From Candidatus Rhodoblastus alkanivorans (GTDB lineage: Bacteria > Pseudomonadota > Alphaproteobacteria > Rhizobiales > Beijerinckiaceae): 64,000 bases of DNA. Made by a program: the position numbers and the translations under genes. Under the pieces are notes generated by a model that saw nothing but the letters and a program-made list of their open reading frames with translations, was not told the DNA's origin and did no database searches. Numbering within the stretch: position 1 is the stretch's first letter; the number at the start of each line of letters is the position of its first letter. The stretch lies in contig NZ_JAIVFP010000001.1 in NCBI RefSeq assembly GCF_022760755.1, positions 3,576,001 through 3,640,000 of the forward strand, read 5' to 3'. Of the stretch, positions 1-64,000 are shown piece by piece.

Positions 1-223
1 CCGAGATATCGCCGTTGAACTGGCGGCCGACATCGACGAGACTTGCCGGGTTGACCGCGATGGAGAGAGCGGTTGCGGGATTGGCGGAACCTGCGCCGGC
101 AAGCGATTGCTGGCGCGCGCTTTCACCTTCAACGAAATAGCCCTCGGTCGCGTGGGCGGCGGTCGCCGCTGTCAAGACCAGGGCGGCCAGATTCGCGCCC
201 ACCAGATTTCGCCATTTCCGCAT
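1..223 (-). CDS. FadL/OmpP1-family outer membrane porin, N-terminal part only
   Basis: The reading frame enters from the left edge, so only the first 74 residues are visible. An ATG at 223 follows a GGGGAG ribosome site. It opens a signal peptide (charged MRKWRN start, Ala/Leu core, AHA cleavage region). The mature start TEGYFVEG, then the SLAGAGSANP and VNPASL motifs, are typical of the plugged N terminus of FadL/OmpP1 channels. In this family the N terminus blocks a 14-strand barrel that imports hydrophobic molecules such as fatty acids or aromatics. The substrate cannot be told from this fragment. Confidence 0.75.
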   Translation of the reverse strand, partial: MRKWRNLVGANLAALVLTAATAAHATEGYFVEGESARQQSLAGAGSANPATALSIAVNPASLVDVGRQFNGDIS

Positions 224-516
224 ATTTCTCCCCCACTTGAAACGTCGACGTGATTTTTCGAATCGCCGAGCTTGGTCCGCTGCTATCTTGAGCGTTACGT
301 TTGTCAGATCATAACATTTGAATGGGTTGAAGAATGTCGCGTTTTTGCAACACATCGTTATATTCGGGCGACATTTGCCTCCCGTAGACGCCGGACACAG
401 CTGAATTCCACGCGCCTACGCAAAAAATCAAACGGCGACGAAGACTTGACCGCATCGTCGGCCGGAATATATTCAGCTTTATAAATATATTAAAAACGCT
501 TCGGGGAGCGGAACGC

Positions 517-1317
517 TTGCACCTATCCTATCTCGACGGCGCCGCCCTCCTTTCCGGCGTGATCGTCGGTTTCGTCCTTGGTCTCATCGGCGGCGGCGGC
601 TCGGTCTTCGCCACGCCCCTGCTTTATTATTTCGTGGGCGTCGCCAATCCGCATGTCGCGATCGGCACGGGCGCCGCCGCCGTGGCGGTGAACGCCTTGG
701 CCAATCTCCTCGGCCACGCCCGCGCCGGCCGCGTCAAATGGGCGTGCGCCGCCATTTTCGCGGCGGCCGGCTCGGGCGGCGCGATCATCGGATCCTCGCT
801 CGGCAAGATCGTCGACGGCCAGAAGCTGCTCCTGCTGTTCGGCGTGGTGATGCTGGTGGTCGCGGCGCAGATGGCGATCAAGCGCCCGCCGCCGCAGGGG
901 CACGATTTTCGCCTGACCCGGGAGAACGCCGGCAAGACCGTGCCCGCCCTCGTGCTGATCGGGCTGGTGGTCGGGGTCCTGTCAGGCTTTTTCGGCATCG
1001 GCGGGGGCTTCCTGGTGGTGCCCGGCATTCTCGCCGCGACCGGCATGCCGATGATCGCGGCGATCGGCTCGTCGCTGGTCTCGGTGACCGCTTTCGGAGC
1101 CGCGACCGCCGCCAATTACGCCTGGTCCGGCCTGGTGGACTGGCCGGTCACCGCCTTTCTCGTGGCAGGCGGCGTCGTCGGCGGCGTGTTCGGAGGAAGG
1201 CTTGCGGGCGTCCTCGCCGCCCGCAGGCAGCTGCTCACGCAGGTCTTCGCCGCCCTCGTCGCGGCGGTTGGAATTTATGTCATCTATCGGGGCGTTCTGG
1301 TGCTGATGAAGCCGTGA
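517..1317 (+). CDS. TauE/SafE family permease (probable sulfite or organosulfonate exporter)
   Basis: This is a 266-residue inner membrane protein, the usual length for TauE/SafE. The start is a TTG at 517 with GGGGAG seven bases upstream. The family's internal duplication is visible: a Gly-rich GLIGGGGS motif at residues 22-29 and a second copy, GFFGIGGGF, at 157-165. Each lies in a run of hydrophobic segments. Known members export sulfite, sulfoacetate or related anions. Siroheme synthase, whose product serves sulfite reductase, is encoded two genes downstream on the same strand. A link to sulfur metabolism is therefore plausible but inferred. Confidence 0.85.
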   Translation: MHLSYLDGAALLSGVIVGFVLGLIGGGGSVFATPLLYYFVGVANPHVAIGTGAAAVAVNALANLLGHARAGRVKWACAAIFAAAGSGGAIIGSSLGKIVDGQKLLLLFGVVMLVVAAQMAIKRPPPQGHDFRLTRENAGKTVPALVLIGLVVGVLSGFFGIGGGFLVVPGILAATGMPMIAAIGSSLVSVTAFGAATAANYAWSGLVDWPVTAFLVAGGVVGGVFGGRLAGVLAARRQLLTQVFAALVAAVGIYVIYRGVLVLMKP

Positions 1318-1387
1318 CGCCCCGCCAAGTTCGCTAATATCCAAGATCGCTTATATCATAAAGCAAACCATCAAGGGGAATTCCGAC

Positions 1388-2389
1388 ATGCTCCAGACGC
1401 CCCATCCCTTCGCCCGCTTCATCGCGATCCTCGGGCGCGGCAGGAATCTTTCGCGCGCGCTCACCGTCGAGGAGGCGGAAGAGGCGATGACCATGATCCT
1501 CGCCGGCGACGTCCTGCCCGAACAGCTCGGCGCCTTTCTCATGCTGCTGCGCATAAAGGAGGAAAGCCCGAGCGAACTCGCGGGCTTCGTCAAAGCCGTG
1601 CGCAAGACCCTGCCCGCGCCCGAGCCCGGGCTCGTCGCGGTCGACTGGTCGTCCTACGCCGGCAAGAAGCGCCAGCTGCTCTGGTTCCTGCTCGCGGCGC
1701 TCTCCCTGGTGCAGGCCGGCCATTCCGTCTTCATGCACGGCTTCGACGGCCACACCCCCGGCCGGCTCTATACCGGCGAGGTTCTCACCGAGCTCGGCCT
1801 CGCGGTCGCGCCTGATTTCCCGACCGCGACCCGCGCGCTGCGCCAGAGCGGCTTCGCCTATATGGATCTTTCCGCGATCTCCGCGCCGCTCGCCCGCATG
1901 ATGGGCTTCAAGCCGATCCTCGGCCTGCGCTCGCCGATCCATACGCTCGCGCGGATGATCAATCCCTTCGGCGCGCCGGTTCTGCCGCAGGGCATTTTCC
2001 ACCCCAATTACATGACCACCCATCGCGACGCCGCGCTGCTGCTCGGCGAGGACAATATGGTGGTGTTCCGCGGCGAGGGCGGCGAGATCGAGCGCCGTCC
2101 CGGCAAGCCCTGCGAAACTCTCGGCGTGCGCGACGGCGTCGCTTTCGAAGAGCGCTGGCCGCCAATAATGGAGGAGCCGCGTCAGCTCCCGGACGAGGCG
2201 ATGGACGTTTCCCGCCTGCTCAGCGTTTGGCGCGGCGATGCGCATGACGCTTACGCCGAGGCCGCCGTCACCGGGACATTGGCGCTGATCCTGCGCGCCA
2301 TGAAACTCGCGACAGACATGGAAAGCGCGCAGAGCCGCGCCGAGGCCATGTGGCGCGGCCGGGACCCCGGCCGCCTTTTGGCCGCCTGA
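1388..2389 (+). CDS. TrpD2/YbiB-like phosphoribosyltransferase-fold protein
   Basis: The 333-residue product looks like the anthranilate phosphoribosyltransferase (TrpD) superfamily. It has the N-terminal helical domain (SRALTVEEAEEAMTMIL, LGAFLMLLRIKEES) and the central alpha/beta domain (VFMHGFDGHTPGR). The Gly-rich phosphoribosyl-pyrophosphate loop of true TrpD is replaced by VDWSSYAGKKR. This is as in the YbiB/TrpD2 branch, which is not a tryptophan enzyme and has been described as a nucleic-acid-binding dimer. The gene ends 13 bases before cysG, so the two are almost certainly co-transcribed. A function in siroheme formation has not been shown. Confidence 0.8.
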   Translation: MLQTPHPFARFIAILGRGRNLSRALTVEEAEEAMTMILAGDVLPEQLGAFLMLLRIKEESPSELAGFVKAVRKTLPAPEPGLVAVDWSSYAGKKRQLLWFLLAALSLVQAGHSVFMHGFDGHTPGRLYTGEVLTELGLAVAPDFPTATRALRQSGFAYMDLSAISAPLARMMGFKPILGLRSPIHTLARMINPFGAPVLPQGIFHPNYMTTHRDAALLLGEDNMVVFRGEGGEIERRPGKPCETLGVRDGVAFEERWPPIMEEPRQLPDEAMDVSRLLSVWRGDAHDAYAEAAVTGTLALILRAMKLATDMESAQSRAEAMWRGRDPGRLLAA

Positions 2390-2402
2390 GCCCGGAGCGC
2401 CA

Positions 2403-3824
2403 ATGGACCGCCTGCCCATCTTCCTCGAAGTCCGCGGCCGTAAGGTCGCCGTCGTCGGCCATGGATCGCTCGCCGCGCGCCGCGTGGACACTCTTTCGCG
2501 CGCCGGCGCCGAAGTGTGGCTTTTCGCTGCAAGTCCGAGCGACGAATTCGAATCGCTCCAAGGCGGATATCGACGCGGCGACCTCGCCGCGCCGGACGCC
2601 TTCGCCGGCTTCGCCATCGTCTATTTCGCCTATGAGCCGGACGAAGAACCTGACGAAGCCTTGATCGCCCGGGTGCGCAAAGCCGGGGCGCTGGTCAATG
2701 TCGCCGATTATCCCCGGATGAGCGATTTCATCACGCCCTCGGTGCTCGACCGCAATCCGCTGGTGGTCGCCATCTCGACCGGCGGCGACGCCCCCTTGCT
2801 CGGCCGCATGTTGAAGGCGCGGCTCGAAACCCTGATCCCGTCGAGCTATGGGCGGCTCGCGGCGCTCGCCGGCGCCGGCCGCGCGGCCCTGGCGGAAAAA
2901 CTGTCGAGTCACCAGGCGCGGCTGCGCTTCTGGGAGCGGATCTATGACGGCCCGATCGCGGAAATGGCGCTGGCCGGCGACGACGCCACCGCCAGGACCA
3001 TGCTCGACCGCGAGATCGCGTCCTGCCGTCCCGACGGCTCGGCGGCCGACGAGACGCCCAAGGGCGAGGTCTATCTGATCGGCGCCGGTCCCGGCGACCC
3101 GGACCTCCTCACCTTCCGCGCCTTCCGCCTGATGCAGAAGGCCGATGTCGTGCTCTACGACCGGCTGGTCGAGCCGGCGATCATGGACCGGGTGCGCCGC
3201 GACGCCGAGCGCATCTATGTCGGCAAGAGGCGCGACAAACACGCCGTGCCGCAGGAGGAAATCGGCGAGCTGATGGTCAGGTTGGCCAAGGAGGGCAAAA
3301 GGGTGCTGCGCCTCAAGGGCGGCGACCCCTTCATTTTCGGGCGCGGCGGCGAGGAGATCGAAAAGCTCGCCGAACACCGCATTCCGTTCCAGGTCTGCCC
3401 CGGCGTCACCGCTGCAGCGGGCTGCTCGTCCTATGCCGGGATTCCGCTCACCCATCGCGACTATGCGCAATCCTGCGTCTTCGTGACCGGCCACGGCCGC
3501 GACGGCCCGATCGAACTCGACTGGGCGGCGATCCTGCGCCCGCGCCAGACCGTCGCGATCTATATGGGCCTCGCGAATCTGGACTATCTGACCAAGGAAT
3601 TCATACGCCATGGCGCGGACCCGGCCCTGCCGATCGCGATTATCGAGAACGGCACAAGGCCCAATCAGATCACGGTGACGGGAACCATCGCCGACATCGC
3701 CGCCAAGGCGGAAGCCCATGGCCTGCGCGGCCCGACCATCATCATCGTCGGCGAGGTCGTGACCTTGCGCGACAAGCTGAACTGGTACACGCCCCATCCC
3801 GAACACGCGGAGAGCCATGCATAA
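2403..3824 (+). CDS. cysG: Siroheme synthase CysG (trifunctional)
   Basis: At 473 residues this is the full-length fusion. The N-terminal part (about 1-200) is the precorrin-2 dehydrogenase/sirohydrochlorin ferrochelatase module, with VVGHGSLAARR at the nucleotide-binding loop, VNVADYPRMSDFITPS and VAISTGGDAP. The C-terminal part (from about 222) is uroporphyrinogen-III C-methyltransferase, with YLIGAGPGDPDLLT, GGDPFIFGRGGEE and CPGVTAAAGC. Together they convert uroporphyrinogen III to siroheme, the cofactor of sulfite and nitrite reductases. The dinucleotide loop is slightly unusual (GHGSLAARR rather than GGGxVAxRK). The gene follows the TrpD2-like gene closely and is followed by a strong hairpin. 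Confidence 0.95.
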   Translation: MDRLPIFLEVRGRKVAVVGHGSLAARRVDTLSRAGAEVWLFAASPSDEFESLQGGYRRGDLAAPDAFAGFAIVYFAYEPDEEPDEALIARVRKAGALVNVADYPRMSDFITPSVLDRNPLVVAISTGGDAPLLGRMLKARLETLIPSSYGRLAALAGAGRAALAEKLSSHQARLRFWERIYDGPIAEMALAGDDATARTMLDREIASCRPDGSAADETPKGEVYLIGAGPGDPDLLTFRAFRLMQKADVVLYDRLVEPAIMDRVRRDAERIYVGKRRDKHAVPQEEIGELMVRLAKEGKRVLRLKGGDPFIFGRGGEEIEKLAEHRIPFQVCPGVTAAAGCSSYAGIPLTHRDYAQSCVFVTGHGRDGPIELDWAAILRPRQTVAIYMGLANLDYLTKEFIRHGADPALPIAIIENGTRPNQITVTGTIADIAAKAEAHGLRGPTIIIVGEVVTLRDKLNWYTPHPEHAESHA

Positions 3825-3861
3825 GCAGTCCGCGAAACCGGCTTGAAGACTTTGCGGATTT

Positions 3862-3899
3862 CGCGCCCGATCGCCGCATCCTTTTGGCGATTGGGCGCG
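3862..3899 (+). terminator. Hairpin terminator after cysG
   Basis: A 14-bp stem (3862-3875 with 3886-3899) has one mismatch and a 10-base loop. It is followed by TTATTAT. The placement between cysG and the next promoter fits a rho-independent terminator, although the T tract is interrupted. Confidence 0.6.
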
Positions 3900-3936
3900 T
3901 TATTATCCTGATATGTTCAAGCCTGAGAGGTCGATC

Positions 3937-4521
3937 ATGCTTGCCAGTCCATCCTTTTCCGCCCGCGCCGCCCTTCTTGCGGGCCTCCTGCTCAGCGCGG
4001 CGACGCCGGCGCGCGCCTTCCTGTTCTTCGATTTCGGCGACGACCAGCAAAGCGCGCGCGAGGGGCGGCCGATGGCCGCGCCCATCCCGCGCGAAGTGGT
4101 GACCTATCACGGGCGGGAAAAGCCGGGAACGATCATCGTCTCGACCGGCGAGCGCCGGCTTTATTATGTGCTCGGCGACGGCCGGGCCCTACGCTATGGC
4201 GTCGGCGTCGGGCGTCCCGGCTTCGAATGGGCCGGAGTTCATCACGTCACCAACAAGCGCGAATGGCCGGGCTGGACCCCGCCGCGGCAGATGCTCCAGC
4301 GCCGCCCCGACCTGCCGCGCCATATGGACGGCGGAATGGACAACCCGCTCGGCGCCCGCGCCATCTATATCGGCGGCACGCTCTACCGCATCCACGGCTC
4401 GAACGAGCCGGACACGATCGGACATGCGGTGTCCTCGGGCTGCATCCGCATGACCAATGGCGACGTGGTCGACCTTTACAGCCGGGTTCACGTCGGGGCG
4501 AAGGTCGTCGTCACCCGCTGA
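3937..4521 (+). CDS. L,D-transpeptidase (YkuD/ErfK family), periplasmic
   Basis: I chose the ATG at 3937, which has GAGAGG eight bases upstream and opens a good signal peptide (MLASPSFSARAALLAG...ARA). An in-frame ATG at 3913 is possible. The YkuD catalytic region is intact: RIHGSNEP with the His at about residue 153, and SSGCIRM with the nucleophilic Cys at about 169. The Arg follows in the expected place. Such enzymes form 3-3 peptidoglycan crosslinks or attach proteins to the sacculus. At 194 residues it is a minimal single-domain type without LysM. Confidence 0.9.
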   Translation: MLASPSFSARAALLAGLLLSAATPARAFLFFDFGDDQQSAREGRPMAAPIPREVVTYHGREKPGTIIVSTGERRLYYVLGDGRALRYGVGVGRPGFEWAGVHHVTNKREWPGWTPPRQMLQRRPDLPRHMDGGMDNPLGARAIYIGGTLYRIHGSNEPDTIGHAVSSGCIRMTNGDVVDLYSRVHVGAKVVVTR

Positions 4522-4526
4522 CGGCC

Positions 4527-4633
4527 TAAGCATGAATTCGTTGGCTCGCCAACGAATTCATGCTTAGATTCCTTTGAGTTGGCAGGATTTTTGTCCGAAA
4601 ACCGGCGGCCACTTTTCGGAAATCCTGCTTAGC
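4527..4633 (+). repeat. Double-palindrome dispersed repeat, copy A
   Basis: The first palindrome is a perfect 19-bp stem (4527-4545 with 4548-4566) closed by only two bases. The second (4582-4628) contains GCAGGATT/AATCCTGC and TCCGAAAA/TTTTCGGA arms. Copy B at 45,568-45,672 has the same order and much of the same sequence. A simpler relative is at 19,853-19,903. Position just after a stop codon suggests a REP-like element that may also act in termination or mRNA stability. Confidence 0.75.
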
Positions 4634-4732
4634 TCCCGCTCATTCAGTCGGCGTTCAGGCGGCCGGGCGCGTCATATCCCGGTCCGCGCCTGTTCGATGG
4701 GCGCGCGATTCGTGGCATCAGGAAGGACTTCC

Positions 4733-7240
4733 ATGCGGGTCAGGACCGAAAAGTTCAAACGCCGCCTCGCCGCCGGCGCATTTTTTGTCGGAGCGATTCT
4801 GACCGGAGCGGCCCCCGCAGGCGCGCAGCCGGCGCCGGGCGTCGCGCCCCGCATTGCTCTCGTCATCGGCGAATCGAATTACAAGGACGGCCGCCTGCCG
4901 ACCGCGGCCAATGATGCCGGCCTGATCGCCGACACTTTGCAGCGCGCCGGCTTCGACGTCACCGGCGCCGCCGACCTCGACCAGGACGGCCTGCGCAAGG
5001 CTTTGCGCGAATTCGTGGACAAGGCGGCCGCCGCCGGGCCGAACGCCATCGCCTTCGTCTATATTTCCGGGCGCGGTTTGCAATATGCCGGCGACAATTA
5101 CATCGCCCCCATCGAGGCGACGATTCCGCGCGCGGTGGACGCGCCGCTGGAGGCGGTGCGGCTGAGCGATTATCTCCAGCCGCTCGCGCAAACGCCAATG
5201 AGGGCGAAGATCGTGGTGCTCGACGCGGCCCGCATCAATTCCTTCGCCAAAAGCGGCGAGCCGCTGGCGGGGGGCCTCGCCTTGGTCGATCCGCCGCCCG
5301 GCGAGCTCTTTGCCGAGAACACCGCGCCCGGCTCGGTCGCGCCCGACGAGTCCGGCCCCTATGGCGTCTATGCCCAGGCCCTCGCCGAAGCCCTGCGACA
5401 GCCGGGCCTGCCCATCGACCAGGCATTCGACCAGACGCGACTGCGCGTCGCGGAAGCGACCAAGGGCGCGGTGATTCCGTGGGACGAATCGAAACTCTCC
5501 GCGCCGCCGGCTCTGTTCGCCCGCGCGCCGGGCGTTCCGCAGGCTGCCGCCGCCGAGAGCGTGACGCGGCTGCGGGCGCGGCCGATCCGCGATTATTCCG
5601 TGGACGACGCCTATATCGCCGCGCTCGACCGCGACACCATCCAGGCCTATCTCGACTTCCTCGCGGTCTATCCGCATTCGCCCTACGCCCCGCGCGTGCG
5701 CGCCATCGTCGCGGTGCGGCGCGAGGCGATCTTGTGGCGTCGGGCGCTTATGCGCAACACGCCCGATTCCTATTGGAGCTATCTGCGCTTTTACCCGCAC
5801 GGACCCCACGCTTATGACGCCCGCCGCCGGCTCGCGATCTTGAGCGCGCCATTCGAACCGCCGGAGGATTTTGACGTCGTCCATTTCGACGTGCCGCCGC
5901 CGCCGCCCGACGAGATCGTCATCGTCCGCCGGCCCTATTACATGTTCGAGGATCGCGACTGGGTCCCGCCGCCCCCGCCACCGGAAGGCTTCCTGCCGCC
6001 GCCGGTCATGATCGTCCACGAACCGCCGCCGCCCCCGCCTCATGCCGGCCTGCTGCCGCTGCCGCTCGTCGTCGCGCCGCTGGTCGGCGCGGCGATCGCG
6101 GGCCATATGGGCGCGTTCCACGCCCCGGCGGTGGTTCGGGCGCAGTCGCCCGGCGCGCAGAATTATTACAACCGCTTCAACCATCCGCCGGGCGGGCCGG
6201 CGCCAGGCGCGGCGGCTCCTGGCTTTCCCGCCGCGGCTCCTGGCGTTCCAGGCGCCGCTCCTGGCGTTCCAGGCGCCGCTCCTGGCGTTCCAGGCGCAGC
6301 TCCCGGCGTTCCAGGCGCAGTTCCCGGCGTTCCAGGCGCAGCTCCTGGCGTTCCAAGCGCAGTTCCTGGCGGCGGCTTCGCTCATCCCGGCGGGCCTTCG
6401 CCCCATCCCGGCGCGCCCTGGCCGCACCCCGGCGCGGGCGGCGGACCAGCGCCCACAGCCAATCATCCCGGCGCGCCGGGCGGAGCGCGGCTTCCGCATC
6501 CGGCGGGACCGATTGCGCCTGTTCCAGCGCCACATCCGGCCGGTCCCGCGCCCCATGTCGCTCCCCTGCCCGCGCCCCATGTCGCGCCCCTGCCCGCGCC
6601 CCATGTCGCGCCCCTGCCCGCGCCCCATGTTGCGCCCTTGCCCGCGCCCCATGTCGCGCCCCTGCCCGCGCCCCATGTCGCGCCCTTGCCCGCGCCCCAT
6701 GTCGCGCCCTTGCCCGCGCCCCATGTCGCGCCCTTGCCCGCGCCCCATGTCGCGCCCTTGCCCGCGCCCCATGTCGCGCCACCGCCTGCGCCCCATATCG
6801 CGCCGCGCCCCGCGCCCCATGTCGCGCCGCCGCCCGCGCCTCATGTCGCGCCACCACCGGCGCCCCATATCGCGCCGCGCCCCGCGCCTCATTTCGTGCC
6901 GCCACCCGCGCCCCATGTCGCGCCACCACCGGCGCCTCATGTCGCGCCGCCGCCTGCGCCCCATATCGCGCCGCGCCCCGCGCCCCATGTCGCGCCGCCC
7001 GCGCCCCATGTCGCGCCCCCGCCTGCGCCCCGTATTGCGCCGCGCCCCGCGCCCCATGTCGCGCCGCCGCCCGCGCCCCATGTCGCGCCGCCGCCTGCGC
7101 CTCATGTCCAGGTCCCGCATATGGCCCCGCCCATGGCCGCTCCTGGCGCCCGCCCCCATATGGAGCCGCCGCATGCCGGCGGTCCGGGGCCGCACGGACA
7201 CGGCAATTGCGGCGCGCCCGGCCAACCGCCCTGCCGTTGA
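4733..7240 (+). CDS. Secreted caspase-like (peptidase C14 fold) protein with inactivated catalytic dyad and long Pro/His repeats
   Basis: The start at 4733 has AGGAAGG seven bases upstream and begins a signal peptide (MRVRTEKFKRRLAAGAFFVG...). Translation upstream of it would run through the repeat element. Residues about 38-260 carry the caspase/metacaspase fold: RIALVIGESNY opens the first strand. The catalytic His position in SGHG reads SGRG (Arg114) and the Cys in LDACR reads LDAAR (Ala166), so proteolysis is not expected. Residues about 270-420 include two aromatic-rich tetratricopeptide-like segments (YLDFLAVYPHSPYAPRV, YWSYLRFYPHGPHAYDA). A Pro-rich tail follows with APGVPGA units and about 23 PHVAPLPA-type units, ending at residue 835. 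Probable role: periplasmic or envelope scaffold; function unknown. Confidence 0.8.
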   Translation: MRVRTEKFKRRLAAGAFFVGAILTGAAPAGAQPAPGVAPRIALVIGESNYKDGRLPTAANDAGLIADTLQRAGFDVTGAADLDQDGLRKALREFVDKAAAAGPNAIAFVYISGRGLQYAGDNYIAPIEATIPRAVDAPLEAVRLSDYLQPLAQTPMRAKIVVLDAARINSFAKSGEPLAGGLALVDPPPGELFAENTAPGSVAPDESGPYGVYAQALAEALRQPGLPIDQAFDQTRLRVAEATKGAVIPWDESKLSAPPALFARAPGVPQAAAAESVTRLRARPIRDYSVDDAYIAALDRDTIQAYLDFLAVYPHSPYAPRVRAIVAVRREAILWRRALMRNTPDSYWSYLRFYPHGPHAYDARRRLAILSAPFEPPEDFDVVHFDVPPPPPDEIVIVRRPYYMFEDRDWVPPPPPPEGFLPPPVMIVHEPPPPPPHAGLLPLPLVVAPLVGAAIAGHMGAFHAPAVVRAQSPGAQNYYNRFNHPPGGPAPGAAAPGFPAAAPGVPGAAPGVPGAAPGVPGAAPGVPGAVPGVPGAAPGVPSAVPGGGFAHPGGPSPHPGAPWPHPGAGGGPAPTANHPGAPGGARLPHPAGPIAPVPAPHPAGPAPHVAPLPAPHVAPLPAPHVAPLPAPHVAPLPAPHVAPLPAPHVAPLPAPHVAPLPAPHVAPLPAPHVAPLPAPHVAPPPAPHIAPRPAPHVAPPPAPHVAPPPAPHIAPRPAPHFVPPPAPHVAPPPAPHVAPPPAPHIAPRPAPHVAPPAPHVAPPPAPRIAPRPAPHVAPPPAPHVAPPPAPHVQVPHMAPPMAAPGARPHMEPPHAGGPGPHGHGNCGAPGQPPCR
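6228..6374 (+). repeat. 21-bp coding repeat (APGVPGA units)
   Basis: Seven or so in-frame 21-bp units with the pattern GCTCCTGGCGTTCCAGGCGCC encode a collagen-like Ala-Pro-Gly-Val-Pro-Gly stretch in the caspase-like protein. Unit-to-unit differences are few, which suggests slippage or unequal crossing-over. Confidence 0.85.
6550..7112 (+). repeat. 24-bp coding repeat (PHVAPLPA units)
   Basis: About 23 consecutive units encode eight-residue repeats. The first nine or so are nearly identical PHVAPLPA copies; the later ones alternate HVAPPPAP with HIAPRPAP. One unit lacks a codon (PHVAPPA). The His falls every eighth residue. The reverse strand is open throughout, but only because of the repeat composition. 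Confidence 0.9.
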
Positions 7241-7256
7241 AACGGCCGGTAAAATC

Positions 7257-7291
7257 GCGCCCCGGCGTTGCGAGACGCGACGCCGGGGCGC
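7257..7291 (+). terminator. GC-rich hairpin after the caspase-like gene
   Basis: A perfect 12-bp stem (7257-7268 with 7280-7291) with an 11-base loop starts 17 bases after the stop codon. No T run follows, so termination would be inefficient or factor-assisted. It also lies just beyond the stop of the small minus-strand gene at 7316-7441. Confidence 0.5.
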
Positions 7292-7315
7292 CGAAAGCTC
7301 CCAAGGAAACGAGCG

Positions 7316-7441
7316 CTAACGCGATTTTCCGGCAAAGCGCTGGTAAAGCTCCCGCGCCACGAGGTCGGAGGCGTCGTCGGTTTTCTTGCCGGGAAAATTG
7401 GTGACGAAGACGATTCCGAGCTCTTTTTCGGGGTCGATCAT
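7316..7441 (-). CDS. Small 41-residue ORF resembling the C-terminal end of a serine beta-lactamase-like hydrolase
   Basis: An ATG at 7441 sits behind GGGGAGG with six-base spacing and opens a 41-codon frame. The translation (MIDPEKELGIVFVTNFPGKK, then ASDLVARELYQRFA) looks like the last strand and helix of class C beta-lactamase/DD-peptidase-like proteins, which often read WxDPexxLxxVxLTN. The same frame has a stop about 18 codons upstream of the ATG, so no larger gene remains. It is either a remnant that kept or gained a start, or a genuine small protein. Recognition rests on a short motif only. Confidence 0.4.
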   Translation of the reverse strand: MIDPEKELGIVFVTNFPGKKTDDASDLVARELYQRFAGKSR

Positions 7442-7515
7442 CCGGTCCTCCCCAAGGTTTTGCGGTCGGCGCGCGACGCGTCGCCTCGGCCAAGGTTACG
7501 CCGCAAATCCAGGTT

Positions 7516-8310
7516 TTACCCGGACGCCGCCGCGACGATCACGCCATCGGCGAACCAGCGGACGAGAAAGCCGCCCGCCGCCTGCGCCATCTCGCCGGCG
7601 TCCTGTTTCGGACGGGCGAAAGCCAGACCCGCGCAAATGTCCCCGAACGGCGCGCCGGCCATCGCCTCGGCCAGGGCGATGTCTTCGAGCGTGTCGAGAA
7701 CGCGATAATTGACATCAAGCTCGCACCGCCACACCGCCAGCGCAGTTTCAGCCTCATCGCGCCCGCGCAGGACCGGCTCGCCCGCCTGAAACGCCTCATA
7801 TGCCGCAAGCGCGGCGGCGCAGGTCTCGATCCTGATCACGCTCGGATGGAAGCCGAAACGCAGGCCGGGCCAGTCGTCGGCGCTCGTCGCGCGGAGAATT
7901 TCGATGGCAAGCGCTGCGGCGTCCGCGGCGTCGAAACTTTTGGCCAGCGCCGCCTCCAGCGCCGCCAGCCCGCAAAGGAAGCGATCCTCGGCATAGGGCG
8001 GCGTCGCGCGCAAGAATTGCGGGAGGGAGGCGCCGACCCAGCGCGCATTGCGGAATTTCGAGGGATGCGCCCGCCAATAGGCTTCGACCATGGCCGCGAA
8101 GCCGTCGTTCCCCATCGCCTCGGCCAGGACCGGATAATCATTGCTGAGAAATTCCGCCATCCGCAGGCGAAAGCCGTCGTGATAGACGGCGAAGGTCGCG
8201 GCGATATTTTGCGCGCGGGCGGGCGGACGCAGCAGCGCGAGCAGACGCGACGACGGCGCCCCCGCCAGCACGCTGTCCTGAAACAGGGATTGCAGCTCGC
8301 CGAGCTTCAT
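7516..8310 (-). CDS. bufC: BufC-like partner protein (DUF2063 N-terminal domain)
   Basis: The 264-residue product starts at 8310; its ATG overlaps the bufB stop as ATGA, so the two are translationally coupled. The N-terminal third (LGELQSLFQDSVLAG, FAVYHDGFRLRMAEFLSNDYPVLAEAMG) matches the DUF2063 domain found beside DUF692 enzymes. In bufferin pathways this partner binds the precursor and delivers it to the iron oxidase. The C-terminal half is alpha/beta and less conserved. It is the last gene of the moaA-bufA-bufB-bufC run on this strand. Confidence 0.82.
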   Translation of the reverse strand: MKLGELQSLFQDSVLAGAPSSRLLALLRPPARAQNIAATFAVYHDGFRLRMAEFLSNDYPVLAEAMGNDGFAAMVEAYWRAHPSKFRNARWVGASLPQFLRATPPYAEDRFLCGLAALEAALAKSFDAADAAALAIEILRATSADDWPGLRFGFHPSVIRIETCAAALAAYEAFQAGEPVLRGRDEAETALAVWRCELDVNYRVLDTLEDIALAEAMAGAPFGDICAGLAFARPKQDAGEMAQAAGGFLVRWFADGVIVAAASG

Positions 8311-9143
8311 GCCGCCGCTCTCTCCCCGGCTTCGGCGAGCGCCCGCATGTGGCGCAATTCGTCGAGCAGTTCGGCAAAGGGCGGAAAAAGATCGTCGCGC
8401 TCGATCATCGCCGGGACCGGCCCGAACCGCTCCCGCACATAGGAAAACAAAGCCCAGACATCGTCGCAGACGGGGTGATCGTGGGTGTCGATCTTGTGTG
8501 TTCCGGCGTCGCTGTGGCCGGCGACATGGATCTGGGCGACGCGCTCCTTCGGCAATTTGTCGAAATAGTCGCGTGCGCGAAAACCGTGGTTGAAGGCCGA
8601 GACATAGACATTGTTGACGTCGAGCAGCAGCAGGCAATCGGCCCGCCGCGCGAGTTCGGCCAGAAAATCCGCCTCGCTCATTTCGTCGGCGGCGAAGGCG
8701 ACATAGGTCGAAGGATTTTCCAGCGCGATCCGGCGGCCAAGGAAATCCTGCACGCGCGAGGCGCGCTCCACGCAATGATCGAGCGATTCCCGCGTCAGCG
8801 GCGCCGGCAGCAGATCATGCAGGTTCAGGCCGTGAACGCCGGTCCAGGCGAGATGGTCGGACACCAGTTCCGGCTCGACCCGTTCGATCAGCCTTTTGAG
8901 GGCGCGCAGATAATCGAAGTCGAGCGGGTCGGCCGAAGCCAGCGACAGCGACACGCCATGCATGCGCATCGGATAATCGGCGCGGATACGGTCGAGCGTC
9001 GCCAGGGGCCGCCCGCCGGGAACCATGTAATTTTCGGAAATGATCTCGAACCAGTCCACCGGCTGCGGGGATTCGAGAATTTCAGGATAATAGACGTGCC
9101 GCAGGCCAAGCCCGAAACCTAGCGCCCGATCCTTCGCAATCAT
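8307..9143 (-). CDS. bufB: Multinuclear non-heme iron oxidase (DUF692, bufferin maturase BufB)
   Basis: The 278-residue protein starts at 9143 after a clear GGGAGGA site. It has the TIM-barrel DUF692 motifs that supply the iron ligands: MHGVSLSLA, SDHLAW, LENPSTY, LLDVNNVYVSAFNHG, QIHVAGH and DTHDHPV. Known MNIO enzymes oxidise cysteines in a ribosomal precursor peptide (for example to thiooxazoles in bufferins). The Cys-rich precursor is encoded directly upstream and the DUF2063 partner directly downstream. Confidence 0.9.
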   Translation of the reverse strand: MIAKDRALGFGLGLRHVYYPEILESPQPVDWFEIISENYMVPGGRPLATLDRIRADYPMRMHGVSLSLASADPLDFDYLRALKRLIERVEPELVSDHLAWTGVHGLNLHDLLPAPLTRESLDHCVERASRVQDFLGRRIALENPSTYVAFAADEMSEADFLAELARRADCLLLLDVNNVYVSAFNHGFRARDYFDKLPKERVAQIHVAGHSDAGTHKIDTHDHPVCDDVWALFSYVRERFGPVPAMIERDDLFPPFAELLDELRHMRALAEAGERAAA

Positions 9144-9205
9144 CGCGTCCTCCCGGTCGGAACTCCCCGCGCGGAAATGCGCGCGGGGAAAAGTTTCGCG
9201 CGCAA

Positions 9206-9469
9206 TCAGCCGACCGTGCCGCCGAGCTTCTTGCAGGCCGTGGCGGATTTTTCGAGCAGGAAGCCCTGGCCCTTGCAGGCGTTCTGGCCCTTGCAGGCGT
9301 TGCTGGCGGTCTTGCAGGCGCCCTTGCCCTTGCAGGCGTTGATTCCCATGCAATGGACCATGGCCTTCTTGGCCTGCGCCGGGGTGGAGACGGCGGCGCA
9401 GGAAACGGCGAGCGCAATGGCGGCGGCGGCGATGCTCGCGCCGGAAACGACCTTCATCTGCATAGTCAT
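9206..9469 (-). CDS. bufA: Cys-rich bufferin-like precursor (BufA)
   Basis: I chose the ATG at 9469, which has AGGGAG five bases upstream. The 87-residue product has a signal peptide (MTMQMKVV, hydrophobic core, TPAQA cleavage) and a mature part with six Cys at residues 40, 46, 52, 59, 65 and 79. Four of these sit in NACKG/GACKT-type repeats. This fits the copper-chelating bufferin class whose cysteines are modified by the DUF692 enzyme and which is then exported to the periplasm. The canonical EGKCG motif of other bufferins is absent, so it belongs to the NACKG-repeat subtype. Confidence 0.8.
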   Translation of the reverse strand: MTMQMKVVSGASIAAAAIALAVSCAAVSTPAQAKKAMVHCMGINACKGKGACKTASNACKGQNACKGQGFLLEKSATACKKLGGTVG

Positions 9470-9531
9470 ACTCCCTGAGAGCGCCCAGGCGCGGGCGCAT
9501 CGCGCAAGCACTGCCGGCCTGCAGGAGGGAG

Positions 9532-9557
9532 TACGGGAGGTCGGATGAAAAGATTAC
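9532..9557 (-). promoter_or_regulatory. ECF-type promoter candidate for the buf operon
   Basis: Read on the minus strand, GTAATC (9557-9552) is followed by 16 bases and CGTA (9535-9532). The spacing and sequence resemble the GTAACC/CGAA-type promoters used by ECF sigma factors that control DUF2282/DUF692 operons in Alphaproteobacteria. Transcription would start near 9525, leaving a leader of about 55 bases before bufA. Confidence 0.5.
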
Positions 9558-9573
9558 ATCCGCCGGGAAAAAA

Positions 9574-10620
9574 TCAGCCGCCGGTCATGCTCATGGGGCG
9601 CTTCGACGGCGCCAGCGCGCCGGACCATTGCGCGACGAAATCGTGACCGCGTGGCTTGCGGCGCATGGCGTCGTCGAGCGCGGCATGGAGCGCGGCGCCA
9701 TCCATCGAGGCGCGCAGCGGGCCGCGCAGGTCGGTTCGATCCTCCTGGCCGAGACAGGTGTACAGCGCGCCGGTGCAGGTGACCCGGACGCGGTTGCAGC
9801 TGTCGCAGAAATGCTGGCTGAGCGGGGTGATGAAGCCGACCCGGCCGCCGGTCTCGGCGACGTCGAAAAAACGCGCCGGGCCGCCGCTGGCGTGGGTCGA
9901 AGGCGAAAGCGTCAGGCGCCGCGACAGCGCCTCCGTGACAACGTCGAGCGGAAGGAAACTTTCTATATTATGGACGGCGTCCTCGCCGAGCGGCATGGCC
10001 TCGATGAAGGAGACCTCCATGCCCAGGTCATGCGCCCATTCGACCAGCGCTAGAAATTCGTCCTCATTGACGCCCTTGAGCGCCACGCAATTGATTTTGA
10101 CTTTGAGCCCGGCCGCCCGCGCCGCCTCGATCCCGTCCAGAACCCTGGCCATGTCGCCCCAGCGGGTGATGGCGCGGAATTTCTCCGGGTCGAGGGTGTC
10201 GAGCGAAACATTGACGCGGCGCACGCCGCAATCCGCCAGATCTTGGGCGAAACGCGCGAGCTGCGAGCCGTTGGTGGTCAGGGTCAGCTCGCGCAGGCCT
10301 TGGTCGAACAGGCGCGCCAGGCCGCGGAACAATTGCATGATATTGCGCCGCACCAGAGGCTCGCCGCCGGTGATTCTGATCTTGTGCACGCCGCGCGCGA
10401 CAAAGGCCGCCGACAGCCGCTCCAGCTCCTCCAAAGTCAGCAGGTCTGCCTTGGGCAGGAAATTCATGTTTTCCGACATGCAATAGACGCAGCGGAAATC
10501 GCAGCGGTCGGTGACCGAAAGCCGAATATAGTCGATACGGCGGGCGTAGGAATCGATCAGCGGCGCCGAAGCGGGAAATTCGGCGGCGGGAGATTGGTTT
10601 TCGAGCTTGTGCGGGCGCAT
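9574..10620 (-). CDS. moaA: GTP 3',8-cyclase MoaA (molybdenum cofactor biosynthesis)
   Basis: This radical-SAM enzyme starts molybdopterin synthesis from GTP. The N-terminal cluster motif CDFRCVYC has Cys at residues 40, 44 and 47. The second cluster is visible as [18 protein letters not shown], and the protein ends in the conserved GG pair that is inserted into the active site. I use the ATG at 10,620 (348 residues, normal length), preceded by GAGAGG but with unusually tight spacing. A TTG at 10,671 would add 17 unconserved residues. The gene is divergent from cobS. Confidence 0.93.
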
Positions 10621-10695
10621 CCTCTCTATATAGGCTTTTTTCCCGCTGCATACAGGACATGGCGCAAGCAACGCGGCGAAAGGCCTTTTGATTCA

Positions 10696-11448
10696 ATGAA
10701 CCAATGGATGCGCGACCTCGCCGGCGCTCTTAAATTCTTTTCAAGTCTGCCGATCCCGGCGCCGGGCGGCGATTTCCGCCAGAGCCTGCGCCTCGCGCCG
10801 CTCGCCGGCGCAATGCTCGGCCTTGCGGGCGGGCTGGTTTTCGTCGCGGCCTTGCGTTTGCGCCTGCCGGCCGGCGCCGCCGCGCTCCTGGCGCTCGGCT
10901 TCGGCGCCCTGATCACGCGCGGCCTGCATGAGGATGGCCTCGCCGACGTCGCCGACGGCTTTGGCGGCGGTTTTACGCGTCAGCGCAAGCTCGACATCAT
11001 GAAGGACAGCCGCATCGGCGCCTTTGGCGCGATCGTCCTGATCCTGAGTTTGGGCCTGCGCGCCAGCGCCCTCGCCGCGCTCGCCACGGCGCCGGCGAGC
11101 GCTTTTCTGGTCATGATCGCCGCCGGCGCCGTTTCGCGCGCCGCCGCGCTTGCGCCATTGGTTCTGCTGCCGCCGGCGCGGGCGGATGGCGCGGGCCGGG
11201 CGGCGGGCGGCGAGAATGCCGGGCTGCGCCCGGCCTTTTGGCTTGCTTTGCCCTTCGCCTTCCTGCCGGCGCTCGGGGCTTCGAGCCTTTCAGCCTGTCT
11301 TGCCGCGCTGGTCGCGGCGAGCGGCGGCGTTCTCGGATTGTGCGCTCTTGCCCGCGCCCAGATCGGCGGCCAGACCGGCGACGTCGCCGGCGCCGCGCAG
11401 CAGATCGCGGAAATCGCGGTCCTGCTCACCTTTTCGGCGGCGGCCTGA
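10696..11448 (+). CDS. cobS: Adenosylcobinamide-GDP ribazoletransferase CobS
   Basis: The 250-residue integral membrane protein catalyses the last step joining the nucleotide loop to cobinamide in cobalamin synthesis. The signature HEDGLADVADGFGGG followed by IMKDSRIGAFG is intact, and FFSSLPIP lies near the N terminus as expected. About six hydrophobic segments are visible. Its usual partner cobT is not next to it here. It ends six bases before the convergent DUF2937 gene. Confidence 0.92.
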   Translation: MNQWMRDLAGALKFFSSLPIPAPGGDFRQSLRLAPLAGAMLGLAGGLVFVAALRLRLPAGAAALLALGFGALITRGLHEDGLADVADGFGGGFTRQRKLDIMKDSRIGAFGAIVLILSLGLRASALAALATAPASAFLVMIAAGAVSRAAALAPLVLLPPARADGAGRAAGGENAGLRPAFWLALPFAFLPALGASSLSACLAALVAASGGVLGLCALARAQIGGQTGDVAGAAQQIAEIAVLLTFSAAA

Positions 11449-11454
11449 TCCGCC

Positions 11455-11976
11455 TCAGCCGCGCTCCGCCGCCGGCATGGCGGCGTGCTTTTTCCTGCGG
11501 CGGAACGGCAGTTCCAGCAGGCGGAGCGCGAGCAGAACCCCGCCGAAACCGATGGCGGCGCTCGCGGCGCCGTCGGCGGTGAGCGGCAGGGCGGGCTCAT
11601 AGTCTGCGAAGGCGCCGCGCGCCACTTTCGGATCGGCGTGAAAGGCAAGGCCGAAGAGTTTGGACAGGGGCATGTCGCCCTTGAGATGCGCGGCCTGGCG
11701 CTCAAGCCGTTCGAGCCGCGTCTTCTGTTGCTGGATACGTTCGCCGCGCTGGCGCACGAAGGAATCCGTCGAGCCTTCCAGATGCGCGACGCCCTGATCG
11801 TGCGTCATGCCCGACGCTGCGCTGTCGGCGTCGAAGGCGCCGACGACCGCCTGCAATTCGTCGATCGCGCCGGCAAGGCGCTGGCGATATTGCTGGGCAT
11901 ATTCCGGCGCCTGCGAAAAACCCAGGCCCGCGGCGACCGCCGCGGCGAAACTCGTCCTGCGCCACAAGCTCAACAT
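11455..11976 (-). CDS. DUF2937 family membrane protein
   Basis: This is a 173-residue protein with an N-terminal hydrophobic segment (SFAAAVAAGLGFSQAPEYAQQY). The middle is charged and coiled-coil-like (RGERIQQQKTRLERLERQAAHL), and a second hydrophobic segment near the C terminus (IGFGGVLLALRLLELP) precedes a basic tail. The pattern and the APEYAQQYRQRL start match DUF2937, a family of unknown role. It lies 28 bases beyond the dusA stop on the same strand and may be co-transcribed with dusA. Confidence 0.8.
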   Translation of the reverse strand: MLSLWRRTSFAAAVAAGLGFSQAPEYAQQYRQRLAGAIDELQAVVGAFDADSAASGMTHDQGVAHLEGSTDSFVRQRGERIQQQKTRLERLERQAAHLKGDMPLSKLFGLAFHADPKVARGAFADYEPALPLTADGAASAAIGFGGVLLALRLLELPFRRRKKHAAMPAAERG

Positions 11977-12004
11977 GTGAATCCTGACAGGCGCCCGAAA
12001 GGCG

Positions 12005-13045
12005 TCAGGCGCTCAGACGCTCAGACGCGCGGGGGGCGAAAGAATGATCGACCAGAGCGAGAGCGTCGGCGACGACCTGCCCGTCGGCGCCCCGGCGCAC
12101 GGCATGGGTCGCGAGATGGCGGCGGAAGGCCCGGGCGCCCGGGCGACCCGCGAAAAGACCGAGCATATGCCGGGTGATGTCGGCAAGACGCGCGCCTTCG
12201 CTCAGCTTGTTTTCGATATAGGGCAGAAAGGCTTCGACCGCGAGGCGGCCGCTGGCGAAGGGCGCCGGAACCCCGAACAGCACCGGATCGACCTCCTGCA
12301 GCATCGACAGATCGTGATAGGCGGCGCGACCGATCATGACGCCATCGACGCTTTCGAGCTGGCCCGCGGCGTCGGCAAGCGTTGCGACGCCGCCATTGAT
12401 CGCGATCGCGACCTCGGGCAGCGCGCGCTTCAATTCATGGACCAGGGGATAATCGAGCGGCGGAATGTCGCGGTTCTCCTTCGGCGACAGGCCCTTGAGC
12501 CAGGCTTTGCGGGCATGGACGATCAAGGCGTCGGCCCCGGCGCCGACCACGGCCCGCGCCATCGCGAAAAGCGCCGGGCGCGGCTCCTGGTCGTCGACGC
12601 CGATGCGGCATTTGACTGTGACCGGCAGGTCGGACGCGTCCTTCATCGCCGCAACGCAGGCGGCGACGAGCGCGGGATCGCGCATGAGACAAGCGCCGAA
12701 GGCCCCATTCTGCACCCGGTCCGACGGGCAGCCGACATTGAGGTTGATCTCGTCATAGCCGAATGCGGCGCAGATCTTCGCCGCCTGCGCCAGTTCCCGC
12801 GCATCCGAGCCGCCAAGCTGGACGGCAAGCGGATGTTCGACGGCGTCATAGCCAAGCAGCCTTTCGCGGTCGCCATGAAGGATCGCGGCCGAAGTGACCA
12901 TTTCCGTGTAAAGCCGGACGTTGCGCGAATGAAGCCGCGCAAGAACCCGGTAATGACGATCCGTCCACTCCATCATAGGCGCGACGGAAAAGCGCCACGG
13001 GCTGAATTTTGTGCCTATTTCTCGAAATTCAATTTGTCCCGCCAT
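12005..13045 (-). CDS. dusA: tRNA-dihydrouridine(20/20a) synthase DusA
   Basis: This is an FMN-dependent enzyme reducing U20/U20a in the tRNA D-loop. The N-terminal RFSVAPMMEWTDRHYR is diagnostic of the DusA subgroup. NVGCPSDRVQNGAFGACLM contains the catalytic Cys at about residue 119, and VTVKCRIGVDDQ lines the flavin site. The 346-residue length is usual. The ATG at 13,045 has only a weak ribosome site, so a start a few codons later is possible. Confidence 0.93.
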   Translation of the reverse strand: MAGQIEFREIGTKFSPWRFSVAPMMEWTDRHYRVLARLHSRNVRLYTEMVTSAAILHGDRERLLGYDAVEHPLAVQLGGSDARELAQAAKICAAFGYDEINLNVGCPSDRVQNGAFGACLMRDPALVAACVAAMKDASDLPVTVKCRIGVDDQEPRPALFAMARAVVGAGADALIVHARKAWLKGLSPKENRDIPPLDYPLVHELKRALPEVAIAINGGVATLADAAGQLESVDGVMIGRAAYHDLSMLQEVDPVLFGVPAPFASGRLAVEAFLPYIENKLSEGARLADITRHMLGLFAGRPGARAFRRHLATHAVRRGADGQVVADALALVDHSFAPRASERLSA

Positions 13046-13476
13046 TTCCAGCCGATTCTCTTTTCACGCCAGTCGTCGCCATTTGTGCCGATTTTGGCCT
13101 TTAATGACAATATGGCCTGAATTCAAGGAATGTCGGGACTCGGGACAATCGGCGGAAGGCGCGCTCTTCCCCTCGAAATTTTTAGCGCGCTCTTCCCCTC
13201 GAAATTTTTAGACGGCGCACTTCTTGTAGACAGCGCGCTTCGGCGCAGATGACTGGGGCGCGCAAATCACCGGGGCGCGACAGCCGGTGGCGGCCCGCCC
13301 TCGATGACGCATCGCAGCGACGCATCATAGCGCCCTGCGCTTGGCCGTATTGCAAGGCCTGCCTGGGGCGAGGCGATCACGAACGGGCCAAGGCCTTGGC
13401 GACGCCGAACGCCATTGGCCGGCGCGACGCGACCGCCCGTCGCCGCGCCGGCCAATCGGCCCAGCCTGATTCAGGC
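13046..13476. other. Intergenic region with a 26-bp tandem duplication
   Basis: No gene is supported here. The first 100 bases are the presumed dusA promoter zone on the minus strand. The only clear structure is the perfect 26-bp direct repeat at 13,160-13,211. A 7-bp inverted repeat at about 13,462-13,476 abuts the stop of the first short peptide gene and could be part of a weak terminator. Confidence 0.6.
13160..13211. repeat. Perfect 26-bp tandem repeat
   Basis: Two identical head-to-tail 26-bp units (13,160-13,185 and 13,186-13,211) begin CGCGCTCTTCCCC and end TTTTTAG. There are no differences between them, so the duplication is recent or maintained. Confidence 0.95.
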
Positions 13477-13758
13477 TCAGTCGTCGTCGTCGCGGCGGTG
13501 CGGGCCACGCGGAGGCCCCCAGCCACCGCCGCCGGGAGGTCCGCCGTGGGGTGGATCGCCCGGAGGGCCCCAGCTGCGCCCGCCTGAATGAGCGATCGCC
13601 TGAGAGGTCAAAGACGTCGACAACAGCATGGTGATGGCCGGTGGCGTCGCCGCCGCGAACCTTCCCAAGGTGGAAAGGAATTTCCGGCGATCGGCTTGGG
13701 CGGCTTCTCCCGCGCCAAGCCCGTCCTCGCCTGAATTGTCGTCTTGCCGATGTTCCAT
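13477..13758 (-). CDS. Short peptide 1 with Tat-like RRKFL motif and Gly/Pro-rich tail
   Basis: The ATG at 13,758 is preceded by GGAGG at seven bases; 93 residues. The first 22 residues are hydrophilic and acidic. Residues 22-28 read ADRRKFL, followed by LGRFAAATPPAITMLLST and a small-residue stretch ending QAIA, very like a twin-arginine signal. The remainder is Gly/Pro/Trp-rich and ends in four Asp. Peptide 2 shares residues 22-61 almost completely but has a different tail. The gene pair diverges from a PqqD-HprK fusion and a nucleotidyltransferase, so a precursor-peptide role is a reasonable inference. No known family is claimed. Confidence 0.7.
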   Translation of the reverse strand: MEHRQDDNSGEDGLGAGEAAQADRRKFLSTLGRFAAATPPAITMLLSTSLTSQAIAHSGGRSWGPPGDPPHGGPPGGGGWGPPRGPHRRDDDD

Positions 13759-13909
13759 GACGTCCCTCCACTCCGCGTTAGGATCCTTGCCGACTGTGCG
13801 AACCAATATCGACAGCCATCATCCGGCGCGACCACAACCGATCGCGCAGGCCCCGCGCGGCATTTCGTCCCGAAACAGCGCCAGACCCCGTCCGCCGGAA
13901 CAATATGTC

Positions 13910-14164
13910 TCAGCGGTCCGTGTCTTCAAACTTGCCGTTCGGGCTTCCGTCCGAACCGCCGTTGCCGAAGCCGTTGTTCCCTCTGCCGCCGGATTGGGCG
14001 ATTGCCTGGGATGTGAGCGTTGTCGATAACAGCAGCGTGACCGCGGGGGGCGTCACGACGGAGAATCGCCCCAGCGCGGAAAGGAACTTCCGACGATCGG
14101 CCTCAGCTTCGCCAAGCCCGAGCAGCCCGTTTTCGGCTGGCTTGTCATGATGTTCTAGTTCCAT
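13910..14164 (-). CDS. Short peptide 2, paralogue of peptide 1
   Basis: The ATG at 14,164 has GGAG upstream; 84 residues. The twin Arg is at residues 24-25, exactly as in peptide 1. ADRRKFLS, LGRF, TPPA, LLST, LTSQAIA and SGGR are shared. The tail is different: Asn/Gly-rich (RGNNGFGNGGSDG) and ends in acidic residues. The leader is conserved and the tail variable, as expected of peptide precursors or of small secreted proteins with a common targeting signal. It lies 151 bases upstream of peptide 1 on the same strand. Confidence 0.7.
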   Translation of the reverse strand: MELEHHDKPAENGLLGLGEAEADRRKFLSALGRFSVVTPPAVTLLLSTTLTSQAIAQSGGRGNNGFGNGGSDGSPNGKFEDTDR

Positions 14165-14335
14165 CGCATTTCTCCATTCGAATCCGTGATAACGATTTGC
14201 TACGCGCATTGATTTTTAAATTTAATCGCTTGGGTGATCGCCCGCATCGCAAACTGAAACTCAGCGCCATGTGCCCCCGGGGCGTTTTTTCATTTTCCGC
14301 CCTTTTCGCCACCCAACCTTGCGACTAGAATGCGC

Positions 14336-14396
14336 CCCTGATTTAATAAGTCAACGATGGAATTATTAAATCAATTAACCATGGTATTAAATAGCG
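14336..14396. promoter_or_regulatory. AT-rich divergent promoter island
   Basis: A strongly AT-rich stretch in GC-rich surroundings contains several TTAAT/ATTAA steps. It lies between the peptide genes and the divergent PqqD-HprK gene and is the likely shared control region. Confidence 0.45.
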
Positions 14397-14450
14397 TCGC
14401 GCAAAGGGAAATCTCGGGAAGTCGATGCGCGCCCACCCCCGGGAAAGCGC

Positions 14451-15629
14451 ATGGCGGAGCTGGAAAGCACGACAATGGAACGAGCTCAATGCAAAGCTCA
14501 CGAAATGCAAAACGACGACGCGCCTGAATTCGTCTTGCGCGCGGCAAAGGACGCTGTTTTCGCGCTGTTCGACGACACGCCGACGGTCTTCTGCGAATCC
14601 GCCCAGAAACTCTATGCCCTCAACCCGGTCGCGGCCCTGATCTGGTGCTGTCTGGATGAAGGCGGCGGGCGGCAGGCGGCGCAGGCGCGTCTGGTCGCGG
14701 CCGGCGTCAACCCGGCCGCCGCCGGAAGCCGGGTGGAGGACGCCGTCCGCGACTGGCTCGAACTTGGACTGCTGGACGTCGATTTCCATCCCGCGCGGGA
14801 GCCCCACGCCTGCGCTTTTTGCATCGACGGCCAATCCTTCACCGTCGAAACGTCGAGCCCGCGGCTGTCGCGCCAGATCGCCGCCCTGTTCGACCACCAT
14901 CCGTCGGAGATGGATGACGCGGAGGCGACTCGGATAAGGGTCGTCGAGATCGACGGACGGTCGCACGTCTATCTCGACGACCAGCGACTCGCCGTCTGTT
15001 CGCCAGAGGAAACGCCGCCGGCGATCAAGGGCCTCGCGACCGAGCGCATTCTCGCGCAAATGGGGCAGGACATCGCCTTCCACGCCGCCTGCCTGTCGCA
15101 GCGCGGCAGAGCGCTTCTCATCAGCGGGGAGCCGGGAGCGGGCAAGACCACGCTGACGCTGCATCTGGCGGCGAAAGGTTTCGGCTATGGCGGCGACGAT
15201 GTCGCCCTCATTTCCCCCGCCGGCTACGTCAGGGGCCTGCCCTGCGCGGCCGCGGTGAAGCCCGGCGCCTGGGACATCGTCGGCCAGATCCGGCCCGAAC
15301 TGCGCGACGCGCCCGTCTGGCGCCGGCCCGACGGCGTGAAGGTGAAATATCTCGAAGCCGGCGCGATCGACGCCAAGCCGAAGCCGGCCGGATGGATTGT
15401 CTTCCTTCGCCGGGAAGCCGGCGGCGCGGTCGAATTCAGGCGGCTCGACGCCCTGGAGGCCATGCGCCGGCTGATCGACGCCGCTTTTTCGCCTCTCGGC
15501 CGCCTGAGCCTCCCGGGCTTCGGCGCGCTGCGGCGGGTCGTGACCCGCGCGCAAATCTTCGAACTGACCTATGAGCACTCGGCCGAAGCGGCCGACGCCA
15601 TTTCAGCGATCTGTCATGACGGCGCCTGA
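14451..15629 (+). CDS. PqqD-like domain fused to HPr-kinase-like P-loop kinase
   Basis: A 392-residue two-module protein. Residues about 25-120 resemble PqqD/RiPP recognition elements ([23 protein letters not shown], then a helical segment). Residues about 190-390 resemble HPr kinase/phosphorylase-related proteins, with a clear Walker A at about 224-236 ([12 protein letters not shown]) and [11 protein letters not shown] after it. Such HprK-related proteins occur in peptide-modification clusters together with PqqD and a nucleotidyltransferase; here two of the parts are fused. The coding end overlaps the nucleotidyltransferase start by 14 bases. The substrate is likely one or both neighbouring peptides (inference). 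Confidence 0.82.
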
Positions 15630-16692
15630 CCGCAGCTTCAACGACCTGTGCCGGTGCCTGCGCGGCGCCCTGCCCGAGGCGCCGGACTGGGTCGAGATCG
15701 TCGCTGTGGCCAACAGGTCGCTGACCACGCCGTTTCTGATCGATTTCGTCCGCCGCTTCGCCGCCGAAATTCCGGAGGACGTTCGGGCCTGCGTCGAGGA
15801 AATGTTCAACCGCAACGTCCTGCGCAACGACAGGCTCGCCGCGCAATTGGGCGAGGCGGTCGCGGCGCTGAACGCGCGCGGCGTGACGCCGGTTCTGCTG
15901 AAAGGCGCGGCTTTTCTCGCCGCCGCCGACAGCAGCCGGCGCGGCCGCCGCCTGACCTGCGACCTCGACCTTCTGGTTTCCCCGCGCGAGGCCGCCACCA
16001 CGATCGAGGCCCTGTCGGCTTTGGGCTATCGCCCGTTTCGCCAGGCGCCGGACGACGCCGGCAAATGGTTCGTCGATCTCGCGCGCGAGGGCGACGTGGG
16101 CATGATCGATCTGCACACGGCGCTCCCGGGTCCGGCGTTCTATTACCGGGCAATGGGCAAGGTCCGGAACCATTGCCGCCCGGTCTGGGTCGGACAGGGC
16201 GTCGCCTTGGCGCCGTCTCCCGCCTGTCAGGCGATGATATTGATCATCCACGATCAGTTTCAGGATCACGATTATTGGATCGGCGACATCGACCTGCGCC
16301 ATCTGCTCGATCTGCGCGAACTCGCCACCGCGCCGGAGGGCCTCGACTGGCGGAGCCTGGCCTCGTTTGCCGCCGCACCGCTCGCACGCAACGCACTCGA
16401 GACCGAACTGACAGCCCTCCACGCCCTCCTTGGCGTGGACACGCCCGCGGACATGCGCAGCAGGCTTGTCCCGCGTCTTCAGCACCGGCGACGCATGCTT
16501 CAGCTCCGCTTTCCCTTTTTGCGGCCTCTGCTGATGGGGATGGCTCTGATCGACCTTTTCCATTACCGGGCGGAAATAGGATCGCGGGAAAGCGAGGCGC
16601 ATGCGCCCGCCGCGCGGCGGCTGCTGCCCCGGATCGAGACTTTGCGCTTCCTCCTCGCGCTGGCCCGGGAAAGCCGCGCCTCGAAGCTTTGA
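15616..16692 (+). CDS. Nucleotidyltransferase family protein (PF14907-like)
   Basis: 358 residues from an ATG at 15,616 that overlaps the preceding gene. The nucleotidyltransferase core is seen as [12 protein letters not shown] followed by [11 protein letters not shown], whose two Asp would bind the metal and nucleotide. [17 protein letters not shown] follows downstream. This family recurs beside PqqD/HprK-like genes and in some lasso peptide clusters. It may adenylylate or otherwise modify the peptide or its carrier. No ribosome site is obvious, which fits translational coupling. Confidence 0.8.
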
Positions 16693-16761
16693 AGCATGTT
16701 CGCCTGAAGTCTTGGCGCGCGCCGCACCCGGGCGGAACGTCAGGGTGGGACGCGTCCTGCG

Positions 16762-18810
16762 CTAAAGCGTTCGAATATAGGCAATAAGGGCGGAGCGTTC
16801 CTTGTCGTCCGGGACGCCGTTCATATCCATATTCGTGCCCGGGCAAACGACAGCCGGCGCCTTGAGAAAGGCGTCCAATCGACTGGCGGTCCAGACGCCT
16901 CCCATGTGGCGCAGCGCCGGCGAATAGTCGGGATATCCTGAAAGCGATGCGACCCCCCGGCCGAAGACGCCGGCCAAATTGGGACCTATCCGATTGCCGC
17001 TCATCTCGGTCGATTGATGGCAGCCGCCGCATTTCTCCGCGAAAAGAGCTTCCGCCGTTCCGCCCGTATTCGGGACAATCGAAATCAGCGTGCTGTCATC
17101 GGTCCAGAGCAGGATGCGTCCGTCCTGGCCCTCAATCAGATCGCGGATCCGACTCCCGATATAAATGCTTTCGAAATAAAGGACATGATCGTTTCTGACA
17201 TGCGCGCGAAAGAGAGTTTTGGCCTTGAGCGAGCCGATCAGGAGATCGCCGCGCCAGCGCGGGAACAGACCCCGTTCGACGACCAGGAGGTTCGAGACCC
17301 CGATTGACGGGACCCAGGCGAACAGCGGCTCCCGATAGGCTCCCCAACTCGACTCCGGTTTGTTCAACGGCCAGGTGAAAGATCCGTAATCCGTTCCGAA
17401 CGTGGCGTAAGGCCAGCCATAATTCGCGCCGCGTATCAGCCGGTTAAGTTTGTCGCCGCCTGCCGGTCCATGTTCCGTGGACCATATGTTTCCGGCATTG
17501 TCGATAAACAGGCCTTCCGGATTCCTGTGGCCGATCGTGAACGTTTCAGCATGCCCGTCGGCGATATTGATGGCGACCGTCTTGCCGTAGGAGGTTGAGC
17601 GATCCTGCGCCAACGCATCTACGGAAGCCAAGCCGTCGAAACCGAAGTCGCCGACGCTCAAGAGAATTGTCTGCGGATCCATCATCTGCATCCGGCCGCC
17701 GCCAAAATAGCCGACGAACGGCAAGCCATGCCGCCGGTCTTTTCCGTGGACGGGCAGGCACGGCGACGTCTCATAAAGAGTTCTCCATTCGAGACCGGGC
17801 GCGCCGCGAAAAATCGCCGCCCGGTCTCCTTCCAGCATCGAGACCCGTTCGACGAAACACGCACGGCGCCAATGCCAATAGGCGTGCGAAACGAATATTC
17901 GCGCCTTGGTTCCGATTTCCTGCAAAAGAAGGCCATAAGTGCGGAAGTTTTCGGGATTGAGCCTCTCGTCTCCGCCAGATTGTTCGATTCCCGCGCGTTC
18001 CCCGGGAAAAGTCTCCCATGGACGCCCCGCCGCCGCGGCGAAAGCGTCGCCATTCAATGGAACGCGATAGGGCAGCCGCGAAAAATTTCGCCCGTTTGAC
18101 GAAAAATTCGGACCAAAGAGGAACAGATGGCCGTCTCCCGTCACGAGGAGATAGCGGTCTCCGATCCGCCCGAGCGAGCCGCCGTGGACCGCCGAACCGG
18201 GCCCCTGGTGCGTGTCCAGCCTCAAATTATAATAGGACGATCTGATGAGCGCGGAACTGTGCGCTGGCGTGAAGCGCGCGGCGAGCTCGGACGCCAGATG
18301 CGCCGTGGATTGGTTAACGACCAGAATGAACATCAGCGCGCCGAGCGCCAGCGTCCGCAAAGGCCATGACGCCGGCAGAAGGCGGGGCGCCAGGTTCAAT
18401 ATGAGGGCCAAAACAAAGACGGATAATGTCACGCCGCGTGAAAAATCATTCTTGAAAACATTGAGCCCCAGGAAGACCATGCCATAAATCGCCATGGTGG
18501 ACATGGCCGTCAGCAGCAGGCCACGCCTTCCACACTCACGGTGGAGCCAGCCGGCGACTACGGCGCTGGCCACGAATGCGCCGCACAAAGCGACGCCGGG
18601 CAGGAATTTCGATGGCGGCAAGCGCCATACCGGCACGCCGAATTTCCAATAGGGAATGAGCGCGATGACCGCGAGCGCTAAAACGTTCCAGGCCAGCAGA
18701 AAGATCCACGACGACCATCGGTTGATCCTGGCCGTCGACCACCCAAGCTGATCGAAGTGAGCAACGGCGCCACTGTTTGGAGCGCCCTCAGAAATACCGA
18801 GATCGCGCAT
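16762..18810 (-). CDS. Membrane-anchored sugar-dehydrogenase-like beta-propeller fused to cytochrome c
   Basis: A 682-residue protein with three parts. Residues about 33-170 form five transmembrane segments. Residues about 200-580 resemble the soluble PQQ-dependent aldose dehydrogenase propeller (GHRNPEGLFIDNAGNIWSTE, HGPAGGDKLNRL, GANYGWP). A C-terminal class I cytochrome c has CGGCH at about 594-598 and a possible Met ligand in CPGTNM. Electrons from sugar oxidation at the periplasmic face could pass directly to the heme. PQQ and Ca ligands cannot be verified by eye. The adjacent PqqD-like module is not evidence of PQQ synthesis. Confidence 0.75.
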   Translation of the reverse strand: MRDLGISEGAPNSGAVAHFDQLGWSTARINRWSSWIFLLAWNVLALAVIALIPYWKFGVPVWRLPPSKFLPGVALCGAFVASAVVAGWLHRECGRRGLLLTAMSTMAIYGMVFLGLNVFKNDFSRGVTLSVFVLALILNLAPRLLPASWPLRTLALGALMFILVVNQSTAHLASELAARFTPAHSSALIRSSYYNLRLDTHQGPGSAVHGGSLGRIGDRYLLVTGDGHLFLFGPNFSSNGRNFSRLPYRVPLNGDAFAAAAGRPWETFPGERAGIEQSGGDERLNPENFRTYGLLLQEIGTKARIFVSHAYWHWRRACFVERVSMLEGDRAAIFRGAPGLEWRTLYETSPCLPVHGKDRRHGLPFVGYFGGGRMQMMDPQTILLSVGDFGFDGLASVDALAQDRSTSYGKTVAINIADGHAETFTIGHRNPEGLFIDNAGNIWSTEHGPAGGDKLNRLIRGANYGWPYATFGTDYGSFTWPLNKPESSWGAYREPLFAWVPSIGVSNLLVVERGLFPRWRGDLLIGSLKAKTLFRAHVRNDHVLYFESIYIGSRIRDLIEGQDGRILLWTDDSTLISIVPNTGGTAEALFAEKCGGCHQSTEMSGNRIGPNLAGVFGRGVASLSGYPDYSPALRHMGGVWTASRLDAFLKAPAVVCPGTNMDMNGVPDDKERSALIAYIRTL

Positions 18811-19307
18811 CGGTTCAAGCCTCTTTGGCTTCGACCGCCTTTAACCGGGAAGCCGCCGGCGCGGGTCGCCAAGGTCCTTCCCCGGCTATTTAATTATAAT
18901 CCGCAGAAAAAATAATAGCGCTATCCGAAATAAAATGACAGCCTTGTCGGATAAATTATATTTGTTTTCATGCGTAGCGGCTCCTCACCATTTTTCCGAG
19001 CGCCAGACGCGACGCGATCCAATCGGAATCCGGCAGAACCGCACCGACCGCAACAGGTCTTTAACATTTGATTAAGAGGCGTTTTTGATGAACGCCGCGT
19101 CCGACTCTGCCTTGGCCGCACTGACGGTCGCCGGGAGGGCCGCGCCTTTAATTGGAAACATACCCCCCGGCGCGATATTTTCATTTATTTTTCCGATTGA
19201 GCTCTTATTATTCCGTGTGAGATTATGCGCGCGCCTTCGCGGCCATGACCGAGCCGTCGCCGTCATTCGGCCGCCAATATCGTTTTCAATCGCGCAGGAC
19301 ATGAGCA
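18811..19307. other. Intergenic region, no supported gene
   Basis: This divergent spacer between the dehydrogenase fusion and the acetyltransferase holds an AT-rich segment at about 18,888-18,955 (TTTAATTATAAT, AATAAAATGA) and another at about 19,170-19,220. Short open frames on both strands lack ribosome sites and recognisable motifs. It probably carries the promoters of both flanking genes. Confidence 0.6.
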
Positions 19308-19853
19308 GTGCAAGCGCCATTCGACACCGAGCCAACCGCCGAACTCGTCGATCAATGGCTTGAGCGGGTCCGCGGTTTCCTGAGCATCCTGACCGCGCGC
19401 AAGAAGCAGCAGTTCAATCGCCGGGTTTCCCTGGGCGATCTCCTGACCGAACGCGCGGACAACGCCGCCGCCTATGGCTTCGGCGAGGGGACGACGATGT
19501 ACGACAATGTCCTGGTCCTCGGCGACGTAGAGGTGGGGCGCGACACCTGGATCGGCCCCGGCTGCATTCTCGACGGGTCCGGCGGCGGCCTGCGGATCGG
19601 CGACTGGTGCTCGATCTCCGCCGGCGTCCAGATTTACACCCATCACACCGTCAACAGGTCGATTTCACTCGGACAATCGCCGATCGATTATGCGCCGACC
19701 CGGATCGGGAACGGCGTCTATCTCGGGCCGAACGCCATCGTCCAGATGGGCGTGACCATCGGCGACAAGGCCGTGATCGGCGCGAATTCCCTGGTCAACC
19801 GCGACATCCCGGCAGGCGCGCGGGCGTTCGGCTCGCCAGCGCGGGCCCGTTAG
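19308..19853 (+). CDS. Left-handed beta-helix (hexapeptide repeat) acyltransferase
   Basis: 181 residues from a GTG at 19,308, with AGGA about eight bases upstream. The central section is built of hexapeptide turns (VLGDVEVGRDTWIGPGCIL, LRIGDWCSISAGVQIYTH, RIGNGVYLGPNAIVQMGVTI). It ends with the PAGARAFGSPAR cap common to this class. YTHHTV supplies the probable catalytic His. Members O- or N-acetylate sugars using acetyl-CoA. Position at the edge of a polysaccharide region suggests a role in decorating the glycan or a nucleotide sugar. Confidence 0.88.
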   Translation: MQAPFDTEPTAELVDQWLERVRGFLSILTARKKQQFNRRVSLGDLLTERADNAAAYGFGEGTTMYDNVLVLGDVEVGRDTWIGPGCILDGSGGGLRIGDWCSISAGVQIYTHHTVNRSISLGQSPIDYAPTRIGNGVYLGPNAIVQMGVTIGDKAVIGANSLVNRDIPAGARAFGSPARAR

Positions 19854-19903
19854 AACATGATCCCGAAAAGCGGCTTCCGGTTTTCGGAAAAGATCATGCT
19901 CTA
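19853..19903. repeat. Dispersed palindrome, copy C (short form)
   Basis: An imperfect palindrome directly after the acetyltransferase stop has outer arms GAACATGATC/GATCATGCTC and inner arms CCGAAAA/TTTTCGG. Its inner sequence matches the second half of copies A and B. It sits between convergent genes and could terminate both. Confidence 0.7.
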
Positions 19904-19923
19904 ACAAAAGGCCCGCGTCCGCC

Positions 19924-21237
19924 TCAACGCTCCTTCATCGCATGCGCCGCCTGGTCCAGAAGGGGCTTGGTCAGATAGGACAGCACGGTGCGTTCGGGCG
20001 ATTCGATGAAGACTTCGACCGGCATGCCGGGTACGACCTTGAGGGACCCGATCTTGGCGAGCTCCTGCGCGTTGAGCTCGACCCGCGCCGTGTAATAGCT
20101 GTGGCCGCTGCGCTGATCCGTGATCAGATCCGCCGAGACGACTCCGATCTTCCCCTCGATCTCCGGCGTGGTCTTCTGGTCGAAGGCGGTGAAGCGCATT
20201 TGCACCTTCTGGCCGACATGAACCTCGTTGATGTCGCGCGGCGCGAATTTGACCTCGACCGCGAGGGCGTCGTCATCGGGCACGATGAGCATGATCTGCT
20301 GGCCCGGCTCGATCACGCCGCCGACCGTGTGGACGGCGAGCTCATGGACGCGGCCCGACTGCGGCGCCCTGATGTCGATGCGGTTGAGCTGGTCGTCCGC
20401 GGCGATCTTGCGCTCGGCGAGTTCCGACAGTTTGGAGCGCGTTTCGATCAGATCCTTGCCGACCTCGCTGCGAAGATCCTGGTCGATCTGAATGATCTGC
20501 AGCTGGGTTTCGGCGATCTTGCCTTTCGTCTGGGCGATCATGCCCGAAAGCTGGCTGCGCTCGCCTTCGAGCCGCGCGGCGTCGCGCTCCAGAGCCGTCA
20601 GCCGGGTGAGCGGAATGAGCTTCTTCGCATAGAGCGCGCGGACGCCGTCGAGTTCCTGATGGATCAGTTCGACTTCCTTCTGCTTGGCGTCGCCCTGGCC
20701 GGAATAGCCCTTGATTTCATCCTGCAGCTCGGAAGTACGCTCCTTGAGCTGGGCCTTCTGTCCGCTCCGGGACTGGCGCCGCAGGTCGAACAGCTTCCGT
20801 TCGGCGACAATGGCCCGTTCGGCTTCGGAATTCGGCTTTTTGGCGCGGTCGAGCAAGGCGGCCGGAAAGACGATGGCGTCGGAACTGTCGCGCTCCGCCT
20901 CGAGGCGCGCCTCGCGGGCGAGCAATTGGTCGAGGCTCTGCGACACCGTGGTGGCGTTGGCCAGCGTCTGGGTCGGGTCGAGCCGGACCAGGACTTCGCC
21001 GGCCTTGACCCGGTCGCCGTCGCGCACGCGCAATTCGGCGACGACGCCGCCAGTGGCGTGTTGCACTTTCTTGACGCTCGAATCCACCACGACCACGCCT
21101 TCGCCGATCACAGCGCCGGCGATGCGCGCGGTGGCGGCCCAGCCGCCGACGCCGAATGTTACGAAGCCGACAAGGATCATGCCGACCACCAGATGACGCT
21201 GAATCGAATGCAGCGCCGTTATCGTGACTCGTTCCAT
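19924..21237 (-). CDS. Type I secretion membrane-fusion (HlyD-family) adaptor
   Basis: 437 residues: one N-terminal membrane segment (HLVVGMILVGFVTFGVGGW), the lipoyl-like start (HATGGVVAELRVRDGDRVKAG), and a long coiled coil (about residues 110-280). The beta-barrel end (VEVKFAPRDINEVHVGQKVQ, VVPGMPVEVFIES) follows. It would bridge the ABC exporter encoded just upstream to an outer membrane TolC-like channel, which is not in this window. The start overlaps the exporter stop by one base (TAATG). Resembles PrsE of rhizobial glycanase/adhesin secretion. Confidence 0.9.
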   Translation of the reverse strand: MERVTITALHSIQRHLVVGMILVGFVTFGVGGWAATARIAGAVIGEGVVVVDSSVKKVQHATGGVVAELRVRDGDRVKAGEVLVRLDPTQTLANATTVSQSLDQLLAREARLEAERDSSDAIVFPAALLDRAKKPNSEAERAIVAERKLFDLRRQSRSGQKAQLKERTSELQDEIKGYSGQGDAKQKEVELIHQELDGVRALYAKKLIPLTRLTALERDAARLEGERSQLSGMIAQTKGKIAETQLQIIQIDQDLRSEVGKDLIETRSKLSELAERKIAADDQLNRIDIRAPQSGRVHELAVHTVGGVIEPGQQIMLIVPDDDALAVEVKFAPRDINEVHVGQKVQMRFTAFDQKTTPEIEGKIGVVSADLITDQRSGHSYYTARVELNAQELAKIGSLKVVPGMPVEVFIESPERTVLSYLTKPLLDQAAHAMKER

Positions 21238-23192
21238 TATCGGCCTCCCTGGCCGGAGGCGACCACCTTGAACGCGACCGGCGTCCGCAGCACCCGGTCG
21301 AGAATCTGCTGACGTGGTCCGAACGCCTGCGCGCGCCCCTCGCCGATCACCAGCACCTGGTCCACAGCCTCCAGTGCCTTGGGCCGGTGCGCGACGATGA
21401 CGACGACGCCTTCGCGCTCGCGCACCCCGGCGATCGCCTTGGTAAGGGCCTCCTCGCCTTCGGCGTCGAGGTTGGACGACGGCTCGTCGAGCACCACCAG
21501 GAAGGGTTCGCCATAAAGGGCGCGGGCCAAGCCGATCCTTTGGCGCTGCCCGGCCGAAAGGGCGAGTCCGCCTTCGCCGATCTTTGTCCCATAGCCCTCG
21601 GGAAAGGACAGAATCAGTTCATGAGCCCCCGCGGCCTGCGCCGCTTTCAGAACGTCCGCCGCCTTGGCGCGCGGATCGAAGCGGGAAATGTTCTTGGCTA
21701 TGGTGCCGTCGAACAGCGCCACATCCTGCGGCAGATAGCCGATATGCCTGCCGAGCGCCTCGGAAGACCATTGATCGATCGCCGCATTGTCGAGCTTGAC
21801 CCTGCCGCGAACGCGCGGCCAGACCCCGACCAGCGCCCGCGCCAGCGTCGATTTGCCCGCGCCGCTCGGCCCGATGATCCCGACTGCCTGGCCGGCGCGC
21901 AATTCGAAGGAAATGTCGGTGAGGATCTGGCGTTCGGAATCCGGCGCCGCCACGCAAAGCCCTTGCACGACGAGCGCCTCCTTCGGCGCCGGCAGCGCCA
22001 GGGGCTCCTCCTCCGCGGGCAGCAGCTTGAGCAACTGGTTGAGCCGCCGGCCCGATTGCCGCGCCGACACGAAACCCTTCCAGTTGGCAATGGCGACATC
22101 GACCGGCGCCAGCGCCCGCGCGGTCAGGATCGATCCGGCGATGATGATGCCGGCGGTCGATTCCTGGTAGATCACCAGATAGGCGCCGACCGCGAGGACC
22201 ACGGACTGCAACATCGACCGGAACACTTTCGAGACGCCGCCAAGCCCGCTGGAAACGTCGCTCGCGCGTTCATGCGCCGCGAGATATTTGCTGTTGACCT
22301 CCTGCCAGCGCTGCGCCGCCTGGCTCCGCATGCCCATGGCGTGGAGGACTTCGGCGTTGCGCCGGCCCTCCGCCGCGAGCGCCGTGCGCGACACCGCAAG
22401 GCGCGCGAAGGCCTTCGCCGGCCCCTGCGTCTTGAACTCGGTGAGAATGGTGATTGCGATCAGGATCACGGCGCCGATCACGGCGGTGACCCCGATCCAG
22501 AAATGAAACAGGAAGCAGACGCCGATATAGACCGGCATCCAGGGCAGGTCGAACAAAGCCGTCGGCCCGCTCCCCGACAGGAAGGCGCGCAGCTGGTCGA
22601 GGTCGCGCAAAGGCTGCATCCCGTCGCCGTCGGCGCGGGTCTTCAACGGCATCCGGACCAGGGAGTCGAACACCCGCGCGCCGATCCGCTCGTCGAAATG
22701 GCGGCCGACGCGCACGCCGATGCGGTTGCGCACGAGATCCAGCCCGCCCTGAAACAGATAGAGCACGATCGCCAGAACGAGCAGCGCCAGCAGGGTCGGC
22801 ACGCTGCGGCTCGGCAGCACCCGATCATAGACCTGAAGCATGAAGAACGAGCCGGTGAGCATCAATAAATTGCTCAGGCCGCTGAAGGCGGCGAGGCCCC
22901 AGAAAATCCGCCGGCACGAGGCGAGAAAAGCCAGAACCTCGGAGCTGGATTCCGCGAATTCGTCCACCGGCCGGGCGTGATCGGAAAAGATCCGGTGCCG
23001 CAGAGTCTCTACCGGGCGGGTCGTGGCTGCAGCCAGGCCGGCGGCATGCGCGCGGACGCGCTCGGCCGCCAGGCCGAGCCGCGCCCGCAACGGCAGGCGC
23101 GAGGCCTGCGCATTGCCGTCACGGTCAGGCGGAGAGAGTTCCCTCCGCCTTCCGAATTGAGAGATTTCTCTTCTCCGTCCGAATTCAGTCAA
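21237..23192 (-). CDS. Type I secretion ABC permease/ATPase (PrsD-like)
   Basis: 651 residues without a C39-type peptidase domain, matching the PrsD/AprD class. An unusual hydrophilic N-terminal extension of about 90 residues contains a doubled FGRRRE motif. The membrane domain follows (CRRIFWGLAAFSGLSNLLML, PTLLALLVLAIVLYLFQ). The nucleotide-binding domain has Walker A GPSGAGKS at about 440, signature LSAGQRQRIGL at about 542 and Walker B LVVLDEPSS at about 564. The beta-helix RTX-like protein encoded immediately upstream is the obvious substrate. Confidence 0.92.
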   Translation of the reverse strand: MTEFGRRREISQFGRRRELSPPDRDGNAQASRLPLRARLGLAAERVRAHAAGLAAATTRPVETLRHRIFSDHARPVDEFAESSSEVLAFLASCRRIFWGLAAFSGLSNLLMLTGSFFMLQVYDRVLPSRSVPTLLALLVLAIVLYLFQGGLDLVRNRIGVRVGRHFDERIGARVFDSLVRMPLKTRADGDGMQPLRDLDQLRAFLSGSGPTALFDLPWMPVYIGVCFLFHFWIGVTAVIGAVILIAITILTEFKTQGPAKAFARLAVSRTALAAEGRRNAEVLHAMGMRSQAAQRWQEVNSKYLAAHERASDVSSGLGGVSKVFRSMLQSVVLAVGAYLVIYQESTAGIIIAGSILTARALAPVDVAIANWKGFVSARQSGRRLNQLLKLLPAEEEPLALPAPKEALVVQGLCVAAPDSERQILTDISFELRAGQAVGIIGPSGAGKSTLARALVGVWPRVRGRVKLDNAAIDQWSSEALGRHIGYLPQDVALFDGTIAKNISRFDPRAKAADVLKAAQAAGAHELILSFPEGYGTKIGEGGLALSAGQRQRIGLARALYGEPFLVVLDEPSSNLDAEGEEALTKAIAGVREREGVVVIVAHRPKALEAVDQVLVIGEGRAQAFGPRQQILDRVLRTPVAFKVVASGQGGR

Positions 23193-23277
23193 AGCGTTCG
23201 CTCCTGAATCGCGCCGTCATTGAGATGATTCTCCCAAAGCATATCAATCCTCATCATGACCTTGTAACCCGCCCGCA

Positions 23278-25314
23278 TTATGCGAAGTGGAAGTCATGAG
23301 AATTGAGCGAGCTCAGGCTGGTGTTCTTCAGCGTGAGCGTGTCGTGCCCCGATGCGATGACCGTGTCGTGACCGACCTGCTGGGCGTGGGAGAGCACGCT
23401 GGCGAAACTGTCAAACTCGCTGGAGCTGAACTGAATCGTATCGTGCCCGCGGTACCCGGCGCGGAAATCCCTGATCGTATCGTGGCCGAAATTGGCGGCG
23501 AACACGAAAGTGTCGGGATGGCCGTTGCCGACGAAATAATCGTCGCCCGGCGTGCCCGTCAGCGTGTTGGCGCCATTCGTGCCAAGGATCGCCTCGCCCG
23601 AAGTCTTGGCCACGACCTGGCCGGAGCTGTTGACCTCCTGTGCGGTATAGGTGTGGACAACGGTCGAATCGGGCGTGGTCACGAAATTCCAATTCCCGCT
23701 CGAATCGGCCGTCACGGCGCCGACCTTGACGCCGGCGTCATAGACATTGACATGACTGTTGGCGTCGGCCGTGCCCTTGAGCGAAGCGAGGCCGCTCCAG
23801 TTCTCGTGGAGATTGGAGAAGGCGATCCCGCCCGAGGTCGAAGTCGAACCGGAACTCGAAGTCGAGCTTGAGCTGGAAGCCGAGGTCGAACCCGAGGCCG
23901 ACGTTGTGCTCGAACTCGAGGTCGTGCCGATCACCGGATCGAGAGCGACGGAATGCGCGCTGACATTGCCGGCGGCGTCGGTCGCCGTCGCGTCAAGGGC
24001 GTGGTTCCCGCTCGACAAGGCGGACGTCGTAACGCTCCAGGCGCCGCTCGAATTTGTCGTGCCCGTGCCGACCGCCGTCGTCCCGTCATAGACGGTGATG
24101 GTGCTGTTCGCCTCGGCCGTTCCCGAAATCTGCACATGGTTGGTGTTGACGACGGCGTCGCTCGTCTCCACCGGAGCAGACGGCGCGATGGTGTCCACGG
24201 TGACGTTGGTCACGCTGGACGCGGCGCTTGTCGCGCCCGAAACCGTGTCGGTCGCGGTCAGGGCGTGATGGCCGTCGCTCAGCGTCGAAGTGGCATAGCT
24301 CCAGGCGCCGCTCGAATTGGCCGTCGCCGTCCCGAGCTTGGTCGAGCCGTCGAAGACCGTGATCGTGCTGTTGGCCGCAGCCGTTCCCTTCAGCGTCAGA
24401 TGGTTGGCGTTGGTGATCCCGTCGCCGGAGACGCCGCTGTCGGGCGACCAGGACGCAATCGCGGGCGCGGCCGGCGGCGTGGATGCAGAGGACGAGGTGG
24501 AGGTCGAGGTAGAGGTAGAGGTAGAGGTAGAGGTAGAGGTCGACGATGTCGACTGGTTCGCCGACGTGTTCAGCGTCGCGATGAGGGTCGCGCCATCATT
24601 GACGTTCCCGGTATAGGTGGGATTGGTGCCGTTGAAATCCGTAACGCCGTAGGCGCCCGATTGCATGTGATTGTTCGTGAACGACACGCCGCCGATCGAC
24701 CCGCCGCTGAACTGGCTGTCGTCGTAAACGGTAAAGCCGCCGCCAGAGAGGAGATTGTTGTCCACGCTGATATTGGAGATCGGCCCGAAATAATTGTCGA
24801 TCATGATCGCCGACGTCTGGCCGTACGAATTGATGACGGTGTTATGGCTGATCGTCACATTGGACACGCCGCCGTCGATCTGGATGCCGTCGTAATGCGG
24901 CGAGCCGGACGCGAGCAGGCTGTGGATATAGTTGTTCTGGATCGTCGAAGAGCCGGTGACGTTGATGCCGTTTTCGACGTTGTAGATGTTGTTGTTGATG
25001 AACGTGCCCTGGCCATTGATGCCGTTAGAGCCGTCGTTGCCGCTGCCGACGCCGTTGATCTCGCAATTTTCGATCGTCGTTCCCGTTACGCCGGAAGCGA
25101 TCTGGACCACGCTGAAGCTTGCCGCGGTGATCTTACAGTCGATCAGCGTGACATTCGGGGCGTTGATATAGACGGTACCGGAAATGTTGAGCCCGGAGAT
25201 CACGGCGCCAGCCTGCGTCACGACGAGACTGCCCGATGGCGTCAGCGTTACACCCGCTGGGACACCAGTATTCGTGGCGTCAGGCCATCCGGTGTTTGTA
25301 GTCGATGTAGCCAA
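23278..25314 (-). CDS. Type I secreted right-handed beta-helix protein with Ig-like modules and RTX-like C terminus
   Basis: 678 residues, no Sec signal peptide. Residues 1-255 form a right-handed beta-helix of Asn-rich turns (NNNIYNVENGINVTG, GSPHYDGIQIDGG). A Ser-Thr repeat linker at about 256-285 follows, then two Ig-like modules (each with GTAxANSxIxVxDG...SGAW) and a second Ser-rich linker. A third Ig-like unit precedes a C-terminal GTNGANTLTGTPGDDYFVGN segment with Phe/Asp-rich ends (HDTIRDF), as in RTX export signals. The adjacent exporter probably secretes it in a Ca-dependent way. Possible roles are polysaccharide lyase, epimerase or adhesin; the catalytic type is undetermined. Confidence 0.82.
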   Translation of the reverse strand: MATSTTNTGWPDATNTGVPAGVTLTPSGSLVVTQAGAVISGLNISGTVYINAPNVTLIDCKITAASFSVVQIASGVTGTTIENCEINGVGSGNDGSNGINGQGTFINNNIYNVENGINVTGSSTIQNNYIHSLLASGSPHYDGIQIDGGVSNVTISHNTVINSYGQTSAIMIDNYFGPISNISVDNNLLSGGGFTVYDDSQFSGGSIGGVSFTNNHMQSGAYGVTDFNGTNPTYTGNVNDGATLIATLNTSANQSTSSTSTSTSTSTSTSTSTSSSASTPPAAPAIASWSPDSGVSGDGITNANHLTLKGTAAANSTITVFDGSTKLGTATANSSGAWSYATSTLSDGHHALTATDTVSGATSAASSVTNVTVDTIAPSAPVETSDAVVNTNHVQISGTAEANSTITVYDGTTAVGTGTTNSSGAWSVTTSALSSGNHALDATATDAAGNVSAHSVALDPVIGTTSSSSTTSASGSTSASSSSSTSSSGSTSTSGGIAFSNLHENWSGLASLKGTADANSHVNVYDAGVKVGAVTADSSGNWNFVTTPDSTVVHTYTAQEVNSSGQVVAKTSGEAILGTNGANTLTGTPGDDYFVGNGHPDTFVFAANFGHDTIRDFRAGYRGHDTIQFSSSEFDSFASVLSHAQQVGHDTVIASGHDTLTLKNTSLSSLNSHDFHFA
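24494..24549. repeat. Hexanucleotide microsatellite coding for Ser-Thr
   Basis: About eight consecutive GAGGTA/GAGGTC units lie inside the beta-helix secreted protein gene. On the coding strand they give alternating Ser-Thr codons. Because the unit is six bases, slippage would change linker length without a frameshift. Confidence 0.85.
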
Positions 25315-26397
25315 GGTATCTCTCCTGATGGTTTTGTCAGCGTATAACGCGATTTGAGCGACTCAGTTATTCTCATGAACCAAGACGACAATCGGCATAG
25401 CTGCCGGTCGTAAAAGAATTTGCCGAAGAGGCATTTTTGTGGCGAGATGATCGTCCAAAAAAGGTCATTTCATCACGCCAAGCGCTCGTTCGTTCGTCCC
25501 GTACGGCCACCATTCCATTGATATACTTACAACTTTTTAAAACTTAGAAACGGATCAACGATCTGGCGCCATTGCATTTTTTTGTGACACCGTCACCATT
25601 CAATAGCCAAGGTAACGCTTTCAATCTGCATGAACGCCCCCTTCTACCTCTCCCGCGCTCATGGGGCAATCTGTTTGTCTCCACCTTGAATAATCATAGG
25701 TTGCCATCCGCTTTTTTATTTTGTTTCTATTTTTATATTTTTCAATTTTCCGTGATCGTGGTTTATTATATTATCATATTGTTTTTGCTATTGATTCATG
25801 GCGGCGACCGTTCGATCCCTGCCAAGGCCAACCATTTAAAACTCGATCAAGTATAATTCGCCAATGCTATTAACAAGCGCTGACGCCACGCTGAAAATGG
25901 CCGCCATTGACCTCCATTGTATGAATCTCATGGTTAACGATCGATTAAAATTCGATTAGAATTGTCGTGCGCAGCGACGCGGCTCCGGCACCGTGAAGCG
26001 CCTTCGTGGACCGCCCGGTTTCGACGGGACTGGGATCGTCGCGGATACGGCATAACCCTTGTTTATGCTAATATATTCGGTATTATGTATCAATATTTAC
26101 CTAAAACCTGGTCGCAGGCATTATTCTATACATTAATACCCTGAGCCGGACGAAAGGCGTTCTTCGCTTCCCGATTGCTTCGACCGGCTGCTGGCTTCGG
26201 TGCGACGAATCGGAGCCTGTGTTTGATCGATTCGCAGCGATTCGCGCGCCGCGAACATCGCAGCCGATGCGCATCTGGTTCGTCACGTCTCGCTACGCCG
26301 GCGATTTCGCCAGCCGACATGGTCGGGCCATATTCAAATGGGAAAGGTCGCCGGGACGGTGATCTTTCGACGAACGAAACGAACAGGGAGCAAGGCC
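25315..26397. other. 1.1-kb intergenic region, no supported gene
   Basis: The first 200 bases should hold the minus-strand promoter of the secreted beta-helix gene. The centre (about 25,690-25,860) is distinctly AT-rich, with runs of T and TTATA. A 94-codon open frame there is hydrophobic only because of base composition and lacks a ribosome site. The last 300 bases are GC-rich and feature-poor and lead into the oxygenase gene. Nothing else was recognised. Confidence 0.6.
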
Positions 26398-27483
26398 ATG
26401 GCGCAACCATCCCTGAAGATCGGCGATCCAGCGCCGTGGTTCGCCGCGGCGGCAGGAGCCGATCGCGGCCCGGTAGCCTTTGACGAATTGGCCGGCCGCT
26501 TCATCCTGCTGTTTTTCTTCAGCTCAGCCGGCGCGCCCGACATCGCGGCAGCGCTCTCGTCCCTCGATTCGAAGGCCGAGATTTTCGATGGCAGGCGTTC
26601 CCAATTCGTCGGCGTCAGCAACGATCCGAATGATTTCGCGTCGGGGCGCCTGCCTGGGCGCGCCGGCCAGGTCTATTTTCTGGACGCGAGCGCCGCCGCC
26701 GCCGCGCGCTACGGGATCGCCGCGACGCCGGCGAGCCCGTTTCGACCCATTGCCTTCCTGTTGAGCCCCGCGCTGCAAATCCTGAATATCATTCCATTCG
26801 AGCGCGCCGACGATTTCGTTCGGCGATCGACCCTGCTGCTTGGCGCGGCCCTGGCCGAACCGGCCGCGGAGCAGAACGCTCCCATCCTCGTGGTTCCCCA
26901 TGTCTTCGACCGGGACCTCTGTCGCCGCCTGATCGAACTCTATGACGCGAACGGCGGGCGCGAAATCGGCTTGATCGAAAACAAGGGACAGATCGTCGAA
27001 CGAACCGACACGGCGTACCGGAAACGTCTCGACTATTACGTCGCGGATGACGGCGCGCTGCAAAGATGCAGGGAATCGCTCGAACGCCGGCTGCTGCCGC
27101 TCGTCTATCGCGCCTTCCAGTTTCCCACGACGCGCATCGAGCGCTATCTCGTCGGCTGCTACGACGCGACCACGGGCGGATATTTCGGGGCGCATCGCGA
27201 CAATACCGCGCCGTCGGTCGCACACCGCCGTTTCGCCCTTACCTTGCCTCTCAATGACGAATATGAAGGCGGTCGGCTTCGCTTTCCCGAATACGGCGCC
27301 CGCGAATTCACTGCGGCGCCGGGCGACGCCATCGTGTTTTCCTGCGCGCTCCTGCATGAAGTCACGCCCGTGACCGCCGGCCGGCGCTATGCCTTCATCT
27401 CATTCTTCTATGACGAGCTGGGGCAAAGAATGCGCGACGCCTACGCAAAGGACGCCGCGGCCAAGCAAACGGTCAAGGGCTAG
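26398..27483 (+). CDS. Peroxiredoxin-like domain fused to 2-oxoglutarate/Fe(II) oxygenase (prolyl 4-hydroxylase type)
   Basis: 361 residues from an ATG at 26,398 with AGGGAG upstream. Residues 1-160 resemble the AhpC/TSA fold (LKIGDPAPWF, GRFILLFFFSSAG), but the usual catalytic Cys is not seen, so it may be structural. Residues about 170-350 are a prolyl-4-hydroxylase-like domain. GGYFGAHRDN supplies the HxD iron ligands, LLHEVTPV the distal His, and RRYAFISFF the 2-oxoglutarate-binding Arg. It is convergent with a beta-helix gene. The target may be a secreted protein or glycan in this region (inference). Confidence 0.83.
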   Translation: MAQPSLKIGDPAPWFAAAAGADRGPVAFDELAGRFILLFFFSSAGAPDIAAALSSLDSKAEIFDGRRSQFVGVSNDPNDFASGRLPGRAGQVYFLDASAAAAARYGIAATPASPFRPIAFLLSPALQILNIIPFERADDFVRRSTLLLGAALAEPAAEQNAPILVVPHVFDRDLCRRLIELYDANGGREIGLIENKGQIVERTDTAYRKRLDYYVADDGALQRCRESLERRLLPLVYRAFQFPTTRIERYLVGCYDATTGGYFGAHRDNTAPSVAHRRFALTLPLNDEYEGGRLRFPEYGAREFTAAPGDAIVFSCALLHEVTPVTAGRRYAFISFFYDELGQRMRDAYAKDAAAKQTVKG

Positions 27484-27522
27484 TTTGGCCGCGACGGCGT
27501 CGCGCCCGCCATTTCCATCACC

Positions 27523-28371
27523 CTATCGCGAACCGAGATTAGCTCCGGTCCTGTCGTCGACATTCCCGCGCCAGACCGGGCTGTTCTTCTCGAATGCGCT
27601 ATAGCCCCAGCGACCCTTTCCCATCCGATTGTTGGTGAAGGACACGCCGCTGACGGCCCCTCCCTTGAAGCGGCCGTCGCTATAGACGGTATAGCCGCCC
27701 CCCACGAGGCGATTGCCGTCGACTTTGATGTTGGACACGGGCGAAAAATAATTGTCGATCATGATCGCCGAAGTCTGGCCATGGGGATTGATGATGGTGT
27801 TGTGGCTGATCGTGACATCATGGCCGCCATCGATCTGGACGCCATCGTAATGCGGCGATCCCGACGCGAGCAGGTCATGGATATAATTGTCGCGGATCAC
27901 CGAGGGGCCGGTGACATTGACGCCATTCTCGACATTGTAAATGTTGTTGCCGATAAAGGTCCCCTCGCCGTTAATCCCATTGGAGCCGGCATTGTCGCTG
28001 CCGACGCCGTTGATCTCGGAATTCTTGACGATTGCGCCGGTCACGCCCGGCGCGATCTGCACCACGCCGAGGCCCGCCGCCGTGATCCTGCAATCGACGA
28101 TCGTGACATTGGGCGCCTTGATCGTGACCGCCCCATGAATATCGCGCCCGGAAACGACCGCGCCCGGCTTCGTGATGACGAGTTCGCCGGAGGGCTGCAG
28201 CGCGACATTGGCGGGCGCGCCGGTGTTGGCGGCGTCCGGCCAGCGCGCGGTCGCGGCGGCCGCTGGTTGCGCCGGAACCGAAACGGACGCCAGGGATGCG
28301 GCCACGACGGACAGGCGCAAACCGGCGAGCGCCGGGTCCCACGATCTCGATTTATCGATCGGTCGCCTCAT
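27523..28371 (-). CDS. Sec-exported right-handed beta-helix protein, paralogue of the type I secreted one
   Basis: 282 residues with an N-terminal signal peptide (AGLRLSVVAASLASVSVPAQPAAA-type). The mature part closely follows the beta-helix of the type I substrate. Shared segments include SEINGVGS, NNIYNVENG, LLASGSPHYDG and GQTSAIMIDNYF. It lacks the Ig-like modules and RTX-like end and stops with the helix. Its ATG overlaps the stop of the upstream glycosyltransferase (ATGA), so it is translationally coupled to it. A periplasmic glycan-modifying or glycan-binding role is inferred from that coupling. Confidence 0.82.
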   Translation of the reverse strand: MRRPIDKSRSWDPALAGLRLSVVAASLASVSVPAQPAAAATARWPDAANTGAPANVALQPSGELVITKPGAVVSGRDIHGAVTIKAPNVTIVDCRITAAGLGVVQIAPGVTGAIVKNSEINGVGSDNAGSNGINGEGTFIGNNIYNVENGVNVTGPSVIRDNYIHDLLASGSPHYDGVQIDGGHDVTISHNTIINPHGQTSAIMIDNYFSPVSNIKVDGNRLVGGGYTVYSDGRFKGGAVSGVSFTNNRMGKGRWGYSAFEKNSPVWRGNVDDRTGANLGSR

Positions 28372-29417
28372 GAGGGATTTCGATGCCAACTCGGCGCCCC
28401 CGTCTCGCCGCGAATCCCGGCGCTCATTCCTTCGAGCGCCGCGGCGCCGGCGCCGGGGGCGCGATTGAGCGCAAAGCGAACGGCGTAAGCGATCGACATG
28501 GCGATCCGGAGGGGCAGCGTCCATGGGTAATGGCGCCGGACAAAATGAATCGCGTTGCGATGCTGCAAATAGACGGCAAGCCTGGACAAAGCCGCGCCGC
28601 GCCCGGCGGAGCCGGTCGTGGTGCCGCGCCGATGGGCGACGACGGAAGTGCTGGCGTAGCCCAGGCCGAGCTTCTTGGCCCTGACGCCCCAGTCGAGATC
28701 CTCGAAGAACAGAAAATAGCTCTCGTCCATCATCCCGATCTGCTCGACGCAACGCCGCGTCACATACATTGACGCGCCCGAAGGGCTATCCATGGCGCGC
28801 TCGATCGCCGGCAGGTCGATGGGCGCTCCGAGTCGCTCGCCGAGCCCGATGGCGACGCTGCGCGCCGAAAGCTTCCGCCATTGAAGGCCGCCGCGAAAAC
28901 GAACGACCTCCTCGCTGCCCGCTTCCAGAATGGTGCTGCCGACCATGCCTTTGCCGCCGTCTTCGGCCCGCGCGACCAGCGCGCCCAGAGCGTCCGGCGC
29001 CGGCTCCGCGTCCGGATTGAGGATCCATACGCCCTTCCAGCCCTCGCGGCCCATGAGAGGACGCAGCCAGGCGTTGACTCCGCCCGCATAGCCAAGATTG
29101 GCCTCGGCCCAGCCGACCGTGACCGTTGCGGGTCGCGAACCGAGTTCCAATCGCTGGACGGCCAGGAACGGCGACGGCGGCGCTTCGCCCCGCGCATCGC
29201 CCGCCTCCGCGCAGGCGCGACACAGATTTTCCTCGATCAGGCGGCGGACCAATCTTTCATAAGCCGCGCGCCCGCCGTTCTCGCAGATGTAGACGTCGAA
29301 ACGCGGAACGGCGGCGGCGCGCGCCAGCGCGGCGAGACAATTGGCGATGTCGTTCGGATTGTTGTAGCCGACAATCAAGACCACCGCCTCGGCGATATCC
29401 ATCTTTCCGCTCGCCAT
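28368..29417 (-). CDS. Family 2 (GT-A) glycosyltransferase
   Basis: 349 residues. The rhamnosyltransferase-like GT2 pattern is visible: VVLIVGYNNPNDIANCLAAL at the start, NLGYAGGVNAWL, then WILNPDAEPAPDALG with the DxE-type metal motif. GASMYVTRR and ESYFLFFEDLDWGVRAKKLG form the acceptor-site region. The C terminus has a hydrophobic stretch. It probably adds a sugar to the lipid-linked repeat unit on the cytoplasmic side. It is translationally coupled to the Sec-exported beta-helix gene. Confidence 0.88.
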   Translation of the reverse strand: MASGKMDIAEAVVLIVGYNNPNDIANCLAALARAAAVPRFDVYICENGGRAAYERLVRRLIEENLCRACAEAGDARGEAPPSPFLAVQRLELGSRPATVTVGWAEANLGYAGGVNAWLRPLMGREGWKGVWILNPDAEPAPDALGALVARAEDGGKGMVGSTILEAGSEEVVRFRGGLQWRKLSARSVAIGLGERLGAPIDLPAIERAMDSPSGASMYVTRRCVEQIGMMDESYFLFFEDLDWGVRAKKLGLGYASTSVVAHRRGTTTGSAGRGAALSRLAVYLQHRNAIHFVRRHYPWTLPLRIAMSIAYAVRFALNRAPGAGAAALEGMSAGIRGETGAPSWHRNPS

Positions 29418-29470
29418 CAGCCGCTCCCGAATCGCCTTGGGCTGCGCCGGCGCAGCCCAACCGGCGCCTA

Positions 29471-29535
29471 TTATTTAATTCGACATTAATTACGCTCGTT
29501 GGTATTAAATGCAAGGTGATTTTAAATATCGTGGT
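29471..29535. promoter_or_regulatory. AT-rich divergent promoter island
   Basis: Repeated TTTAATT, CATTAATTA and GTATTAAAT steps lie between the divergent glycosyltransferase and FkbM genes. This is probably the shared control region. Confidence 0.45.
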
Positions 29536-29545
29536 TTCGGAGTCC

Positions 29546-30328
29546 ATGATGGCGGCCGCACTCGACCTAAAGCCCTTAAGCGCCAAGGCTTTCGCCAGAT
29601 ATCTCTATGCCCGCGTTCCCGGCGCGGCGCGATTTCGCTTCGCGCTTAAAGATATAGCCGCGAAATATGTGTCGAAACCGGAATTCGAGGGAATGACGCG
29701 ATTGGCGCTGGACGGCGGGCCGATCATCGACGTCGGCGCCAATCGCGGCCAAAGCGTCGCGGCCTTCAGACGGCTGGCGCCCGGATGCGAAATCATCGCC
29801 TTCGAGCCGGAGCCGCGCGCTGCGGCCCTGCTGCGAAAATATTTTCATGGCGCGAAAGGAATCGTCCTGAACGATTGCGCCCTGGGCCACGCCCCTGGCC
29901 GATTTTCCTTCTTCATCCCGCATTACGGCATGTGGGATTGCGACGGAATGGCCGCGACGAGTCGCGAGGAGGCGACGCTTTGGTTGCGCGACGGCGGCCG
30001 AATGTTTCGTTTCGACGAGCGCCTCCTGAACGTCGAGGAGCATTGGGTCGAATGCCGGACGTTGGATTCCTTCATCTTGTCGCCCGTCCTGATCAAATTG
30101 CATGCCCAGGGCGCCGAACTCGACATTCTGGAGGGCGCCGTCGACACACTTCGCCGCAGCCGGCCGGCGCTGATGTGCGCCTTTCCAACCGGCGCGGTCG
30201 TCGAATTTTTCCAGAAGCTCGACTATCGGCCATTTTCGTTCGATGGCCGAGGCTTCATTCCCGGTCTCGCCGGGGGCGGCGCGACTTTCACCTGGTTCCT
30301 GACCGCGGCGCATCTGTCGCGCGGTTGA
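29546..30328 (+). CDS. FkbM-family SAM-dependent methyltransferase
   Basis: 260 residues from the ATG at 29,546 with CGGAG upstream. The SAM-binding motif I is GPIIDVGANRGQS, followed by the acidic strand IIAFEPEPRA. The usual FkbM signature KIDVEGAEL appears as KLHAQGAELDILEGA, so the acidic residues normally present are His and Gln here. FkbM proteins methylate sugar hydroxyls, often in capsule or EPS clusters. It is convergent with the Wzy-like gene 33 bases away. Confidence 0.83.
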   Translation: MMAAALDLKPLSAKAFARYLYARVPGAARFRFALKDIAAKYVSKPEFEGMTRLALDGGPIIDVGANRGQSVAAFRRLAPGCEIIAFEPEPRAAALLRKYFHGAKGIVLNDCALGHAPGRFSFFIPHYGMWDCDGMAATSREEATLWLRDGGRMFRFDERLLNVEEHWVECRTLDSFILSPVLIKLHAQGAELDILEGAVDTLRRSRPALMCAFPTGAVVEFFQKLDYRPFSFDGRGFIPGLAGGGATFTWFLTAAHLSRG

Positions 30329-30361
30329 GATCGGCGCCGTAAGCGTCGTGGGCCGGTTCCG

Positions 30362-31663
30362 CTACGCCATATGCGAGACGTCGGGGTTCATGGCGCGCTC
30401 GCGCAGCGAAGCCTTGATGCCGATGCACAGGCCCCAGAAAATCCACATATAATTCCAGAAATGAACGGTGATGCCGCTGAAGATGAACAGCAGCAGCACG
30501 ATCGCGAAAGCGAGATTCATCCGCCGATCGAAATCGCTCTCTACGCCCGGCGCCCGCCGCCGCGCTGGCCAGACCGCCGCAATATTGGCGCAAAACAGAA
30601 GGGCGCTCGCGGGAATTCCATAGCGCAGGGCCTCGACCAGCCAGACGCAATCGACCGTGGAGTCGAGAATATTCTTGTGGAACAGTTCGAAGGAAAATCC
30701 GGTGATTGGGCTCTGTCCGATCTCGGCGAGCGCGGCGTCCCAGATCAGGATGCGATAATAGCCGGTCACCGGATCGAGGGTCAGATGCGAGATCAGCCAG
30801 CCGATCGGATGTCGGGAGACGATGAACACGACGCCGAGGACGGTCCCGAGCACGATCCAGAACAAGGTCCATCGCGCCGGCGCCGTCCGCATCAGGCGGT
30901 CATAGGAATAGGCCGCCACGCCCAGCACATAGGCCATGAGCGCCGCGGAGGACTGGGACAGGACGCATCCGAGAAGGCAGATCGCGGAGAACAGGACGCG
31001 CCGGCCGGCGTTTTTCTCCCACAGCAGCAGGATCGCATTGACCAGCGCGCAGAAAACGCCGAACAGGATGGGGTGATCCAGGGTCGACGTCGCGCGAATG
31101 GTGTCGCCGCGATAGACCGGGGTGAGCGGCGTGGTCCCAAAGATCGACGCCGCGGCGTCGTGAGCGATCCAGCGTCCGGCGACATGTTCGCCGATGGCGA
31201 TCGCGATCATGAAGAAAGTCAAAGTCGCCAATGTGCGGACGAAGGCGTCGAGCGACGCCGGGCCGGAAAAGAACGCCCTGCCGACGATATAGGCGAACAG
31301 CATCTGCAAGGCTTCGGCCGCCGGCGACGAGAGCGAACCTCCGTTGGAGGCGGCCGAGACAAACATCCAGATCGCCATGAACAGCGCCGCGACATCGGCG
31401 GCCATGAGGCGCCGCCCGCTGCGCGCCAGAACGACGAGCGCGGGGACGACCAGCACAGTGATCAGAAATCGTCCGGCGGTGAATTTGGCGTCGGCGATCG
31501 AGATTTGCGCCTCCCAGGCCGGGATGACCAGGCCGAGCAGCGCAAGCCAGCTCACCAGCCGGCGCGGAGGGTCGGCACGGACGGCGTATGAGGCGGCTTC
31601 GTCCGCCGATTCCGGCCAGGCGAGGTCCCTCGCGCCCCATTCCGTCATCGGCGCAACCCTCAT
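30362..31663 (-). CDS. Wzy/O-antigen-ligase-like polysaccharide polymerase
   Basis: 433 residues with about ten to eleven transmembrane segments. A large periplasmic-type loop near HLTLDPVTGYYRILIWDAALAEI ends with SPITGFSFELFHK, which matches the Wzy_C/WaaL pattern (GR...W...G.G). It would polymerise repeat units on the outer face of the inner membrane after Wzx flipping. The start overlaps the stop of the upstream fusion gene by four bases (ATGA). Confidence 0.82.
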   Translation of the reverse strand: MRVAPMTEWGARDLAWPESADEAASYAVRADPPRRLVSWLALLGLVIPAWEAQISIADAKFTAGRFLITVLVVPALVVLARSGRRLMAADVAALFMAIWMFVSAASNGGSLSSPAAEALQMLFAYIVGRAFFSGPASLDAFVRTLATLTFFMIAIAIGEHVAGRWIAHDAAASIFGTTPLTPVYRGDTIRATSTLDHPILFGVFCALVNAILLLWEKNAGRRVLFSAICLLGCVLSQSSAALMAYVLGVAAYSYDRLMRTAPARWTLFWIVLGTVLGVVFIVSRHPIGWLISHLTLDPVTGYYRILIWDAALAEIGQSPITGFSFELFHKNILDSTVDCVWLVEALRYGIPASALLFCANIAAVWPARRRAPGVESDFDRRMNLAFAIVLLLFIFSGITVHFWNYMWIFWGLCIGIKASLRERAMNPDVSHMA

Positions 31664-33135
31664 ATGAATTCTTCCTGCCGGGAAGCATGTTTCGCCGGCG
31701 AGGCCGCCGGTCTGGCGACGACGACGATGTCCGAGGCGAGCGCGCGCCGCGCGGCAAGAGGGATCACGCCTTCATAGTGTTCGACGCGGCGATGTAGAAT
31801 GTCGGCGGCGCGTTCGACGGTCAGGCCGGCGCTGCGGCACCATTTCTCCACGCTCCTGCCGGAGACGAAATGGGCTCCGGACTCCGCAAAACCCTGCGGC
31901 GCCCGGTTGCGGCGGTCGCGAAGGCGCCGCCAGACGATCGGCAGAGCCGCCATATGCGGGCTCTGAACGATGATCGGCGCGCCGGGCGCAAGCAGCTTGC
32001 CGAACAGCGACAGCGCTTCCGCCGGGTCCGGCGTGAGATGCAGCACGTTCAGTAACAATATGCAGTCGAACGCCCGGCCTTCGAGACTGCGGCTGGCTTC
32101 GACGAGGTCGCCTTCGATCAGCTCGACGCCGGCTTCCGCCGCGCCCGCCGCGATGACGAAATCGAGCGGGATCGCGGCGACGCGAAGGCCGCGCGCCGCC
32201 AGCGCGATTTCGGTCGCTCCGGAGCCGCAGCCGACGGAAAGCACGGAGCGGGCCGACGCGGGAACAAGTTCGACGATTTCCTCGCGCGCCGGTTCGTAAT
32301 AATCCTTGGAATATTCCGCCCGCCACAGCCGCGTCTCCGTCGGCAGCAGCGCGCGCGGCGGCAGCGTCCCGTCCGCAATCCGCATCAAGGCTTCAGTCTG
32401 CTTCGTGAAGTCCTTGGCCGGCAGGCCCATCTTGCCGGCATAGCGGTTTGACATGTGATGAACGGTGAAAGCGTCGAGGCGCGAGACCGGGATCAGCTTG
32501 GTGAGGCCGCATTGGGTATAGACGTCAGTGGCCGCGGCGCAGAGCATGTCATATTTGCCTTCGTGCGGCGGCACGTCGAAGCCGCCGGATTTCATCGCTT
32601 TGTCGAGCTGTGCGCGGGTGAGCGCATAGCAGGCGGCGTGCTCGTTGGTGAAACAGGCCAGCGTGTAAGGGCCGCGCCGCCGCACCGACGACGGATCCCA
32701 GTGAAAGAAGGCGTGGGCGTCGGGAAAATGGGTTTCGCCGTCGGGGCCGTGTTCGACCCGAAGGAAACCGGGCGCCTCATCCTCCGCCAGCGCCGCGTTC
32801 ACCTCGATAAAGGCGCGGAGGTTGCGCTCGGAAATGAGGATGTCGTCCTCGGAATAGATGAAGAGATCATAGCGGTCGCGCCGCTCGACGAATAATTTCC
32901 GGTGCGCGAACGGGAGCGACCATGGATTTTTCGCCGGCAGGCCGACGCGGCATTCGACCCCGAAAGCAGGACCCTTGTCGATATCGGACAGAACGACGAT
33001 ATCGACGGCAAACGACATCGAGCGATATGTGCGAATGATCTCCTTCAGATAACGATCGTTCGCCGCGCCATAGCTCGCGATCGCCGCCAGCACGCGCGGC
33101 GGCCCAGCCGCTTCATTGGTCGCCGTTCCTTCCAT
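31660..33135 (-). CDS. Glycosyltransferase-like domain fused to SAM methyltransferase
   Basis: 491 residues. Residues about 10-250 look like an uncommon GT-A-type domain (VLAAIASYGAANDRYLKEII, DLFIYSEDDILIS with acidic cluster, then HHMSNRYAGKMGLP). Residues about 270-420 are a class I methyltransferase (SVLSVGCGSGATEIALAARG, FDCILLLNVLHLTPDPAEAL). The last 60 residues are basic. The fusion could add and methylate a sugar, possibly as a chain-terminating cap, but this is inference. It is first in a two-gene unit with the polymerase and diverges from a GT4 gene. Confidence 0.75.
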   Translation of the reverse strand: MEGTATNEAAGPPRVLAAIASYGAANDRYLKEIIRTYRSMSFAVDIVVLSDIDKGPAFGVECRVGLPAKNPWSLPFAHRKLFVERRDRYDLFIYSEDDILISERNLRAFIEVNAALAEDEAPGFLRVEHGPDGETHFPDAHAFFHWDPSSVRRRGPYTLACFTNEHAACYALTRAQLDKAMKSGGFDVPPHEGKYDMLCAAATDVYTQCGLTKLIPVSRLDAFTVHHMSNRYAGKMGLPAKDFTKQTEALMRIADGTLPPRALLPTETRLWRAEYSKDYYEPAREEIVELVPASARSVLSVGCGSGATEIALAARGLRVAAIPLDFVIAAGAAEAGVELIEGDLVEASRSLEGRAFDCILLLNVLHLTPDPAEALSLFGKLLAPGAPIIVQSPHMAALPIVWRRLRDRRNRAPQGFAESGAHFVSGRSVEKWCRSAGLTVERAADILHRRVEHYEGVIPLAARRALASDIVVVARPAASPAKHASRQEEFI

Positions 33136-33180
33136 GCCGGTCAGCCCTCCCTGGCGCGCCGGCGCCGCGTCCGCCGGCGC

Positions 33181-33252
33181 TGCTAATTAAATACAGCAAT
33201 ATAATAAGATTGCGCAATTTTTAAATCGAGATAATATTATTTTCAAATTTGA
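33181..33252. promoter_or_regulatory. AT-rich divergent promoter island
   Basis: About 70 bases of almost pure A/T with CTAATTAAAT, ATAATATTATT and TTTTTAAAT lie between the divergent fusion and GT4 genes. Confidence 0.45.
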
Positions 33253-33311
33253 TCCAATCGCGCCGGACGCCGTTTTCCCTCGTCGGGCCGGCGGGAGGGG
33301 AGCCGCGCCGA

Positions 33312-34613
33312 ATGAGGGTGCTTGTTTATCCGCATTCCATGGAGCTCGGCGGCTCCCAGATGAACGCCATTCAGATCGCCGGCGCCCTGCGCGACCGCGG
33401 CCACGAGGTGGCCGTGATTTCCGATCCTGGCCCGCTGGTCGCCCGGGTCGCCGCCATGGGACTCGAACATATCGAACTGCCCTCGCGCCGGTCGCGGCCT
33501 TCGCCGGGCGTCGCCCGTCTGCTCCGCGACCTCGTCGGCGCCCGCGCCTTCGACGTCGTTCACGGCTGGGAATGGCCGCCGATTCTCGACGCCTTTTTCG
33601 GCGTCGGCCTTCCTGGCCGCGCCGCCGTGGTGGGAACGGTGATGTCGATGTCCGTCCCCGCCTTTCTGCCCCGCCGCATCCCGCTCACGCTCGGAACCGA
33701 GGCGATCCGTCTGGCCGCCGTCGCCGGCGGCCATCGGCGCGCCGCCTTGCTCGAACCACCCATCGACGCCGAAGCGGATCGCCCGCAACTCGACAGCGGC
33801 GCGTTCCGGGGCGCGCTCGGCGTCGCGCCGGACGAGATTCTCATCGGCATAGTCTGCCGGCTGGCGCCCGATTTGAAGCTCGAGGGCCTGCTTTCAGCCT
33901 GCCGCGCCGTGCGCGCCCTCGCCGAATCCGGCGCGCCCGTGCGGCTGGCGATCGTCGGCGACGGCGCCGCGCGCGGGCAGGTGGCGGCCGAGGCCGAGGC
34001 CGCCAATGCGGCGCTCGGCCGGCCCATCGTCATGCTAACGGGGGAGATGGCCGACCCACGACCCTGCTACGCCGCCGCCGACATCGTCCTCGGTCAGGGC
34101 GGTTCGGCGCTGCGGGGCATGGCCTTCGCCAAGCCGGTCGTGGTGGTCGGCGAGGATGGCTTCAGCGAATTGCTAACGCCCGGCAGCGCGCCGATTTTCC
34201 TGCATCAGGGCTGGTATGGCCTCGGGCCCGGCTCACAAGGATCCGGCGCGCCGGCGCTGCAGGAGGCGCTGCGGCGGCTGATCTCTTCCCCGCCCCTGCG
34301 CGCCGAACTGGGACGGTTCGGCCGGCGGCTGGTCGAGGCCCGCTTCAGCCTGACGGGCGCCGCGCAAACCATGGAGCGGATCTATCTCGCCGTTGCAGGA
34401 GAGCCCGCGCCGGCCGGCGCGCGCGCCCTCGACGCCCTCTTTTGCGGCTCTCGCGTGCTGAGCTACAAGCTGGAGCGCCGCTATATGAGATGGATGGGCC
34501 GGGCCGCCGCCGACGACGCCAACGCCCGCGCCAAAATCGCCGCCGTCCTGTCGGCCACAGACCCTTCCAGCGTCGAGAAGACCGATCGTCTTCCACGCGG
34601 CCGAACGGCCTGA
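33312..34613 (+). CDS. Family 4 (GT-B) glycosyltransferase
   Basis: 433 residues. The N-terminal MRVLVYPHSMELGGSQMN and ALRDRGHEVAVIS are the acceptor-domain start of GT4 enzymes. The C-terminal domain has IGIVCRLAPDLKLEGLL and the donor region (ADIVLGQGGSALRGMAFAKPVVV) in place of the classical EPFGLVxLEAMA form. An 80-residue C-terminal extension is helical. The ATG at 33,312 follows a GGAGGGGAG site. It ends ten bases from a convergent aminotransferase. Confidence 0.86.
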   Translation: MRVLVYPHSMELGGSQMNAIQIAGALRDRGHEVAVISDPGPLVARVAAMGLEHIELPSRRSRPSPGVARLLRDLVGARAFDVVHGWEWPPILDAFFGVGLPGRAAVVGTVMSMSVPAFLPRRIPLTLGTEAIRLAAVAGGHRRAALLEPPIDAEADRPQLDSGAFRGALGVAPDEILIGIVCRLAPDLKLEGLLSACRAVRALAESGAPVRLAIVGDGAARGQVAAEAEAANAALGRPIVMLTGEMADPRPCYAAADIVLGQGGSALRGMAFAKPVVVVGEDGFSELLTPGSAPIFLHQGWYGLGPGSQGSGAPALQEALRRLISSPPLRAELGRFGRRLVEARFSLTGAAQTMERIYLAVAGEPAPAGARALDALFCGSRVLSYKLERRYMRWMGRAAADDANARAKIAAVLSATDPSSVEKTDRLPRGRTA

Positions 34614-34623
34614 AGCCGTCAAT

Positions 34624-35763
34624 TCAAAATTCAAGCCCGGCGCGCAGCGCGGCGGCGATCCGTTCCTGGTCCTTTTCCGTCAATTGCGCATAAAGCGGCA
34701 ACAGGATCGCGTGATCCTGCGCGTGCTCCGACCAGCGCAGATCGTGGCGCGGCGCGCCGTTGGCATAGGGCGCCTCGCGGTGCGAACACATGATGCCACG
34801 GCGGGTGGCTATGTCCTGGTCGAGCAGTCTCTGCATCACCCCGCGCTGATCGATCCGGTCCGGCAGGAGAACGCAATAGCTCTGCCAATTGGATCGCGCC
34901 CAATCCGGCTCGAAAGGCAGAACCAGGCCTTCGATATTGCCGAGCAATTCGGTATAGCGCGCCGCGAGCGCCCGGCGCCGCGCCACCAGTTCAGGCAGTC
35001 GTTCGAGCTGCTTGCGGCCGATCGCGGCCTGGATGTCGGTCATGCGGTAGTTGAAGCCGACCATCAGGTAATCTTCGAACAGCACCTGTCGCGAACCGTG
35101 GCGGACGGTGTCGGGCACGCTCATCCCGTGCTGGCGCAGCAGGCGGAATTTCCGGTCGAGCGCCGGGTCCGCGGTGGTCAGCATCCCGCCCTCGCCGGTG
35201 GTGATGACCTTGCGCGGATGGAAGGAGAAGCAGGCGATGGCGCCGCGAGGCCGGCCAACCGGCTCCCAATTTTGGTCGATGCGGATCATGCTTCCTGCGG
35301 CGCAGGCGGCGTCCTCGACCAAAAAGATTCCGTGACGATCGGCCAAGGTCGCCAGCGCGGTGACGTCGCAGGGCATCCCCATCTGGTGGACGGCGATGAT
35401 GGCGCGGGTGCGAGGCGTAATCGCTTCGGCGACCCGCGCGGGATCGATATTGTAGGTCTCCGCCTCGATATCGACGAAGACCGGCGTGGCGTCGCAATAG
35501 CGGACGCAGTTCGCGGTCGCGATGAAGGAATGGCTGGGGACGATCACCTCGTCGCCCGCCCTGATCCCGAGCGCCTTGAGCGCGATGTGCAGCGCGCTGG
35601 TGCAACTCGACACGGCGCAGGCGTGGGGCGCGCCGACAAGGGTCGCGAATTCCTGTTCGAAAGCCGCGACCTGAGGGCCCTGCGAGACCCAGCCCGAAAG
35701 CACGGCGGCGCGCGCCGCCTCGGCCTCGTCCTCCGCGAGCAGCGGCAGAGCGATCGGGATCAC
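34624..35763 (-). CDS. DegT/DnrJ/EryC1/StrS sugar aminotransferase (second copy)
   Basis: 379 residues from a GTG at 35,763 that overlaps the epimerase stop (GTGA). The PLP enzyme is recognised from SGWVSQGPQVAAFEQEF, SSCTSALHIALKALGI and EDAACAAGS. The Schiff-base Lys lies in FSFHPRKVITTGEGGML. The sequence style is closer to 4-aminotransferases (ArnB/perosamine-synthase-like) than the other copy at 36,806. With the adjacent epimerase/dehydratase it may form a 4-amino-sugar nucleotide; the exact substrate is not determined. Confidence 0.88.
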   Translation of the reverse strand: MIPIALPLLAEDEAEAARAAVLSGWVSQGPQVAAFEQEFATLVGAPHACAVSSCTSALHIALKALGIRAGDEVIVPSHSFIATANCVRYCDATPVFVDIEAETYNIDPARVAEAITPRTRAIIAVHQMGMPCDVTALATLADRHGIFLVEDAACAAGSMIRIDQNWEPVGRPRGAIACFSFHPRKVITTGEGGMLTTADPALDRKFRLLRQHGMSVPDTVRHGSRQVLFEDYLMVGFNYRMTDIQAAIGRKQLERLPELVARRRALAARYTELLGNIEGLVLPFEPDWARSNWQSYCVLLPDRIDQRGVMQRLLDQDIATRRGIMCSHREAPYANGAPRHDLRWSEHAQDHAILLPLYAQLTEKDQERIAAALRAGLEF

Positions 35764-36764
35764 GACGCCACCGCCTGCGGTTGCGAAGCCGCGATCGCCG
35801 CCGCGCGTTCGGCCCGCCACCATTTCACCAGATCGCCGAGGCCTTTATCCAATGACGCCGAGGCGCGGAAGCCGAGCAGGCGCTCCGCCTTCCCGGTCGA
35901 GGCCAGCCGGCGCGGCACCGGATTGACCGAACGTTCGGGCGCGAATTCCGGGACCATGCCGCGACGGCCCATGACCGAGGCCAAAGCCTCGGCGAGCTGC
36001 AGCAGGCTGGTTTCCGTCCCGCTCGCCACGTTGAACACCTCGTCCGTCACCTTGGATTTGGCGCCGAGGATGTTCGCCCGCGCCACGTCGCGGACATGGA
36101 CGAAATCCATGGTCTGCTGGCCGTCTCCGAAGATGATCGGCGGAAGGCCGGCGTCGAGCCGCTCCATCCAGCGGATCAGAACCTCGGTATAGCGGCCATG
36201 AATGTCCATGCGCTCGCCATAGACGTTGAAATAGCGGAAGGCGACATAGTCGAGGCCGTACATGTCGTTGAAGGCGCGCATGAGGCCTTCGTTGAAGGCC
36301 TTGGCCGCCCCGTAGAGCGTGCGGTTGTTATAAGGATTCTGCCGCTCCGTGGTCGGAAATTCCTCGGCCAGGCCATAGACCGAGGCCGACGAGGCGGCGA
36401 CGAGTTTCTCGACATTGTGCTGGACGCAAAGCTCCAGCAGATCGAAGGTCGCCTGCGCCATGACTTCCATGGCCTGGCGCGGCTCGGCGGCGCAATGGGT
36501 GATGCGCAGGGCGGCCTGGTGGAAGACGATGTCGGCCGACCTCACCAAAGTGTCCATCAGCGCGGCGTCGCGGATGTCGCCGTCGACGAGACGGACCGGG
36601 CCGCGCCCGAAGGCCCGGCTGAGATTTTCCGGCCGGCCCCGGATCATATTGTCGAGCGCGACGATCTCGATACAGCCCTCGTCGCACAGCAGATCGACGA
36701 TATGGGAGCCGATGAAACCGGCGCCGCCGGTGACCAGAATGCGTTTTCCCTTGAGATCAGTCAC
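35760..36764 (-). CDS. NAD-dependent nucleotide-sugar epimerase/dehydratase
   Basis: 334-residue extended short-chain dehydrogenase. The NAD loop GGAGFIGSH is at about residues 13-21, ASSASVYG supplies the Ser, and YGAAK the Tyr and Lys of the catalytic triad. FRYFNVYGERMD is typical of UDP-sugar epimerases of the WbpP/Gne or GalE-like group. The gene lies 41 bases after one aminotransferase and overlaps the other, so all three act in one sugar-nucleotide route. 4-epimerase versus 4,6-dehydratase cannot be settled by eye. Confidence 0.87.
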   Translation of the reverse strand: MTDLKGKRILVTGGAGFIGSHIVDLLCDEGCIEIVALDNMIRGRPENLSRAFGRGPVRLVDGDIRDAALMDTLVRSADIVFHQAALRITHCAAEPRQAMEVMAQATFDLLELCVQHNVEKLVAASSASVYGLAEEFPTTERQNPYNNRTLYGAAKAFNEGLMRAFNDMYGLDYVAFRYFNVYGERMDIHGRYTEVLIRWMERLDAGLPPIIFGDGQQTMDFVHVRDVARANILGAKSKVTDEVFNVASGTETSLLQLAEALASVMGRRGMVPEFAPERSVNPVPRRLASTGKAERLLGFRASASLDKGLGDLVKWWRAERAAAIAASQPQAVAS

Positions 36765-36805
36765 GACGACTCTCCCTTCGTTCCATTAAAGGTTCCATCC
36801 CGAAA

Positions 36806-37927
36806 CTACGCGGCCTCGACGCCCGGGACCGCATCGAGCGCGCGCGCGACATATTCCGCCTGTTCGGGCGCCAGTTCGGGATAAATCGGCAGAGACAGGA
36901 ATTCGCCCGCCAGACGCTCCGTCACGGGAAGAGAGCCGGGCTTGAAGCGAAGGTCGGCATAGGCCTTCTGCAGATGGACGGGGACCGGATAATGGATCCC
37001 GACGCCGACGCCCGCGGCCTGCAAGGTTTTCAAAGCCACATCGCGGCGCGGATGGCTGATTGCGTAAACGTGATAGACATGCCGGCTATGCGCGGGCGGA
37101 TTCGGCCGGGCGAGCCCCGAAGAGGCGAGAAGCTGGTCATAGCGCGCGCCGACCGCGCGGCGCGCTTCGGTCCATTCCTCGATATAATCCATCTTGACGT
37201 TGAGCACGGCGCCCTGAATGGCGTCCATGCGGTAATTATAGCCGGCGATGACGTGGTTATATTTCGACGCCTGGCCCCAATCCCGCAGCAAGGCGATACG
37301 CTGCGCAAGGTCGGCGCGCGAGGTCGTCACCGCCCCGCCCTCACCGTAAGCACCGAGATTCTTGCCGGGATAGAAGCTGAAACAGCCGAGATCGCCGATC
37401 GATCCGGCGCGGCGGCCCTTATATTCCGCGCCATGGGCCTGCGCCGCGTCCTCGATCACCACCAGACCATGGCGCCGGGCTATGTCCATGATCGGGTCCA
37501 TGTCGGCCATCAGGCCGTGAAGATGGACCGGCAATATGGCCTTGGTCCGCGGCGTGACCGCCGCCGCGACGCGCGCCGGATCCATGGTCCATGTGACCGG
37601 ATCGACATCGACATAAACCGGCTGCGCGCCGGCATAGAGAATGGCGGCCGCAGTCGCGACGAAGGTCATCGACACCGTGATCACTTCGTCGCCCGGGCCG
37701 ACGCCCGCCGCGAGCAGGGCCAGATGAAGCGCCGACGTGCCGCTGTTGACCGCCCGGCAATGGCTGGCGCCGCAATAGGCCGCGAAACGCTCCTCGAACG
37801 CCTCAACCTGCGGCCCGAGCACATATTGACCGCTTTCCATGACCCGCAGGACGGCGTCGTCCACCTGCGGCTTGATCTGGCGATATTGGGTCTTCAAATC
37901 CAGGAAGGGTATCAAGACATCCCCCAT
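36806..37927 (-). CDS. DegT/DnrJ/EryC1/StrS sugar aminotransferase (WbpE-like)
   Basis: 373 residues starting MGDVLIPFLDLKTQYRQIKP. ESGQYVLGPQVEAFEERFA, VNSGTSALHLALLA and EDAAQAHGA are class motifs, and the PLP Lys is in FSFYPGKNLGAYGEGGAV. The N terminus and the YPGKNLGAYGEGG form match WbpE/FdtB-type 3-aminotransferases. An oxidoreductase of WbpB type and a WbpD-like acetyltransferase are encoded upstream, supporting amination at C3 of a UDP-hexuronic acid. Confidence 0.88.
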   Translation of the reverse strand: MGDVLIPFLDLKTQYRQIKPQVDDAVLRVMESGQYVLGPQVEAFEERFAAYCGASHCRAVNSGTSALHLALLAAGVGPGDEVITVSMTFVATAAAILYAGAQPVYVDVDPVTWTMDPARVAAAVTPRTKAILPVHLHGLMADMDPIMDIARRHGLVVIEDAAQAHGAEYKGRRAGSIGDLGCFSFYPGKNLGAYGEGGAVTTSRADLAQRIALLRDWGQASKYNHVIAGYNYRMDAIQGAVLNVKMDYIEEWTEARRAVGARYDQLLASSGLARPNPPAHSRHVYHVYAISHPRRDVALKTLQAAGVGVGIHYPVPVHLQKAYADLRFKPGSLPVTERLAGEFLSLPIYPELAPEQAEYVARALDAVPGVEAA

Positions 37928-37964
37928 CGTTGCGCGCGCGCCCTTGGTTGCGGGCCTGCGCCCT

Positions 37965-38034
37965 TGATTTAATATTAAATACTCTATTTAAAATAAAATA
38001 AACTGGATTTTTATATTAAGCATAATTTTTCCAA
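37965..38034. promoter_or_regulatory. AT-rich island upstream of the aminotransferase gene
   Basis: Seventy bases of TTTAATATTAAAT, TATTTAAAATAAAATAAA and similar lie within a 125-base gap in the otherwise tight minus-strand gene run. A separate promoter for the 37,927-34,624 unit is likely. Confidence 0.45.
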
Positions 38035-38052
38035 AATGGACGCGCTCGCGCT

Positions 38053-38562
38053 TCAGGCCTCGGATCGCGCCGCTTCGACGAAGCGGGTGGCGGCGCCGCC
38101 CGGCCGGACGATCCGCGCCGGAACGCCGGCCACGACGGCGCCGGCGGGCACGTCCCGGGTGACGACCGCGCCAGCCCCGACGATGGCGCCGGCCCCGACG
38201 GCGACCCCGCACAGGATGGTCGCGTTCGATCCGATCGAGGCGCCCCTGCCAATGCGGATCGGCACGACCGCCCAGTCCTCGCCGCCCTGAAGCCTGCCGT
38301 CGGCGGTGGTCGCGCGCGGATATTTGTCATTGGTGAACATGACGCCGTGGCCGATGAAAACCTCGTCCTCGATGGTCACGCCTTCGCAGATGAAACTGTG
38401 CGACGAAATCTTGCAGCGCGCGCCGATCTGCGCGCCGACCTGAATCTCGACGAAGGTCCCGATCCGGGTTTCGTCGCCGACGGAACAGCCGTAGAGATTG
38501 ACGAGATCGGGATGGAAGATCCGCACGTCGCGGCCGAGAATTACGTCCTTGGCGATGGGCAT
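38053..38562 (-). CDS. Hexapeptide-repeat sugar N-acetyltransferase (WbpD-like)
   Basis: 169 residues from the ATG at 38,562, which overlaps the flippase stop by one base (TGATG). The left-handed beta-helix turns begin with VILGRDVRIFHPDLVNLYGC and continue through IGTFVEIQVGAQIGARCKIS and IEDEVFIGHGVMFTND. It ends GVPARIVRP. This profile, including the FTNDKYPRA segment, matches UDP-2-acetamido-3-amino-glucuronate acetyltransferases (WbpD/WlbB). It would acetylate the amine made by the WbpE-like enzyme. Confidence 0.86.
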   Translation of the reverse strand: MPIAKDVILGRDVRIFHPDLVNLYGCSVGDETRIGTFVEIQVGAQIGARCKISSHSFICEGVTIEDEVFIGHGVMFTNDKYPRATTADGRLQGGEDWAVVPIRIGRGASIGSNATILCGVAVGAGAIVGAGAVVTRDVPAGAVVAGVPARIVRPGGAATRFVEAARSEA

Positions 38563-40094
38563 CAATTCGACTCCCTGGCGTTGCAAACCGTTTCGACAAT
38601 ATCGTGGCCCGGCCCTCCGGCGCCGGCCGCAACCGGCGGAGCCCCGCGGCCGAGGACGGCGCGCAGGCCGCGGGCCGCGGACTTGAGCTCCGCAAGCAGC
38701 GGATGATCCGCGACCGCGAGCGCGGCGAGCCATGCCGGCGCCGCCAGCGCCGCGCTCAGCGCGATCGCGGCGATGGGGGCGAGATGGCCATAATGCGCCG
38801 TTGAAGCGCCGATTGCCACCGCAGCGCCGGCGCACAAAGCGACGAAGGCGCTTTTGCGCAGGGCGCCGACGAGGTCGCCGACGCCGAAATGAAGGCGCCG
38901 CCCGACGAAATAGATCGCCACCGCCGCCTGGAACGGCAGCGTCGCCAGGGCCGAAGCGGCCACCGCCTCGACGCTGAAAAAGGACGCGATGAAGATCGCC
39001 GCAAGCGACGGCGGCAGCGAGATCAGGGACGAGACCAAAGTGTCGCGGACGCTGCCGGCCGCGACCAGGACAGGATAGGTCAGGCAGGCGCCGAAGAGAG
39101 CGAGATAGGCAATGCTGAGCAGCCGGACGAGCGGCGCCGCGGCCAGCCAGGACGGCCCCAGCCAAAAGGCGATGATCGGCTCAGCCAGCATCGCGACAAA
39201 CAGGAAGAAGGGCCATTGTAGCGCCGTCAGCAGCGAGACGGCGTGAAGATAGACCCGCTTGAGATCGTCGCCCGCCCGGTTCTGCGCCGCTACGGCGGGC
39301 ATGATAACGGGGCTGATCGCCTGGATCACCAGCCGGTCGAACACCTGGGTGACCGCGACCGCGCGGCTATAGAGACCGACGGCGGTAAAGCCGAGCACCC
39401 GCGCCAGGAAAAGCTGCGGAGCCGAATTATAGGCCACATTGATGAGCACCACGCCGCTGGAATAGAGGCCGAAATGGACGACCTCGCGTTGCCCGGAAAG
39501 CGAGGGCCGGAAGATCCGGAAATCTCTGTGCGCCGCCACCAGATAAGCGGTCTGGACGACGCTTCCGGCGACCTGTCCCCAGATCGGCGCGAAAAAACTG
39601 TAGCCCATCGCGGCAAGTGTGATCGAAACCACGACCATCGCGACATTGCCGAGGAGGTTGCTGGCGGCGATCTCCCCGAATTTGAGGTCGCGGCGCAGCA
39701 GCGCGAGCAATGTCGTCGAGAAGGGCGACACCAGGAAGCCGAGCGCGGCGATGCGCACGCCGGCGCCGACCCCGTCCACGCGGAACCAGGCGCCGAGCGC
39801 TCCGCCCAGAACGGCAAGAAGCGCGCCGATCGCCAACGACAGCGCGAGCGTGATGGTGAAGGCGGTTCGGACATGGCCTTCGTCAAGGGTGGTTTTCTGG
39901 ATCAGATAATTGGCGCCGCCGAATTCCTGCGACGAGACCGAAACCATTGTGGTCACCGCGCCGACGACGGCATAGACGCCGAATTCCTTCGGCGTCAGCA
40001 GGCGCGCCAGCACCGCCGTCGAAATGAAAAACAGAATGAGACTGGCGTAGCGTTCGGCCGCCGAGAAAAAAATTGAACGCTGAATCGGGGTCAT
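38562..40094 (-). CDS. Wzx-type oligosaccharide flippase
   Basis: 510 residues from the ATG at 40,094 (MTPIQRSIFFSAAERYASLI). Longer frames upstream are not coding. About 12-14 transmembrane segments and the LLTPKEFGVYAVVGA and YSRAVAVTQVFDRLV motifs match the MOP superfamily polysaccharide flippases of the lipopolysaccharide/EPS type. It moves undecaprenyl-linked repeats across the inner membrane for Wzy. Coupled to the following acetyltransferase. Confidence 0.9.
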   Translation of the reverse strand: MTPIQRSIFFSAAERYASLILFFISTAVLARLLTPKEFGVYAVVGAVTTMVSVSSQEFGGANYLIQKTTLDEGHVRTAFTITLALSLAIGALLAVLGGALGAWFRVDGVGAGVRIAALGFLVSPFSTTLLALLRRDLKFGEIAASNLLGNVAMVVVSITLAAMGYSFFAPIWGQVAGSVVQTAYLVAAHRDFRIFRPSLSGQREVVHFGLYSSGVVLINVAYNSAPQLFLARVLGFTAVGLYSRAVAVTQVFDRLVIQAISPVIMPAVAAQNRAGDDLKRVYLHAVSLLTALQWPFFLFVAMLAEPIIAFWLGPSWLAAAPLVRLLSIAYLALFGACLTYPVLVAAGSVRDTLVSSLISLPPSLAAIFIASFFSVEAVAASALATLPFQAAVAIYFVGRRLHFGVGDLVGALRKSAFVALCAGAAVAIGASTAHYGHLAPIAAIALSAALAAPAWLAALAVADHPLLAELKSAARGLRAVLGRGAPPVAAGAGGPGHDIVETVCNARESN

Positions 40095-40128
40095 CGCGAA
40101 ATCCCGGCGCGCGGGCTGGGCCGGCGGT

Positions 40129-41184
40129 TCACGCCGTCGCCCGGGCGCGCAAACGAGCGGGCCGCCTGAGCGACACCGGCTTGCCCTGCTCGGCCACCGA
40201 GCGCGACGCCGCCTCCAACACTTCGATGACCCGCAGCCCCGACAGGCCGTCGCACAAAGGCTGCGCGCCGTTGCGCACGCAATCGATGAAATGTTCGACC
40301 TCGGTCTCCAGCGCCTCCTTGGCCGGGACATGTGGCGCCCACATGTCCCCGGCGCGGTAGCCGATGCGGAGCTGGTGGGCTTTTTCCTGCGAGCCGTCGA
40401 CGGTGATGCCCTTGTCGTAAACCTTGATCTTCTCGGTCGGCTGCATGTCGTCATAGACGATCATCTTCTTGCTGCCGCCGATGAAGGTCTGGCGCACCTT
40501 GACCGGCGACAGCCAGTTGACATTGACATGGGCGACGCAGGGGCTGTCGAAGAACAGAGTGATATGCGCCATATTCTCGGGCGACCCGGCGACATGGCGG
40601 CATCCCGTCGCCGACACCGCGACCGGCTCCTCCTCAATAATGTGATCGATGATCGAGAGGTCGTGAACGGCGAGGTCCCACAACACGCTGACGTCGCTCT
40701 GAAACAGGCCGAGGCTCACGCGCGTGCTGTCGTAATAATAGACGTCGCCTAGATCGCCCTTGCGGACGAGTTCGCTGATCTTCCTGACCGCCGGCGTGTA
40801 CAGGAAAGTGTGATCGACCATCAGCATCAATCCGCGACGATCCGCTTCATCGATCAGGCGGCGCGCCAGGTCCGCGGTCGGCGCCATCGGCTTCTCGACC
40901 AGGACGTGCTTCCCGGCTTCGAGCGCCGCGAGCGCCAGGTCGTAATGGCTGTGCACCGGCGTCGCCACGGCGATCGCCTCGATATCCGGATCGTTCAGCA
41001 AGTCGTCATATCGGTTTGTCGTCGTCACGCCGGGATTGAAGCGCGCGCAATTGGCGAGCCTGGCCGGATCGAGATCCGCCACGGCGACGACTCTTGCCCC
41101 CGGATTGGCGGCGAAATTACGCACGAGATTCGGACCCCAGTAGCCGTATCCCACGACCCCGACGCCAAATTGGCTGTCACGCAT
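40129..41184 (-). CDS. Gfo/Idh/MocA oxidoreductase (WbpB-like)
   Basis: 351 residues. The Rossmann start GVGVVGYGYWGPNLVRNFA, the EKPMAPT loop and the catalytic HDLSIIDHI region identify the family. Closest functional model is WbpB/WlbA, which oxidises C3 of UDP-N-acetyl-hexuronic acids before amination by WbpE. It sits between wecC and the flippase gene with 34 to 88 base gaps, consistent with one operon. Confidence 0.88.
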   Translation of the reverse strand: MRDSQFGVGVVGYGYWGPNLVRNFAANPGARVVAVADLDPARLANCARFNPGVTTTNRYDDLLNDPDIEAIAVATPVHSHYDLALAALEAGKHVLVEKPMAPTADLARRLIDEADRRGLMLMVDHTFLYTPAVRKISELVRKGDLGDVYYYDSTRVSLGLFQSDVSVLWDLAVHDLSIIDHIIEEEPVAVSATGCRHVAGSPENMAHITLFFDSPCVAHVNVNWLSPVKVRQTFIGGSKKMIVYDDMQPTEKIKVYDKGITVDGSQEKAHQLRIGYRAGDMWAPHVPAKEALETEVEHFIDCVRNGAQPLCDGLSGLRVIEVLEAASRSVAEQGKPVSLRRPARLRARATA

Positions 41185-41272
41185 GATCTGTCCTCACGCT
41201 TTGAGGCCGGACGGCCTCCTTGTGGGCCGCGGCGCCCGCGCGGGAGCCGCGAAATTTCTCGTCCCGCCGGCG

Positions 41273-42553
41273 TTACGTCCGCACGGGCATGTCCTGCCAC
41301 ACGCCGCGGGTGTCGATGACGTCGAGGTGACGCCGCTCCGCCAGCGGGATCATTTTGAATTCGTCGTGATCGACCAGCAGGATCGCGATCTCGCAGCAGT
41401 GCAGCGCCTCGTCGATCGTCATGAATTCGACGCCGAATTCGGCGAGCTCCGGCGGCGGGCGCCGCAGGTTGGGCTCGACGATCTTGATCCGCGCGCCATA
41501 TTTGGCGGCGAGGGCATGGGCGACCTCCATCGCCGGGCTTTCGCGCAAATCGTCGATATTCGCCTTGAAGGTCAGGCCGCAGCAGGCGACGCTGGCGTAA
41601 GGATGATCGTCGATCAGGGCTTCGGCCTTTTCGATCACCTTCCGCGTCTTGTCGTTGTTCACGTCGCGGCTCGTCCGCATCAGCCGCGCGAGATCGGGCG
41701 CGGAATCGATGATAAACCAGGGATCGACCGCGATGCAGTGCCCGCCGACGCCCGGACCGGGCCGCAGCACATTGACGCGCGGGTGGCGGTTGGCGAGATC
41801 GATCACTTCCCAGACATTGATGTCGAAGCGATCGCAGATCAGCGACAATTCGTTGGCGAAGGCGATATTGGCGTCGCGAAAGGCGTTTTCGGTCAGCTTG
41901 ACCAGTTCGGCGGCGCGGGCGGTCGTGGCGACGCAGGCGCCCCGCACGAAGCTCTTGTAGAAACGCTGGGCGCGCCGCGTCGAGGCAGGCGTGACGCCGC
42001 CGATGCAGCGGTCGTTGTTGATGAGTTCGGTCAGGATGCGTCCGGGGAGAACCCGTTCGGGACAATAAGCGACGGAAATCGCGCCCTTGTCTTTGCCATT
42101 GCCGTTCTCCCAGCCGACGCCGTCGACATGGAGGTCCGGCCGCATCTTGGCGATCCGGACGGCGACGCCCTCGGTCGTGCCGATCGGCGAAGTCGATTCG
42201 AGAATGACGAGATTTCCCGGCGCCAGCACCTCGACGAAACTGTCCACCGCGGCGTAAACCATGGAGAGGTCCGGCCGGCTGCTGGCGTCGATCGGGGTCG
42301 GCACCGCGATCATGAAAACATCCGCCGGCTGCGGTTTGGACGCCGTCGTCAGCGCGCCGCTCGACACCACCTTCGAGACGAGACCGTCGAGATCGGGCTC
42401 GGAAATATGGATCGTGCCGGCGGCGACGGTGCGCACAACATCTTCCTTGGCGTCGACGCCGAGCACCTGCATGCCGCGGCTGGCGATCAGCGCCGCCGTC
42501 GGCAGCCCGATATAGCCCAGACCGATCACAGCGATTTTCTGGAATTCAGGCAT
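41273..42553 (-). CDS. wecC: UDP-N-acetyl-D-mannosamine dehydrogenase WecC
   Basis: 426 residues. The order of motifs is that of WecC: KIAVIGLGYIGLPTAA at the NAD site, ISEPDLDGLVSKVV, VILESTSPIGTTE and AYCPERVLPGR. Then come ELVKLTENAFRDANIAFANE and RVNVLRPGPGVGGHCIAVDP with the catalytic Cys, and NIDDLRESPAMEVA. It oxidises UDP-ManNAc twice to UDP-ManNAcA. It overlaps the preceding wecB by eight bases. If the WbpA route operates instead, the substrate could be UDP-GlcNAc, but the sequence looks WecC-like. Confidence 0.92.
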   Translation of the reverse strand: MPEFQKIAVIGLGYIGLPTAALIASRGMQVLGVDAKEDVVRTVAAGTIHISEPDLDGLVSKVVSSGALTTASKPQPADVFMIAVPTPIDASSRPDLSMVYAAVDSFVEVLAPGNLVILESTSPIGTTEGVAVRIAKMRPDLHVDGVGWENGNGKDKGAISVAYCPERVLPGRILTELINNDRCIGGVTPASTRRAQRFYKSFVRGACVATTARAAELVKLTENAFRDANIAFANELSLICDRFDINVWEVIDLANRHPRVNVLRPGPGVGGHCIAVDPWFIIDSAPDLARLMRTSRDVNNDKTRKVIEKAEALIDDHPYASVACCGLTFKANIDDLRESPAMEVAHALAAKYGARIKIVEPNLRRPPPELAEFGVEFMTIDEALHCCEIAILLVDHDEFKMIPLAERRHLDVIDTRGVWQDMPVRT

Positions 42554-43664
42554 CGAGGAGCGCCTTTACGATTCGTTCGCTGGCGTGGCCGTCGCCAAAC
42601 GGATTGTGGGTGCGGGCCATGGCGGCGTAGCTGTCCTCGTCGTCGAGCAGCCGGAAGGTCTCTTCGACGATCTTGTCGTAATCGGAGCCGACGAGGCGGG
42701 CCGTGCCGGCCTCCACGCCCTCGGGCCGCTCCGTCGTCTCCCGCATCACCAGCACCGGCTTGCCGAATGTGGGAGCCTCCTCCTGCACGCCGCCGGAATC
42801 GGTCAGCACCAGATAGGACATCGACAGGAGGCTGACGAAATCGGTGTATTCCTGCGGCGAGGTGAGAACGACGCGCGGGTGGTTCGACAGGCGCGCCGCG
42901 AAGACGTCATGGACGTTCGGATTGGGATGCGCCGGCAGGACGATGGCGACATCCTCCCGCTTCAGGATCGTCTCCAGCGCATTGACGATGTTGAGGACGC
43001 CGCCGCCGAAATTTTCCCGGCGATGGCAGGTCACCAGGATGATGCGCCGGTTGCCGTGGCGCGCCCTGACGCCGTCCCATCGCGACGCGAGGTCGGGATC
43101 GGCGTCCACCATGGCTTTGGCCAGGATCAGCGCGTCCACGACGGTGTTGCCGGTGACGTGAATGCGCTCGTCCGGCACGTTCTCGGCGCGCAGCGCGCTG
43201 GCGGCGCGCTGGGTCGGCGCGAAATGCTGGTCGGCGATCGAGCCGACGATCTTGCGGTTCACCTCCTCCGGCCAGGGCGCATAAATGTCGCCGCTGCGCA
43301 GGCCCGCCTCGACATGAGAGACCGGAATGCGATGGTAATAGGAGGCGAGCGCCCCGGTCATGGCCGTCGCGGTGTCGCCCTGGACGACGACCCGAGTCGG
43401 CTTCACCCGTTCGAGCACCTCGCCGATATCCTCGACCAGTTGCGAGGTGAGGCGGTCGAGGTTCTGGTTGGCCGTCATGATGTTCAAATCGACGTCGGGC
43501 GTGACCTTGGCGAGCTTGAGCACCTGATCGAGCAGATGGCGGTGCTGGGCGGTGGCGCAGACGGTCAGCGCCACGTCCTTTTCGGCCTTGAGCCGGTTGA
43601 TCACGGGAAAGAGTTTGATCGCCTCGGGACGCGTTCCCACCAGGACGAAGAGATGTTTCTGCAT
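42546..43664 (-). CDS. wecB: UDP-N-acetylglucosamine 2-epimerase (non-hydrolysing) WecB
   Basis: 372 residues. LVGTRPEAIKLFPVI at the start, VVVQGDTATAMTGALASYY, SHVEAGLRSGD and TCHRRENFGGG are strongly conserved. LTDSGGVQEEAPTFGKPVLVMRETTERPEG is the nucleotide-binding end. It interconverts UDP-GlcNAc and UDP-ManNAc, supplying the adjacent WecC. WbpI, which epimerises the diacetylated glucuronate, has the same fold, so a later position in the pathway is also possible. Confidence 0.93.
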   Translation of the reverse strand: MQKHLFVLVGTRPEAIKLFPVINRLKAEKDVALTVCATAQHRHLLDQVLKLAKVTPDVDLNIMTANQNLDRLTSQLVEDIGEVLERVKPTRVVVQGDTATAMTGALASYYHRIPVSHVEAGLRSGDIYAPWPEEVNRKIVGSIADQHFAPTQRAASALRAENVPDERIHVTGNTVVDALILAKAMVDADPDLASRWDGVRARHGNRRIILVTCHRRENFGGGVLNIVNALETILKREDVAIVLPAHPNPNVHDVFAARLSNHPRVVLTSPQEYTDFVSLLSMSYLVLTDSGGVQEEAPTFGKPVLVMRETTERPEGVEAGTARLVGSDYDKIVEETFRLLDDEDSYAAMARTHNPFGDGHASERIVKALLDA

Positions 43665-43667
43665 GCG

Positions 43668-44459
43668 TCAGCCTCCCACCCGGCCGGCGGGCGGCGCGAA
43701 CCCGCCCGGCCCGACCGCGCCCCCCAGGCCCTGGCGGACCAGCGCCGTCGTCAGAATTCCGGCATAGAGCGCATTGGTCCTGGCGTAGCGCCACCACATG
43801 CGGCGCGGCTCCTGGTAGACCCGGTAGAGCCATTCGAGGCCGAACCGCTGCATGCGCTCGGGCGCCCTCTGCACCGCCCCGGCGAGAACATCAAAGGATC
43901 CGCCGACGCCCATGATGAAGGGCGTTGCGAGTTCGTCGCGATGGGCGGCGAGGAAGCGCTCCTTGCGGGGCGTGGGCATGCCGATGAACAGGCAGTCGGC
44001 GCCGCTTTCGCGGATCGCGCGGACGACCTCAGGCTCTTGCTCGCGGGTGAAATAGCCGTCCCGCAGTCCGGCGAAACGAATGGCGGGATAAAGTTCGCGG
44101 ACGCGCTCGGCGGCGCCCTGAAGCACTTCCGGCCTGGCGCCGAGAAAAAAAGGCTTGAACCCTTCCCAGGCGCAGATGGCGAGAAGTTCGCCGAGGAGAT
44201 CGACGCCCGCGACGCGGGACGTGACCGGCAGGCCCAAGGCGCGGGCGCCCCAGACGATTCCCATGCCGTCGATCCCGACGACGTCGCTGTTGGCGACGTC
44301 GGCGGCGAGCACCGGATCGGAACGCATATTGACCAGCTTGGCGACATTGAGCGCCACATGCTGAACGCGCCGCCGGCTGCGCATCGCGCCTCGCGCGACT
44401 TCGACCGTCTCCGCCATGGACAGCGCGTCGATGGGACAACCCAGGAACGAATAACGCAT
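43668..44459 (-). CDS. WecG/TagA/CpsF family glycosyltransferase (GT26)
   Basis: 263 residues from the ATG at 44,459, preceded by GGGGGGG; an ATG four codons upstream is an alternative. Motifs: HVALNVAKLVNMRSDP, VVGIDGMGIVWGARALG, RVAGVDLL and FIGMPTPRKERFL. MGVGGSFDVLAG and RRMWWRYARTNALY are typical too. WecG transfers ManNAcA from UDP-ManNAcA to a lipid-linked GlcNAc. Encoded directly before wecB and wecC, it probably uses their product or its 3-acetamido derivative. Confidence 0.9.
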   Translation of the reverse strand: MRYSFLGCPIDALSMAETVEVARGAMRSRRRVQHVALNVAKLVNMRSDPVLAADVANSDVVGIDGMGIVWGARALGLPVTSRVAGVDLLGELLAICAWEGFKPFFLGARPEVLQGAAERVRELYPAIRFAGLRDGYFTREQEPEVVRAIRESGADCLFIGMPTPRKERFLAAHRDELATPFIMGVGGSFDVLAGAVQRAPERMQRFGLEWLYRVYQEPRRMWWRYARTNALYAGILTTALVRQGLGGAVGPGGFAPPAGRVGG

Positions 44460-44510
44460 CGGCCCCCCCATTCTTCATCGCGCTGCTTCGCCGCGCCGGC
44501 GCCGCATGCG

Positions 44511-44586
44511 CAATTAAATGAATAAAAAAGACAATAATCAAACTCTATTTAATTGCAAGCGGATTTAATTTGCGCTTTAAAATTCC
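44511..44586. promoter_or_regulatory. AT-rich divergent promoter island
   Basis: CAATTAAATGAATAAAAAAG, CTATTTAATTG and GATTTAATTTG occur between the divergent wecG-type and GT2 genes. This is the likely promoter of the long minus-strand sugar-nucleotide operon and of the GT2 gene. Confidence 0.5.
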
Positions 44587-44682
44587 GGGGAGATTCCGGC
44601 GGTCACGCTTGGGGATTGCGGCCATTCGTGTTTTTATGTCAAGCGCAGTCGCCGAAAAAATAATCGGAGATTAAATAATATC

Positions 44683-45567
44683 ATGATTTCCGTGATTATT
44701 CCGCATCTCAATCAACCGGAGGGGCTCGAGCACTGCCTCGCCAGCCTCGACGCCCAGACCCTCGACCCTGGCCTGTTCGAGGTCATTGTCGTCGACAACG
44801 GCTCGCGGGCGCTCCCGGTCGAGGTCATCGCGCGCCATCCCAACGCGCGCCTGCTTCAGGAAAGCCGCCCCGGTCCCGGCCCCGCGCGCAACAGGGGCGC
44901 GGCGGAGGCGCGTGGCGACGTCTTCGCCTTCATCGACGCCGATTGCCGTGCGGACCCGAACTGGCTGCGCAGCATCCAGGCCGCGCTCGCCGTCTCCGGG
45001 CCCGGCGTCGTGCTCGGCGGCGACGTCAGAATCTGGCGTTCCGGCGCCCGGCTCAATGCGATCGAGGCCTATGAGAGCGTGTTCGCCTACCGCTTCAAGC
45101 TCTATATCGAAAAGCACGGCTATGCCGGCACCGGGAATCTGGCGGCCTGGCGCAGCGATTTCCACGCGGTCGGGCCGTTCGACGGCATCGAGGTCGCCGA
45201 GGATATGGAATGGGGGCGGCGCGCCCGCGCCGCCGGGCTGCATTTCCGCTATATTCCCGAAATGGTGGTCTATCATCCCGCCCGCGGCTCGCTTGAAGAG
45301 CTTTACGTCAAATGGGATCGGCAGATCCTGCATTATCGGCGCATGGCCGAAGGCGAGCCCCATTGGCGCCTACGCTGGACCGGCCGGGCCCTGCTCGTTC
45401 TCGCCTCCCCCATCGCCGCCGCCTTCACCGTGCTCGCAAGCGACCGGATTTCGGGCCTGTCCGCGCGCTGGCGCGCGATCGCGGTGATGACTGCGGTCCG
45501 CTCCCATCGCGCTGCGACCATGCTCTCCCTGCTGCGCGGCGAGCGGGCGATGGCCTGGAACCGCTGA
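44683..45567 (+). CDS. Family 2 glycosyltransferase
   Basis: 294 residues starting MISVIIPHLNQPEGLEHCLASL. VIVVDNGS and FAFIDADCRADPNWL (DxD metal site) define the GT-A fold. EVAEDMEWGRRARAAG is the acceptor-side ED motif. A hydrophobic segment (RALLVLASPIAAAFTVLA) near the C terminus suggests membrane association. The stop codon leads directly into the double-palindrome repeat. Confidence 0.9.
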   Translation: MISVIIPHLNQPEGLEHCLASLDAQTLDPGLFEVIVVDNGSRALPVEVIARHPNARLLQESRPGPGPARNRGAAEARGDVFAFIDADCRADPNWLRSIQAALAVSGPGVVLGGDVRIWRSGARLNAIEAYESVFAYRFKLYIEKHGYAGTGNLAAWRSDFHAVGPFDGIEVAEDMEWGRRARAAGLHFRYIPEMVVYHPARGSLEELYVKWDRQILHYRRMAEGEPHWRLRWTGRALLVLASPIAAAFTVLASDRISGLSARWRAIAVMTAVRSHRAATMLSLLRGERAMAWNR

Positions 45568-45672
45568 GCATGAAGTCGTTGGCCCACCAACGACTTCGTG
45601 CTTAGATTTCTTTGTTTCAGCAGGATTTTTGTCCGAAAGCGGGCGACCGCTTTTCGGAAATCATTCTCTAAG
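45568..45672. repeat. Double-palindrome dispersed repeat, copy B
   Basis: The first arm pair (45,568-45,602) is a 15-bp stem with one G/T difference. The second part shares CAGGATTTTTGTCCGAAA and CTTTTCGGAAATC with copy A at 4527-4633, in the same order and spacing. It lies between convergent genes. Confidence 0.75.
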
Positions 45673-45674
45673 CG

Positions 45675-46871
45675 CTAAGCGGCGCTTGTTTGCGCCTGCG
45701 CCGACTGGAACAGGCCATGGTCGGTGAGTTGCGGCAGATCGTTGCGGCGCCCGAACGACCACAGGATCCAACCGAGTTCATAGCTGCGGCATTCGAGGCG
45801 AAGGCCGACGCCGGCGCTGTCGATCAGGCCCGAAGAGCGTCCAAGAAGCATATTGCCGACAGCGCGCAGCATGCGCGGCGTCTTGTTTTGAAGTTCGTCC
45901 TTGCGGATCTGCGAGCGTATGCTCAGGCCGCTTTCCCGCAGCAGCATGGAGCGCCCGAGCTGGTTGCGGCCGAAGACCCATTGGAAGCCGCGGATCAGCG
46001 CCTCGCGCGCGCCGGGAACGCCATAACGCTCGCCCCATTCGAGCAGCGCCGGCGCCATGCCGTATTGATGCACCGAATAGACCTCGTAAAAGTCCAGCAC
46101 GCGGCCGCTCGCCGCGTCGAAGAACCAGGGCCACTCGCCCTGGGGCCCCTGAAGCGCGATCAATTTCCCGGCGCAGGCCGACGCCATTGCGATCGCCGGA
46201 ACGTCGCCCGTGAGATCGCCATATTGATAGCAGGCGATCGCCAGATAGATCTGGGTCGCGAAAGACGCAAAGCGCCGCCGCAACCCATAGGGCGTGTCGA
46301 AGAACAGGCCCGCGCCGCCATGGTAGCGATCCTGCAGGAACCGGAACAAAGGCTGGGCGTATGGACGCCATTCGTCGCGGCCGGCGCGTGTTTGCGCCAC
46401 GACGCCTGTCAGCAGCATGCCGAGATCCTGCGCATGAAAATCCCGCCAGGCGTCGCTGTCCTCGAGAATCGCCCTGACCGCGCGCGCGACATCGTCGGGG
46501 ATGGCGAAGCCCAGTTCGGCGCTGGCCCAAAGCGCCATGCCGAAAGCGTATTTGCGCACCGGCAGGCGGGTCAGCTCGCGCGCATTGCGATCGAAAATCT
46601 CGCGCAGGTCGAGACCTTCAGGAATTTCGGCGACCCGCGACATGCCGAGCAGAACGTTGAGCGTGTAGAAGACGTCGCTGTGCGGCAGGGATTCGTTCGG
46701 CGAGGCGCGGCCGTCGAGGTGATATATATGCGACCAGCGCCCGTGCTCGGGAAGCCAGCAATGTTCGAGGCCGCGCAAGGCGAAATTTACGAGCGGCGAA
46801 TTGCGGACCGGCTCGTTCCTGTTGGCGGCGGCCGGAGGAGCCGCGTCGGCGAGCGTGTTGATCGTCATCAT
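45675..46871 (-). CDS. Unassigned alpha-helical (possible alpha/alpha-barrel) protein
   Basis: 398 residues from an ATG at 46,871 with GGTGGG upstream; a TTG at 46,892 overlapping the adaptor stop is an alternative. No signal peptide or membrane segment. Helical repeats are rich in aromatic residues (LEHCWLPEHGRWSHIYHLDG, GEWPWFFDAASGRVLDFYEVYS, HQYGMAPALLEWGERYG). This is suggestive of the (alpha/alpha)6 folds of glycoside hydrolases, epimerases and lyases, though I recognise no family. It is last in the second type I secretion operon, so it may act on the secreted protein's glycan partner. Confidence 0.7.
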   Translation of the reverse strand: MMTINTLADAAPPAAANRNEPVRNSPLVNFALRGLEHCWLPEHGRWSHIYHLDGRASPNESLPHSDVFYTLNVLLGMSRVAEIPEGLDLREIFDRNARELTRLPVRKYAFGMALWASAELGFAIPDDVARAVRAILEDSDAWRDFHAQDLGMLLTGVVAQTRAGRDEWRPYAQPLFRFLQDRYHGGAGLFFDTPYGLRRRFASFATQIYLAIACYQYGDLTGDVPAIAMASACAGKLIALQGPQGEWPWFFDAASGRVLDFYEVYSVHQYGMAPALLEWGERYGVPGAREALIRGFQWVFGRNQLGRSMLLRESGLSIRSQIRKDELQNKTPRMLRAVGNMLLGRSSGLIDSAGVGLRLECRSYELGWILWSFGRRNDLPQLTDHGLFQSAQAQTSAA

Positions 46872-46888
46872 TTTCCCACCCTGGCTGG

Positions 46889-48310
46889 TCAATATTCGCG
46901 GATGCTCTCGTCCAGTCCACGCATGAGCGGATAGAGGAAATAGGAAATCACGCTGCGGCGACCGACCTTCATCTCGGCGGTCACCGCCATGCCCGGAAGC
47001 AGTGGCGCGCGTCCCTCCGGCGCCCGCAGACGCGTATCCTTCAGGTCGATCAGGACGCGATAATAGGGCGCGGCGTCACGGCGCCCCGTTTCGGCTTTCG
47101 GGTCCGGCGAAAAGGCGTCCTCGCTGATGACTCTGACCTCTCCCGCGGCCGTTCCATATTTCTGGAACGGGAAGGCCTCGAACTTGATCCGCGCCGATTG
47201 GCCGACCGACACCTGGCCGATGTCTCTTCCCTGGACATTCACTTCGGCCTGCAGCGTCGCGTCGCGAGGCACGAGAACGAAGAGAGTCTCCGCTTCGCGC
47301 GCCACCGAGCCGACCGTCCGGTCGGCGATCTGCAGAACGGTGGCGTCGGCCGGCGCCTGAAGCACGATCAGCTTGCGACGCAACTCCGCCTTCTTGAGAT
47401 CTTCCGCCGCGCTGTTGCGCTTGGTCAGCGTGTCGACAAGCTCCTCATAGGCCTTGCGCAGAAATTCCTCGGCGAAGACTTTTCGATCCGCGCGCGCCTT
47501 GTCGACGCGATGCGAGTCGTCGGCGATATTGCCGCGAATCCGCGCCAGATTGCTCTCCACTTCGAGGCGGGCGTCACGCGACAGCAGGAAGTTCAGCTTC
47601 GACCCGATCTCCTTGTTCATCAGCGTGGTGCGCATGGTCTCGATCGACCGGGTGGTGTCGAGCCGCTGAACCAGCACCGCCTCCTCGTCACGAGCGGTCT
47701 TGAGATTGGCCTGAGCGGAGGCGATCTGCGCGTCGTCATCCTCGATCTGGGCGTCGTAGGCGCTCTTGCGCTGCAGGAAGATTTTGCGCTGGAGAATCTC
47801 GTCGGAATTGGCGGGGTCCGTAATGACATAAACCTTGCCGTTCAGCTCCGCCCGCAGCCGGTCGATCGTGGCGTCGAACGCCGCCACCCGGTTGCGCAAA
47901 AGATCCTGATCGGCCTGGGAGAAGGTCGGGTCGAGAGTCGCCAGCACATCGCCGCGACGGACCCGGTCGCCGACCCTGACGCGAATGTCGCGGATCACGG
48001 AGGTTTCGAGCGGCTGGACCACGAGATTCGGCCGGGTGGTGATGAGCTTGCCCTGCGCGACGACGATCATGTCGACGTGGGAAACCGACGCCCAGCCGAT
48101 CGCCGTCGCGATCAGAGCGACGACCGCATAGAGCGTCAGGCGGGCGAGGCGCGGCGGCGGCCGGTGCTCGATCTCTATGGCGTCGGACTGAAATTCCGTG
48201 ACCAAAGCCGGCCGTCGCGGCGCCGGCCGCGCCCGACGGCGCCGCTCCGCCGGCCCGCGCGCCGCCGGCGCGGATTTCGTCTCGGCCCGCGTCTCGTCGG
48301 TTGCGCTCAT
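46889..48310 (-). CDS. Type I secretion membrane-fusion (HlyD-family) adaptor, second system
   Basis: 473 residues from the ATG at 48,310, which overlaps the ABC gene stop (ATGA). A basic, Pro-rich cytoplasmic start precedes one membrane segment (LARLTLYAVVALIATAIGWA). The lipoyl half (VIRDIRVRVGDRVRRGDVLA), coiled coil (about 150-320) and barrel end (LLPGMAVTAEMKVGRRSVISYFL) follow. FLYPLMRGLDESIREY is the usual HlyD-type C terminus. Confidence 0.92.
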   Translation of the reverse strand: MSATDETRAETKSAPAARGPAERRRRARPAPRRPALVTEFQSDAIEIEHRPPPRLARLTLYAVVALIATAIGWASVSHVDMIVVAQGKLITTRPNLVVQPLETSVIRDIRVRVGDRVRRGDVLATLDPTFSQADQDLLRNRVAAFDATIDRLRAELNGKVYVITDPANSDEILQRKIFLQRKSAYDAQIEDDDAQIASAQANLKTARDEEAVLVQRLDTTRSIETMRTTLMNKEIGSKLNFLLSRDARLEVESNLARIRGNIADDSHRVDKARADRKVFAEEFLRKAYEELVDTLTKRNSAAEDLKKAELRRKLIVLQAPADATVLQIADRTVGSVAREAETLFVLVPRDATLQAEVNVQGRDIGQVSVGQSARIKFEAFPFQKYGTAAGEVRVISEDAFSPDPKAETGRRDAAPYYRVLIDLKDTRLRAPEGRAPLLPGMAVTAEMKVGRRSVISYFLYPLMRGLDESIREY

Positions 48311-50640
48311 GCGACGTGCCTCATCTGCTGGTTCCACAAATGCCGGTAGATCGTGCATTTCGACAGCAGCCGGTCATGGGAGTCGACGTCGACGATCCGG
48401 CCGCGGTCGATCACCAGGATCTGGTTGGAGTCGGCGAGCATCGACAGCCGGTGCGACACGATGATCACCGTCCGTCCCGCCGCGATCCGGCGGAGGTTGC
48501 GGCGGATGATCAGCTCGCTTTCCGAATCCAGCGCGCTCGTCGCCTCGTCGAGGATGAGAATGCGCGGATCGACGACGAGCGCCCGCGCGATGGCGAGGCG
48601 CTGCTTCTGTCCGCCCGAAAGATTCGAGCCGTCCTCTTCAAGCATGGTGTCGAAGCCGCGCGGCAGACGCTCGATGAATTCGTCGGCGCCCGCCAATCGC
48701 GCGGCGTGCGCGACCTCGGCGAAAGTCGCGTCGCGCTTCACGCAGGCGATGTTCTCGCGCACCGTGCCGCGAAACAGAAAATTGTCCTGCAGCACGACGC
48801 CGAGGCTGTTGCGCAGATGCGCGAGATCGATCTCGCGGGAATCGGCGCCGTCGATCCGCAGCACCCCCTGCTGCGCCGCGTAAATGCCCGAGATCAGGCG
48901 CGTCAGCGTCGTCTTGCCGGAGCCGCTGCGGCCGACGATCCCGAAGATCGAGCCGGGCTCGACCGAAAACGAGACGTCGTCCAGCGCCGGCGCGCCCTCC
49001 GGGCCGTAGCGGAAGGAGACATTCTCGAATTCGATCCCGCCCGCGATTTCCGGCCGCAGGCCTTCGCTTTTGCCCTCGCGCTCGGGCTTCTGATTCATCA
49101 CCTCGCCAAGCATCTTCACCGCCAGGGCGACTTCCTGATATTCGTGGACCATGGCGACCATCTGCACCAGCGGTCCCGAAACCCGCCCGGCCAGCATGTT
49201 GAAGGCGACCAGGGCGCCAATGGTCATCACGCCGTTGAACACGTCGAATGCGCCCAGCGTGATGATCCCGAGCGTCATGATTTTTTCCAGAAAACCGGTC
49301 AGCGCCTGGGCGCCCGCCGAAATCTTCTCGACGCCGAAGCGCATGGTCACCGCCTGGGCGCAACGCTCGTCCCATCTGCGGCCCTGCATAGGCTCCATGG
49401 CCAATGACTTGACCGTGCGCATGCCGTGGACGGTCTCGACGAGCAGCGCCTGGCGCGCGCCTTCCGCCTGATAGAGATCGGCGAGGCGGCGCCGGAACGG
49501 CCCCATCAGCGTCATGACCACCAAGGCGCTCAACGCGGTAAAGGCCAGCACGACGAAAGTGAGCTTGACGCTGTAGAGCAGCAGGACGGGAATGAAGACG
49601 ACGAGCGAAAGCGCGTCGAGCGTGGTCAGGAACAGCCGCCCGGTCAGAAACTCCCGGATCCGCGCCGCCTGCTGCATGTGCTTCACCAGCACGCCGGCCG
49701 AAATATGCTCGAAGAAGGAGACAGGAAGCCCAAGCAGATGGCCGAAGGTCTGGGTCGCGACGCGGATATCGACCTTGTTGGTGGCGTAGAGCAGAAGATA
49801 GCGCCGCAGGAAGGTGAATACAGCTTCGAACGAGAGCGCCGCCGCGGCGCCCGCCGCAAGCACGTAAAGGGTCGTGAAGCTCTCGTGCACCAGCACCTTG
49901 TCGATGACGAGTTGGAAGAAGATCGGCAAAGCGAGGCCAAGCGCATAGAGCAGGATCGCGGCGACGGCGACGTCGATGAACAGCCGCCATTGGCGCAGAA
50001 GCTCGGGAACGAACCAGCGCAGGCCGAAGGCCGGCCTTCCGTCAGCCAGGCGCGATTCGCGTTTCATGAGGATCGCGTCGCCGGACCACCGGGCGCAAAA
50101 CAGTTCCTTTTCGACCACGAGAGGCTCGTAGCGGCGATCCGCGAGCGGATCGAACACGACGACCGCCTCGCCGCCATCGGGCGCCTCTCCGGGTCCGAGA
50201 ACCACGATCCAATTGCCGTTGTCGAGGCGAAGCAGCGCGGGATAGGCTTCCCCGAGCCGGAGCAGGACTTTCCAGTCGAGCCGCGCGCTGCGCGCGCGCA
50301 GGCCCGCGTCCTTGGCCATGCGCAGCAATTGCGTCGCGGCGAGCGCTCCGCCATCGACGGCATAGGCGTGCCGCAGGCGCTCCGCCGAGAGTTCGACACC
50401 GTGACGGCCCGCGATCAGCGATAGACATTCCAGGCCGGTGCGCGCGGCCTCGCCGGAATCTTCCGCCGGAGCCGCCGCGACTTCGATGTCCGGCGGCGCC
50501 GCAACCTCGACTACCGGCGCCGGCGGCGCTTCGGCCGGATCGCTCCCGACTGCGGCTTTCCCGGCCTTGTTGTTGCGAAAGGCCGAGAACCACTTTTTCG
50601 GGCGACGCTTGGGGACGTCAACGGAAATTGGCTGAGACAT
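48307..50640 (-). CDS. Type I secretion ABC exporter with inactive C39-like domain (HlyB-like)
   Basis: 777 residues. After a Pro/Ala-rich start, residues about 62-200 are a C39-like domain (TGLECLSLIAGRHGVELS). The catalytic Cys position before GLxxL is Thr, and the His region reads NGNWIVVL, so peptide cleavage is not expected; this is the HlyB/RTX state. The six-helix membrane domain follows. The ATPase has GRSGSGKTTL, LSGGQKQRLAIARAL and LILDEATSALD. It overlaps the upstream 110-residue gene by 23 bases. Likely substrate: the giant protein encoded two genes upstream. Confidence 0.92.
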   Translation of the reverse strand: MSQPISVDVPKRRPKKWFSAFRNNKAGKAAVGSDPAEAPPAPVVEVAAPPDIEVAAAPAEDSGEAARTGLECLSLIAGRHGVELSAERLRHAYAVDGGALAATQLLRMAKDAGLRARSARLDWKVLLRLGEAYPALLRLDNGNWIVVLGPGEAPDGGEAVVVFDPLADRRYEPLVVEKELFCARWSGDAILMKRESRLADGRPAFGLRWFVPELLRQWRLFIDVAVAAILLYALGLALPIFFQLVIDKVLVHESFTTLYVLAAGAAAALSFEAVFTFLRRYLLLYATNKVDIRVATQTFGHLLGLPVSFFEHISAGVLVKHMQQAARIREFLTGRLFLTTLDALSLVVFIPVLLLYSVKLTFVVLAFTALSALVVMTLMGPFRRRLADLYQAEGARQALLVETVHGMRTVKSLAMEPMQGRRWDERCAQAVTMRFGVEKISAGAQALTGFLEKIMTLGIITLGAFDVFNGVMTIGALVAFNMLAGRVSGPLVQMVAMVHEYQEVALAVKMLGEVMNQKPEREGKSEGLRPEIAGGIEFENVSFRYGPEGAPALDDVSFSVEPGSIFGIVGRSGSGKTTLTRLISGIYAAQQGVLRIDGADSREIDLAHLRNSLGVVLQDNFLFRGTVRENIACVKRDATFAEVAHAARLAGADEFIERLPRGFDTMLEEDGSNLSGGQKQRLAIARALVVDPRILILDEATSALDSESELIIRRNLRRIAAGRTVIIVSHRLSMLADSNQILVIDRGRIVDVDSHDRLLSKCTIYRHLWNQQMRHVA

Positions 50641-50950
50641 TTGGCGCCCGCGAGCTGTTGTTTGTGGTGACCTGGTGGTTTTCTCCGGGGGCGATGTCGG
50701 ACGTCGCGGCCAAGGTCGGCGCACCGCGGCGGATCGCGCCGGCTTCCACGAGGCCCTGCAACGCCTTCTGCATCACCTCGACCGAATTGGCGAAGGCTTC
50801 GACCGAGAAGATCAGCCTCTGGCAGAGCACGCGCTTGGGCGCGTTATTGGCGTCGCGCTCGGTCGGCGACAGGCTGACCAGATCGACCCGCACGATCGAT
50901 CCGCCAACGGTGATTTCGTCCACTCCATCCGTGTAGATCTCGGCATGCAT
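50618..50950 (-). CDS. 110-residue protein of unknown function in the type I secretion operon
   Basis: The ATG at 50,950 has GGAGATATCG upstream. The first 60 residues look like beta strands (MHAEIYTDGVDEITVGGSIV, RVDLVSLSP) and the next part a helix (AFANSVEVMQKALQGLVEAG); the tail is disordered. No signal peptide. It starts ten bases after the giant gene's stop and overlaps the exporter gene by 23 bases. A chaperone or targeting factor for the giant substrate is one idea, purely from location. Confidence 0.72.
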   Translation of the reverse strand: MHAEIYTDGVDEITVGGSIVRVDLVSLSPTERDANNAPKRVLCQRLIFSVEAFANSVEVMQKALQGLVEAGAIRRGAPTLAATSDIAPGENHQVTTNNSSRAPNVSANFR

Positions 50951-50960
50951 GCGATATCTC

Positions 50961-53900
50961 CTATGCCGCCAGTTGCGCCTTGAAAACGACGTCCACGCCA
51001 TAGCTCGTGGCGTTATACGAGTTGGTGGGGAAGAGGCTCGAACCGCCATAGGCATAGACGCCATTGCCGCCGCTGCTCGATGACGACGGCGCCGTGAGCG
51101 GTCCGTTGGCAAGCGAGGTCGCGAACAGGTTCGGATCGGCCGAATATTCCCCGGTATTGGTATGGTAAGACGCGACATAGGTCGTCCCCGCGGCAATATT
51201 GACCGGCGTGGAGAAATCGGCCTCCTGCCAGCCGCTCGTGGTCTCGTTGGTGAAGGTCGCGGTGGCGAGCAGCGTCCCGGTCGAGCTCCACAGATCGGCG
51301 ACATGGGTTCCGGTATTTTGCGGCCCCTTGTAGAACCTTATGCCGCTGATCGCGCCACTCTGCGATGACGTGAACTTGACACCGAGTTCGACCGCGTTGG
51401 GATCGTTGACGGTGACGATCGACGGCGTCGAGCTTGCGCTGAAAAGGGTCGCCGTATTCGGATTGTTCACCGTCAGCGCGACATTGGCGGAAGCGGTCCC
51501 GCCGTCGGCGTCGGTGATCGAATAAGTGAAGCTCGCCGCGCCGGCGTAATTGCTGGTCGGCGTGAAGGTGACGACCTGCGTCTGGGAATTATAGCTCACC
51601 GTTCCGTTCACCGGGCTGCTCACCCCGGTGATCGACGGCGTCAGGCCGTTGGGATCGGTGTCGTTGGCGAGCAACTGGGAGGCGTTGATCGCGAGCGCCG
51701 TGTTCTCGGTCGTTACGAAGCCGCTGTCATTATTGGCGACGGGCGCCAGCACGCCAGTGGATTTCGTATAAACGACATCGACCCAATAATTGGTCGCGTT
51801 ATAGGTGCTGGTCGGGAATGTGTCGGTTCCGCCATAGGCATAGACGCCATTGCCGGAAGCCGGCGCGGTCAGATCGCCGCTCACCACATTCGACGTGAAA
51901 TAATTGCCGCTGGCCGAATATTCGCCGACATTGGTGTGATAGGCGGCGACATAGGTCATGCCGGCGGTGATCGCGACCGGCGTCGAGAAATTCACCTGCT
52001 GCCAGCCGCTCGCGGTCTCGCCGGTGAAGGTCGCGCTGGCGAGCAGCGTTCCCGTCGAACTCCACAAATCGGCGATATGGGTCCCGGTATTCGACGGGCC
52101 CTTGTAGAAGCGGATGCCGGTGATCGAGCCATTGGCGGCGGCGGTGAATTTCACGCCGAGTTCGATGGCGTTCGGGTCGTTGACGGTGACGGTCGCCGGA
52201 GTCGAGGTCGTGCCGAACAGGCTTTCCGTCGCTACGGAATTCGAGACCGTCAAAGCGACATTGGCGGAGGCCGTTCCGCCGTCGGCGTCGGTGATCGAAT
52301 AAGTGAAGTTCGCCGGCCCGGTGTAATTGCTGGTCGGCGTGAATGTGACCGTCTGGGTCTGCGAATTATAGCTCACCGTTCCGTTCACCGGACTGCTCAC
52401 CCCGGTGATCGACAGAGGCAGGCCGTTGGGATCGGTGTCGTTGGCGAGCAGCGCGGCCGCAGGAATGTTGAGCGCGGTGTTCAGATTGGTCGAAAAGCCG
52501 CTGTCGTTATTGGCGACGGGCGGCGGCGCCGCATTCACCGTCAGCGCGACACTGGCGGAGGCGGTTCCGCCGCCAGCGTCGGTGATCGAATAAGTGAAGT
52601 TCGCCGGCCCGGTGTAGCCGGTCGTCGGGGTGAAGGTGACCGTCTGTGTCTGGGAATTATAGCTCACCGTTCCGTTCACCGGGCTGCTCACCCCGGCGAT
52701 GGACAGAGTCAGGCCGTTGGGATCGGTGTCGTTGGCCAGCAGCGCGGAGGCGGCAATATTGAGCGCGGTGTTCTCGACTGTCGAAAAGCCGCTGTCATTG
52801 TTCGCGACCGGCGGCGGTTGAATGACTTTGGTATAAACGACATCCACCCAATAATTGGTCGCGTTATAGGTGCTGGTCGGGAAGGTGTCGGTCGCGCCAT
52901 AGGCATAGACGCCATTGCCGGAAGCCGGCGCGGTGAGGTCGCCGCTCACCACATTCGATGAGAAATAATTGGCGCTGGCCGAATATTCGCCGACATTGGT
53001 GTGATAGGCGGCGACATAGGTCACGCCTGCGGTGATCGCGACCGGCGTCGAGAAATTCACCTGCTGCCAGCCGCTCGCGGTCTCGCCGGTGAAGGTCGCG
53101 CTGGCGAGCAGCGTTCCCGTCGAACTCCACAAATCGCCGATATGTGTCCCGGTGTTCGACGGACCCTTGTAGAAGCGGATGCCGGTGATCGAGCCATTGG
53201 CGTCGGCGGTGAATTTCACGCCGAGTTCAACCGCGCTGGGGTCGTTGACGGTGACGGATGTCGGGGTCGAGGTCAGACTGAACAGGTTTTCCGTCGTCAC
53301 GGTGGAATTGCCCACCGTCAAAGCGACATTGGCGGAGGCTGTTCCGCCGTCGGCGTCGGTGATCGAATAGGTGAAGCTCGCCGGCCCGGTGTAATTGCTG
53401 GTCGGCGTGAAAGTGACGATCTGCGTCTGGGAATTGTAGCTCACCGTTCCGTTTGCCGGACTGCTCACCCCGGTGATCGACAGAGGCAGACCGTTGGGAT
53501 CGGTGTCGTTTGCCAGCAGCGCGGAAGCGGCAATGCTGAGCGCGGTGTTCGCATTGGTCGAAAAGCCGCTGTCATTGTTCGCGACGGGCGGCGGCGCCAC
53601 ATTCACCGTCAAAGCGACATTGGCGGAGGCGGTTCCGCCGTCGGCGTCGGTGATCGAATAAGTGAAGTTTGCCGCCCCGGTATAGCCCGTCGTCGGCGTG
53701 AAGGTGACCGTCTGGGTCTGGGAATTGTAGCTCACCGTTCCATTGACCGGGCCGCTCACCCCGGCGATCGACAGGGTCAGGCCGTTGGGATCGGTGTCGT
53801 TGGCCAGCAGCGCCGAGGCGGCAATGTTGAGCGCGGTGTTCTCGACCGTCGAAAAGCCGCTGTCATTGTTCGCGACCGGCGGCAGCCCCCCCGAGGAGCC

Positions 53901-56900
53901 GTTGAAGACGACATCGACCCAGTAATTGGTGGCCTTATAGGTGTTGGTGGGGAAAATGTCGGTCGAGCCATAGGCATAGACGCCATTGCCAGCGGTCGGC
54001 GCCGTCAGATTGCCGTTGGTCACCGGCGACGTGAAATAATTCGCGGTGTCGGAATAATAGCCATTGGTATGGTAGGCCGCGACATAGGTCGTGCCGGCGG
54101 TGATCGCGACTGGCGTCGAGAAATTCACCTGCTGCCAGCCGCTCGACGTCTCGTTGGTAAAGGTCGCGGTCGCCAGCAACTGGCCCGAGGAGCTCCAAAG
54201 GTCGCCGATATGCGTGCCGACGTTTGCGGTTCCCTTGTAGAAGCGTATGCCCGTGATCTTTCCATTCGTCGTCGCCGTGAACTTGACGCCAAGTTCGACG
54301 GGACTGCCGTCGTTGGAATTGACCTCGGCCGGCGTGACATTGGTGCCGAACAGGCTCTGGGCCGAAACGGGATAGGTGACGTTGAGCGACACCGCGCCCG
54401 TTGCGGAGGCGCCGCTCGTATCCTTGATCGTATAAAGGAAGCTCGCCAATCCAGCATAATTTGCGGTCGGCGTGAAGGTGACCATCTGGGTCTGGGAATT
54501 ATAGCTCACTGTCCCATTCACCGGCCCGCTCACGCCGGTCAGCGACAAGGACAGGCCGTTGGTGTCCGTGTCATTGGCGAGCAGGGCCGAAGCGGCGATC
54601 GAGATCGAGCCGTTTTCGGTGACGGTGAATCCGCTGTCGCTATTGGCCTGCGGCCCCCCCGAATTGGTGTCGTCGAAGACGACGTCGACCCAATAATTGT
54701 CGCTGTTGGTGAAAGAAACATTATTGGGGAAGATCGGACCCGAGCCATAGGCGTAGACGCCATTGAGGCCGCTTCCGGTCGCCGTCAGGGCGCCATTGGT
54801 CGTGCCGGCATTGTCGAAATAGAAATTGGTGGTCGAATAATAGCCGGAACTGGTCCAATAGGACGCGATGTAGGTTTGACCAGCCTGAATCGCGACGGGC
54901 GACGCGAAACTGACCTGCTGCCAGCCGCTGGAGGTCTCATTGGAGAAGGTCGCGCTGGCGAGCAACTGGCCGCTCGACGACCAGAGATCGCCGATATGGG
55001 TTCCGGTATTCTGCGACCCCTTGTAAAATCTTATCCCGGTGATCATGCCCGCGTCCGCGGACACGAACTTGACCCCAACCTCGATCGGGCTGTTGTCGGG
55101 CGTGTTGGCGACCGCAGGAGTCGCCGTGGCGCTGAAGATCGACAGATTGGACGAGGGCAGGACCGTATAGGAGGTCGCGTCGCTCGGCGTTTCGAGATTG
55201 ATGCTGTCATCGACAGCGCGGCTTTCCACCTTGAAAGTTCCCGCAGCGCCCGCCTTGAAGGTATAGGACCACGACACGGTCGCCGCGCCGACATTGCTCG
55301 TGGCGGGATGCCAGGTATTCCCTCCGTCGGTTGAGACCTCGACCCCGCCAATCACGCCGCCGACGTCGGTCGCAGTTCCAGTCACCGTCATCTGGCTTCC
55401 CTCGACAATGCTCGTGGTCGAGAGACTGGTGATATACGAGGTCGGCGCGGTATGGTCCGTCGTAGCCGACGCCAGCACGAGACTCGCCTGCAATGTCTGA
55501 GGCTGAACGCCCATATCGGCGAGGACATTGACCGTCGCCTGCTGAACGCTGGGGTCGACCGGCTGCAGCGTGCCCTGATAGACGTCATGCTGGTCGGACA
55601 GACCCCACGACCAGAACACGGTGCCTGTGCTGAAGACGAGCGCGCCGCTGACGGGATCGCGGAATTCGACCAGATTGTGGGTCGCCGTCCCGTTCCCGGT
55701 CGTATTGCCATAGTCGAGCAGAAGGGTGCTGACCTGCAGCGTCGTCGAAGACAGGCTGACCAGGCCGCCGGGCCGGAAACCGTTGTCCGGCGACGAATCC
55801 CATTCGTAACCGAGGATGCCCGGTTGGAGCGAGGCGGTTCCGCCAGGCTGCGTGTTGGCGACGGCGGTATTGTCCCAGATGCGCAGCTGCGTCATGCCAT
55901 AGGGAATGGTGAGTGTGTCGAAACGCTCGGAATCGACCGAGAAGACCTGCCCCGTCAGGGCGTTGGACGGCGTTCCCGCCAGCCCGCCGGTCGAGGCGAA
56001 GCGCGCGTCCATGAAGGTGCTGGTCGCCGTTCCCGAGGGATCGATCAAGGTGTTGGCGTGAGTGTCCTTATATGAGACCAGGGTGCGGTTGGGGTCGCTG
56101 GTCGCGTCGATGCTCGGCGCGAACCGCGTCTGCCAATAGGCTTCGTTGCCGCTCAGGAACATGAGGCTGACGCCGGCTTGCCCCGCGGCCTGAACATTCG
56201 CATATTGCTGGTCTGTCCAGTATTCGTCGTGGCCGCTGTCCATATAGACTTTGTGATTGAGCAGCAAAGAGTCGTTAGGAGCGGTGGCGAGTTGTTGACC
56301 AGAAATATAGCTGACGTTGTAGCCGTTCTGTTCGAGCCAGTAGATTGTCGGAAACTCGGCCGAGAACACCATGTCGTTGGACGAGCCATAAAGGCTGCCG
56401 AATCCAGGATAGCTGCTGTCGCGAGTGGTGATAGGGCGATTGTAGCTGACCGCATAGGCCGAGCCATTGTAGCCAGGACCGTTGCCGGCATAGAGGTCGG
56501 CGCCGCCCCAGGGATTGTACGCCTGCCAGGTTTCGTCGGCGGTCTGGAAGATGATGTCGCTGGTCGAGCTGGGGTCGCTGACGATGAAGGGAATCTGGAA
56601 GACCTGGCTCCCTTGGGTGACATTGGCGATATAGACGCCGGACACTGCGGTTGTCGGCACATTCCAGGAATCGGTGACGCTCCAGTTGCCGGCGTCGACC
56701 AGCCCGGTCGAGGGATCGGTCAGGGCCGCGGGCTGGGCGATGACGCCGCCGCTATGATTGATAGTGGTGACGAGACGCGCCCCGTCGCCGCCGTAATAAC
56801 CCAACCGGTAAATGCTGATGGTGTAGCTGCCATTGCCGGTCAGGTTATCGATCTTGAACTGGACTGTGCCGCCGACATTGGTCCCCATCTGGGTGGTGAA

Positions 56901-57638
56901 GCCTTCCAACTTGGTCGAATCCTGGCCCGGATCGACCCACCAGACGCTCATCGGCGTGCCCGCAAGCTGGTTCTCCGCGACGATGGCGTTCGGCGTCCCC
57001 GTCACCGGGTCGATCGGCGCCGACATGGCGCTGACATTGCCGGCGGCGTCGGTCGCGGTCGCGGTGAAATCATAGGAGCCGGCCGGCAGCGGAACCGTGG
57101 TCACGCTGAAGGCGCCTTTGGCGTCGGTTATGCCGGTCCCGATTACGGTTGTTCCATTATAGATCTTGATCGCGCTGTTCGCCTCGGCCGTTCCCGTCAG
57201 CACCACCTGGTTGACGTTGACGATCGACTCGCCCGTCAGGACCGGCGCCGCCGGCGGCGTCGTGTCCACAATCACGCTGAGCGGACTCGACGCCGCGCTC
57301 GTCTGGCCCGCGCTGTCGGTCGCCGTGGCCGTGAAGACCTGGCTGCCGTCTGGGAGCGCCGGGGTGGTCAAGCTCCAGGCGCCGGTCGCATCCGCCGTCA
57401 CCGTCCCGATCAGGGTCGCGTCGTCAAAGATATTGACCGTGGCGCTATCCGCGGCGGTCCCCGTGAACGTCAGTTGACTGGCGTTGGTGAGCCCATCGCC
57501 GACCACGCCTGAGTCGGGCGACCAGGACGCGATGACTGGGGCGGCGGGCGGCGTGGTCGCCGGCGACGCCAGAAGCGGCTGGGTCTGGTCAAGCGATTGG
57601 TTGGCGGCAAACGCGAGATTTTCGGTTTCATTGGGCAT
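50961..57638 (-). CDS. Giant modular surface/secreted protein: Ig-like, N,N-dimethylformamidase-like, DUF4082 and cadherin-like repeats
   Basis: 2225 residues from the ATG at 57,638 (AGGGG upstream), no Sec signal. Order: two Ig-like modules (about 30-225), then a large domain like the N,N-dimethylformamidase large subunit (about 226-760; IYRLGYYGGDGARL, YNRPITTRDSSYPGFGSLYG, YMDSGHDEYWTD). One more Ig-like module precedes five DUF4082 domains (GIRFYKGxxNTGTHI...DLWSS, ending NYWVDVVF). Cadherin-like modules are interleaved (VANNDSGFSTxENTALxI...VNGTVSYNSQTQ), six in all. It ends after the fifth DUF4082. I see no RTX nonapeptides, so the export signal is unclear. Likely an adhesin or matrix protein. 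Confidence 0.85.
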   Translation of the reverse strand: MPNETENLAFAANQSLDQTQPLLASPATTPPAAPVIASWSPDSGVVGDGLTNASQLTFTGTAADSATVNIFDDATLIGTVTADATGAWSLTTPALPDGSQVFTATATDSAGQTSAASSPLSVIVDTTPPAAPVLTGESIVNVNQVVLTGTAEANSAIKIYNGTTVIGTGITDAKGAFSVTTVPLPAGSYDFTATATDAAGNVSAMSAPIDPVTGTPNAIVAENQLAGTPMSVWWVDPGQDSTKLEGFTTQMGTNVGGTVQFKIDNLTGNGSYTISIYRLGYYGGDGARLVTTINHSGGVIAQPAALTDPSTGLVDAGNWSVTDSWNVPTTAVSGVYIANVTQGSQVFQIPFIVSDPSSTSDIIFQTADETWQAYNPWGGADLYAGNGPGYNGSAYAVSYNRPITTRDSSYPGFGSLYGSSNDMVFSAEFPTIYWLEQNGYNVSYISGQQLATAPNDSLLLNHKVYMDSGHDEYWTDQQYANVQAAGQAGVSLMFLSGNEAYWQTRFAPSIDATSDPNRTLVSYKDTHANTLIDPSGTATSTFMDARFASTGGLAGTPSNALTGQVFSVDSERFDTLTIPYGMTQLRIWDNTAVANTQPGGTASLQPGILGYEWDSSPDNGFRPGGLVSLSSTTLQVSTLLLDYGNTTGNGTATHNLVEFRDPVSGALVFSTGTVFWSWGLSDQHDVYQGTLQPVDPSVQQATVNVLADMGVQPQTLQASLVLASATTDHTAPTSYITSLSTTSIVEGSQMTVTGTATDVGGVIGGVEVSTDGGNTWHPATSNVGAATVSWSYTFKAGAAGTFKVESRAVDDSINLETPSDATSYTVLPSSNLSIFSATATPAVANTPDNSPIEVGVKFVSADAGMITGIRFYKGSQNTGTHIGDLWSSSGQLLASATFSNETSSGWQQVSFASPVAIQAGQTYIASYWTSSGYYSTTNFYFDNAGTTNGALTATGSGLNGVYAYGSGPIFPNNVSFTNSDNYWVDVVFDDTNSGGPQANSDSGFTVTENGSISIAASALLANDTDTNGLSLSLTGVSGPVNGTVSYNSQTQMVTFTPTANYAGLASFLYTIKDTSGASATGAVSLNVTYPVSAQSLFGTNVTPAEVNSNDGSPVELGVKFTATTNGKITGIRFYKGTANVGTHIGDLWSSSGQLLATATFTNETSSGWQQVNFSTPVAITAGTTYVAAYHTNGYYSDTANYFTSPVTNGNLTAPTAGNGVYAYGSTDIFPTNTYKATNYWVDVVFNGSSGGLPPVANNDSGFSTVENTALNIAASALLANDTDPNGLTLSIAGVSGPVNGTVSYNSQTQTVTFTPTTGYTGAANFTYSITDADGGTASANVALTVNVAPPPVANNDSGFSTNANTALSIAASALLANDTDPNGLPLSITGVSSPANGTVSYNSQTQIVTFTPTSNYTGPASFTYSITDADGGTASANVALTVGNSTVTTENLFSLTSTPTSVTVNDPSAVELGVKFTADANGSITGIRFYKGPSNTGTHIGDLWSSTGTLLASATFTGETASGWQQVNFSTPVAITAGVTYVAAYHTNVGEYSASANYFSSNVVSGDLTAPASGNGVYAYGATDTFPTSTYNATNYWVDVVYTKVIQPPPVANNDSGFSTVENTALNIAASALLANDTDPNGLTLSIAGVSSPVNGTVSYNSQTQTVTFTPTTGYTGPANFTYSITDAGGGTASASVALTVNAAPPPVANNDSGFSTNLNTALNIPAAALLANDTDPNGLPLSITGVSSPVNGTVSYNSQTQTVTFTPTSNYTGPANFTYSITDADGGTASANVALTVSNSVATESLFGTTSTPATVTVNDPNAIELGVKFTAAANGSITGIRFYKGPSNTGTHIADLWSSTGTLLASATFTGETASGWQQVNFSTPVAITAGMTYVAAYHTNVGEYSASGNYFTSNVVSGDLTAPASGNGVYAYGGTDTFPTSTYNATNYWVDVVYTKSTGVLAPVANNDSGFVTTENTALAINASQLLANDTDPNGLTPSITGVSSPVNGTVSYNSQTQVVTFTPTSNYAGAASFTYSITDADGGTASANVALTVNNPNTATLFSASSTPSIVTVNDPNAVELGVKFTSSQSGAISGIRFYKGPQNTGTHVADLWSSTGTLLATATFTNETTSGWQEADFSTPVNIAAGTTYVASYHTNTGEYSADPNLFATSLANGPLTAPSSSSSGGNGVYAYGGSSLFPTNSYNATSYGVDVVFKAQLAA
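51796..53290. repeat. Near-identical segmental duplication inside the giant gene
   Basis: The segment beginning at 51,796 recurs at 52,861, an offset of exactly 1065 bases (355 codons). About 350 bases after each point are almost identical. The unit is one DUF4082 plus two cadherin-like modules, so this is an in-frame internal duplication. Confidence 0.8.
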
Positions 57639-57675
57639 GGCGGAGCCCCTATAAAGCCCGTCCGGGCGCAACGGA

Positions 57676-57737
57676 ATAATGCATTTAAACCAACGAAATT
57701 TAATTCGTCAATTCACATTCAATTATTTTTAATAGAG
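57676..57737. promoter_or_regulatory. AT-rich promoter island of the giant gene
   Basis: GCATTTAAAC, AATTTAATTCG and CAATTATTTTTAATAG lie just upstream of the giant gene on the minus strand. Confidence 0.45.
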
Positions 57738-57942
57738 CATCGGCAGAACATTCAATACAAAGACTTTTCCCGCCTCGCGCCGGAAAGCGGGCGCCCGGGC
57801 GGCTCAGGAAGAAGCAGATGTCCCGCCTCGCTGAAAATCCCGCAAAAACCAAGAGTAAATCGTCACTTACAACCCAGCCGGATCGGCGCCGCTCCGGGGA
57901 TCGGCCCCGTCTGCCCGGGCGCGGCCGGGCGAACCGGTCCGC

Positions 57943-57984
57943 CGGGCCAGCCGCCGGCTCCGTGCGGCCCCGGCGGCTGGCCCG
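57943..57984. terminator. Perfect 15-bp hairpin in the divergent region
   Basis: Arms 57,943-57,957 and 57,970-57,984 pair completely with a 12-base loop. On the plus strand they are followed by ATCATTTTCACGTTATTT. It may be a terminator or an attenuator in the leader of the Wzc-type gene. Confidence 0.45.
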
Positions 57985-58137
57985 ATCATTTTCACGTTAT
58001 TTAATTTGGACAAGGTCCGCTTTATTGGTTATCTTGATTAAAAGATTAAATTCAATCCGTCGAGGCTCAGATGGCGATTCCGACATGTGTTTGAGCGACA
58101 TCCGACGAGAGTCGTGGCGAAGGCAGAAAGGCGTCCC

Positions 58138-60462
58138 ATGCTTCACAGCAACATGCCGCAGATGAATCGCGACCGCCGCCCCGCCGCCGCGCCGTCCGGC
58201 GAGGCCGGCGTCGGCGACATGATCAATTTCGCGTTCGGCCTCGTCCGGCGCCAATATCCGGTGATCCTGGTCTCGACCGCACTCGCGCTGGCGCTCGCCG
58301 TTTTTTATCTGCGCATCACGCCGCCGACATACAAGGCTGAGGTCCAGGTCATGCTGGACGATCGCAAGGCCCAGTACGTCAAACAGGAATCGCCGCTCGC
58401 CGAGCCGGATTTCGACATCACCCGGATTGAATCGCAAATTCAGATCGTCAGATCCTCGGCGGTCGCCATTCCCGTCATCAAACAGATGAATCTCGCGCAA
58501 GACCCCGATCTGACGAGCGCGCCGCTCTCGCTCTCCTCGATCTGGCGGAGCATTCGCAACCTGTTCGCGCCGCCGGACCAGACGCCGCCCAGGACGGCGG
58601 CGGACGAGCCGCCGGAAGGGCTGATCGCCGCGTTCGAGAACCGACTCCGGGTCAATCGGGTGAGCTTCAGCAATATCATCGGCATCAGCTATAGTTCCCG
58701 CAGCCCCGTGCGCGCCGCGGCGGTCGCCAATGCGGTCGCCAATGTTTTCATCAATGACCAGATGAATTCGAGATTCGAAGCCAACCGCCGCGCCACCGCC
58801 TGGCTTCAGGACAGGCTGCAGCGGCTCGGCGATCAGGCGCGCGCCGCCGAGCGCGACGTCGACGCCTTCAAAGTCAGTCACAATATGGTGTCGAGCGGCG
58901 GCAAGCCGCTCGACGAGCAGCAGATCACCGATTTGAACGCCCGCCTGGTCGCGACCCGCGCGCAGGCGTCGGACGCGCTGGCGCGACTGAACAGCTATCA
59001 GGCGATTTTGCATGCCGATGCAAAGAATGCCTCCACTACCGAAGCGCTGGGCGCCGTGTCCGACGCGCTGAGCAGCCCCGTCATCAACAGCCTGCGAACT
59101 CAATATCTGGAGCTGTACCGGCGAGAGAGCGAATGGGCCGCGCGGTTTGGCAAGAACCACGTCGCGGTGGTCAATCTGCGCACCCGCATGCGCGACGTCC
59201 GAAACTCCATTCGCGACGAGGTCGGCAGACTCGCCGCGACCGCCCAAAGCGATTACGACGTGGCCGTAGCGCGGCAGAAATCGATCGAAAAGCAACTCGA
59301 CGACGCCGTATCCAAATCCCGCGGCGCCAATTCGGCGGAAGTCGCCCTGCGCGACCTGGAAGCCAAAGCCAAGGGCTACCGCAGCCTCTATGAAACCTTC
59401 CAGCACCGCTATATGGGCGCGGTTCAGCAGGAATCCTACCCGATCTCCGAGGCGCGCGTCATCTACCCAGCCCTGCCGCCGGACAGCAAAAGCAAACCGA
59501 AATCCGCTCTTATCCTGGCGCTCGGCGCCTTCGGCGGCGTCGCGCTCGGCCTTGGGCTGGGACTGCTGCGGGAGATGATGGATCGCGTCTTCCGCACGTC
59601 CACGGAGGTCGAGACGGCGCTGCAAACGCCCTGCCTTGCCCTGACGCCGCGCGTCCAGGCGCCGAAATCGCCCAAAATCACCGATGCCGACATCCCGCTG
59701 CTCGACGCCGAACGCCGCCAACGCATCGTGCCGAGGCGATCCTCGATCGACTCCTCGGTGGTCGCAACGCCGCTGTCGCGCTACGTCGAAGCCATAAGGG
59801 CGATCAAGATCGGAATCGACCTGAGTCCGAGCAAGACCAGCAACAAGGTCATTGGCATCACCTCGGCCCTGCCCAATGAAGGCAAGACGACCACAGCCGC
59901 TTCCCTTGCCCGGCTCATCGCCCATGGCGGCGGCCGCGTGATCGCCGTCGACTGCGACCTGAGAAATCCCTCGCTTTCGGCCAGCCTCGCCCCCGGCGCC
60001 ACCACAGGCCTTCTCGAGGTCCTGCGCGGCGTGCGGCCGCTCGAGGAGGCGATCTGGCGCGATCGGGCGACCGACCTAGCCTTCCTGCCGGTGGTATGGC
60101 GCCGCGACCCCCCGTTTCACACCAGCGAAATCCTGGCGTCCGAGGCGACCCACAAGCTCTTCGATCGGCTTCGGGCGGCCTATGATTATGTCATCGTCGA
60201 TCTTCCGCCGCTGTCGCCGCTGGTGGACGCCCGCGCGGCGGCGTCCTTCACCGATTGTTTCGTCCTCGTGATCGAATGGGGACGCACCAAGGTCGATGTC
60301 GTCCAGCACGCCCTGCACAATGCCCCGAACGTGTATGAAAACCTCGTCGGCGCCGTGCTCAACAAGACCGACGTCAAGGCGATGACGCATTACGATTCCC
60401 ATCGCAGCGACTATTACAGCGACAGGCATTACGCCCGATATGGCGCGACGGAACGGGTGTGA
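58138..60462 (+). CDS. Wzc/ExoP-type polysaccharide co-polymerase with BY tyrosine kinase
   Basis: 774 residues from the ATG at 58,138 (GAAAGG upstream); a GTG at 58,087 is less likely. The Wzz part has a first membrane segment (YPVILVSTALALALAVFYL) and the PTYKAEVQVMLD strand. A long periplasmic coiled coil and the Pro-rich second segment (PALPPDSKSKPKSALILALG) follow. The kinase has Walker A PNEGKTTTA at about 580, Walker A' VIAVDCDLRNPS and Walker B YVIVDLPPLSP. The C terminus is Tyr-rich (DSHRSDYYSDRHYARYG) for autophosphorylation. It controls chain length and export with the Wza-like protein downstream. Confidence 0.92.
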   Translation: MLHSNMPQMNRDRRPAAAPSGEAGVGDMINFAFGLVRRQYPVILVSTALALALAVFYLRITPPTYKAEVQVMLDDRKAQYVKQESPLAEPDFDITRIESQIQIVRSSAVAIPVIKQMNLAQDPDLTSAPLSLSSIWRSIRNLFAPPDQTPPRTAADEPPEGLIAAFENRLRVNRVSFSNIIGISYSSRSPVRAAAVANAVANVFINDQMNSRFEANRRATAWLQDRLQRLGDQARAAERDVDAFKVSHNMVSSGGKPLDEQQITDLNARLVATRAQASDALARLNSYQAILHADAKNASTTEALGAVSDALSSPVINSLRTQYLELYRRESEWAARFGKNHVAVVNLRTRMRDVRNSIRDEVGRLAATAQSDYDVAVARQKSIEKQLDDAVSKSRGANSAEVALRDLEAKAKGYRSLYETFQHRYMGAVQQESYPISEARVIYPALPPDSKSKPKSALILALGAFGGVALGLGLGLLREMMDRVFRTSTEVETALQTPCLALTPRVQAPKSPKITDADIPLLDAERRQRIVPRRSSIDSSVVATPLSRYVEAIRAIKIGIDLSPSKTSNKVIGITSALPNEGKTTTAASLARLIAHGGGRVIAVDCDLRNPSLSASLAPGATTGLLEVLRGVRPLEEAIWRDRATDLAFLPVVWRRDPPFHTSEILASEATHKLFDRLRAAYDYVIVDLPPLSPLVDARAAASFTDCFVLVIEWGRTKVDVVQHALHNAPNVYENLVGAVLNKTDVKAMTHYDSHRSDYYSDRHYARYGATERV

Positions 60463-60816
60463 CCGGGCGAAGCCGCTGGATACATGGCGATTGAGACTGA
60501 GCCATCGCAACCGCGCCCGGGCTTGACTTGGGGCGTTGTCGCTGCCGTCCGGACGGGTCCGGCGCGCGAAATCAATTGCTCCAGCCCCCTTGGCGTCGAT
60601 CCCGCGACCGCGGCGGGCAGGACGGCGGCATTAACCTCAGGTTAACCTCAGTAAGTCCGCGCCACGGCGCGACGCCGATTCAGTTGATTTACTTGAACTT
60701 TTTCCCCGCCCGGAAGCCGAGGCGCGACTGACGCTGTGATAATCTCGCAACACACGCCAAACTATTTGAATTTCGTGGATTATTGGCTGGCTCGAAACGA
60801 TTCAAGGCGCCATTTT
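60463..60816. other. Intergenic region with an 11-bp-spaced direct repeat
   Basis: No gene is supported. TTAACCTCAG occurs twice, at 60,631-60,640 and 60,642-60,651, one helical turn apart, with a central GGTTAACC palindrome. This is a candidate operator for the Wza-like gene. The rest is featureless. Confidence 0.55.
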
Positions 60817-62112
60817 ATGTCGCCTATTGCATTAAATTTGGGGGCAATGCTGATTTCCGCTTCACACAAATGGACAAAGATCGCTGCCTGCGTCCTGGCG
60901 CTATCGAGCGCCGGATGCGCGATGATGCCGATCAGCGGTCCCCAGGGACATGATATTGGCGCCGGCTCGCAAAACGGGCAGACGAACGCCCTGCCCTACG
61001 CCCTCATTCCCGTGACGCCGCAAGTCGTGAACGTCCTGCAGCAGATCACGCCCAGGCTGTCGACCGCCTTCGCCTCGCGCACCCCGCCGAAGACCTTCCG
61101 CTTCGGAATCGGCGACATTGTCAGCGTGACCATATTCGAAGCGGCCGCCGGCGGTCTCTTCACCTCCGACGCCGGCGTCAGGGCGGGCAATTATGTCACC
61201 GTGCCGAACCAGGCGGTTGACGATCGCGGCGACATCACCATCCCTTATGCGGGCGCGATCCGCGCAAAGGGGCTGACGCCTTCCGAAATCCAGAACGAAA
61301 TCACGGACCGGCTGAAAGGCCGCGCGCTCGAACCGCAAGTCGTGGTCGCGCTCGCCGAGCAGCGCACTTCCCTCTACAGCGTCCTCGGCGACGTGAAGAC
61401 CGCCGGGCGGTTCCCCGCCAGCCCGTCGGGCGAGCGCATACTCGACGCCATCGCCCGCGCCGGCGGCCCGGGCAACCAGGGCTACGACGTATGGGCCGCG
61501 CTCGAACGGTCGGGACACCGCGCCGCCGTCCCCTTCGGCGCGCTCATGTATGAGCCGGCCAACAATATTTATGTGCTGCCGAACGACGTCATCTTCGTTT
61601 ACGCTCAGCCGCAGACCTTCGTCGCCTTCGGCGCCGCCGGAAACCAGGGCCAGTTCAAGTTCGACGCCTGGCGCCTGTCGCTCGCCGAAGCGCTCGCCAA
61701 GCAGGGCGGCCTCAACGACGCGGTGGCCGATCCCTCCTCGGTCTTCATCTATCGCGGCGAAACCCGGGAGGTCGCGCGTCGCTTGGGCGTGAACGTCAAC
61801 AGGTTCGACAGCAAGATCATTCCTGTGATCTACAACGTCAATCTGCGCGATTCATCGGGCTATTTCCTCGCCCAGAATTTCCCGATGCGCAACAAGGACG
61901 TGCTCTACAGCTCCAACGCAACCTCTGTCGAAGCCACCAAATTCCTGACCTTCGTGCGGACTATCCTGGCCACGGTGAACGATCCGGTCATCTATGCGAC
62001 GAATGGCTACACGCTGAACGCCGCCATCCATGGCTTCACGCCGACCACCATCAGCAACGTCGGGACGCCGATCAACACCACGTCCGTCACGGTGAACCCC
62101 GCAGCCCAATAA
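60817..62112 (+). CDS. Wza/ExoF-type polysaccharide export outer membrane lipoprotein
   Basis: 431 residues from the ATG at 60,817; an ATG at 60,847 with GGGGG upstream gives a neater signal peptide. The lipobox is LSSAGC. The Poly_export domain starts FRFGIGDIVSVTIFE and continues DDRGDITIPYAGAIRAKGLT. Soluble-ligand-binding beta-grasp motifs follow (YSVLGDVKTAGRFPASPSGERILDAIARAGG and VFIYRGETREV). It forms the periplasmic and outer membrane channel with the Wzc-type kinase upstream. The C-terminal tail is Thr/Asn-rich. Confidence 0.9.
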   Translation: MSPIALNLGAMLISASHKWTKIAACVLALSSAGCAMMPISGPQGHDIGAGSQNGQTNALPYALIPVTPQVVNVLQQITPRLSTAFASRTPPKTFRFGIGDIVSVTIFEAAAGGLFTSDAGVRAGNYVTVPNQAVDDRGDITIPYAGAIRAKGLTPSEIQNEITDRLKGRALEPQVVVALAEQRTSLYSVLGDVKTAGRFPASPSGERILDAIARAGGPGNQGYDVWAALERSGHRAAVPFGALMYEPANNIYVLPNDVIFVYAQPQTFVAFGAAGNQGQFKFDAWRLSLAEALAKQGGLNDAVADPSSVFIYRGETREVARRLGVNVNRFDSKIIPVIYNVNLRDSSGYFLAQNFPMRNKDVLYSSNATSVEATKFLTFVRTILATVNDPVIYATNGYTLNAAIHGFTPTTISNVGTPINTTSVTVNPAAQ

Positions 62113-62116
62113 GCGA

Positions 62117-62148
62117 CCAGTTCCTCGTCGGCAAAGACGAGGAACTGG
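62117..62148 (+). terminator. Perfect hairpin after the Wza-like gene
   Basis: A 13-bp perfect stem (62,117-62,129 with 62,136-62,148) and a six-base loop lie five bases after the stop. There is no T run, but the position fits a transcript end. Confidence 0.6.
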
Positions 62149-62341
62149 CCTTCGCCGATGAGGCGAAATCACACATCGCTGTCCGCGATTTTCGGAATTA
62201 TATCCGCTAATTTAAATTTTGCCGCCTGCCCCATGAATGGCGGGGTTCTCGATCGCGCCCGGATAAATCCGGATGGCCCTTCCATTCCTTCCGCCCGCTT
62301 CGCTGATCAATCTTATCCTGTCTTTCCGACTGAAAGACTGG

Positions 62342-62383
62342 CTTGGGTTTGGGTTTGGGTTTGGGCTTGGGCTTGGGCTTGGG
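62342..62383. repeat. Hexamer repeat (CTTGGG/TTTGGG)x7
   Basis: Seven perfect-length hexamers of the form YTTGGG lie in tandem 147 bases before the priming transferase start. G-triplets at regular spacing could form a G-quadruplex. Confidence 0.85.
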
Positions 62384-62440
62384 CGCAGCCGCGCCGCGTG
62401 AGGCCATTCCCGATTCGCCGGCGCCGCTTATATCGCGCTT

Positions 62441-62503
62441 CAATTAAATGTTAAAATTTAACGCTTGATTAATTAAATCCGCTCTGGTTAATTATTTAAA
62501 TCA
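62441..62503. promoter_or_regulatory. AT-rich promoter island of the priming transferase
   Basis: CAATTAAATG, TTAAAATTTAACG, GATTAATTAAATC and GTTAATTATTTAAATC are packed into about 60 bases just upstream of the gene at 62,530. Confidence 0.5.
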
Positions 62504-62529
62504 GCAACCGCACGCCATCGGTTTCGACG

Positions 62530-63996
62530 ATGAACGCTCATAATCGCATGATCGTCGCTGCGCGCGCGGAAAGCGCCGCGCCACGCGACGCTCCGCACCC
62601 GCGTAAACGGCGGAAATGGCCGATTCGGCATCAGGCGGTCGCGCCGCTGGTCGCCTTGGCCGATGTCGCCGCGATCCTCGTCGCGAGCGTTCTGGCCGCT
62701 CTGGCCGCACCGATCGAAAGCGGCGTCGTCGATTTTGGCAAAGCGCTCGGATCGACCATTCTGGTCTCGGCGCTTTTCGTTTCGCTGCAGCAAATTCGCG
62801 ACAAATATCGCCCGGCCGAACTCCTCGCGCTCCGCAATCAGCTGCGCGCCGTCGCTCTCGCCTGGGCGTCGGTCTTCATCCTGCTCGCCGCCGTCGTCGC
62901 AGCATCCGATATCGGCGGCCATATGCCTCGCGGCGCCGGCCTGTTCGCCGCCCTCAGCCTCTTCATGCTGACCGCGGTCCGCATCCTCGCCAAGCGCCTG
63001 CTCGCGATCGGGATCGGCGGTCGCAGGTTCGCCGGCCACAAGGCCCTCCTGCTCACCGACCAGCCAAAGCGATCAGCGGTCGATTCCGATCAGACGCTTG
63101 CAACCCTTGGCTTTTCGGTGGCGCAGAGCTTCGTTTTGCCGCCGCCGGACGCCGGCTCAGGCGAACGGAAACGGTTCAGCGCCCGGGTGATCGACTATGT
63201 CCAGGGGTCCGACGTCGAAGAAATTGTCATCGACGCGGATCCCAAGAGCTGGCGTCAATTGCGCTCTTTCCTGGGAGATCTGAGGGTTCTGCCACTCCCC
63301 ATCCTGTTTGTTCCCATTGGCGCCCCCGCGGACTTTTTCAGGCGTCCGACCCGCGACCTCGGCGGCGCCCTATGCGTCGAGCTTCAGCCCAGCCCACTCG
63401 CCGAAGCCGAACATGCGGCAAAACGCGCCCTCGATCTCATCGGCGCCGGGCTCGCGCTGGTTCTGCTCGCGCCCTTGCTGGTCGCCGCGGCGATCGCGAT
63501 CAAGCTGGATTCGCCGGGACCGGTTCTTTTCCGGCAACAGCGTTGCGGCTTCAACGGCCGTAGCTTCACCATCCGGAAATTCCGGACCATGTCGGTGCTC
63601 GAAGACGGCCCGACTGTGGTTCAGGCGCGTCAGGACGATCAAAGGGTGACCCGCGTCGGAAAATGGCTGCGCCGGACCAGCATCGACGAGTTGCCGCAAT
63701 TGTTCAACGTGATCGGCGGCAGCATGTGCCTCGTCGGACCGCGCCCTCACGCCCTTGCGCATGACAATGAGTTCGACAAGCTCGTACGCAATTACGCCTT
63801 CCGGCGTCGCGTCAAACCCGGCCTGACCGGCTGGGCGCAGATACACGGTTGCCGCGGACCAACCCCGAACGCCGCGGCGGTAGAACGGCGGGTCGAATAC
63901 GACCTGTGGTATGTCGATAATTGGAGCCTGCGGCTGGACATGGTCATTCTGCTGAAGACTCCATTCGAGCTGCTGCGCGGCCGCAATGCGTTTTGA
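62530..63996 (+). CDS. Polyprenyl glycosylphosphotransferase (EPS priming enzyme, WcaJ/ExoY class)
   Basis: 488 residues, complete just before the window ends. Four N-terminal membrane segments and a CoA-binding-like middle domain form the WcaJ-type front half. The catalytic bacterial sugar transferase domain begins [61 protein letters not shown] and [10 protein letters not shown] follow, and it ends [15 protein letters not shown]. It transfers a sugar-1-phosphate to undecaprenyl phosphate and starts the repeat unit. It belongs with the Wzc, Wza, Wzx and Wzy functions in this window. Confidence 0.93.
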
Positions 63997-64000
63997 ATCA

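Follow-up and report, generated by a model that had tools for sequence, protein, structure and literature searches.

A probable peptide-modification system built on an RRE-kinase fusion and a PF14907 protein in Candidatus Rhodoblastus alkanivorans

In the window, by which we mean the whole 64,000-nucleotide stretch of DNA analysed here, two peptide genes lie divergent from genes for a PqqD-like/HprK-like fusion protein and an overlapping PF14907 nucleotidyltransferase, and the preliminary description of this arrangement is confirmed (Table 1). We consider it probable that these genes form a RiPP-like phosphopeptide system: the RRE-kinase would phosphorylate the peptide, the phosphate would be elaborated by the transferase, and the leader would have a second role as Tat signal; the basis for this reading is that the leader family, the fused RRE-kinase and the PF14907 transferase co-occur, often as neighbours. 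The earlier proposal of a peptide-modification system is supported by the conserved leader, the RRE-type domain, the between-genome co-occurrence, and the conserved residues of kinase and transferase; the docking, modification and export of the peptides are inferred. Together these data point to an uncharacterised peptide family, in bacteria of soil and water, that is related to, but distinct from, the linear polyphosphorylated peptides (LPP).

Table 1. Features of the cluster and its flank (positions in the window)
Feature	Position	Strand	Details
Precursor peptide 1	13477..13758	-	93 aa; leader ~1-56, predicted core H57-D93
Precursor peptide 2	13910..14164	-	84 aa; same leader as peptide 1, predicted core Q57-R84
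Divergent intergenic region, peptide 2 / kinase gene	14165..14450	.	
RRE (PqqD-like) + HprK/PEPCK-type kinase fusion	14451..15629	+	392 aa
PF14907 nucleotidyltransferase-like protein	15616..16692	+	358 aa; PF14907 E 2.1e-27
Glucose/sorbosone dehydrogenase-cytochrome c fusion	16762..18810	-	Adjoins cluster
Hexapeptide acetyltransferase	19308..19853	+	In both R. acidophilus loci (L023, L024), a relative neighbours the transferase gene
HlyD-like + ABC genes, type I secretion kind	19924..23192	-	

The peptides and their leader

By reading, both peptide genes have a GGAG-type, Shine-Dalgarno-like stretch directly upstream of the ATG; the longest in-frame ORFs are 109 aa for the 93-residue peptide and 99 aa for the 84-residue peptide. 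The leader of peptide 1 runs DRRKFL...TPPAITMLLSTSLTSQAIA, and over residues 22–61 the two peptides are identical at 32 of 40 positions. Between the window paralogues, dN is 0.13 and dS is 1.8 over these residues (leader dN/dS ~0.07), which indicates strong purifying selection. The twin Arg was correctly placed at residues 24–25 of both peptides, and the tails are indeed unrelated: the predicted core of peptide 1 is rich in Gly, Pro, Trp and His, and that of peptide 2 is of a recurring GNNGxGNGxxDGxP type, its GNNGFGNGGSDGSPNGK belonging to the GNNGxGN-like kind found in 42 of 106 tails. The statement that both peptides end acidic is a loose description of this pair (HRRDDDD and FEDTDR) and does not extend to the family, in which 58 of 106 distinct relatives finish in Arg, some being truncated where a contig stops. 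Could the tail motif be a piece of larger proteins? We rejected this idea, as a GNNGxGNG DNA pattern gave 14 matches across 18 genomes, of which 12 are peptide tails and two lie in other proteins; the reversed control pattern gave two matches.

Across the 106 distinct sequences, the leader is kept and the tails vary; the filter that defined this set demanded RR and an aromatic residue, such that counts at those positions hold by construction. A Ser two residues after the AxA site is present in 100 of the 106 and is the most likely acceptor in the phosphopeptide reading. An alternative that we judge unlikely, while giving it some weight, is that the enzymes modify the peptides at another residue (a conserved Ser/Thr of the leader, a Ser/Thr of the tail, or Ser at the C-terminus), or act mainly by nucleotidyl or sugar-phosphate transfer with no lasting phosphorylation. 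Other leader positions are also well kept, namely S23 (94/106), T24 (91/106), S28 (93/106) and the Thr of TPP (105/106), and the Ser after AxA is not universal, since by eye it is missing from a divergent branch (L126, L128–L130) of which three members end in GHSGC. Additionally, lasso kinases act on a C-terminal Ser (PMC9266682). In divergent kinase-adjacent peptides, however, the other positions vary more than this Ser: one such peptide (L091) has lost the Ser/Thr at columns 23–28, the R. tropici and Novosphingobium peptides have lost the Thr of TPP, and all of these keep the Ser after AxA. The LPP kinase, too, uses a Ser near the leader cut, Ser3 of the core (PMC13381572).

The leader also has the features of a Tat signal, as judged against the Tat consensus: both window peptides combine an RRxFL motif, a moderately hydrophobic stretch and an AxA site (Ala-Ile-Ala), and TatC is encoded in this genome. 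The residue preceding RR is mostly Asp, and a Pro-Pro lies inside the hydrophobic stretch; both are atypical for Tat.

The fused kinase and its partner

The fusion protein comprises an RRE at about residues 27–112 and a kinase at about residues 106–392, its start codon falling at either 14451 or 14475; in lasso kinase systems, RRE and kinase are separate genes. PF05402 (PqqD-like) scores 22.5 bits on the fusion, slightly below the 23.4 cut-off, and matches 16 of 20 aligned kinases at E<=0.01, the window kinase among them. Profile matches in the PDB are TbiB1 (E 1.9e-7), TfuB1 and, weakly, LppB; the fold compares with that of TbiB1 at a TM of 0.86 and an rmsd of 1.4 Å over 83 columns. As modelled, the N-terminal domain is a wHTH RRE fold of the lasso/PqqD type, and lasso RREs are its nearest relatives among solved structures.

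Within NCBIfam, the kinase part matches TIGR04352 best (HprK-related kinase A; E 3.7e-20), but the protein is not a member of that family because it scores 72.2 bits against a curated cut-off of 200. The fold is that of PEPCK/HprK, and the fold list is headed by PEPCK, not HprK; as these two have a common fold, such a list cannot separate them. Across 20 sequences H211, K232 and D249 are invariant and D250 is nearly so, and these residues may correspond to the His-Lys-Asp-Asp motif reported in lasso kinases (PMC9266682).

The transferase and kinase genes overlap by 14 nt. PF14907 was found in all 24 aligned partner proteins, whose invariant residues include K96, G97, R112, D116, D118 and H212. 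By sequence, no solved relative was found at E<=1; antibiotic nucleotidyltransferases and FKRP, a ribitol-phosphate transferase, are weak matches to the transferase model (E 1.7e-3 and worse), which lends something to the view that group transfer is the main reaction.

Distribution across genomes

In the family sample, the peptide was found in 7 of 199 genomes, all seven with the kinase beside it and all seven among the 10 kinase-positive genomes (the kinase query here being the single window protein). In the order sample, the 10 peptide-positive genomes of 397 are all among the 18 of 394 that are kinase-positive (Fisher 2e-15, by genus 1.8e-6, phylogeny uncorrected). The profile used includes the kinases of eight of these ten genomes and not those of G233 and G459, in which the kinase is present and the peptides are encoded elsewhere in the genome. 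This co-occurrence between genomes, seven of seven and ten of ten, led us to reject local coincidence. Among plasmids, 29 kinase records were found, and all eight loci opened have a related peptide and a transferase.

The class sample is less uniform. The kinase was found in 9 of 367 genomes, and six of the ten peptide-positive genomes at this level are among these nine; of the others, G954 and G941 have kinases that are absent from the 367-genome result, presumably as these genomes were not drawn in the sample, and G688 and G696 are without a clear kinase. Kinase-positive G582, G806 and G885 gave no leader match in the class-level search; on inspection, there is a divergent peptide at one of the two G806 loci, a weak one cut by the locus end in G885, and none in G582. 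Kinase loci with no recognised peptide nearby are those of G435, G653, G161, G078 and G074 and the first G806 locus; three more, in G207, G471 and G582, lie on short contigs.

A peptide family widespread without the enzymes had been named in advance as the observation that would count against the proposal. Locus by locus, 43 of 66 named peptide loci (mostly Bradyrhizobium and Sinorhizobium) have no kinase in the fetched flanks, but when 24 peptide-positive genomes were examined as wholes, a kinase was present in 22 (in one of them as fragments only) and two had no clear one. The many stand-alone copies would suit a different explanation, in which the peptides are ordinary Tat/Sec-exported small surface proteins and the enzymes act elsewhere, e.g. 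on exopolysaccharide precursors, and are neighbours for regulation. Polysaccharide-type genes are in fact found near several loci: at 28–45 kb of the window (ORFs by reading), near L070, L131 and L132 (also by reading), and near kinase loci on Leisingera and Parasedimentitalea plasmids. We nevertheless regard this explanation as improbable, given that the kinase has a domain of the leader-binding type, that the co-occurrence persists where the genes are unlinked, and that conservation of the leader seems to go beyond the needs of an ordinary signal peptide.

Known systems, proposed mechanism and neighbouring genes

The closest known system is LPP, which has been reported from Bacillota only (Popov et al. 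2026, PMC13381572). The earlier phrase "unlike known classes" was too strong and is not supported, because LPP uses the same enzyme kinds without a cyclase: RRE, HprK-like kinase and NTP transferase are common to both, the window cluster has an HprK-like kinase and a PF14907 partner as the likely counterpart of the NTP transferase, and two-thirds of LPP clusters have no lasso cyclase (PMC13381572). Further likenesses are one to three precursors with a conserved N-terminus and a highly variable C-terminus, an acceptor Ser near the leader cut (shown in LPP only), signal-peptidase-type processing (predicted here), a frequent polysaccharide context and a patchy distribution (PMC13381572). The differences are as follows (PMC13381572): the hosts are Bacillota for LPP and Alphaproteobacteria here; the RRE is a discrete protein in LPP and fused to the kinase here; and the LPP leader motif is YxxPxVLxHQxIxFETxxS, whereas ours is RRxFLxxxGRFxxxTPPAxTLLLS, of Tat type and ending in AxA. 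No aromatic residue stands three residues ahead of either Pro in our leader; the [Y/W]xxP motif that goes with the RREs of lasso and LPP systems is absent. LPP has a dedicated SpI-like peptidase; here, no peptidase family was seen in the 16 window proteins scanned, which cover those read as genes at 12.0–25.3 kb, and none of signal-peptidase kind among the commonest 25 of 156 families matched by 110 neighbours of 20 loci. LPP has an MsbA-like exporter (PMC13381572), and, unlike in LPP, many precursors of the present system are encoded at a distance from the enzyme genes. With the RRE fused, the leader motif different and no cluster peptidase seen, we place it outside the LPP class.

The lasso systems with kinases or transferases (paeninodin, pseudomycoidin and the SyanK cluster; PMC9266682 and PMC8498205) likewise combine an RRE and an HprK-homologous kinase with His-Lys-Asp-Asp, and pseudomycoidin has a nucleotidyltransferase-like partner; they differ in their C-terminal Ser acceptor and their leader. 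Might unlinked enzymes make a lasso-like cyclised product? The kinship of the RRE and the presence of such kinases and transferases in lasso clusters speak for it, but the B2 protease family PF13471 of paeninodin-like clusters has no match at E<=0.001 in this genome (98% complete), and the predicted cores begin with His-Ser-Gly or Gln-Ser-Gly and have no acidic residue at a fixed place in common; we rejected such a product on the absence of PF13471, and consider it very improbable.

In the phosphopeptide reading, the RRE domain would bind the leader block around GRFxxxTPPAxTLLL and hold the peptide to the fused kinase domain, which would phosphorylate it in the cytoplasm, most likely at Ser58 of both window peptides, two residues past Ala-Ile-Ala. 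The transferase would then add a nucleotidyl or sugar-phosphate group to this phosphate, the modified peptide would leave through the housekeeping Tat machinery, and signal peptidase I would cut after A56 to give Gly-rich cores of 28 and 37 residues that act extracellularly, perhaps in the exopolysaccharide matrix. A bolder version is speculative, and we offer it as a possibility that is more doubtful than the scheme's outline: an alphaproteobacterial RiPP family, widespread and so far uncharacterised, whose leader is both RRE-docking element and Tat signal, whose RRE-kinase marks one Ser by the signal-peptidase site, whose PF14907 enzyme makes a sugar- or nucleotide-phosphodiester, with one enzyme pair serving scattered precursors and the Gly-rich tails phosphate-linked into the exopolysaccharide matrix.

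In the literature collection searched, there was nothing uniting HprK, PqqD and nucleotidyltransferase, nothing on TIGR04352, HprK-related kinase, HPr-rel-A or PF14907, and nothing on RRE-Finder combined with kinase and nucleotidyltransferase; papers uniting HPr kinase, RiPP and PqqD concern, by title, lasso peptides only. A full-text search for twin-arginine and RiPP returned, by title and start of abstract, no native Tat leader; against these sources, a native RiPP leader doubling as a Tat signal would be new. If our reading is true, phosphate-tagged linear RiPPs extend from Bacillota to Alphaproteobacteria, among them the genetically tractable symbionts Bradyrhizobium, Rhizobium tropici and Sinorhizobium meliloti (on pSymB), and a substrate is gained for the RRE-HprK/PF14907 gene pairs that are annotated as hypothetical at present. 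The system also offers a short, specific route to what PF14907 enzymes do.

Among the 110 neighbour proteins of the 20 loci, H-NS is the commonest family (4), followed by Bac_transf, ABC_tran, Cupin_2 and YkuD (3 each), and RmlD occurs twice; the survey covers the commonest 25 families, and rarer ones could be missed. With the commonest family at 4 of 110, we rejected a conserved dedicated exporter or peptidase. The two ABC/HlyD sets among these neighbours are those of Rhodoblastus; such genes are near the cluster in three other Rhodoblastus loci and were not seen in three g5 loci, and a role as exporter is possible but doubtful. The dehydrogenase-cytochrome c fusion is probably outside the system, because it is not at this place in three other Rhodoblastus loci. 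The hexapeptide acetyltransferase is a possible accessory gene.

Leader-sharing peptides and a co-occurring fusion kinase

The system in the window is real, conserved and uncharacterised. All of the genes claimed in the preliminary description, two small peptide genes, a divergent fusion kinase and an overlapping nucleotidyltransferase, were found as stated. In a pairwise comparison, the two peptides are identical at 32 of 40 positions across residues 22-61, and this shared block combines a dN of 0.13 with a dS of 1.8, i.e. high synonymous divergence. Comparing Rhodoblastus loci with one another gave dN/dS values of 0.42-0.55 (kinase) and 0.28-0.30 (transferase), and thus both enzymes are under protein-level selection, the kinase loosely.

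Table. Features of the window and of loci from other genomes (L numbers, positions within the locus)
Feature	Position or locus tag	Strand	Remarks
Metal-type RiPP cluster	7516-9457	-	
DUF2063 partner of MNIO enzyme	7519-8310	-	
MNIO enzyme MbnB/TglH/ChrH	8310-9143	-	E 1.9e-107
83-aa peptide of MNIO cluster	9209-9457	-	Cys-containing, secreted-type, no Pfam match
Repeat	13159-13212		~26-bp unit, twice
Peptide 1	13477-13758	-	93 aa, small gene
Peptide 2	13910-14164	-	84 aa, small gene
PqqD-like domain + HprK-like kinase fusion	14451-15629	+	divergent to peptides
PF14907 nucleotidyltransferase	15616-16692	+	14-nt overlap with kinase gene
Glucose/sorbosone dehydrogenase-cytochrome c fusion	16762-18810	-	between transferase and acetyltransferase genes
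Repeat proteins (two)	23278-25314, 27523-28752	-	similar N-terminal repeats
AhpC/TSA-like domain fused to 2OG-Fe(II) oxygenase domain	26338-27483	+	
Polysaccharide locus	28368-45567		ORF reading only
S. meliloti Ak57 pSymB	LZK74_19180		annotated 'serine kinase'
S. meliloti Ak57 pSymB	LZK74_19185		annotated 'nucleotidyltransferase family protein'
S. meliloti Ak57 pSymB	LZK74_19190		annotated 'hypothetical protein'; the peptide
Second-branch peptides	L128:8554-8820, L129:7902-8216, L130:8536-8781		kinase-adjacent
Leisingera peptides	L202:5234-5449, L221:5416-5628		plasmid-borne
Tandem paralogues (three)	L094:7927-8838		genome G653

With the 84-aa peptide as query, relatives were found in 7 of 199 family genomes; the single window kinase protein matched 10 of the 199, among them all seven peptide-positive genomes, which hold the seven best kinase scores. 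Gene order and strand differ, being peptide-kinase-transferase on a single strand in G046, G004 and G081 versus a peptide gene divergent to the kinase gene in the Rhodoblastus loci, and so the association outlasts rearrangement. Across the order, the leader was found in 10 of 397 genomes and the kinase (E <= 1e-40) in 18 of 394, including all ten leader-positive genomes with the ten best scores, a ranking that is partly circular, presence less so, because eight of those ten (all but G233 and G459) had contributed loci to the kinase profile used, A3. The kinase is present in 22 of 24 peptide-positive genomes, counting one with fragments only (G941); for G688 and G696, the kinase search gave short or weak matches only.

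Does the kinase, in turn, lead to the peptide? The window kinase matched 29 plasmid records, and each of the eight loci opened from these (six genera; kinase identity 26-34%; S. meliloti Ak57 pSymB and R. tropici CIAT 899 among them) clusters a transferase with a recognisable peptide. Eight order genomes outside the ten leader-positive ones also carry the kinase; in five (G446, G451, G456, G392, G223), the leader of a small ORF near it is divergent yet related (RRxA[LM]...PAM), and no such ORF was seen near the kinase in G435, G207 or G471, the last two having it on contigs of about 4 kb.

The preliminary description asked whether the conserved block always lies near the enzymes. In the family, peptide adjoins kinase in 7/7 peptide-positive genomes; scanning named genomes with [LC]GRF[SA][AV][VA]TPP gave 66 peptide loci, with the kinase in the fetched flanks of 23 and absent from those of 43, some of which stop at a contig edge. 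The 43 are mostly from Bradyrhizobium and Sinorhizobium, and for single named loci (Microvirga, Tardiphaga, others), the kinase was judged from fetched flanks alone. One peptide copy adjoins the kinase and others do not in S. meliloti 4H41, S. saheli and S. psoraleae; all four peptide-positive genomes of genus g78 have the kinase, in G233 and G459 without a peptide next to it. The scattered copies fit one enzyme pair serving several dispersed precursors.

Peptide anatomy

Our leader set comprises 106 distinct sequences filtered for RRx[FY][LMIV], RR thus being present in 106/106 by construction. GR/K-F, TPP, LLL and AxA are near-fixed, and Ser follows AxA in 100 of the 106. This Ser is kept in a kinase-adjacent peptide (locus L091) in which the other conserved Ser/Thr of the second half of the leader are changed, and in R. 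tropici and Novosphingobium, where the Thr of TPP is lost; four of five members of the RRxA[LM] branch lack it. The L128-L130 peptides, with a second leader branch (RRxA[LM]...AP[AG]MLVL), all end in GHSGC and lack Ser after AxA; perhaps their acceptor is C-terminal.

Tail length varies between 5 and 133 residues; Cys occurs in 27 of the 106, and 42 fall into the GNNGxGN-like type. Strongly basic tails (Leisingera) occur, as do His-rich ones. The GNNGxGNG DNA pattern hardly occurs outside these peptides, which account for 12 of its 14 matches in 18 genomes. The L202 and L221 peptides join the family leader to a Lys/Arg-rich tail and adjoin polysaccharide export genes. The L094 paralogues have a related leader and Cys-rich tails, and the G653 kinase lies on another contig.

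Proposed mechanism and known relatives

What might these parts do? In falling order of strength, the RRE (PqqD-like) domain would dock the leader, the kinase would phosphorylate Ser58, the PF14907 enzyme would elaborate the phosphate, Tat would export the peptide, and cleavage would occur after A56. TatC is present in the genome, and the leader carries RRxFL and AxA; the neighbour families listed for 20 loci showed no recurrent exporter or leader peptidase gene, which a Tat/signal-peptidase route would account for. Against Tat count an Asp before RR and a Pro-Pro inside the hydrophobic stretch, whose hydrophobicity is only moderate: the Kyte-Doolittle maximum over 15 residues, taken without a control set, is 1.5 in one window peptide and 1.2 in the other.

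Linear polyphosphorylated peptides (LPPs) are described as restricted to Bacillota and are made with a discrete RRE, an HprK-like kinase acting on Ser3 of a linear core, an NTP transferase that had no activity in the host used there, a signal-peptidase-like leader peptidase and an exporter (PMC13381572). The window system would work much as an LPP system does, but it misses three membership features, namely the discrete RRE, the leader motif and the cluster peptidase. With like parts in LPPs, the earlier phrase 'unlike known classes' is too strong; the system probably belongs to the phosphate-tagged RiPP kind as a variant and is not categorically new. Nor need the peptides be nucleotidylated, as had been proposed: this is one option, because hexose on the phosphate of pseudomycoidin requires the transferase, a host enzyme not being excluded there (PMC9266682, PMC8498205).

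Genomic surroundings

The cluster lies ~12 kb from the polysaccharide locus (28-45 kb), whose ORFs read as glycosyltransferases, a Wzx-like flippase, a polymerase-like protein, WecB/WecC/WecG-like proteins and aminotransferases. Other loci adjoin genes reading as rml or sugar-transferase, and roseobacter plasmid loci adjoin annotated polysaccharide genes; one of them, like the window, also has a parallel beta-helix gene. Within 10 kb of the S. meliloti locus, none of the annotated genes is for polysaccharide synthesis; this context is recurrent, not universal. HlyD/ABC genes occur near the cluster in 4/4 Rhodoblastus loci, and three of these also have the acetyltransferase there; none of the three g5 loci showed either. 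The transferase and acetyltransferase genes are neighbours in each of the two R. acidophilus loci.

The two repeat proteins, one with a weak beta-helix match and the other with Big domains, lie beside a type I secretion pair. We take the peptide of the MNIO cluster to be bufferin-like. Downstream of peptide 1, the repeat unit (GCGCGCTCTTCCCCTCGAAATTTTTA) stands head to tail, as seen by eye.
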